DNA of 64,000 nucleotides from Mesostigma viride (taxonomy: Eukaryota; Streptophyta; Mesostigmatophyceae; Mesostigmatales; Mesostigmataceae), in contig RPFO01000310.1 of NCBI GenBank assembly GCA_009746045.1, positions 2,332,142-2,396,141 of the forward strand, given 5' to 3'. The translations under genes and the position numbers were made by a program. Of this stretch, positions 1-64,000 are shown in pieces (within the stretch, counting starts at the first letter, position 1; each line of letters starts with the position of its first letter). Below the pieces are notes generated by a model, which was not told the DNA's origin, searched no databases, and worked only from the letters and a program-made list of their open reading frames with translations.

Positions 1-90
1 ACTCTAATTAGTTGATTGATTTAACTTTAAAGATTAATAGTGAACTGAAAATGATCCATGGTGCATCTTGAGTTTGATGACAACGGCCTC

Positions 91-375
91 CATGCACGTG
101 TGCACCCTGCATTTTATCACAATGCCTTGCATGCATGCACGTGTGCACCCTGCATTTTATCACAATGCCTTGCATGCATGCACGTGTGCACCCTGCATTT
201 TATCACAATGCCTTGCATGCATGCACGTGTGCACCCTGCATTTTAACACAATGCCTTGCATGCATGCACGTGTGCACCCTGCATTTTAACACAATGCCTT
301 GCATGCATGCACGTGTGCACCCTGCATTTTAACACAATGCCTTGCATGCATGCACGCGTGCACCCTGCATTTTAT
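91..375. repeat. 43-bp minisatellite, about 7 copies
   Basis: A 43-bp unit built around CACGTGTGCACCCTGCATTTT and ending in the palindromic GCATGCATGCACG is repeated head to tail about seven times. The copies differ only at a few bases (TATC or TAAC; CACGTG or CACGCG in the last copy). Short reading frames across it are repeat translations and not genes. The same family recurs in opposite orientation at 910-1280. Confidence 0.95.
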
Positions 376-382
376 CATCACT

Positions 383-620
383 ATGTTTAGCAACAAGGCT
401 AGTTAGTTTGGCTCCCACAAACTGAACCATGTGGCACTAGGTGTCCACATGTTTTGCCCACAAGGCTAATTAGTTTGGCTCCCACAAACTGAACCATGTT
501 GCACTAGGTGTCCACATGTTTAGCAACAAGGCTAATTAGTTTGGCTCCCACAAACTGAACCATGTGGCACTAGGTGTCCACATGTTTAGCAACAAGGCTA
601 ATTAGTTTGGCTTCCAAAGT
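383..620. repeat. Direct repeat of about 65 bp, 3-4 copies
   Basis: A unit starting near GTTTAGCAACAAGGCTAATT and continuing through a segment ending GTGTCCACATG occurs between three and four times. The first copy boundary is altered (GTTTTGCCCA). The interval 620-910 has no recognisable gene. Confidence 0.9.
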
Positions 621-909
621 CAGGCATGACCATGTTGATGAACTTGCACATGTCCAGATAATAAATTACATGCATCATCCCTGAACATTGCATACACGAT
701 GGCAGCAGGCCTTCTTGTTGTGTATAGGGGTCAACGGTTCCCCTATGGGTACCCACGTGACGCATTCTAATACATGCCGAATATTAACTCATTGATTGTT
801 AACCAGCTGGCCAGGACAAACAACAATGAAGGCTGGCTGCCCATGCATAGCAAACTTGGCACCCCAACTTCAACTGCAGTTGGAAAATGCAGTACACACG
901 CCGTCTTAG

Positions 910-1280
910 ATGTTCTATGCAGGGTGGCATACCTGCATGCAAGGCATTGTGATCAAATGCAGGTGGCACACGTGCGTGCAAGGCATGGTGATAAAATGCA
1001 GGTGGCATAGGTGCATGCAAGGCATTGTGATGGAACTCAAGGTGCACACGTGCATGCAAGGCATTGTGATCAAATGCAGGGTGCACACTTGCATGCATGC
1101 AAGGCATTGTGATCAAATGCAGGTGGCACAGGTGCATGCAAGGCATTGGGATGGAACTCAAGGTGCACACGTGCATGCAAGGCATTGTGATCAAATGCAG
1201 GGTGCACGCGTGCATGCATGCAAGGCATTGTGATCAAATGCAGGTGGCACACGTGCATGCAAGGCATTGTGATCAAACTC
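910..1280. repeat. Inverted copy of the 43-bp minisatellite family
   Basis: Units of about 37-45 bp carrying GCATGCAAGGCATTGTGATC and AAATGCAGGTGGCACACG are the reverse complement of the 91-375 family (GATCACAATGCCTTGCATGC). About nine copies are present, more diverged than in the left array. The array stops directly beside the transposase coding end at 1291. Confidence 0.9.
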
Positions 1281-1290
1281 ACATAATAAT

Positions 1291-2444
1291 TTACAAGTCC
1301 AAGCCCTCGTCTTGCCACTTATCCCAAACGTGGGTCTTGATAACATCTCTAATCTCATCATGACGCTCATCCGGCGCCACAGCCGCAGCATTGGACTGTT
1401 CCTCGGTGTGCCAGAAATCGCAGTAGTCGCCCTTCTCATACGCCCAGAATACATTGTGCAATGTGAAGCACGTCATGATCACATCTATCAAGTCCTTGAG
1501 CCGGTCCACGTAAATGCGGCCCGCGCTCAAAATCTTAAAGCGTGCTTCGTCACATCGAACCCCCGCTCCACGCACATTCGAAACCCCAAGTGCCTCTTGT
1601 TGAAGGCCCGCTTCTCCCCGGGCAGCACGTCGTCGGCTCCTGGGTAAGGCAGAATCAGCGATGGCAAGCGGGGGTATGCTGCATCGCCGAAAACCAAGGA
1701 GGGCACCTCCACCCCCAAGATGGTTGTTGTGGACTCTTCGGGTGCCGGCCGCTTGCCAGCCTGCATCTTCTTGCCCACCTTGCTGCCGTGAAACGCGATG
1801 ATGTCGTGGCAGGACCCCGGTTGTCCGACTTTCACGGAGAGCCACAGCAGCCCGTGGGTAATCACCCCCTGCACGACGATGCTCTTATTACCCCAACGAT
1901 CCTTGAAGTTGAGGATTCCGTTGTCGTGGCGAAAATTCTCATGCTTAAACCCCCGCAAGACCACATTTCCGTGGGTGGCGTCTATGGCAGCCACTACCTG
2001 AGGCATCTTCTTCTCCGCCTCGTGAGCGTTCATCATTTTGCGCAGGGTCGGTCCATGAGGCAGGCAGATCACACATGGACCAAGCTTCTTGTAAATGTGA
2101 TGACCAAATAATCTCATGTCGCAAGAAAGGGTAGAGATACCCATTCCTAGCCTGCTAGATGCCACTGATAGCGTACACCCCTCTGTCACAACAAGCATGC
2201 AGGCCATCACACGTCCGTCGACTGGGATCGTTTCCCTGCACCGACTTGCCCCGCGCTCGAGCGTAGACCCAACGACACCGACTATGTAATACAAACTGGC
2301 CATTGTGCAGTGAAAGATGGTCCGAAACTGAGAGTCGATCATGGTACCGCCCAGCTTGGCCTCTTGGTAAAAAAGCCTGCCAGCCCCTCTCTCGTGAGCC
2401 CACAGGCTGAAAGTCCGCCGAATTTCGCCGGAGCGTCCAAACAA
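1291..2444 (-). pseudogene. PIF/Harbinger-type DDE transposase, frameshifted
   Basis: The minus strand encodes a DDE superfamily endonuclease of the PIF/Harbinger (DDE_Tnp_4) type, the enzyme that cuts and joins these DNA transposons. Visible landmarks, in order, are a helix-turn-helix-like segment (VASSRLGMGISTLS), the first catalytic Asp in VVAAIDATHGNV, the second Asp in VFGDAAYP, and the catalytic Glu in CVERGF. The main frame stops at 1527 just after VTKHALRF. The homologous C-terminal block, starting RFKILSAGRIYVDRL and running through CFTLHNVFW to 1291, lies in the next frame, so a one-base shift near 1530-1545 breaks the gene or is a sequence error. The 2444 boundary is only the edge of the open frame; a true start is not evident. 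The family call rests on motif order. Confidence 0.8.
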
Positions 2445-2477
2445 TTCGACCGAAAAAACCCCGAGGGTGAAAACCTG

Positions 2478-2931
2478 TTACATTAGTTGCCGAGGCCGAT
2501 GCCGAGGCTGCCGAGGCTGGGGCCGTTGCCGAGGCTGGGGCCGTCGCAGCGGGCGGAGGTGCGGCTGTAGTAGTCGGCTCGGGTGCCGTCGGAGACGAAG
2601 CCTTGGAATTCTTGGCCGGCTTTGCGCGGGATGCTGACGCACCGGCGCCGGGGGTTTTCGCCTTGCGCCCCCTCTTGTTGGGCAGATTCTTGTACAGATC
2701 CACAAAGTCCTTTGGGGCAATCGTGCCCTTCAGTGCTTCCGCCTCGAGCTCTTCGCGATTCCAGAACGTTGTCGTAACGCCCGTCAGCGAATGCATGTAC
2801 ACGACGCCCCCGCCGGCTGATGCGAGGCCAGCTGCGATCCCCGCAGCGGGCGGGAAGGGGCCTGCCGGAATGCGTGGCGGGGCACTATTAGTCGGCGGGT
2901 CATCATAGTTGCGGGTCGGTGCATCCGCCAT
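2478..2931 (-). CDS. Putative N-terminal exon or second ORF of the Harbinger element
   Basis: An ATG at 2931 opens a frame beginning MADAPTRNYDDPP, with proline/alanine-rich stretches, a short KRGRKAK basic patch that could serve as a nuclear signal, and a long Ala-Pro-Ser tail. It sits just upstream, in the transcriptional sense, of the transposase frame and on the same strand. It could be the transposase N-terminus joined through a short intron (a GT lies near 2476 and an AG near 2404), but the reading phase does not fit cleanly. It could also be the separate DNA-binding ORF that Harbinger elements often carry, although I do not see a clear Myb/SANT motif. Low-complexity composition limits certainty. 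Confidence 0.4.
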
Positions 2932-3118
2932 GATGTAGTCGTAGAGATCGAAGGCCGGTTTTGGCTCAGGCCAACGAGGCACACCTCGGTCCCAGTGGTT
3001 GACAGTGTAAAGGGTGTGAGGACGGCCGTGAGCAAACGACTTGCAGGTTCTTGTCGTTTGAAGGCAAGCGATGTGCATGCGCGTTATGGCGGCATGGCGA
3101 TGACCACGACCTTGTCAA

Positions 3119-3412
3119 TGTGTTTTTTCAAATTCGGGCGGGCCCCAATTGTGGCGCGGCGCCACCCCGGCCACAATTGGGGTTAGATTTCAGTGGTATT
3201 GGGTGGTAGACCCTTTTGGGGGTCTACCACCCCATACCACTGAATTCCACCGGATTTGGCTGAATTCATTGGTATTATGGTGGATCAACGGAAATGAGCC
3301 GTTTTTCCGTTTCGGACCGGAAAAACCCAGTGTGAAAAAGTTTCGTCGAATTTGTCTTGGCCAAAACGGAAATTCGACCGAAAAACCCCCGAGTGTGAAA
3401 ACCCTGTAAAAG
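3119..3412. mobile_element. Foldback MITE-like element with nested perfect palindromes
   Basis: Two hairpins lie back to back. CCCCAATTGTGG (3143-3154) pairs with CCACAATTGGGG (3171-3182). A 23-bp arm at 3191-3213 pairs almost perfectly with 3219-3241 across a TTTTG loop. The outer ends, TTTTTTCAAATTCGGGCGGG and the reverse complement of the 3385-3412 end, are loosely inverted. A sequence like the right end (CGACCGAAAAA-CCCCGAG-GTGAAAAC) also occurs at 2445-2475 in the same orientation, so this is a repeated family. No transposase is encoded. The boundaries are approximate. Confidence 0.55.
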
Positions 3413-3429
3413 ATGTGTAACATTGGCAG

Positions 3430-4560
3430 AAGGAATTGAGTTGAAATCTGCAAGGGCTTTGATTTTGAATGGAACATCATTGCTGCTACTTTTCACGATG
3501 TGACGCACTGCTTGGCTGTGCGCTCGAAGACATACGGCATACCTCTCAAATCACTGGACAAAGTCGATTGAGTACAAATGCCTGCCACGGAGGTTGTACC
3601 TACACCCTCAGGTTTTCGCAACTTTGTCCGGGAGTACTGTCAGCCTACGCGATGGCTTTCTCTAGTGCCACCCTGAATCGAACTATCTCGGATAGTTGGA
3701 CCGTTTTCACTTCTTTCACCCACCTATCGGGCTCTTTTGGTTTATCCTTCATTTCCGGCGACTGCTTCGCCCTGTTTTTGTTCACAACGGTCCACCTGCC
3801 CGCCTGGCTTTCCTCCAGCTGGTCTTCATTCATTTCCGTCCTCAAATTACTTGAGTATCTTATGTCGCTACTTTACTCGGATCTGTATGCCTGGCTTTAT
3901 GGCGGATCCTTTGGATTTTCCGAAGTTATTTTGGGCATTTTCTTGGCGGCATAAGGTAGCCTCGGCATCTTGGAAGTCGTCTCCTTTGCATGCGGAAGTT
4001 TCTTTTGCAATCTTGGCTATGGCTGGAGTTTCGGCCTAAACGAACGCAAAGTAATACACATACACCCAAAATGGCTGTTTGAGACAGCGCAACATCTGTG
4101 AATGGGCATCGGAGTCATCTGGTGAGATCCGCGGTGTCTCGGGCGGCTTGGGCGGCCGCTTTGGCGGTTGCTGATTTTTCGTGCCGCGCAGCGTGGTTCG
4201 TCCAGTGACATGGCCATTTTCGCATGAAAGGACAGTTCTGAAACCTATGCATTTAGGTCTCGAATTTCCCCGCACAACCCGACCTTTCCCCTTGCACTAG
4301 TAACAGCCCTCACACCTAGCAACGTGGCCATGGTAAGATTCCTGCACATAGCTATTGGCGTGCTTACATAAGTATCACTATGCTATACCGTATAAACATT
4401 TCACACAGCAAGCGTCCATTTTTGACAAGCTCATTTCTTGGTGTGAATTGCTGCCTTGTAGCCAGCTGGGTCCTATACCCTGGCTTGTCACATGCAGCCC
4501 ATTCGCTCAACTCTCCCGAGGGCGCCTATGGTATCTCCATGCCTTTGGCATCATGACTGT
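3430..4560. other. No recognisable gene; open frames of uncertain status
   Basis: The longest open frames are 161 codons on the plus strand (3469-3954) and about 67 charged residues on the minus strand (3645-3845, rich in Lys and Glu). The minus-strand peptide has a more protein-like composition, but it is bounded by stops and I recognise no domain. This stretch probably lies in an intron of, or upstream of, the SHPRH-like gene that follows. Confidence 0.4.
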
Positions 4561-4576
4561 GAACCACCACTCACAG

Positions 4577-7500
4577 ATCGCAGAGTGCTCGTCGCGGCTC
4601 AAGAAAATGGGTGCCGGCTGGTTCACGCACGTGCTGGCAGAGGTGCTGGCGCGCAGACCTGACGGCGGTGCTGATGTCATCGAGCGCCTGCGCCAGCACA
4701 TTGACTACGCGGAGACTGAGGGGTTAGGGACGCACTTTCGCAATGCGACATCCATCACTCGGCGGTGGGTGGCGATAGCAGAGGTCCAGTGATCTAAATT
4801 GGGCCGGCAGGCAATATGGGTGTCTGATGGGATGTCCATCATCAGGCAGTGGCTGTAATCATTGGCGGTGGGTATAGTCATCGGTGTTGTTATTAGGAGA
4901 GGCAGTGCTCGCCATGGTGGCATTGCAGAGGTGTTCTTAGAAGGGCGAGCTGTGGGTGCTGGTCACGGGGTCATGGTACTACGGCAGGCGGTGAGTGGCG
5001 ATTGCAGCCCGCGATGGATCCTTCATTCGGTCGGCTTGCAGTATTGGTATCCGAAACGACACGCTTCACCAAATGGTGGCGGATGATAGCAGGGAGCGTA
5101 CCGTAAGAGCTGGTTTAATGAGTAACTTGCGAGATGCGTAGAAATCCTAGCAGAGCCGGCGGTGCCTCTCATGAGCTTGGTGATTTGTGGTTTGTGGGGA
5201 GAAACTGGTTGGCTCGGTGGGTCGTGGGGAAACGGCCCCATACCCCCCCCCCCCCCCCATTCTATCTTTGAAGGTTAACTCAGGCTTTACTCAGATTTTC
5301 TGCCACGAGGGGCCTCACCTTACGGTGCGATCGAACGATGCCGTGCTTCCCGTTTCCCCTAGCCCCTAACTGCTTCTCAAACCTCCGTTTCCACTTTACG
5401 CGACACAAGGGGCCTTGCCTTCCAACGTAGCCCCCATATGTATTGCTTCCCCCTGGCCCCACTCCCCCCTCGCTTCCCATGACTAAGGTTCCGTGGCGCA
5501 TGATGCCTTCCCTTTCATTGCCATCCCACCACTTCTCACTTCCTCCATCCCCCCCCTCCCTTCCCCCCTTGCTTCCTATAACGCAGGTTTGGTGATGCCT
5601 GGTGCCTCGCATTTCTCAATGACATCCCCCAGCACTTCTCATTTCTTCCATTCCCCCATACCAACTCGCTTTCTCCCCAATCCTTTACCTCAGGTTCCGT
5701 GATGCGCGAGGCCTCGCCTTCCTTCTGGCCGAGGAGGTGGAGGCAGCGTGGACCGCCCGCGAGGCGCTGCTATCGAGCCTGTGGAGTAAGACAAAGGAGG
5801 GCGAGGACCCGAGCCCCCTCGAGGTGGAGCTGGCGGGCAACTGCCGCGCGTGCCGGTGGGGGCCCGAGACGGCGCCCGTGTGCAGCCACTGCGAGATGGA
5901 CCAGCAGTTCCAGGTACAGATCTCCTGCCCTTGTCCTGTGATGAAGTTAACTTCAATAGGACTGATAGGGACAACTTTTTGAGGCTGTGTATGTGTGCGT
6001 GTGTTTGTGCAGAACTGTGAGATGGACCTGCAGTTCCAGAAACTATTTACCTGCTCTTGCTTGGTGGTGAAGTCAACTTTGCTGTAGGAGTGCTGTGGAT
6101 GATGTTTGACGTGCTAGGCATTGCGACGTGGACCAGCCATTTCATATACTAGTAAAACAGTTCGCTCTGTGGTGACATTGTATAGGAAGCTCTTAATTAT
6201 GGGAACGACTTCCCAGGCTACAGGGACCGACTTCCCAGGTCCAATAGGGAGCTATGGGATCTCGTTTCTGAAGATGTAAGGGGGGGCGCGTCCCGCGTGA
6301 GATGGACCAGCAGGCGCAGGTGCGGCACTGATAATCTTGTTTTCTGGTAGAGATGGATAGTCCCATGAGTTAGTCTGATTTGTTTTTTATTAGGCGTGGG
6401 GCGCACAGCCAGCGTGACATGGACCAGTAGTTTCAGGTACCAGTTGGCTTTGCTGCAACCACTAACCTTTTTTCCATGGCATGATTTTTCATCCTTAGCC
6501 ACCCCCTTTCTACACACCTCCCCGTTACCCCCCACGCCCTTGCTCTTCTCCACCTCCCCGCACCCACCCCCTGTCCACATGTTGCCTGCCGCTCACGCTC
6601 CTCCTACCCACCCTATCATGCCTCCCTCACCTCACGCACACACGTTCCTGCCTCCCTCACATCACGGATAGATATGATAGGCATCCACATCTACGCCATA
6701 ATAGAACACATCCGACAACATTCCTTGTATGACTATTTTCCTCTTTTCCCACCCCTGTACATGTTTCTTTCCCTCTGTGCCTTTTGGTTTACCTCCTCTT
6801 TTGTCTATCCTCCTTTCTCTTACTCGGTTAGTCTTGTTTAATTATTCCACTGGTAGTATTATTTTCTTTATTGTCTTACTTTGTTTTCTTATTCGTCCTT
6901 CCTCATCAACTCAATCATTCCCACAAACCATGCCTGGCCTCCCTCATGCACCCCAATCCTCACAAAAATATCCGTCGAACCGCCTGACATGCACGCCCTG
7001 GCCCAGTCCCTGGAGAACCGGCTCTTCTCCGTACGCTCCCAAGCAGCCGTTGGCGGCGCTGCGGTGACGGCCGACGAGGCCGCCCAGGCACAGCTGCGCA
7101 GCCGGCTCGAGCGGGGGCCAGGCGACCCCACCCGGCCCGGGAGCGGCCGACCCGGGAGCAGCACCGGGAGGGGCCAGGGGGGGGGCCTTGGGGGCGGGGC
7201 GACCTGGGACCCTGTGCTGCGGCGGGGTGGGCGGAGGGGCCTCGCAAATGGGGCGGGCACGTGGACAGGGGAGGAGGCAGAGGAGGGAGGGGAAGGGGGC
7301 GCAGCGGTGGGGGACACTGGGGGTGGTTTTATCGGCAGCTCTCGAGCCACGACAAGAAATGCCACGGGCACAGGCGTGGTGAATCGCGCAGTGACCACGT
7401 GGGCACCGTCTGAGTGCGAGGTGGCGCTGCGGTTTCTCCAGAGGGATTTGGCGCGGTGGCGGGCGACGTGGGAGAAGGAGCAGCAGGAGGGGGAGGGGGG

Positions 7501-10500
7501 GGAGGGGGGCGGGAGGGAGAGGGGTGTGTGGCCCCTGGCGGGCGCGTTGGAAGCTGCAAAGGCGCATGTGGCGATGCTGGAGGTAAGTAAAGATTGTGTA
7601 ATTGACTTTTAAATTTTGACTAGTAAAACTTTTTTACAGCACATTTGTGATACGAAAATACTACTGTCATACAAGGAGGTATTTTTTTTGTAATTGATTG
7701 ATTTGGAAGAAAACCGTGATGGAGGACTGATTTGGAAGAACACCATGATGGATAACTACCGGTGGCGCTGTGAGTCTATGACACAGTCGCGGCAGCTTTT
7801 ACCTCATTTGCCCCTACGTCTAATTGCTTTGCCAGTTTAGGATGGTATAAGCATGCTGTACGCGCGGACATAGCAGGCACAGGAGTTATGCCCCCGAGCT
7901 GACGACGCCTTACTGAGAGTAGGCATGTCAACAAAGTGACGCGGCTGCAAGAGGACGCCTCCCCTCCCCTCCACCGCCCTTAGGACTGCGCTAGCTCCAC
8001 AACCGGAGTACGGATGAGGGCCTTAAAGTTAAGGCCGGTAAGTATATGGTAAGTCGCCTACGGAAGGGCTGTATGCCACAAAATTATTCTGGCACCAATA
8101 CACCCATTCCGCCCTTTCTTATATGACACCGCCGGTACCACTTAACCACTAATTAGTTGCCGCACACCTAACATTAGATAGGCACCACCGGCCCTAGCTC
8201 CTATTCCCAATTCCCATTCCGTCATTTTTACTAGGTCGTTTTTCAGGTCGGAGGGTAAAATACCCACGTTAGATAGGAAACTATCTAGCCGGCTGGCTGC
8301 CCTTCCCCTTGAGCCCCTTTGTCGTTCAAATATAATACGAGCATAAGCTCACCAAGTGCTCGTGGCACTTTGGTTGCGTGTTAACGTGCATCATTGCTCA
8401 TTTTGCACTTCATTGACATTAGGATTTTGTATTAAAATATCATTGTTTTCCTTGGCGGTGCTTAGGACACGCTGGTGGCTTGTTAGCCACCCATGCTGAT
8501 GTCGCAGGCTCGCTTCGCTGTCGTGATATGTCTCTTAACCAAAGAGGACTGATACGACACTCCTATGGTGATGTTGGTCTGCATGGGCATCCATGCAGGG
8601 CATGCTCACGTACACCGCAGTCCTCTGGCAATAAACATCTACAGTAAAATTTCTGTAGTCGTCTAACAATGAACATGTATAGTTTACTTTCTATAGTTTT
8701 CTAACCATGAATAACTCTAACCATGAGTGATATCTTTAATTATAATAATGTACCAATGTAGCCGTGAGGGTGGCCTGCCCTCTGCTGTGTGCCATGGTAG
8801 CCCGGCGTCTTGCACCCAGTGGCATGCACCAACCAGGACAGAGCACACGGATGAACACCTGCAGACTCTCCCGATGAAACTTAGAGAAGTAGGAAGCCAT
8901 GCCTGGTCTCGGATGTGCCCACGTGCACCCGCCACGCCCAGGGCATGTGCACGGACGTTTGAAGTTTTACGAAAATAACTGCACACTTTCAGTTCAAGAA
9001 AATAAAGAATATAAATCAATGAACATATCAAGCGTTGTCTTGTGTAGGATCCCCTCACATGCACCTCTGATCTCTCACCTGCACTGGCTCCACCAGGGCA
9101 TGCGCAGGGAGTTTGTCAAGGCGCGGCTGTTTGCCAGCGCGCAGCGCCACCTGCTGTACGCGCTCGATGAGCTGGCGATGGCCACCATGCGCATCCGGTT
9201 GCGGCTGCCGGGCGAGGAGGTGGGTGGAGGCATGGGCACAGCCAATCTATTTTTCTTCACCAACCTGACATGTGTTGCCTCGCTCCCAACTGCCATGTCA
9301 TATGGCTCTTGCTGCCAAGAAGGGAAGCTAGTGGCGCCACTTGGCATTGATTGTTCGTGTCCCAGCAGCATGCACCATCTCTGCGGCAGCCTCTGTGGCT
9401 TTCAAGGAGGAGGTCGAACGATGATTTGGGGCAAGGAATGAAGGAACTGCCTTGCGCATTTTCGTGCCATTCTCCCAAAGCCGTGATGGGCTTAGAAGGC
9501 GCCTCTAAAGCCTCCCCACAACCACTTCATCATGAAAATCGTCGATAGAGTCTGCTCCCAAAGGCGCCGTGAGGTGGCGAGGGAGGACAAAAGCCAGGTC
9601 GTGGGTGTTATGGCTGGAGAAGGGAAGAAGGTTGTTCACACCAGCATCCTAACGGGACAAAGTTCATTTTGGTGTAAAACAGCATGGTTGGCTGTTTATA
9701 ATAGTGAGCTTTCTCTTCGTGATTTGTGTGGCATTCGTGAGCTCACAGGTAAAGACTACTGCATTAACCCTGCTTTTGCCTGGGAGAAGCTGTGGGGGGG
9801 GGAGTGTGTGGTGGATTCATGGCATGGCATGGCATGGCATGGCATGGCATGGCATGGCATGGCATGGCATGGCATGGCATGGCATGGCACGGCATGGCAT
9901 GGCATGGCATGGCATGGCATGGCATGGCATGGCATGGCATGGCATGGCATGGCATGGCATGGCATGGCATGGCATGGCATGGCATGGCATGGCATGGCAT
10001 GGCATGGCATGGCATGGCATGGCATGGCATGGCATGGCATGGCGCGGCATGGCGCGGCGCGGCGCGGCGCGGCGCGGCGCGGCGTGGCGTGGCGTGGCGT
10101 GGCGTGGCGTGGCGTGGCGTGGCGTGGCGTGGCGTGGCGTGGCGTGGCGTGGCGTGGCGTGGCGTGGCGTGGCGTGGCGTGGCGTGGCGTGGCGTGGCGT
10201 GGCGTGGCGTGGCCTGGCGTGGCGTGGCCTGGCCTGGCGTGGCCTGGCGTGGCGTGGCGTGGCGTGGCGTGGCTGCAAAGCTTGTCCCTGGGCTGGTCCC
10301 AGAGCATAGATGACTGGAACCTTTTGGGTTTTCTCTGCAATTTTGGTCTCTGCGACCCTTGGGGCTGTTGAGTGTTTCAACTTCTGTACTGGCAACACTT
10401 GTTTTCCTGACAAGTGTGAATCTGCCTTCTGTTCCTGCGAGTGCACGAGCCTACAATCACTTTGACTTTCACAATCCCGATGTGGGCGACTTGTCGTGTT

Positions 10501-13500
10501 CACTCTGGCAAGTAGCCCTGCAGAGGGAGGAGCTTATGCATGCTTCCCTTCTGGCATCCTGTATATGGCATTTGGATATGGGACATTCTCTGATGGGGTA
10601 TCTCTGATTGTCCCCTGGCGACTGTCACTTGGTTGTACGTTGGTTGGCCACTGTCACTGCAGGTGGAGGAGTACGAGAAGAACTTCAAGGTGTGCGCGGA
10701 GGACATCCCCGCTCTCAATGTCGGCTTCAGCAGCGACAAGCTGGCCAATGAGAGCAAGCTGGAGGCGTGCAAAGGGCAGCTGCGCTACCTCAAGGCAAGA
10801 GTTTTTCCACGTATTTGACCCCCTTCTTTGATAGTACATTGGCTGGAGACGGTTATTGGGCGGATTAAGGAGGGAGTGCGCAGGTGTACCAAAATGGCCG
10901 TAGCTTCAGCCCAGTCGAAAATTGCTCTATAAGCCCATCGAGCATCGGTCTTCCCATCCTTTCCTTTACCTGGCTGCATGACAAACTACTCTCTCTGGCC
11001 CCTTTCTCCCCCATCGTCTCCTTGCCTGGACACGTGCACCTCCACGTGTCATGCGCGCAGAACCTGGCAGAGCAGCGAAAAGCAGCAATCGCTGCCGCCA
11101 CCGCCGCCGCAGAGGCCTCCGCCGCGGCCTCCCAGAGCCTGCCACCTGGCACGGTGACGGATGCCAGCTCAGCAGCCGAGGCCGCCACCGCGCTGCAAGA
11201 GTGTCCCGTGTGTCGCGACCTGCCCTCGGGGGGGGAGGTCGCGGTGCTTCCGTGCGGCCACTTCCTGTGCACGCGCTGCTGCCTGGCCATCATTGACCGC
11301 TCGGTGTCCTCCACCTGTCAACTAGCCGCGCAGCACATCAACTGCCCGACCTGCCGCGCGCGCGCCCACACGCTCAACATTTCGTACGCGACCGTGTCGG
11401 GCCGTCCGTCCGCGTTTGGCGTCCACAACGGGGGGCGGGTGCCGACATCCACGGTCGCCGAGGCCCCTGCAGGGGCCCCTGGAAAGCCGGCGGCAGGCCG
11501 GCAAGTCGGCGGCGATCGACCGGGGACGCAGCATGCGGGGAGCCAATGCGGCAGCATGGATGGGGGAGAGGGAGCCCATGCGTTGTCAGAATCAGCGTCA
11601 ACGGGAACTGGGGTTCCAGGGGCAGGTGGCAGCAGTAACGGGGGAGGTGAAGGGGGTGGCTCATGCCGGATGAAGGGTGTAGCGGGTGATGACGGGGTGA
11701 CGGATGCAAGCCATGTGGTCCTGTCGGACATCCCTGCGCTGGAGGGGAGCGAGCATGAGGGGCTGGTGGAAGAGGAGATTGAAGTGAAGGGGTCGTACGG
11801 CACAAAGGTACGCGGGGCTGGGCGCTCGAGATGGATCACGGGGCAGTGATGTGTTTGTCAGTCATCGACAATATAAATGATTATATAGTGGTCTATGTAT
11901 GATGTTTTTCCATCACGTTCCCCTTCTTTCTCCCAACTGAATGCGGTAGTGTGGCTATGCGTTTGCCGATCATCAATGGTGCAATCTTCGATCTCTGTTT
12001 GAATTGATAGCTTGTGAGCCAGTCGCGCAGCGTGACCAATCCAAATTAATTTTGCACCTGTCTAGGTTTGCCATCTTCTGCCGCACCCTTTTCCCCCAGC
12101 TAAAAACGGTCCTGCGGCGCCTACTGTGGAGCCACATCATTCCCACAACTTACCATGTATGGTACCTTTCTTCCACCTTCCGCACCCTTGTCCCCCAGCT
12201 GGAGGCGGTCGTGCGGCGGCTCCTCAAGATTCATGTAATACCCACAGCTTAAGATCGCTATCACTGTTTTCCCATCCTCTTCCCTCCATGTCCGCCCAGC
12301 TGGAGGCGGTGGTGCGGCGGCCCCTCAAGATCCATGTAATACCCACAGCTTAAGATCGCTATCACTGTTTCCCATCCGCTTCCCCTCAATGTCCGCACAG
12401 CTGGAGGCGGTCGTGCGGCGGCTTCTCAAGATTCATGCAATACCCACAGCTTAAGATCTCTATCACTGTTTTCCCATCCTCTTCCCCTCCATTTCCGCCC
12501 AGCTGGAGGCGGTTGTGCGGCGCCTCCTGTGGATCCATGCGCGCGACCCCACGTCCAAGTCCCTGGTCTTCTCCCAGTGGCAGGATGTGCTGGAGCTGCT
12601 GGGACACGCGCTGGAGGCCAACGGTATCTGCTTCGACCGCGTCAAGACCAAGGCGTCGCTCTTCAAGTGCATCTCCAATTTCAAGGCCAGCAGCCGCAGT
12701 AGCAGTGCCAGCAATTGTGACGATGCCAGCCGGGGAAGAGTGGAGGCTGCCACTTCTTCTTCACCAAGTGTCCAAGTCTTGCTGCTGCCGCTGCAACATG
12801 CGGGACAGGGGCTCAACCTGGTGGAGGTGAGTCTGGGCGTATGCGAGCCTGAGAGTGATGAGCGAGGTAATGTTTTCTCTGTACTTTTTGTTTTTATCCC
12901 ACTCTGCTGTATTTATGTTGCTACTCTAATAGCTGGTTCCTGTAAGTTAGCCACCAGTTTTGGGAGAAAAATATCTTATGTGTTTCGGGGCTCCTCTGAT
13001 ATGTGGTCTTTTTTCCATTTTCAAATTTCTTTTCTTCCTTTTGACGGGTGCTACTTTTCTCGCATTTGCCAGCCTGCCTGCCTGCTCCTGCCAGGCTTGA
13101 AAGTGTTTCCCACCAACCGCCTTCCCCAGTTGCTCGGCTACCCTCCCATCTTGTGCTCCATAGCGTGGTGTGATGAAGATTCGCTGGGAGGCCTGGGCTT
13201 TGATCAGCTAGAAGTACGCTACATAGAAGTACGCTATGTAGAAGTACGCAATGTCTTCGCTATTGAACGCTTCCATAACCTATGTCTTCTCTTCTTCCGG
13301 TCCCTGCTAGCGATGTGTCAGGAGCACAACACGTGCCCGGCCAACTACCTGTCGCGCTTTCTAATTTCTTGCTCATGTTGAGGTCGCGAAAGTTCAGGTA
13401 GCCTGCATGGCTCACCCAGAAATGAAAGTTTATCACTTGCAATTTTGGTTGACTGGGCTGCAGTACCTGGCCAGTTGCATCCCTGTTGCTTTAGTGGGCA

Positions 13501-15087
13501 CCGTCACGATGCAGAACATGAGACTTGAGATGCTACCATGATGGTATTAATGGTACTAACAGTATTAAAGGGTGTTAATGGCATGAACGGTATTAATGAT
13601 ATTCATGGTACTAATGGCATTAATGATAGTCATGGCATTAACGGTATTGATGCTATGAATGGTATTAACAGTATTAACGGTATTGATGGTATTAATGGTA
13701 TTAAATGTATTAATACCTATTAATGGTATTAATGGTATTAATGGCATTAATGGTATTAATGGTATTAATGGTATTAATGGCATGAATGGTATTAATGGTA
13801 TTAATGGTATTAATGGTATTAATGGCATTGATGGTATTGAAGGCATGAATGGCTTTACTCTGCAAGACCATCGGTGTCTCTGGCAGGCACCGTATTTTGG
13901 CACAAAGAGTTATTCGTGGTGTTGCGGCTGCTATAACAGCTACAGTACTCATGAACCACCATCCACATCACTCTAACGTACCGCGGTGTTGCGGGTGGCA
14001 GGCGCAACACGTGGTGCTGGTGGAGCCCATCCTCAACCCTGGCCTGGAGATGCAAGCGATCAATCGCGTGCACCGGATCGGCCAGACAAGAAAGACCTTT
14101 GTCCACCGCTTCATCGTAAGCCCACTTCTGCTGTCTTGGGAGTCCTTGTCAGACTGCTTGACCGGAAGTCCTGTTGCAATTTGCGATAAGCTCAAGAGGG
14201 GTAGAGCGGATGCGTGGATTGTGAGTTTGTGAGTTTGTGAGTTTTCGGCATTTGTGAGTTTGTAGGTTTGTCGGTTTGTTGATTTTGCGGCATGCTTGAT
14301 TGACTGTCATCGAATAGTGCCTATATTGCAATTGTGACATTGTGGAGTACTAGAGTGCGAGGTTGGCACTCGGGTTGCCAAGCTTATGCTCTCTCCTGCC
14401 CCCGATTGCCTCCCACACACCCCGATGCACCTTCTATTGCTCGGCAGTTGGCTGCCCTGCATGGCACTGTTACTCTGGCTTGTCCATCGCTTCTCAGGAG
14501 CTTGTTGCTTCCCATCCATTTGCAGGCATTCAGTCATGCCCCGTTTTCCTCCACGATGCTTCCCTTTCGCTAGTTGCGCGGATGTAACTCGGTGAAACCA
14601 CTACGGGCCTGCGCTACCAAAGGAGAAGATTGGTGGCTGATCCCCAGTCAGGTGTTAATGTGCGTGTTCCTCAGCTCGTTCCTCTGTTCTGGCCGCGCCG
14701 CTGACAGTATGCATCCGCCTTAATTGCCCAGTTTACTGCCTAAAAGCAGTCATCAGTTCCGATGATGTTGTCCCCGTGGCAGACCACACACCAGCCTCGT
14801 TTGGATCTCAAATATTGGACAGCACCATCTCACAGTGCCATCCTCTCTGAAAGTTGAAACAGCTGTAGCTAACTTTTGCTTGTGGTATTAAATCGTTTCT
14901 CTGCCTTTTGTGCTTTTCGCAGGTTCGCAACACTATTGAGGAGCGTGTCTACGAGCTTAGCCGGCATAAGGCCACCAGGGGGCATGCAGGGCTCGGCATG
15001 GGGGGGCTGAAGAAAGGGGCGGAGGACATGGGGTTGACGGTGGACGACATCAGCGAGCTGCTCAGCAAGGGCCCCATCCCTTTATAG
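4577..15087 (+). CDS. SHPRH: SHPRH-like E3 ubiquitin ligase / SNF2-family helicase, 3' part (nine exons)
   Basis: Exons inferred from homology, GT-AG sites and reading phase: 4577-4764, 5694-5913, 7007-7582, 9097-9219, 10663-10794, 11061-11807, 12503-12826, 14002-14115, 14923-15087. Together they give about 862 residues. In order they carry a helical linker ([11 protein letters not shown]), a zinc-knuckle-like patch (CRACRW...[11 protein letters not shown]), a C3HC4 RING ([17 protein letters not shown]) in the 11061 exon, and the SNF2 helicase C-terminal lobe ([37 protein letters not shown]). SHPRH proteins polyubiquitinate PCNA and support tolerance of replication blocks in the nucleus. The N-terminal ATPase lobe is absent here and presumably lies upstream of the window. 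A poorly conserved Gly/Ser-rich stretch separates RING and helicase. The 10794 exon uses a GC donor. The first exon start is the least certain. Yeast Irc20 is a related alternative name. Confidence 0.88.
5880..6440 (+). repeat. Exon-edge echoes downstream of the SHPRH exon ending at 5913
   Basis: The exon 3' end TGCGAGATGGACCAGCAGTT followed by CCAG/gtac recurs in degraded form in the intron near 6017 (TGTGAGATGGACCTGCAGTT), 6122 (GCGACGTGGACCAGCC), 6297 (CGTGAGATGGACCAGCAGGC) and 6411 (CGTGACATGGACCAGTAGTT). The copy at 6017 also repeats the following intron bases (CTCTTGC, GTGATGAAGT-like text), so the unit crosses the splice site. Confidence 0.8.
7583..9096. other. Intron of the SHPRH-like gene without recognisable content
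   Basis: This 1.5-kb intron starts GTAAGT and ends at the CACCAG before the 9097 exon. I see no coding similarity, long repeat or hairpin. A/T-richer unique sequence dominates 7600-8750. Confidence 0.6.
9819..10272. repeat. Pentanucleotide satellite with ordered variant blocks
   Basis: About 90 copies of an NNGGC pentamer lie in an SHPRH intron. They begin as roughly 44 ATGGC units with one ACGGC, pass through a short block of GCGGC (10041-10083), then about 26 GTGGC units, and end with GTGGC mixed with CTGGC (10211-10250). The long open frames (repeats of WHGMA and WRGVA) are artefacts, since the tract sits between exons 9097-9219 and 10663-10794. Confidence 0.95.
12085..12502 (+). repeat. 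Serial acceptor echoes before the SHPRH exon starting at 12503
   Basis: A unit of 100-102 bp, containing a pyrimidine tract, CCCAG and the first bases of the exon (CTGGAGGCGGTCGTGCGGCG), is present four times upstream of the genuine exon. AG dinucleotides end at 12099, 12199, 12299 and 12400, and the real one at 12502. The most distant copy is the most diverged (CTAAAAACGGTCCTGCGGCG). The genuine exon is identified by its continuation into SNF2 motif [11 protein letters not shown]. Confidence 0.9.
13536..13850. repeat. 9-bp minisatellite GGTATTAAT in an SHPRH intron
   Basis: About 35 units of GGTATTAAT and close variants (GGCATTAAT, GGTACTAAT, GGCATGAAT) run head to tail. They read as INGINGING in one frame, but the tract lies in the 12827-14001 intron and is not coding. 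Confidence 0.93.
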
Positions 15088-15540
15088 GACACAAATTGGC
15101 GTTCGAGGCAATGTTGGCTCTAGAAACGAACGGTGGCTTCATGGTTATAGGCAAATCGGTTCAATCTCATGACTGCATTTGGCTGAATTCTCAATCAAAT
15201 GGATTGTGTCTTAGAGCTCTGTTGAAAGAAATCTAGCCAGCACCTAGTAGGCCGGTACAAGGGCAAGCCATGTGGCACGAGCTCGCTAGTCACTGCGGCA
15301 ACCGTTGCGCCTCACAGCTGTGCCCCCCCTGACTTGGGGGTCGTATCTAACATGACCTGTCAGGCCTGAGCTGCCAGCGCTATTTGCAAAATTATCATCT
15401 AACCCCAGCTAGATGACTGAAAATTCAGGTTCCCCTGGTACTATCCCATTGTTGGCCGTACACAGCACATGCCTTTATGCAAACTGGACAGTGCGGAAAC
15501 TGGGAGGTCCATTCATGCGCAGGAAATCCCCTACGCCTTT
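15088..15540. other. 3' flank of the SHPRH-like gene
   Basis: After the TAG at 15085-15087 the sequence is unique and non-coding. It should hold the 3' untranslated region, but I cannot place a polyadenylation signal with confidence. Confidence 0.5.
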
Positions 15541-16055
15541 CATGTGAGCTGACATATACCAACGACATCCGCCTCAAGACCAGCCCCGAGAAGTCCCAAC
15601 TGTACTGGCGGGGCAGGGACCTTTATGTCAGCAACAAACTGTGGAAGCCCCCCCGGGCTCCCCCAAGATAGAGCCTTCAAGCTAGTTGTACAGATGGGGG
15701 CAATCGACAAAAACGGGACAGCTTAGGCATTACAGCACTCAGAATGATTAGCATATAATGAGAGCACATACTAGCTCGATCATCTGGTTATCTGACTTAG
15801 CTATAGATTAGGTCTGACTCCTTGTGGCCATCAGCTTGCGCTTTAGTAAACGCCTACAGCCCACCCCACCTTTTAAAAGCATAAGCTATGCGTCAGCCTA
15901 CCTATGGCTGTGTTGCACCCACAGTGTTGTGCCCCGGCATTGTGCTGCATTTACACCATCCATTCCATCCCATGTTCCCCTCCCACTGAGGACTTATGCT
16001 CACGTGACGCAGTCACGTGTCTATTAATTAATTAATCAATTATCTAGCTGTTAAT
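15540..16055 (+). mobile_element. 5'-truncated LINE fragment: end of ORF1 plus 3' region
   Basis: The last 35 or so codons (IRLKTSPEKSQLYWRGRDLY) match the C-terminus of the intact ORF1 protein at 60719-62083 (RHKQDPQKPKVYWRGGDL). About 330 bp of 3' sequence follow, then the shared terminus: CCCCTCCCACTGAGGACTTA, the palindrome CACGTGACGCAGTCACGTG at 16001-16019 and an ATTAATTAATT tail. No reverse transcriptase lies between ORF1 and the 3' end. The 3' region is homologous, in inverted orientation, to 17464-17860. Confidence 0.8.
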
Positions 16056-16247
16056 TAATCAATTAACTGCACGTAACAGCGTTACGTGAGCCAAGGAACA
16101 CAGTTGTCTCACTTCATGGTCCGGATTCTCCCGATTTCTGGCCTGTGCTGGTTGTCTCCTTGATAGCTAGTTGTCTCACTTCATAAAAATATGGCTGGTT
16201 GTCTCCTTGATATGTGCTACACATAATTACTGGAATATGATCGATCC

Positions 16248-17348
16248 ATGAACGTGGTAGCGATCACGAACGAGCCTGGAGAAGGGGGGCCGACTAACCA
16301 GCAGAATTTACTAGCTGACCTCATTTATGCCGACGACATCACGCTCATCGAGAAGCCGGAGTCTGCCCAACTTTGGCTGGACTGCCTAGACTCAAGGCTC
16401 GGGCGGTTGGTCTAGAAATCAGCCCCAAAACGGAGGCCCTGGCCCTCGGCATGGCAGGGCCCCCACCCACACTCCGCCTCTTAGACGATGCCGAGGTCAA
16501 CTACCCTCCTTCAGGCCGCTTCAAGCTGCTCGGCAGTTGGCTTCCCGACTGCGAGGACGACCTGACGACACGGATCGGCATGGCGTGGGCGCACCTCCAT
16601 GACCACCGCCGCTGGTGGAGCAACCCCGCCCTACCCCGGATCGTCAAGCGTGACCTCTTCAAGGTCGTCATTCTGACGATCCTGACCTACGGCGCCGAGA
16701 CGTGGGCACTGACGCAGGAGCTGGAGCAACGACTCGACGGCGCCGTCACCAAGATGCTGCGCCAGGCCCTTAACATCCCCTTTGGTTTGCACATTAGTAA
16801 TGAGGATTTGTACGCTGATTTGCCCTATGTTTCCCACATTATTAGGCACAGGCGCCTGGGCCTAGCCGGGCACCTGGCCCGCACAGATCAGGTAGATACC
16901 TCAGATAGACAAGCTGGCACCAAGCCCGCCCAGCCTGGGCGATATGTCCTAACCTGGCGTGCCCCCGGCCGCGCGCGGCAGGGCCGCCACCCGTGGACAT
17001 TTCGTGATAGACTCGGCATGGACATGTGCTACATGTACACTAGACATGACGGGCTCACCCCCGGGCAGCCTCCTGGTTTGTCTGTAATATGGAGGCAGAT
17101 GGTGCGCAAGGATAGATGGCAGTATAGTGATGAAGGAGACCACCCCCAAGCCTGTGGGGGCTCCGCGTGTGACCAAGTATGGCATTCATCATAGCGATTC
17201 GGGCCGCGGTGCCGGCCCACACCCAGGCTGTAACTAGGACCTAGATAGCTTATACCATCCATTCCATCCCATGTTCCCCTCCCACTGAGGACTTATGCTC
17301 ACGTGACGCAGTCACGTGTCTATCAATTAATTAACTAATGAACGTGGT
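16248..17348 (+). mobile_element. LINE family A copy, 5'-truncated, with 11-bp target-site duplication
   Basis: The direct repeat ATGAACGTGGT at 16248-16258 and 17338-17348 brackets a LINE insertion. It holds the C-terminal half of a non-LTR reverse transcriptase: the catalytic LIYADDITLIEKPESAQLWL, then thumb/C-terminal sequence (RLGLAGHLARTDQVDT). A one-base loss near 16388, relative to the copy at 48770-50483, breaks the frame just after WLDCL, so it is dead. The 3' end has the CACGTGAC...GTCACGTG palindrome (17300-17318) and a short ATTA-type tail. Confidence 0.88.
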
Positions 17349-17454
17349 TAAGAGTGCTTATATATTTTGTGCCAGCGCTATACGTACATCTGAAAGGTAT
17401 GTGGACCCATGCAGGTCTTAAATGCTTCATAACTAGCTTCATGATTTAGAATTT

Positions 17455-18411
17455 AATAATAGGCACGTGACTGCGCCACGTGGGTGCCAAAACACTCTAA
17501 GGGAACCTTAAAACCTCTATACACACACGAGGACGGATCGGCGCCCTAGCTTCTCTCACTGCCACAAGTGCCGGGCAAGCCACAGAGCGCTCTATCCGCA
17601 GCATGGTGCCGGGGCGCAACACTGTGGCCGGGTGTAAGCCAACCATGCAATACCATAGGTAGGCTGACGCATAGCTTATGCTATAAAAAGGTAAGGTGGG
17701 CTCAAGACGTCGGCTTAGGCGGAAGCTGGTGGCCACGAAGGAGCCAATGCTCTACGGTACTAAAATGCTGAGCTCATGAATATCATTCCAAGTGCTGTAA
17801 TGCCTAAGCTATCCCGTTATTGTCGATGGCCCCCATGTAGACAACTAGCTTGAGCGATCTATCCCTGGGGAGCCGGGGGGACTTCCGCAGTTTGTTGCAT
17901 GTCGACATAAAGATCCCCGCCCCGCCAGTACACTTGGGGCTTCTCGGGGCTAGTCTTGTGGCGGATGTAGTCGAGCCACTGGTCGCAGCGTTGCTGCTGC
18001 TGGGCTGGCGTCAGGTCGTCGTCAAGCGACCAGGGGGAGTTTGCCAGCTTCTTGCGGCGAGAGAGGAACCGAAATCGGGCTGCGATGTCGCTGAAGGTGA
18101 GGACCACTGGTTAGGGGCCAGCCTTGTCCCGTGGATGGGGCAGGCAGTAGGCGCCCTGCAGTGCCGTTCCTTGCAGCTCCATTCGTGCCAAGAGCTCGCT
18201 GGTTCCTGAGCTGAGTCGTCCAGAAGAGAGTCAAGGGTCTCCCCCGGCTGCATGTCGATGCGCCCGAGGATGACCCGGCAGCGGCGGCGGTCGCGGTCAG
18301 CGGCCTCGCGGCGCTTGTCTTGATCGAATCCAGCTCCTGGCTGTGCAATTTCATGATTGCAAAGCATATTCCCCCCAACCTTTGCTTGTTCTCATCGAGG
18401 GCGCCCCACAA
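17455..18411 (-). mobile_element. ORF1-only LINE fragment, frameshifted
   Basis: On the minus strand, ORF1 pieces appear in two frames: the RRM-like block (DRDRRRCRVILGRIDMQPGE; compare RARRECRVVLRRFPQKPGE in the intact copy) and the C-terminal block (LDDDLTPAQQQQRCDQWLDY, then QVYWRGGDLY). About 390 bp of 3' region follow, ending in the imperfect palindrome at 17464-17482 and an AATAATAAATT-like tail. There is no ORF2. It abuts the hydrolase gene at 18429, and its 3' region is an inverted match to 15680-16030. Confidence 0.8.
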
Positions 18412-18428
18412 TAACTTGACGCGAAGCC

Positions 18429-19106
18429 CTATGGCAGTAGTTCATTACTTCCCACAATTGCACTGCTCGAGAAATGTTGTGTGATTCTGCGTAGCCCCTC
18501 CTTATGGCCGGCCACCCCTGCCACCGAGCTGCAGCCATCTTCCACAACATAAGTCCCGTACATGCGATAAAACGCGTCCAGCGCGGTGGCAAACACGCAG
18601 TAATCCGTGTTCACGCCGCATATATACACATCCGTTACCCCCTCCTCCACCAACCGCCTCTCAAGCTGCGACCCATAAAACGCTGAGTAATTCGACTTTG
18701 GGATAAACTCAAGCCCCAGGTCCTCCAGCTGTTTGTGCAGGCGCGCCCCGTCCGTCCCAGCCAGGCCCACGTCTCCATAGACCCAGGTCAGGGACGTGGC
18801 TGCAGGGTCCTCGATCCACAACCGGCAGTCGAAGCACGCCACGAACACGCCGCTGCGCGCCAGCTGGCGCACTGTCTCGATGATGTCAGCGCGGCGGGGG
18901 AGACCGGGAGGCAGCTGCTCCACCGTCATGTCGACAATGAGCAGGGCACGCCGGGGCAGCTTGCTGCATGAGGAATCATCACCATCATTATTGACACCAG
19001 CATCAACATCGTCACCACCACGGCCTGCATGCATCAGAGGGGTGCCCGCTGGGAGATGCTTGCGCCCGGCACTCTCAGCTGCTGCATGCGACCGTCGGGT
19101 AGCCAT
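18429..19106 (-). CDS. Isochorismatase-family cysteine hydrolase
   Basis: A single uninterrupted frame of 225 codons with ATG at 19106. The fold's catalytic triad is visible: Asp in ALLIVDMTVEQ (about residue 59), Lys in EFIPKSNYSAFYGSQLERRL, and the nucleophilic Cys in CGVNTDYCVFATALDAF. The preceding GVNTDYC matches the family's cis-peptide loop. The family includes nicotinamidases, isochorismatases and ureidoacrylate-type amidohydrolases. I do not see the Asp-x-His metal-binding motif typical of nicotinamidase, so the substrate stays open. The first 45 residues are charged and Gly/Asp-rich, and could be an extension or mean that translation starts later. It lacks introns, unlike its two large neighbours, and the LINE fragment ends only about 18 bp past its stop. 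Confidence 0.85.
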   Translation of the reverse strand: MATRRSHAAAESAGRKHLPAGTPLMHAGRGGDDVDAGVNNDGDDSSCSKLPRRALLIVDMTVEQLPPGLPRRADIIETVRQLARSGVFVACFDCRLWIEDPAATSLTWVYGDVGLAGTDGARLHKQLEDLGLEFIPKSNYSAFYGSQLERRLVEEGVTDVYICGVNTDYCVFATALDAFYRMYGTYVVEDGCSSVAGVAGHKEGLRRITQHFSSSAIVGSNELLP

Positions 19107-19154
19107 TACTGTAGTTGCGCCTCGTCGCTCCTCGCTAGCAGGCTGCGGCTACTG

Positions 19155-19240
19155 GACACCATGGTACAAGGGTTTAGGGGTAAATAGGGACACCATGGTG
19201 CAAGGGCTTAGGGTTTAATAGGGACACCATGGTGCATGGA
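19155..19240. repeat. Short direct repeat GACACCATGGTRCAAGGG, three copies
   Basis: GACACCATGGT followed by ACAAGGG or GCAAGGG and TTAGGGTTTAATAGG-like text recurs at about 19156, 19189 and 19224, just upstream of the hydrolase start. It may lie in its promoter or 5' untranslated region. Confidence 0.75.
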
Positions 19241-19496
19241 GGAGGCATCCTCATAGCTTCGTACTACATTACAATTATACTCATTTCCCCACTCCTTTAA
19301 GCGATGGCCAGGCATTGTACTGTATTCATGCCAGCAGACAACGGTGTGGCAGCAACAGTAAAGGTAAATGTGAGAACTGACGAGAGCCAGTCCAGTCGTG
19401 GGATCATGGGCATGTTTAGCCTGGGCCAGGTTTCTGGCTGAAAATAAGGGTGCCTGACATACATGGCATGGGCTTTACGGTTTTCAGGTTCAGCAG

Positions 19497-19660
19497 GGTG
19501 CGCCTGGCGCCCATGACCTATCTGCTAACGTCCCCTCCGTAGCCCCAAACTTATCCATGGTATGCTGGCAACCGCCAACAGTGTGCAGCTGCCAGTAGCC
19601 AGCCGTAGTGCCAATGATCGCCGCATTGCGCTGAGAGTCTGCAAGGGCATGCTGAAAAAA
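19497..19660 (-). CDS. Possible terminal exon of an unrecognised minus-strand gene
   Basis: On the minus strand a pyrimidine tract and CAG (CTTTTTTCAG) precede an open stretch reading HALADSQRNAAIIGTTAGYW and continuing to a TGA near 19491. Composition and acceptor are plausible for a last exon, but I find no partner exon or domain upstream. The surrounding interval 19250-20560 otherwise shows nothing I can name. Confidence 0.22.
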
Positions 19661-20639
19661 GAGTAGTATAAAACTATGAAAAATATGGCCGTAATCAGCA
19701 ATGGGCCTTTTTTTCCTCCTGGTAATTGAAGACACTGGCAGTATTGCTTGTGTCGGTCTAACCCAGCAACGGCACATGCAATAACTTTGATGCATGCAAT
19801 CCAGTGAATGACACCACCGCACTTTGCATCGATGGCATGCATGCATTATCAGCAGCAAAGCATCGGCTACTTTTGTTGGCGGGAAGGGCCCACAACAAAA
19901 CTATGCATATGGAAACATCTGGCAAGGCAAAAACAACAGGGCAGAACGTACGTGCTTCGTAACAGCACATTTCTTTCCTACGGCTAAATGTACCGAGTTC
20001 AAGGTGAACTCCTATACGGCTTTTAAGTGCACATTATCTGCACATCGCACGGTTTGCATCATCGACATAAAGTGCGACACGTTGTGTAGGCGGGAACCAT
20101 TCAGCCAACACCAGCGAAAGAGAAAGAGAAAAAAGCAATAGCCAGAGCCGTTCCTCTTCCGTAAGAAAAACATGAAAGCCAGCCGACGCACATTTAAGGT
20201 CACTTGCTGCGGGCGCATATTAGGTATCAGCTACCTAACCGAATAATTGTAAGAAACTATCCCTACTAGCAGAGCAATGCATATCCCACTCGCCTTTCAG
20301 CGGGGGGTTCAGTAAAGCAGAACTGAAAAGCGTCGAATTTACCGCGCCACGCTTGGGGAAAATGCGGCCACTTGTACGTGACCATTCCCCGCCTGACTGC
20401 CTATTCTAACAGTTGACGGTAAGTCCCCGGCCCCGTCAACCACTAGCTCGACTTCCGAAGTTTTTTCAATGCGTGTCCCTCAGAAGTAAAGCGCCCTGGT
20501 AACCGAATGGTAGCCCCTGGTTTAGCAAATTACCTCAAAACGTCAGGCGTCTCAGTGGCCGGGCTACAGAGTAGAAACAAACGCGCATTGATGACACCCT
20601 CGTTGACTTGCCCTCGTTGAATAATATGGGATTTTGTAA

Positions 20640-21135
20640 GGATTGCAGGTCACATGCCACATACAATCAAGGTCCAGCACGCTTCCTATGTTGCAACATA
20701 CTTCACAGAGGCCATTACCTCGGCCATTACGACAGATTTTGCGGTCACGACGGGCAGTTGGTGTAGCATTCCCCCCTAAATCCGTCGGCAGCAGCCTTGC
20801 ATCGATTGTGAGAATAGTAATTAATAGGCAATTCGACCTCCGACTTCTTGCATATTGTGGCACGCGCAGCCCGCAGCTCCTCTTTTGTCGACAAGTTCGA
20901 AGCTTCGGGTTACCCACCAAGCGCACCGGAGGCAAAGTTAGCATATGGCTACCTTCTAGCTCATAGCCCAACCAAATCGGTTGCAGATCTAGATGGATCC
21001 CGCGCGCATCGGCGAAGTTGGGTTTCGCCCGACTCCCGCGCGTACGCGTGGTTCTTGGTGCCACCGTGCCAGACCAGTCACAGCCAGTCACAGCCAGTCA
21101 CGTGGTATGGCAGACAAAATTGGCGGGAATGGTAA
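20640..21135 (+). CDS. Possible exons of an unrecognised gene
   Basis: After TTGCAG near 20648, one frame reads HTIKVQHASYVATYFTEAIT and ends near a GTGTAG-type donor. A later frame reads VARAARSSSFVDKFEASGYP through to a stop at 21135. A 175-codon open frame also exists on the minus strand (20564-21091). The phases of the plus-strand pieces do not join cleanly and I recognise no domain. Either strand, or neither, may be coding. Confidence 0.2.
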
Positions 21136-21141
21136 TTTGCT

Positions 21142-21233
21142 GCTGCCCCTGGACGGGCAGAGATCGACCGGCGCGCGGCGGGGTCTCCGATCGATCTCCC
21201 CCGCCGGTCGATCTCTGCCCGTCCTGGGGCAGC
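21142..21233. repeat. Strong hairpin, arms of about 32 bp
   Basis: The arm at 21142-21173, including GACGGGCAGAGATCGACCGG, pairs with 21202-21233, including CCGGTCGATCTCTGCCCGTC. There is one mismatch in the outer part (CCCCTGG against CCTGGGG) and a loop of about 28 bp that itself contains GATCGATC. It could be a foldback element or a structured RNA. Confidence 0.85.
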
Positions 21234-21531
21234 AACTCTCCACGCCCGGGCAAAGGGATTGGGTCGTCAGCAGAAGGAAATCAGCACGGAGTGCGATCCA
21301 CTTTTCCCACAGGCAAATAATTAACGCACCTGCGCCACTTGAGCGAGGAAAATAATGGCGATGGAGGACAACGGTTAGAGTGACAATTATTATTATTATT
21401 ATTACTTATCACGTAGACTGCGTCGCGTGGGTAACAGTAAATGAACCTTCGATAGAGTGACGATAAAGATAACCAACCAAGGTGCCAGTTCTGCAACCTG
21501 TGGTAAAAATTTTAACGTCATGGTTTTGATG

Positions 21532-22154
21532 GAATTTTCTAGGCTGCCCAACGTGCCTTCCGGCTTGAGAATTCTGGCAGATCACTTCTTGTTTATCTGG
21601 CCACAGCTCAGCTAAGCCTTGAAGCAGGTTTCTATCAAGGTACGCTTACGGGACCTGCTCTCAACTTGTCATTGCTCAGCAATTGAAGAACGAAATATAC
21701 TGTCGTTTTCTGTTTGTTCCACGAGTAGAGCGTGGCGATGAGGGGGCACACGGTTATGACATATATATGATGATATATGTTTTTTCCAGAAAAATCTGGA
21801 TGCACGAATCCCGCGTAATGTCATGATGGAGAAGCTGGCCTTTGTTACCTGTGCCTGCAATAGATGCGTGCAGCGACTTGGTGATGCTCTAGTGTTCAAC
21901 TACATTTCATTTGTTAAGGTCTGTAGGGTGAAATTACCCAGGCATCGCCTCTGCAAAGGGTGCCAGCCAATCCCGTGTTTGTCTTACTTATGATAATTGT
22001 TTGGTCAGCCAACTTTGTGTTCTTCTTAGTGACCCTTCGCTTTCTGCCTAGGTTCACGTGCACGTTGTCAAGGCCTTTGCTGTTCTGGTTGCTTTTGCTA
22101 GTTTTTCCATTAATCGTCGTAGGTCGCCTCGTTTTCTCCGTAGCGCGCTCCTGA
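21532..22154 (+). CDS. Possible exon chain of an unrecognised gene
   Basis: A plausible exon follows TTTTCTAG at about 21542 (reads AAQRAFRLENSGRSLLVYLA, donor AG/GTACGC). A second follows TTTTTTCCAG near 21788 (reads NLDARIPRNVMMEKLAFVTC, then ACNRC, donor AAG/GTCTGT at 21919). A hydrophobic frame at 21960-22154 has two membrane-like segments. The first two do not share phase, so the model is incomplete or wrong. Confidence 0.25.
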
Positions 22155-22199
22155 TGGGGTGAAATTGTGTTGATTCAAGTCGGCATGGTTACATCTTAG

Positions 22200-22940
22200 C
22201 AGTCGTCAGGAATGTAACCTTGTTTTGCCCTTTCTTGGCCACCCGCGTCTGTGGTTTTAGTCGTGAACATGATGTTCGGACGGATGGGCGTGTGACACTG
22301 TACGCTTGTGCTGTTCACAGACCCGAACTTAGCACAAGCGTTTGCCTTTTTATCACGACTGATCTGTAGTTGCACCTTCCACCTGCTGTAATAATAATGA
22401 ATTGGCACTGGACAGGGTTCATTTGCGCCTTCTCTTCCTTTCCCATTCACTTCACAACCAACAATTATACTTTTTTGTTTTTTCCCTCTAATGTGCCAGA
22501 TTTTTTGGCCCATCCGACCCCCTGTCGGAATTTGGTGGCTCTCGCGAAGCCTAGTACTCTAAATTCTGTTCTTTATCTACGCTGTTGCAAACGACTAATG
22601 TGCCTGTCCTCCTTGGCATAGGCCCTCCACCAGCTTCCAGCCAGTGGCTCCATTAACCCTGAAAATCGTGCCCACACCTTACATTTGACCCAAAATCTGG
22701 CCTTAGCCCCTGTCCCTACCGGTTAGCCCTAGTCCCTGCCCTTGACATATATCTCTAACCTCTGTCTTTATCCCCTGCCCCCAACCTGCCACACTAACAG
22801 CAGCCCAGCATAAAGACGGACCACCTTCCTCCATCCTTCTTCCCTCTCCCTGTTTGTCCCTTTCACGCTAACCCCTGCCCCTAACATGCCATAGACTAGA
22901 AATGACTGCCCCTGACATCCGGTTCCCCCCTCATGCCCTT
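22200..22940. other. Intergenic or 5' region of the SKI2 gene
   Basis: C-rich unique sequence with repeated short phrases (CCCTGCCC, CCCTAGTCCCTGCCC) leads toward the SKI2 start. No coding region or defined promoter element can be supported. Confidence 0.5.
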
Positions 22941-22950
22941 GACCTCTGCG

Positions 22951-23179
22951 CAGCATGGAGACCGATGCCCCTATCATCTGCCCTCAAAACTTGCTATCCA
23001 CACCTGGCCCCCCTTGTTTCCATCCCATCTGCCCAGCATGGAGGCAGATGCCGCTAGCCTCTGGCCCAACCGTGCAGTCCTACCAGTCACACCAGTCACA
23101 CCAGTCACACCAGTCACACCAACTGCCCTTGACACCTGGTTCCAACATTCCGCCCGCCTGTCCTTGACACCTGCCCAGC
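22951..23179 (+). repeat. Echoes of the SKI2 start-codon edge
   Basis: The bases around the SKI2 initiator, CCCAGCATGGAGACGGATGC (ATG at 23180), occur twice more upstream as GCGCAGCATGGAGACCGATG (ATG at 22955) and CCCAGCATGGAGGCAGATGC (ATG at 23038). Each is preceded by CCCTTGACA- or CATCTG-like text. A four-copy CAGTCACAC tandem lies at 23082-23120. The AG before the ATG may be the acceptor of a 5'UTR intron. Confidence 0.8.
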
Positions 23180-48625
<25,446 letters not shown>

Positions 48626-48680
48626 TTATTGTTCTGGCACTAGCTGGAGTCATCTATGAGGATGAATTCATCAGATCTAG

Positions 48681-48686
48681 AATAAA
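48681..48686 (+). promoter_or_regulatory. AATAAA, possible SKI2 polyadenylation signal
   Basis: AATAAA lies about 56 bp after the SKI2 stop codon. It is a canonical hexamer, but the genome is AT-rich here and green algae often use TGTAA, so this is only a candidate. Confidence 0.3.
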
Positions 48687-48769
48687 TTAATAGCATGTGA
48701 CTGGGACTGTGACGATAGTGTACTTTTATAGTTTTTCTTGGATTATTTCACATCGGAATGCATTACATT

Positions 48770-50483
48770 AATTAATTAACTAATTAATTAATAGACACGT
48801 GACTGCGTCACGTGAGCATAAGTCCTCAGTGGGAGGGGAACATGGGATGGAATGGATGGTGTAAGCTATCGAGGTCCTAGTTACAGGGGTGTGGGCACCG
48901 CGGCCCGAATCGCTAGCTATGAATGCCATACGCGGTCACACGCGGAGCCCCCACAGACTTGGGGGTGGTCTCCTTCATCACTACTTGCCATCGATCCTTG
49001 CGCACCATCTGCTTGAACCATATTACAGACAAACCAGGAGGCTGCCCGGGCGTGAGCCCGTCGCGTCTAGTGTAGCACATGTCCATGCCGAGTCTATCAC
49101 AAAAAGTCCACGGGTGGCGGCCCTGCGGCACGTGGCCTGGGGCACGCCAGGTGAGGACATATCGCCCAGGCTGGGCGGGTTTGGAGCCAGCTAGTCTATC
49201 TGAAGTGATCTGTGCGGGCCAGGTGCCCGGCTAGGCCCAGGCGCCTGTGCCTAATAATGTGGGAAACATAGGGCAAATCAGCGTACAAATCCTCATTACT
49301 AATGCGCAAATCAAAGGGCCTTGCGCAGCATCTTGGTGACGTTGCCGTCGAGTCGTTGCTCCAGCTCCTGCGTCAGTGTCCAGGTCTCGGCGCCGTAGGT
49401 CAGGATCGTCAGAATGACGACCTTGGAGAGGTCACGCTTGACGATCCGGGGTAGGGCGGGGTTGCTCCACCAGCGGTGGTGGTCATGGAGGTGCGCCCAC
49501 GCCATGCCGATCCGTGTCGTCATGTCGTCCTCGCAGTCAGGAAGCCACCTGCCGAGCAGCTTGAAGCGGCCTGAAGGAGGGTAGTTGACCTCGGTGTCGT
49601 CTAAGAGGCGGAGTGTGGGTGGGGGCCCTGCCATGCCGAGGGCCAGGGCCTCCGTTTTGGGGCTGATTTCTAGACCAACCGCCCGAGCCTCGAGCGCCAG
49701 GCAGTCCAGCCAAAGTTGGGCAGACTCCGGCTTCTCGATGAGCGTGATGTCGTCGGCATAAATGAGGTCAGCTAGTAAATTCTGCTTGTTAGTCGGCCCC
49801 CCTTCTCCAAGCTCGTTCGTGATCGCTAGGCCGGGGGCCCGGCCTGCAATGCTAGCAAAGCGAGCACGTGCCTGGCGCATAACATAATCCACTACAATAA
49901 TAAACAGATACGGCGACAGGACGCAACCCTGCCAGACGCCGGTCTGCAGTGGGCATGGCGGGGTAATGCCGTGTTGAGTGCGCACCGAAGTGGTCGACCC
50001 CTCATACAGCGTGCGGATGACGGTAATCAGCTAGGGGAGTGGGGACACGAGCGCGAGCAAGTACAGCCCATAGAGCGTCCCAGAGGACAGAATTAAAAGC
50101 CTTGATGAAGTCGACGAAGATCAGGATGGCAGGAAACTCACCAGGTTGCAGGAGAGCGATTTCCTCGAAGAGGCGACGCGCGACGAAGATGGCCATGACG
50201 GTGTTGCGCCCAGGACGAAAGCCCATTTGACTTTCCCCTAGGTGACAGTCGAGAGCAGAACGAAGGCGGTTGAGGATCATGCGCATGAACAACTTGAGTG
50301 TGGCGCTCTGGATGCAGACTCCTCGGTAGTTGGCGGGGTCGTCAGGGGAACCTTTGTTTTTGTACAGCATAATTAATACAGTAGCTGTGCTGCCACTCAG
50401 GAATGGGCGGCGCGGCGGCAAGCAGGATCTGGTTGCAGACGTCAAGCAGGAACCCCGTGATCGCCGTCAGCTTAATCACCGGG
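48770..50483 (-). mobile_element. LINE family A copy, longest reverse-transcriptase segment
   Basis: On the minus strand: RT blocks YKNKGSPDDPANYRGVCIQS (fingers), FRPGRNTVMAIFVARRLFEE, the catalytic-region Asp in AILIFVDFIKAFNSV, GVWQGCVLSPYLFIIVVDYV, the catalytic LIYADDITLIEK, and the thumb (WWSNPALPRIVKRDLSKVVI). Frames change near 50430 and 50030, so the polymerase is inactive as read. The 3' end carries the palindrome at 48796-48814 and an ATTAATTAA tail at 48770-48793. The N-terminal endonuclease is missing (5' truncation at about 50483). Confidence 0.88.
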
Positions 50484-50518
50484 GCATGGAATGGATGGTG
50501 TAAGCTATCTAGGTCCTA
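50484..50518 (-). mobile_element. Left remnant of a LINE A 3' end, split by another insertion
   Basis: GGAATGGATGGTGTAAGCTA, then TCTAGGTCCTA, matches the LINE A 3' end in reverse orientation (compare 48850-48885). Its continuation, GTTACAGGAGTGTGGGCACC, resumes at 51786 after the 50519-51776 insertion. Confidence 0.8.
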
Positions 50519-51776
50519 TTCATCATTATGGTGGACTACATTATGCGGCGTGCACAAGCCTGCTTCGCCCGGGTGGAGGGGCGCCCGCCGGGGATCGAGA
50601 TCACGGAGTACGCCAGCTACGGCGGGGTTGACCCACCCTACCGCCTGAGCGATCTGATCTACGCTGATGACACGACACTCCTGGAAACCCCAGAGTCAGC
50701 CCAACTGTGGCTAGACAGCTTATCACTGGAAGCGCGGGCGGTGGGGCTTATGATCAGCAAGAAAACGGAGGTCATGGCCATCGGCTTCCCTGCTGGGATA
50801 GCCCCACCCACCCTCCTCTTGCTGGACGGCAGCCCCGTCCCCCCGGCGACTCGCTTCAAGCTCCTTGGCAGCTGGCTTCCCTCCACGGCCGACGACATCA
50901 ACACCCGCATTGGCCAGGCCTGGGCGGCCCTCCGCCGCCTCGACAGGTTCTGGACCTGTCGCTACCTGAGTGAGCGACGCAAGCGCATTCTGTTCAAGGC
51001 CCTTGTCCTCAGCATCCTCCTTTATGGCTGCGAGGCGTGGACCCTGGACCAGGCGCTGAGCCAGCAGCTTGACGGCACCGTCACTCGAATGCTCCGTCAT
51101 ATCCTCGGCGTCCGCTACCAAGAACGCCGCACCCAGGCCGAGCTTTACTGCGAGCTCCCTCTTGTCACCCACACCATCCGACACCGCCGCCTCCTCTTTG
51201 CCGGCCATCTTGCCCGCACAGACCAGGTGAATACCGATGTGGGCCCTGCCGGGGGGCTTAAGACGGGCCAACCAGGTAGACACCTCCTCCTATGGCAGGG
51301 TCCCCTTGTACCATCGCAACCCACTGGCAAACTTGCGCGCGCCGGGCACCGGCGCGGCGCGACCCGGACCTATGTGACACAACTGCTTGAAGATGCAGGG
51401 CTTCTGGGACTATCCGTACTCCACGCCCGCATGATTGACAAGGAGAAATGGGCTGCCATCTGCGATAAGCACCTTCCCGAGGGGTATGCTCCTGTTTTCT
51501 CCCCACGGGCCCCGCGGCCCGTTGCTAGCCAGGGTAGAAGTCCGCAGGTGGAGGTTATTGGTCCTGAGGATAGCCGCTACACTACCGCCTCGTCTGCCAT
51601 TACAGTAGAGGACAGCTCGGATGAGGATTACATCCCCATCTAGTGCTTAACGGTTGGGGGATGATGCAGACGATATTTGTTTAAACTTTTGTGTAAATAT
51701 TTTTCTAATGAGATTAGCATAGTACTCCGTGGCATGCCTTTGCGCATGACACGCACTACGTACTTACTTACTTACT
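50519..51776 (+). mobile_element. LINE family B copy with open reverse-transcriptase C-terminal half
   Basis: An uninterrupted frame of about 371 codons (50528-51643) covers RT from VDYIMRRAQACFARVEGRPP through catalytic LIYADDTTLLETPESAQLWL to a C-terminal domain (HTIRHRRLLFAGHLARTDQV) and an acidic tail EDSSDEDYIPI. It is related to but clearly distinct from family A (about half the residues match by eye). The 3' end is an ACTT repeat rather than ATTA. TAGGTCCTA at 50510-50518 and 51777-51785 is its target-site duplication, inside an older LINE A tail. The open frame suggests a fairly recent insertion, but the 5' truncation removes the rest of ORF2. Confidence 0.9.
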
Positions 51777-51880
51777 TAGGTCCTAGTTACAGGAGTGTGG
51801 GCACCGCGGCCCGAATCGCTATGCATTACATGGGCCATGAATTCCACAAGGAGTGGGATGGATGGTGGAGTGCCTAACAG
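51777..51880 (-). mobile_element. Right remnant of the split LINE A 3' end
   Basis: TAGGTCCTAGTTACAGGAGT followed by GTGGGCACCGCGGCCCGAAT continues the 50484-50518 remnant and then decays. Confidence 0.75.
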
Positions 51881-52016
51881 TCTATTTGGTGGAACAAAAG
51901 TTTGATTGCAACCACAATTGTTTTATTGCTGAGTCGACCATAACATGAAATTTGTGTTGCTAACACCACCGGTTAATTAACGGATGCCACGCGCAGCTAG
52001 CGATTTGAAGTGTTCT

Positions 52017-52763
52017 ATGCATGCGCCGCCGGTGGAGCAACCCCGCCCTACCCCGGATCGTCAAGCGTGACCTCTTCAAGGTCGTCATTCTGACGATCCT
52101 GACCTACGGCGCCGAGACCTGGACACTGACGCAGGAGCTGGGGCAACGACTCGACGGCAACGTCACCAAGATGCTGCGCAAGGCCCTTAACACCCCCTTT
52201 GGTTTGCACATTAGTAATGAGGATTTGTACGCTGATTTGCCCTATGTTTCCCACATTATTAGGCACAGGCGTCTGGGCCTAGCCGGGCACCTGGCCCGCG
52301 GCACAGATCAGGTAGACACTTCAGATAGACTAGCTGGCACCGAACCCGCCCAGCCTGGGCGATATGTCCTCACCTGGTGTGCATGCCCCAGGCCGCGCGC
52401 GGCAGGGCCGCCACCCGTGGACTTTTCGTGATAGACTCGGCATGGACATGTGCTACATGTACACTAGACGCGACGGGCTCACACCCGCGGGCAGCCTCCT
52501 GGTTTGTCTGTAATATGGTTCAAGCAGATAGTACGCAAGGATAGATGGCAAGTAGTGATGAAGGAGACCACCCCCAAGCCTGTGGGGGCTCCGCGTGTGA
52601 CCGCGTATGGCATTCATAGCGATTCGGGCCGTGGTGCCCACAACCCTGTAACTAGGACCTAGATAGCTTACACCATCCATTCCATCCCATGTTCCCCTCC
52701 CACTGTGACTTATGCTCACGTGACAGCCACGTGTCTATTGATTAATTAATTAGTTAATGCATG
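52017..52763 (+). mobile_element. LINE family A copy, short 5'-truncated
   Basis: Begins within the thumb (RRWSNPALPRIVKRDLFKVV) and runs through the C-terminal domain to the 3' end, with several indels. The palindrome is shortened (CACGTGACAGCCACGTG, 52717-52733). ATGCATG at 52017-52023 and 52757-52763 is a likely 7-bp target-site duplication. Confidence 0.82.
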
Positions 52764-52879
52764 TAGACTGTCGAAGCAGCACCTATTTTGCATGCCTGAT
52801 TCCTTCTCGAGAGGATGTATCTTGTTGTCGCAACCTTGTGAAGTGCAATTACAACTACACTTACAAACACGAAATACAC

Positions 52880-52990
52880 ATTGCCATGATCTTGATCCAT
52901 ATGCCCCTTCTCACTACTCAGGGATATGCGCTACATGTACTCCCAACGGAGTCATGTTCCTAATTAATTAATTAATTAGTTGAATAATTA
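52880..52990 (+). mobile_element. 3' end of another LINE-like family
   Basis: CATATGCCCCTTCTCA...GGGATATGCGCTACAT, then ACTCCCAACGGAG and an ATTA tail, matches, in inverse orientation, the 3' end of the ORF1 element at 60214-60290. A decayed copy is at about 58290-58345. Confidence 0.65.
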
Positions 52991-53405
52991 ATTAATGATC
53001 TTGAGAGTGAAAGCACTGCATACGCGTATCCCCACACGATCCTTTGTATTTGGATTCAACAGCTCATGGGACATGCTACACACAACTACGTACGGAAGCC
53101 ATGCACCATGCAGAAGCCAAACACCAAACCTGCAGGAAGGCACATTATGCCTGTGAAATCTCCTACATGTCTACCTCGCGCAACCACAGAATACTGATCA
53201 AGGAGACAACCAGCGCAGAATATACCTGAGTGCAGAAGGGGGAGGTCCACAGCACACCAGGGCGTGAGCCATAAAAGCGAAACATACGGAACTGCGAAAC
53301 ATAAGAAATTAGTCCGAGTGAGGGACCACCAAGCCGGCACACACTCCCAAGTCGAATCGCATAACTGGGAATCCGTGCTGCCCTTTCTGGCAGGCCCTGC
53401 AACTA

Positions 53406-53658
53406 TGGCTTCAGGAGCACGGGGCAGTCGAGAAAAACGAACTGAAGAAGAACCATGTAGTACCCCACAGTCTGCGTCCTTCATTACACCCACTTCATTC
53501 ACTGGTTCCCACTATGCCGGCATTGACACCGCCAAAAGGACCAGCGAAAGGCCCAGCAGCAGCATTACGCCACATTATGCAGCAGCGCTAGGCCGGCAAC
53601 GAATATGGGCAATTCTTCGACTTCCGTCAACAAGAAGTTGCCGATGCAGTACCTAGTC
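53406..53658 (+). CDS. Unrecognised open frame
   Basis: An ATG at 53406 opens MASGARGSREKRTEEEPCST and runs about 80 residues, Ser/Thr-rich. I recognise no domain and have no evidence of expression. Confidence 0.15.
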
Positions 53659-54153
53659 GGGGCCTGGTTCCATGCCGTCTACCGACTGAAGGCGCTGGCA
53701 ATTAATAATCATATTTTTGTGTAGGTGTACCTGGAAGCCCGTCGGCGTATGTTTAGATATTTTTGTTTACCTGTTCCAGTTATTAGGGGGCAAATTCCGC
53801 ATAACGCAGAATATGCAACTCTCAAGACGATCGCGTCCGAGAGATTCTACATCTATAATGCTGCTGACTGTACGATACGCCAAGAGCGGTGGGTATCTAC
53901 ATCTAGCGCCAAAAGGCGCAGGGGCGCGAACTTGGGTCCGTGCCCGGGAAACCGTTTCCCGCCAAAATCCAGTCTTTACGTGATACTTGATACTGATAAC
54001 AATTATGCCAGCGAGCAAGCAGCGAGGGGATATTTGCGGCAAGCCGCCAACCCTGACAACTTCGATCGACGACTAACGCATATATCGTGCAAATTTATAA
54101 AAACGGTGGACTCCAAGAAGACCAGGAGAAAGGGTTCGTCTTCTTCAAGCTGA
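53605..54153 (+). CDS. Unrecognised frame of 182 codons interrupted by one in-frame TAG
   Basis: ATG at 53605 (MGNSSTSVNKKLPMQYLVGA) reads to a TAG at 53722-53724. The same frame continues without break from VYLEARRRMFRYFCLPVPVI to a Lys/Ser-rich end (KKTRRKGSSSSS) at 54153. TTTTTGTGTAG just before the second part also looks like a splice acceptor, so the TAG may be the end of an intron whose donor I cannot place. Composition is protein-like; function unknown. Confidence 0.3.
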
Positions 54154-54235
54154 CAATATTACTGTGTAATTATGGTCGAGGCAGCTATCTCGTAAGGCTC
54201 AGACTTGGACTTCCCTTCTTTCTTTCTATACATTG

Positions 54236-54431
54236 GGGAAAGGGACGCTGCAAGAGGCAGACTTGCAGGCGTGAGCCACATTCTGCAAGCTGCCATGATC
54301 GGCCAACGGATCTATACTTCCGAGCGGCTGCAGAACTATTGCTGGAGGTTCTTAACTGAAGTTCCGGACGCTGTCTTCAACGACTTCATTGTAGTCAGAT
54401 ATTGCGTGTCTCTTGGCACCTTCTTCCGGGT
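54236..54431 (+). CDS. Possible exon of the same unrecognised locus
   Basis: An open stretch (RDAARGRLAGVSHILQAAMI, then LQNYCWRFLTEVPDAVFNDF) ends at a good donor, CCGG/GTAAGACT. It has balanced composition but no recognised domain. The interval 54600-55130 shows nothing I can name. Confidence 0.22.
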
Positions 54432-55132
54432 AAGACTCGACGCGTTTTCTATCTTTACAGCCGCTCCTGCGTGCCATCAGTCTGCTATGCTCTCCAGGGT
54501 TCGGGCTCATGTGTTCTTTACATTTTCGTGCGATCCCCAATCCGTTGACCCTGACAGAAAGAGTACTTGGTTGGTCATGGCCTAGGGGCGATGTCGGCTT
54601 ATATTCGATACCGTAACTAGCTTGGTCACATAAGGTAGCGTCGTGAGAATTTGCGTTTAATCCACTGTTAGGGTATGTTAATCACCCTACTGTCTTCATG
54701 AACTCATAACTTACCCCTAGAAGCAACCCAGGGCGTCAGCAGATAGTTTTATCGGAGCACCCGCGTTCTGAGTCAACTGCACCCAGCTGCATTGCCGCCT
54801 TGCAGCTAATCTACCCGCTCCATTTTGTTCACGCGGCTCCATCAGGTGGCATGTTCAGCGGCACCAAGGTCTAGTGAAGCTAATATTGGAGCTGACATGA
54901 TTGCATGTCTGGTGTTAATGCCGGCTGCTTGCCGGTGCGATTTTGTCATTTGGTGTGCTGAAAAATAAAAGTAGGAGCTGATAGTCGTCACTGCATTGGT
55001 CTGCCTGTGTGTGATGGGTTCTCCCGGCGGGACCCTGCTCTGTAGCCTTGATATTGATAGGCAATTATCCGCCTAGTTACCGATGAATCAACCGACTACT
55101 CATGTTTTCTAACAGGAAAGAGTCCACCAAGT

Positions 55133-55255
55133 CATGATGAGTCTATAGTAAACTATGTCTTATCTACATTCAATATCACTCATGGTGACTAATCATCGAT
55201 GAGTCCGTAAACTATGTCTTATTTACATTCAATATCACTCATGGTGACTAATTTT
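55133..55255. repeat. Tandem duplication of about 62 bp
   Basis: GTAAACTATGTCTTATYTAC, then ATTCAATATCACTCATGGTG, occurs twice about 62 bp apart, upstream of the LRR gene. Confidence 0.9.
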
Positions 55256-55744
55256 GGGTTTCCTGGCCCGTGGTGCTGCTGGCGTGGCGCCTTGGGCATG
55301 GACCTGCAGATCTCTCATAACGCGCCAGGTGGAACGCTACTCCTGCTTCCTTTGGAGTCTGGACCCGGCAGCGCATCCCCTGCTTGTCGGCGGTGCCCAG
55401 CTCAACCCATTGCAACTGCCGTGAGCAAGGACCACCTGAGGAGGCATCGCCACTTTTCAGCTGTCGTAACCGGTATCGCCACATTTTGGCAGAAGCATTT
55501 CCACTCTACTTGTACCCCTTGGCATGTCCTCGTGGGCAGCCGTGAGCTGTTGAATGCATCATCTTGTTGGTAGTCAGCGCCTGCTCTTTCAGAGTCCAGT
55601 GTCCACCCACGGTGACCAGCCGAGGTGCAACTGCATCGGCCAAGAGTCCATTCACTTACCAGCACCATCATCATCAACAACCAGCCCCCATTTTATCTCC
55701 TTGCGCCATCATCATCCACACGCAGCGACCAACTATCCCCAGCC

Positions 55745-57499
55745 ATGGTCACCCACCTGCCTGAAGAGGTCACCCTGGACAAGATCATGGCGGTCCGTGG
55801 GGTGGGAAGCACGATAATGGGCACCCTCCCCCTTCCCGACCGCGTGCGGCTGCGGGGCACCTGCCGCGCGTTCCTGGCCGCAGCTGATGAGTCCCTCCAG
55901 GGTGTGACCGAGCTCTTTGGCGACGACATCGTGGGCGGGGTGTCCCGCCCTGGTGCCAGCGGTCTACCCTGGCTGGTCACCAAGTGCAGCTCGGCAAGCT
56001 TGGTCTCGCTATGCGTGGCGCTTCGGTGCGATCATGACAAGGCCTGGATCGAGCGGGACCGCTTCGCCCTCGCGACGCAATCGTTCGAGGGCATTTATTA
56101 CTACGCCCCTGGCGCGCTGCCCCCCCTGGAGGACATCGCGGCAAAGTTCCAGGGGCTCGCGTATGTCAACGTGGCTGGGTGCGACGAGGACGTTACGAAT
56201 GAAGGCATCATGGCGCTCGCTCGCGCATGCCGACACAACCTGACCTCCCTCGACGTCTCCTTCTGCACGCAGGTCAAGGACGAGGGCGTGACTGCGGTGG
56301 CAGAGAACTGCACGAGACTCGTCAAGCTGGCGCTCCACGGGTGCAAGAGAGTAACGGACGCAACCATGCCGTCCGTGGCGCGGCACTGCGGGGGGACCCT
56401 GGAGGAGCTGGACGTGGGGCGGACCAAGGTGCGCGACGTGGGGTTGGTCATGTGCGTGCGGGGCTGCACACGCCTGCGCGCCCTCACACTGGCCCATTTC
56501 TTCACGGACATCAGCGTGTGCCAGGTGGCGGCGTTCTGCGGCAAGCTGGAGCGGCTGAGCGTGTGGGGCTGCCAAGGCGTGACAGATGCGGGCATACTGG
56601 CCATCGCCGCTCGCTGCCCGTCGTTGCAATGGCTTGACGCCACGTTCTGCCAGGTGTCAGACAAGAGCGTTTGCGCGCTGGCCAGGGGCTGCCCAGGGCT
56701 AAGGCACTTGAAGCTGGTGGCCACTGGGGTGACAGATGCCGGTATTAAGGTGGTCGCGGATGTGTGCGGCACCTCATTGGAGCTTCTGGACGTGAGCTCG
56801 TGCGAGGGGGTGACGGACGCTGGGATTACGAGGGTGGCGAGGAAATGCGGGCGGCTGCGCCAGCTGGCGGTCGACGGGTGCGGCGACGTGACTGACGCCA
56901 GCATTTCCGAGGTCGCGGAGAGATGCCACGGGATCGAGGAGCTGTTCCTCAGCAACAGCGGCATCGAGGGGGAGGGCGTCAGGGCCATCGCGGCCCATGC
57001 TCGTGAGCTTCGGTGCTTGGAGGTGGCGTGCGGGGGCCTCACAGTGGAAGACGTTGTCGCGATAGCCCAGGGGTGTCCGAACCTCGAGGAGTTGGATGTG
57101 TCCCAATCCGCGGACTGCGGTACCAAGGAGGCTATAAATGCGATCGTTTGCCACTGCACCAAGCTGCGTGCGTTCAAGGCCGAGGGTTGTGGGCTCGACG
57201 ACGATGAGGTGGCACTGTTGATCACGGAGAGGGGGCGGCAGTTGCGGGTGCTGGATGTATCGAGGGGTTTGTTTCTTAGAATCTCGGACAAGACGCTCGC
57301 ATTGGTGGCGTCGCACTGCCCGCAGCTGGAGAAGATCGCGCTGAGGGGCTGCCGTGTGACAAATGACGGCGTACGGCTCCTTGCGAGCGGGTGCAAGAAT
57401 TTGAGGCACCTGGACGTGAAGTCGTGCGTCCGGGTGACCCAAGCCAGCTTGGATCTTTTCGAAGGCTGGTGCGAAGTCGAGGCGTACGAGGAGTATTGA
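55745..57499 (+). CDS. F-box-like leucine-rich-repeat protein, intronless
   Basis: ATG at 55745 gives 584 residues; the frame is open 120 bp further upstream, but MVTHLPEEV begins the recognisable domain. Residues about 5-50 resemble an F-box (LPEEVTLDKI, then RLRGTCRAFLAAADES), the segment that docks SCF E3 ligases through Skp1. About 15 cysteine-containing LRRs follow, each with the pattern LxxLxLxGCxxVTDxGIxxIA (for example LERLSVWGCQGVTDAGILAI), the type found in FBXL and Grr1 proteins. It therefore probably selects substrates for ubiquitination. It has no introns, in contrast to the large genes nearby, which may point to a retrocopy or simply to a small-gene habit. The substrate is unknown. 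Confidence 0.85.
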   Translation: MVTHLPEEVTLDKIMAVRGVGSTIMGTLPLPDRVRLRGTCRAFLAAADESLQGVTELFGDDIVGGVSRPGASGLPWLVTKCSSASLVSLCVALRCDHDKAWIERDRFALATQSFEGIYYYAPGALPPLEDIAAKFQGLAYVNVAGCDEDVTNEGIMALARACRHNLTSLDVSFCTQVKDEGVTAVAENCTRLVKLALHGCKRVTDATMPSVARHCGGTLEELDVGRTKVRDVGLVMCVRGCTRLRALTLAHFFTDISVCQVAAFCGKLERLSVWGCQGVTDAGILAIAARCPSLQWLDATFCQVSDKSVCALARGCPGLRHLKLVATGVTDAGIKVVADVCGTSLELLDVSSCEGVTDAGITRVARKCGRLRQLAVDGCGDVTDASISEVAERCHGIEELFLSNSGIEGEGVRAIAAHARELRCLEVACGGLTVEDVVAIAQGCPNLEELDVSQSADCGTKEAINAIVCHCTKLRAFKAEGCGLDDDEVALLITERGRQLRVLDVSRGLFLRISDKTLALVASHCPQLEKIALRGCRVTNDGVRLLASGCKNLRHLDVKSCVRVTQASLDLFEGWCEVEAYEEY

Positions 57500-57830
57500 G
57501 GATTGTAGGTGCTGGCTGTGACAACATGACGGCCATTGCGGGCCTGAATTGGCGAGGGCCTGGGCCCCATGGAAGCTCAAGCCTGTCTTTGTGGGTTGTT
57601 CAAATTGGGGCTAGACATTCGGGTCTGGCCCTCAAACAGTTGGGCTTGAGAAGCGGTAAGAGGGGAGAATTTAGTTCATTCATCGGATCGCAGCCTCGTG
57701 TAATTAATACCCGTATTTGCTGAGGGGCGAGGATGGGGATGGGCAAGGAAGGGGAGGCAATGTTCGGGGCATCGGCCACTGAATGAATGAAAATCAGTGT
57801 GCGTGCTTTTACGCACCAGGATGGAATGAC
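57500..57830. other. 3' flank of the LRR gene
   Basis: Unique sequence without coding or repeat content that I recognise. Confidence 0.5.
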
Positions 57831-57834
57831 CATG

Positions 57835-58020
57835 AACTACGTAATAACCACGTGAATGCATCACATGGGTGCCAATAAAGGAATCTCCAACCCCTATACA
57901 CAATGAGGAGGGAGGGCACCCTCGACAAGCTTGCAATAGCTTCTCATCACTGCCACAAGTGGGCCGGCCACAGATCACTCCACCTGCATGATGGTGCAGG
58001 CAGGACTGACCGTGAAATTG
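57835..58020 (-). mobile_element. Decayed 3' region of an ORF1-type LINE
   Basis: ACGTGAATGCATCACATGGG, then TGCCAATAAAGG and CACTGCCACAAGTGGGCCGG, parallels 17464-17640 (CACGTGACTGCGCCACGTGG, then GTGCC and CACTGCCACAAGTGCCGGGC). The palindrome is degenerate. Confidence 0.65.
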
Positions 58021-58420
58021 ATGTACCAGTGTTTTTTCTGTTTAAAAGGTGTTGGCAAGTGCTTGATGCCACCACATTTTGCACATCATCGAAGTATTGG
58101 CAAATCCTGTACATTTGTGTAGTAGTATGAGGTTTATCATAAAACCCCAAAGAATGCATCAGCATCATAGCACATGCCGCCACATCAGAGGACCTCACTA
58201 GCTGGCATGCGCAAGGGCTGCCCCTCAATTCATTCCCACTGTGGTGCATGCTAGCGCGCTCCCAGATTCTAGATACTTATTTAAAATTTAATGAAGTAAA
58301 TTATAGCATGACTCCATTGGGAGATCATGTTGCACGTATTCGATTGCTGGTGGGTGGGGGTGAACAAAGCCGCGGAAATAAACTAAAGAATATGAACTAC
58401 CAAGATCCTAGCTACTCTAC

Positions 58421-58822
58421 TCAGCAAAGCACCCCTTCCTCCTGGGGGGGGGGGGGCTTGCCCACAGGGGCTGGCGTGTGGGCCTGGACCATGGTCTGCC
58501 ATCTCTTTTTGTCCTGCGCATGGCAGTCCAAGCTAAAAAGAGGGAGGAAATATGCGGTGTTCAAACTGAGCTGGGACCATGAGGTCGGCCAGCAACTACT
58601 ATCACACGATGTGCGATGTGTGTAGTTTAGTGCCGGTCTACCAACCCGCCTAGGTTTGTCCTTCGGGCCAGGCCACGTCAGGATATGCCGCTGGCCAAGC
58701 CGCTGGGCCGCGGGCCGGCCAGCTAGACCAAGGGTGGTGTCTACCTGACTGGTTGGGGCAAGATGTCCTACAAATGCCATTATACGTTGCCTAATCTCAT
58801 CTGAAACGGTCTCCAATGCCAA
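58421..58822 (-). pseudogene. LINE ORF2 C-terminal fragment
   Basis: The minus-strand frame carries AFVGHLAPTSQVDTTLGLAG, then GQRHILTWPGPKDKPRRVGR and KKRWQTM. It parallels the HLARTDQVDT-GRYVLTW block of the other LINE copies. It is a third family, detached from its RT and lying head to head with the next element. Confidence 0.7.
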
Positions 58823-59941
58823 TGTTCACTGAACTTATTGCTGATTTGCTTACGACATGCGATTTGGTCACTGCCAACACCCGCTTTCCACATAGTCCAG
58901 ATGCTTTGGTCACACACACCTCGCCAACTGGCACTGAACGCTGCATCGACTATGTTGTAAAGCGCAAGCGTCATCAAGGATCTGTACTAGCTGCTCGCTC
59001 GCACGTGATCTCCCTGGTGCGCTTCGATCATCGCATCGTCACCGCCCGCATCCGCCTGCGATTCCCCTCGCCCTTTCGTAAGCACGTGGCACCACCTGAT
59101 TTGCGCACACTGCAGTTGCTTGAGAAATCTGACGACACTCTGGAGGACTTCCCTGAAAAACGCGCCCACAAGTGCGCGGCAGAGGCGTTCGTCGACGCAC
59201 TGGACATCCCAGCCAGCCACGCCCAGCTGTTCGCTGCCGGCCCGGCATCGGCCCTTCGGCACCTCGCTGGCAAGATGCCCGCGGCCAGGGCCCTGCTGCC
59301 CCCCCGCCGCCCGCCCCGCTTCACCAGCCTGCACCGGCTCCCCGCCGTCATCCAGGCCCGACAAGCCCTGCGCGACAACCGCGACCCCACCCGCTATACG
59401 CCCGCCTCAAAGCCGATTACCACTCGGCCATCCGGCAGGCTGACCAAGAAGGAGCAGGAGGACCTCCATGTCCGCAAGTACTTCGCCCACCTCAAAGACC
59501 AGCCAGTACGCCTGGAACCGCCTGCGTCACGCCCAACGGCCCGCCGGCGGCGCGCCGCCGGCGCCGCGGACGCTAGCTCTCTGGCTCACCGCAGCAGCAG
59601 CTCGACCAGTGGTATTCCTCCCAGTCCCGGCTGCTCGGCGCCCCCCCGCCGCCTCCGCCGCTTGGCCCTAGACTGGCGGCCGCGCGCCTGGAAGTCGCGC
59701 CTGCGGACGTCCCTGCGCCGCCCGCCGCTGAGCAGGACTACACGTACCCAGCCCTGACGGAACCCCTGGCCGACCCCAACGAGCCACCGCCGTTCACCGA
59801 GCTCGAGCTGAGCACGCTGTATGAGGGGTCGACCACTTCGGTGCGCACTCAACACGGCTTTACCCCGCCATGCCTACTGCAGACCGGCGTCTGGCAGGGT
59901 TGCGTCCTGTCGCCGTACCTGTTTATTATTGTAGTGGAGTT
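58816..59941 (+). mobile_element. LINE family A fragment: endonuclease end joined to late RT by an internal deletion
   Basis: The frame from 58816 reads the end of an APE-type endonuclease (TGTERCIDYVVKRKRH, then FDHRIVTARIRLRF with the DH pair), then the linker before RT (AEAFVDALDIPASHAQLFAA), with frame changes near 59380 and 59530. At about 59815, FTELELSTL passes directly into LYEGSTTSVRTQHG and GVWQGCVLSPYLFIIVV. That skips roughly 150 codons of RT fingers and palm that are present at 50030-50480. The element stops at about 59941 before the YADD motif and is inactive. Confidence 0.75.
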
Positions 59942-60213
59942 ATGTTATATATATTATAAAAATATAATTACTTACAACAGAGTGAAATCACTAAAACCAA
60001 AGCAAACGCCCAGCTATAAACCTATATATACAGAGCCATGTCAAAGCTCTATACTACGATAAGACCAATGGAAACGCCTAACGGGAGGAACCTAATAGCC
60101 CTGCTGCACCGCAAAATCAGCCCGCGTACGGCGGAGCATGATGTCAGCCATGGCCCGAGTCAGCGCCACCGACAAGCGCTGACGCCAATATGACGTCCAG
60201 GTCCGCGCCGACC

Positions 60214-60718
60214 ATTAATTAATTAATTATCAACATCGCTCCGTTGGGAGTCAATGTAGCGCATATCCCTGAGAAGGGGCATATGGCTTTTAATACATCC
60301 TAGGCTACTTCATGCAAGGGTGGGAATGTAAGCTACCCTTGCTCTAGGTGCACCAGGGCACCTGCACCCTCATGGTCTATCACGCTATGCCCGGGTAAGG
60401 GGGGGAGCATGCCTGTGAGGGAGGAAGATCAGCATGGCTATACAAGAGCTAGGACATGGCTGCTCGACAGAGAGCATCTCTCTGCATGGCATAGCATGGC
60501 TAAATTCTTAATGCAACATCCATGGGGGGGTCCCATTATAGGCATGGCTTGGCTAAACATAGCCAGGGCGTAGCATGGCTGTACTAGGCTATGGCTGGTG
60601 GTGGACCGTGCGTTGGCGGCACGTGACTAGGTGTGTTGGCACAGCTAGGCAAATAGTCTAGGCATGGCTGCCTTAGCGGCAGTGACGCCAAGGGTTACAA
60701 TCTAGGGCTATTGCTATT
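60214..60718 (-). mobile_element. 3' region of the ORF1-only element
   Basis: Downstream, on the minus strand, of the ORF1 stop comes about 500 bp with no reverse transcriptase, containing repeated CATGGCTA words. It ends in GGGATATGCGCTACATTGAC, TCCCAACGGAGC and an ATTAATTAATTAAT tail at 60214-60229. Confidence 0.7.
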
Positions 60719-62083
60719 CTAGCCCGCTGGGGGCGTCCACATCTTGTGGTTGATCATCAGGTCCCCGCCCCTCCAGTACACCTTGGGCTTCTGGGGGTCC
60801 TGCTTATGGCGGAGGTATTCCGGCCACAGGTCGCGTCGCTGCTGTTGCTGAGCGGGGGTGAGGTCGTCATCCAGCGTCCAGGTGAGGTCGTGCAACCGCT
60901 TGCGACGAGAGAGGAACCGCTGCTTATCCTCAGGGGAGGGGAAGGTGAGGAGGACTGGTGGGGGAGCCGCCTTGTCCCGTGAGTGGGGAAGGCGGTGGCA
61001 CCCGCTCAGTGCTACCTCACCTACCAGGCCCATGAGGGTAAGAAGCTGGTTCTTGAGCTCGTCAGCAAGAGAGGTTGACGTCTCACCTGGCTTCTGGGGG
61101 AAGCGACGTAGCACCACTCGGCACTCGCGGCGAGCGCGGTCGGTGACCTCCCGTTGCTGGGCCTGGCGGTGGTTCTCCAGCTCCTGGAGCTTTGTGGCGA
61201 TGGCGTCGGTGGTGGAGGCGGTCGCTGACCGCAGCAGGTCCGCGTAGGAGAGCGGCGGGAGGTCGCCAGCATCCTGCCGGGGTGGCTGGGATGCAATGGT
61301 GGCCGTCTGCTCCGCTATCTTGGGGACCTGTGTGGCCAGGGCCTCGGTGTGGGCGGTGATGGCCTCAAGCTTCTTCAGGAGCACGCCACACTTTCCCTCC
61401 ACCTGGTTAAGGCGAGAGACAAGTGTAGCATGCTTTTCCGAAGCCTGCTCCGCGGTGTGTAGAGCCGTGAACTGGGGTTGGAGCTTGTGGACGACCTTGG
61501 TTTCCACGTTGGAGACCCGGGCCTCGACCTTGTTGAGCGTGGTGTTCAGCGATGTCAGCTGCTCGGCCAGCGGCCAGGTCACGTGCTCCTCCAGCACTGC
61601 GCGGAGGTCATCCTTGCAGAGGGAGGAAGCCGATGGGGCTGCCGGCTGTGCGGGGGCTGGGGTGCGGAGCGTGCGGGTGAGGTCGGAGAGGTGGCTCTGG
61701 AATTGGCTGGTCAAGATAATCAGGCGTTGTTGTACTTCGTCCAAAGCATAGAGCCAGGACATGTCTCCATTGTAGTCGATAGCCGCCCCCCCCTTGGGCA
61801 CGAAGAGCTTCCGCTCCTGTTCGAGGAACTGGAGAACCTCAATGCATTCCTGCGGCGACAATTCTTGCCACACGGTCCAGCCGAAGCGTCGGTCGCCGGG
61901 GAGGAACTTGCTCCAGTTGCGAGCGTGGCAGGGTTTCTTGGGCTCAGGCGAGGCGCTGGGCGATGGGGCTGCTGGCGGTGGGTTGGCGAGCCCAGGCGGC
62001 TGGGCAAGAACGATGGCGAGCGGGTTGGGCTGGGAGCCGGTAAGCTCCTTTTCCAAACCCCGTTTTGCTTTAGAGGTCGTCAT
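60719..62083 (-). CDS. LINE ORF1 protein (coiled coil, RRM-like and C-terminal domain), intact
   Basis: ATG at 62083 opens an uninterrupted 454-codon frame. N-terminal 55 residues are basic and Pro/Ala-rich; about 170-280 is heptad-like (LTSLNTTLNKVEARVSNVET) and suits the trimerising coiled coil of L1-type ORF1 proteins. An RRM-like block follows at about 325-365 (RRECRVVLRRFPQKPGETST), and then a C-terminal nucleic-acid-binding domain (LTFPSPEDKQRFLSRRKRLH, then PAQQQQRRDLWPEYLRHKQD and KVYWRGGDL). Such proteins coat the element RNA and act as chaperones. No endonuclease or RT frame follows on this strand before the ATTA tail. It is the only intact ORF1 of the three copies in the window, so this copy looks young. 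Confidence 0.85.
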   Translation of the reverse strand: MTTSKAKRGLEKELTGSQPNPLAIVLAQPPGLANPPPAAPSPSASPEPKKPCHARNWSKFLPGDRRFGWTVWQELSPQECIEVLQFLEQERKLFVPKGGAAIDYNGDMSWLYALDEVQQRLIILTSQFQSHLSDLTRTLRTPAPAQPAAPSASSLCKDDLRAVLEEHVTWPLAEQLTSLNTTLNKVEARVSNVETKVVHKLQPQFTALHTAEQASEKHATLVSRLNQVEGKCGVLLKKLEAITAHTEALATQVPKIAEQTATIASQPPRQDAGDLPPLSYADLLRSATASTTDAIATKLQELENHRQAQQREVTDRARRECRVVLRRFPQKPGETSTSLADELKNQLLTLMGLVGEVALSGCHRLPHSRDKAAPPPVLLTFPSPEDKQRFLSRRKRLHDLTWTLDDDLTPAQQQQRRDLWPEYLRHKQDPQKPKVYWRGGDLMINHKMWTPPAG

Positions 62084-62275
62084 AGCTGCCTGTCACGTGA
62101 TAACTTCCGCAATACTGCGTTTCAGCCGTAACCGATTATACTGGCGGGTGCGTCTCAAAAAAGCGCATCGAATGCGAGTGGTCTGACCGAATTTGGGGCT
62201 CAGATGCAAAAGATCTGAACTCCGCCGTCAGCCATACCGCCGTCAGCCATTTTCGTTGCCGTCATTCGACCACAA

Positions 62276-62386
62276 TGCCGGTGATGATTGAAGCGCCGAC
62301 CATGGGGCCCGCTGGCCCTCCAGGTCCAGCCGGTCCTCCCGGAGCCGGCAAAATGGCATTCCAAAAAGCCATTTTTCCACCCTGAA
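62276..62386 (+). CDS. Small ORF with collagen-like Gly-X-Y run
   Basis: A 36-codon frame from ATG 62276 contains GPAGPPGPAGPPGAGK, followed by MAFQKAIFPP and a stop. The Gly-X-Y pattern is striking, but the ORF is tiny, GC-rich and next to a satellite, so chance is possible. Confidence 0.2.
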
Positions 62387-62479
62387 AATTATTCTAGGAT
62401 AGGCTAATGATTAGTTTGGCCTCAAATTTGGCACCAAGGTGCCTAATCAGATATCTTATGGTGGCATGTGGTCAAATAA

Positions 62480-63300
62480 TTTTTTGGGAGTCGGCAGCAT
62501 GGTAACATGGTGACATTTGCTAGCATAAAAATACCGAATTTTCAGCACTTTCTGGCATGTATGCGTATATAATGACATCAAATGAACTCAGTTGGGCCTG
62601 GAACTTTGCACATGTTATAAACACATCCCATGCAGCATGCCCACAAAGTTTCAGGCTGGTTGGATCACAAAATGGTGACAGATGCTAGCATAAATACCCC
62701 AAAATGCAGTTTTTCAGGGTTTTCCAAGGGTTTCATCACACATATGCATATATAATGACACCAAATGAACTCAGTTGGGCGTGGAACTTTGCATATGTTC
62801 TAAACACATCCCATGCAGCATGCCCACAAAGTTTCAGGCTGGTTGGATGACAAATTGGTGACAGATGCTAGCATAAACACCACAAAAATGCAGTTTTTCA
62901 GGGTTTTCCAAGGGTTTCATCACACATTTGCATATATAATGACATCAAATGAACTCAGTTGGACCTGGGACTTGGCACATGTTCGAAACACATCCCATGC
63001 AGCCTGCCCACAAAGCTTCAGGCTGGTTGGATGACAAACTGGTGACAAATGCTAGCATAAATACCAAAAAATGCAGTTTTTCATGGTTTTTCAAGGGTTT
63101 CATCACACATGTGCATATATAATGACATCAAATGAACTCAGTTGGACCTGGAACTTGGCACATGTTCGAAACACATCCCATGCAGCCTGCCCACAAAGCT
63201 TCAGGCTGGTTGGATAACAAATTGGTGACAGATGCTAGCATAAATACCACAGAAAAAGCAGCTTTCTATTGTTCTTCCAAGGGTTTCATGGCAATCATTC
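62480..63300. repeat. Satellite-like tandem repeat, period about 184 bp, 4-5 copies
   Basis: The anchor AATGACATCAAATGAACTCA falls at about 62571, 62753, 62938 and 63121 (spacings 182, 185, 183). Each unit also has CACATCCCATGCAGCATGCC, CACAAAGTTTCAGGCTGGTT and GGTGACAGATGCTAGCATAA. Open frames across it are not conserved. Confidence 0.93.
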
Positions 63301-63429
63301 CACCTTGGTGTACAGAAGGTTCCAAACAACACATCATTACATTATGCATCATATTTACAATGCAGGAAGGCATACTTGGGGGCACATGCCTATAGTACAA
63401 TGCATTAATAACACAGCTCTAGCCAGCTA

Positions 63430-63715
63430 GCTAGCTATATAGTGGCTAATGCCACACCCGGGGGCACGTTCTCACGGCCCTGCTGCATCCTTTTCCTTTT
63501 CTTCTTCTCTGCATCTGACAGGGGCCTGCCCCCCATCTTCTCATCCACCAGCCTGGTGAGCACCCTGACGTTGGTGACTTGCGTCAGCTACCCTACCCCC
63601 ATGGCACGCTTGGCCTTACGCTTGGTGAAGGTGGAGGGGTGGGTGCGACAGTTGGTCTGGGTTTTCATCACCCCCTTCCTCCAGTGCATGCGTGTGCTCC
63701 AACGCCTAAGCAGAG
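63430..63715 (-). pseudogene. Decayed coding fragment with an in-frame stop
   Basis: The minus-strand frame reads MHWRKGVMKTQTNCRTHPST, then KRKAKRAMGVG, a TAG, and continues LTQVTNVRVLTRLVDEKMGG, then RPLSDAEKKRKRMQQGRENV to a stop. The basic, balanced composition on both sides of the TAG suggests a formerly coding, possibly transposon-derived, sequence. I do not recognise the family. Confidence 0.4.
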
Positions 63716-63718
63716 AAG

Positions 63719-63785
63719 CACACACACACACATACACACACACACACACACACGTCGATCCCTTACCCACCCACCCACACACACA
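63719..63785. repeat. (CA)n microsatellite
   Basis: CA dinucleotides interrupted by CGTCGATCCC and CCACCCACC. Confidence 0.9.
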
Positions 63786-63816
63786 CGTACACATGTATCC
63801 ACCCACCCATGCATAC

Positions 63817-64000
<184 letters not shown>

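What the first reader, a model, noticed from the sequence alone, without database searches (positions are those of the whole stretch)
4577..48625. Exon-edge echoes: systematic tandem duplication across splice junctions in two unrelated genes
At about a dozen exon edges of the SHPRH-like and SKI2-like genes, 20-60 bp of exon plus its splice site and adjoining intron are repeated 1-7 times inside the intron. Copies generally retain GT or AG at the splice position, and at several edges they diverge with distance from the exon. This is not a recognised repeat class. It suggests a genome-wide process (slippage or template-switch repair at junctions) that extends introns outward and leaves rows of decoy splice sites. 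Known related idea: introns can arise from tandem duplication of AGGT-containing exon sequence.
Basis: partly seen in the sequence, partly recalled or inferred. Interest (0 to 1): 0.88.

Follow-up and report, generated by a model that had tools for sequence, protein, structure and literature searches.

The report
Exon-edge copies inside algal introns
In what appears to be a green alga, many introns carry one to several worn copies of the neighbouring exon's last or first 20-50 bases together with its splice site; the pattern recurs in other genes of the same genome, is commoner beyond the 5' splice site, and hints that exon-intron junctions are hot spots for small duplications that lengthen introns.

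Summary
In the SKI2-like and SHPRH-like genes, 12 of 37 exon edges tested carry intronic copies of exon edge plus splice site, one to five clear copies per edge, some fading with distance. It is not a quirk of the window: in CCT and HSP70 genes on other contigs, picked without regard to echoes, 13 of 56 donors and 3 of 56 acceptors have them; 7-8% of comparable intron windows have a copy. Stop-codon edges: 0 of 11. Lags cluster at 80-110 bp. Most likely these are short duplications, tandem or patch-like, from a local mutation process active in this genome, more frequent or better retained at junctions, donors above all. Against plain tandem duplication: in 12 of 17 chosen pairs the spacer is too dissimilar. 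Intron birth from AGGT duplication gets no support. One of two near-identical gene copies lacks its decoy donor. A genome-wide process is supported; why junctions are favoured is open.

The parts
5483..5616 (+). SHPRH-like gene, two upstream copies (5483-5514, 5579-5616) of the acceptor edge whose exon begins at 5694
   Evidence: 99-bp tandem unit
6006..6440 (+). SHPRH-like gene, four copies (6006-6039, 6111-6149, 6299-6321, 6406-6440) of the exon end/donor at 5913
8938..8961 (+). SHPRH-like gene, one weak copy (score 16) of the acceptor edge whose exon begins at 9097
11927..12438 (+). SHPRH-like gene, five copies (11927-11955 weak, 12090-12134, 12194-12235, 12291-12336, 12392-12438) of the acceptor edge whose exon begins at 12503
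29236..29278 (+). SKI2-like exon ending 29183: one donor echo, lag 88
30156..30209 (+). SKI2-like exon ending 30100: one donor echo, lag 95-99
33363..33924 (+). SKI2-like exon ending 33292: row of donor echoes, five clear (to 33737) and two faint, fading with distance
34437..34568 (+). SKI2-like exon beginning 34655: two acceptor-side echoes, lags 213 and 104
34818..35048 (+). SKI2-like exon ending 34765: three copies in a 91-bp tandem array (array 34718-35062) that repeats exon end, donor and intron
35741..35858 (+). SKI2-like exon ending 35720: two donor echoes
37316..37985 (+). SKI2-like exon ending 37213: three donor echoes (37316-37354, 37858-37893, 37947-37985)
46233..46794 (+). SKI2-like exon beginning 47055: three acceptor-side echoes at score 15 or more (46233, 46601, 46775); 46346 and 46637 appear as short repeats only

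Best explanation
The echoes are short local duplications, tens of bases to about 165 bp, that span or copy an exon-intron junction. They come from a local duplication and templated-patch process that is general and still active in this genome; some have gone on to expand as minisatellites. Shown: copies exist in SKI2-like, SHPRH-like, CCT and one HSP70 gene; some are near-exact tandem copies; junction copies exceed the intron background; donors have more than acceptors; tandem copy number and one echo differ between two copies of the same CCT gene. Inferred: when a donor is duplicated, splicing from the outer, original donor leaves the mRNA unchanged, so the copy is tolerated, while duplicated acceptors are more often harmful; and junctions are hit or retained more often than other intron points, perhaps because G-rich intron starts are break- or R-loop-prone.
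For: Unflagged CCT and HSP70 genes: donors 13 of 56, acceptors 3 of 56 at score 15; 9 and 3 of 56 at score 19. Control, collapsed intron windows: 7.1% of 4,733 (score 15) and 4.8% of 4,909 (score 19) have a downstream copy; mirror control for acceptors 8.1% and 5.6%. Lag 60-130: 13 of 112 unflagged junctions against 13 of 1,497 points lying wholly inside the same introns (0.9%), p=8e-6 even if exon-anchored copies stay visible three times longer; counting only echoes with 15 or more exon bases, 10 of 112, p=7e-4 (first version). Profile over 152 edges: 18 at the junction, 0-3 at +110 to +250, 4-5 at +260 to +290. Near-exact tandem cases: 91 bp at 34718-35062, 40 bp across a CCT donor, 48-bp array at L018 3913. 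Ongoing change: five of seven indels of 4 bp or more between L012 and L013 look tandem; a local patch replaces the echo's donor in L013. Stop-codon edges 0 of 11. Intron starts are more G-skewed at echo donors, 0.325 (n=21, hand-made list) against 0.100 (n=55), p=0.01.
Against: Tandem duplication with neutral decay fails in 12 of 17 hand-chosen pairs: the spacer is less like the sequence after the echo than the simulated 5% quantile; only 3 of 17 reach p of 0.005 against shuffles (an 18th pair was set aside because the ungapped measure failed; clearly tandem young cases were not among the 17). Uncollapsed, 21.5% of intron windows have a copy because of satellites, so the excess depends on collapsing repeats. 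Acceptors in unflagged genes are at or below background. The donor bias is p=0.06 at the stricter score. 21 HSP70 donors outside C1801 show none.
Confidence: 0.55

Rival explanations
1. Ordinary tandem-duplication load with no junction preference; echoes merely stay visible longer because one copy is a conserved exon, and acceptor copies are weeded out.
For: The genome is full of local repeats: 42 events in ten 10-kb stretches, six of them beside the window.
Against: Stop-codon edges, anchored in the same way, give 0 of 11 (p=0.04 against all donors, 0.07 against unflagged donors), a small sample with shorter flanks.
Confidence: 0.22
2. Echoes are kept because they work: decoy splice sites that bind U1, act as recursive (AG|GT) stepping stones or tune splicing.
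For: Similarity often covers only exon edge plus splice site; in the row after 33292 the CAG|GTGAG-like core outlasts its flanks; sense introns hold 32 distinct strong donor motifs, antisense 16, shuffles about 12-14.
Against: GT retention, 21 of 24, is what 89% identity predicts. The first copy's donor is itself conserved, which alone makes similarity end near +7. Unannotated exons inflate the sense count. One of two gene copies lacks the decoy donor. Six of the eight donor echoes printed lack AG before the GT.
Confidence: 0.12
3. Introns were born here by tandem duplication of AGGT-containing exon sequence.
For: Proposed for some Drosophila introns (PMC2891723, passages read).
Against: That route makes the donor and acceptor surroundings of one intron alike; identity in 64 introns is 0.256, shuffled pairs 0.255 (old births could have decayed). 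Echoes lie inside long introns, not at the opposite end.
Confidence: 0.03
4. Assembly or sequencing artefact.
For: None direct; the assembly holds at least one pair of near-duplicate stretches, and a frame change near a G run was seen in a SKI2-like exon.
Against: Copies are diverged and lie in many contigs, and the 40-bp donor duplication is present in both L012 and L013.
Confidence: 0.03

Closest known systems
Intron gain by regional tandem duplication of exon sequence with a proto-splice site (Lehmann et al. 2010, PMC2891723, passages read; Gao and Lynch 2009, title seen in a reference list)
   Same: Local tandem duplication that includes a splice-site-like AG/GT and ends up in an intron
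   Different: There the duplication creates an intron between the copies; here an existing intron receives copies of its own exon edge, and no donor/acceptor mirror is found
Minisatellites and tandem sequence duplications from break repair in plants (recalled, not read)
   Same: Units of tens to about 100 bp, copy-number changes, arrays seeded by one duplication
   Different: Junction and donor preference; many copies share only exon edge plus splice site, with an unrelated spacer
Templated insertions of end joining by polymerase theta (recalled, not read)
   Same: Short patches copied from close by, new spacer between the copies
   Different: I recall no preference for exon-intron junctions; genetic basis untested here
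Introner elements (recalled; papers naming them were listed, none opened for this point)
   Same: Repetition associated with introns
   Different: Introners are dispersed families of whole introns; each echo copies its own exon edge

Membership tests
Tandem duplication / minisatellite | Head-to-tail copies with the whole unit repeated | tested here: inconclusive
   Met for young cases (34718-35062; L018 3913; L012 1893-1970); spacer too dissimilar in 12 of 17 other pairs
Tandem duplication / minisatellite | Copy-number variation between related copies | tested here: met
   43-bp and 18/19-bp units differ by one copy between L012 and L013; not shown for the flagged window edges
Intron gain by tandem duplication (proto-splice site) | Upstream exon end repeated at the 3' end of the intron, downstream exon start at its 5' end | tested here: not met
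   Register identity 0.256 in 64 introns, shuffled pairs 0.255, sd 0.007
Functional decoy / recursive splice site | Core conserved beyond neutral expectation | tested here: inconclusive
   21 of 24 copies keep GT, about the neutral expectation; the row at 33292 keeps its core
Functional decoy / recursive splice site | Use in RNA | not testable with these tools
   No RNA reads available
Templated insertion by end joining | Dependence on polymerase theta | not testable with these tools
   Needs mutants or mutation accumulation
Introner element | Same sequence in many introns of the genome | not tested
   No genome-wide search with an echo or spacer was made; by eye the spacers printed share nothing

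The most novel reading that the evidence does not exclude
A junction-targeted duplication process: splice junctions, above all G-rich 5' splice sites of transcribed genes, are break- or template-switch-prone in this alga, so that exon-edge-plus-splice-site patches are repeatedly copied about 95 bp into the intron, lengthening introns and laying rows of decoy sites.
Probability: 0.3. Interest if true: 0.82.

Novelty: new variant of a known kind. Interest (0 to 1): 0.6.

Why it matters
If junctions really attract duplications, it would give a concrete, datable route for intron growth and for the origin of decoy and alternative splice sites, and would tie a mutational process to transcription or splicing. 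It can be tested with one annotated genome, sister strains and RNA reads. If it turns out to be only long visibility, it still supplies a clean clock for intron turnover, since the exon keeps the original sequence.

Tried and rejected
Unmasked control windows: 21.5% of intron windows have a copy, driven by satellites; replaced by collapsed 'first copies'. First interior spacing list: short-period arrays appeared near 50 bp because of the window size; replaced by true periods. First CCT edge test with approximate edges: replaced by exact splice sites. The intron-point background let points run past short introns; redone with little change. Selection on decoy GT: no excess. Intron birth by AGGT duplication: not supported. 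Sense excess of donor motifs: not used as proof, because unannotated exons remain in those introns. A partner copy of the window was looked for with one 321-bp probe only; none was found. Organism: 'green-lineage alga' is an inference from SKI2 matches; the rbcL search (PF00016) did not complete. Literature: only the listings and passages of two papers were obtained, so no claim of absence from print is made.

Dropped rows and biases: L013 was left out of edge counts as a near-duplicate of L012; one of 25 HSP70 introns had no donor candidate and was dropped; edges with under 100 bases of searchable intron (under 60 for HSP70) were not scored (one search scored 32 of 33 CCT donors and 32 of 34 acceptors); donors of terminal CCT exons, the acceptors of two first exons and both edges of one uncertain exon of L019 were left out by hand. 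The donor L014 1379 was set by hand after its echo had been seen. The spacing lists, the echo-donor list and the 18 pairs were chosen or typed by hand. SKI2-like and SHPRH-like counts come from the flagged genes and are biased towards echoes. Stop-codon edges had only about 610-730 bases of flank in 8 of 11 cases. Only 7 of the CCT gene places (plus one near-duplicate) and the introns, not whole genes, of 14 HSP70 gene places were fetched.

Full report
What the window is. It lies in contig C1107 of a 440-Mb, 2,243-contig assembly. The SKI2-like gene (plus strand, about 26.7-48.6 kb) was mapped exon by exon by tblastn with a recalled human SKI2 fragment and by reading splice sites. The first ten exons mapped and the last two join without a stop. 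The joined protein finds land-plant and trebouxiophyte SKI2 proteins (56-66% identity among the 120 listed); that this is a green alga is my inference. The SHPRH-like gene (about 4.6-14 kb) was placed from recalled plant SHPRH; a below-cutoff RING match is the only other support.

The observation. Direct repeats at the reported edges are plain. For each edge I aligned 40 exon bases plus 10 intron bases with the same intron, at most 1.5 kb. Of 24 SKI2-like edges, 8 score 19 or more; the best score over 60 shuffles of each intron was 17. SHPRH-like: 1 of 7 donors and 3 of 6 acceptors at 15 or more. Donor 33292 is the showpiece: stretches scoring 32, 38, 27, 19, 18, 13 and 12 with distance, the last two within the range of chance.

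Is it only this window? No. CCT (PF00118) exons were located in the genome, and seven genes plus one near-duplicate were fetched; introns of HSP70 genes likewise. They were picked from exon coordinates, before any of their sequence was seen. At 15 or more: donors 11 of 32 (CCT) and 2 of 24 (HSP70, both in one gene), acceptors 2 of 32 and 1 of 24. Several copies have the form exon end plus donor about 95 bp downstream. One CCT donor carries a near-exact 40-bp tandem duplication in both gene copies; another begins a 48-bp array with nine copies found.

Is it more than the background? This genome is rich in local repeats, so the control matters. Counting raw intron windows, 21.5% reach 19, because satellites count many times. 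Keeping only windows without an upstream copy, 4.8% (score 19) or 7.1% (score 15) have a downstream one; the mirror figures are 5.6% and 8.1%. Unflagged donors are at 9 of 56 and 13 of 56, acceptors at 3 of 56 for both, i.e. at background. The profile over all 152 edges has 18 at the junction, 4-10 from +10 to +100, 0-3 from +110 to +250 and 4-5 at +260 to +290. Stop codons, anchored like exon ends but not spliced, gave 0 of 11.

Anatomy. Lags cluster: 16 of 27 edge echoes with lags of at least 40 lie at 80-110 bp, against 1 of 20 interior events, although about 10 of 34 events in the ten stretches also fall there by my count. The exon part is 7-46 nt. Young copies repeat exon and intron together. 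Others often share only exon edge and splice site: in 12 of 17 hand-chosen pairs the spacer is less like the sequence after the echo than a simulated tandem duplication with neutral decay. Part of this is expected, since the real donor is itself conserved and similarity should therefore end near +7, but spacers next to exon parts at 92-94% identity should still be recognisable. Either only a patch was copied or spacers turn over by further rearrangement. Both kinds of change are seen nearby: between L012 and L013 (2.1% diverged) five of seven indels of 4 bp or more look tandem, and in L013 a local patch has replaced the decoy donor that L012 carries.

Mechanism. The best-supported reading is a general, still active local duplication and patch-copy process, unusually visible and apparently also unusually frequent or well retained at junctions, chiefly donors. 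The donor bias (all genes 20 of 75 against 8 of 74, p=0.011; unflagged 13 against 3 of 56, p=0.007, or 9 against 3, p=0.06) fits tolerance: splicing from the outer donor ignores the copy, whereas an upstream acceptor copy competes (inference from known splicing rules). G-skewed intron starts at echo donors (0.325 against 0.100, p=0.01) hint at a mutational cause but could reflect gene class. The 21 HSP70 donors outside C1801 lack echoes; stronger purging in highly expressed genes is one guess.

What it is not. Intron birth by AGGT duplication predicts that donor and acceptor surroundings match; in 64 introns they do not. Strong selection on decoys is not shown: GT retention, 21 of 24, fits neutrality. 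An artefact is unlikely, given diverged copies on many contigs.

Limits. The literature could not be searched properly.

Noticed in passing
window 38041-41382 and 43027-45877: Two large satellites (18 bp x about 186 and 75 bp x 38) lie inside introns of the SKI2-like gene.
   Followed up: no
window 10794: Apparent GC-AG intron in the SHPRH-like gene (AAG|GCAAGA).
   Followed up: no
window 42130-42480: Reading frame changes near a long G run inside the SKI2-like exon 41821-42701; an assembly error or a small intron cannot be told apart.
   Followed up: no
window 1291-2477, 16319-17194, 49311-51643, 60719-62092: Open frames that look like a DDE transposase and LINE-type reverse-transcriptase parts (by eye; no family search made).
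   Followed up: no
L012 about 3246-6369: About 3 kb present in L012 but absent from L013, carrying two identical copies of a roughly 112-bp repeat (3767-3878, 6162-6273); looks like a mobile-element insertion in a CCT intron.
   Followed up: no
L020-L031, L034-L038: HSP70 introns other than those of contig C1801 show no donor echo; several HSP70 matches lie close together on C1580.
   Followed up: partly
L016 upstream of 7845: By eye, at least three worn copies of the acceptor edge, roughly 85 bp apart.
   Followed up: no
L006 6303-6340: A stretch near the window contains another likely donor echo (lag 241) at the end of a 748-codon open frame.
   Followed up: no
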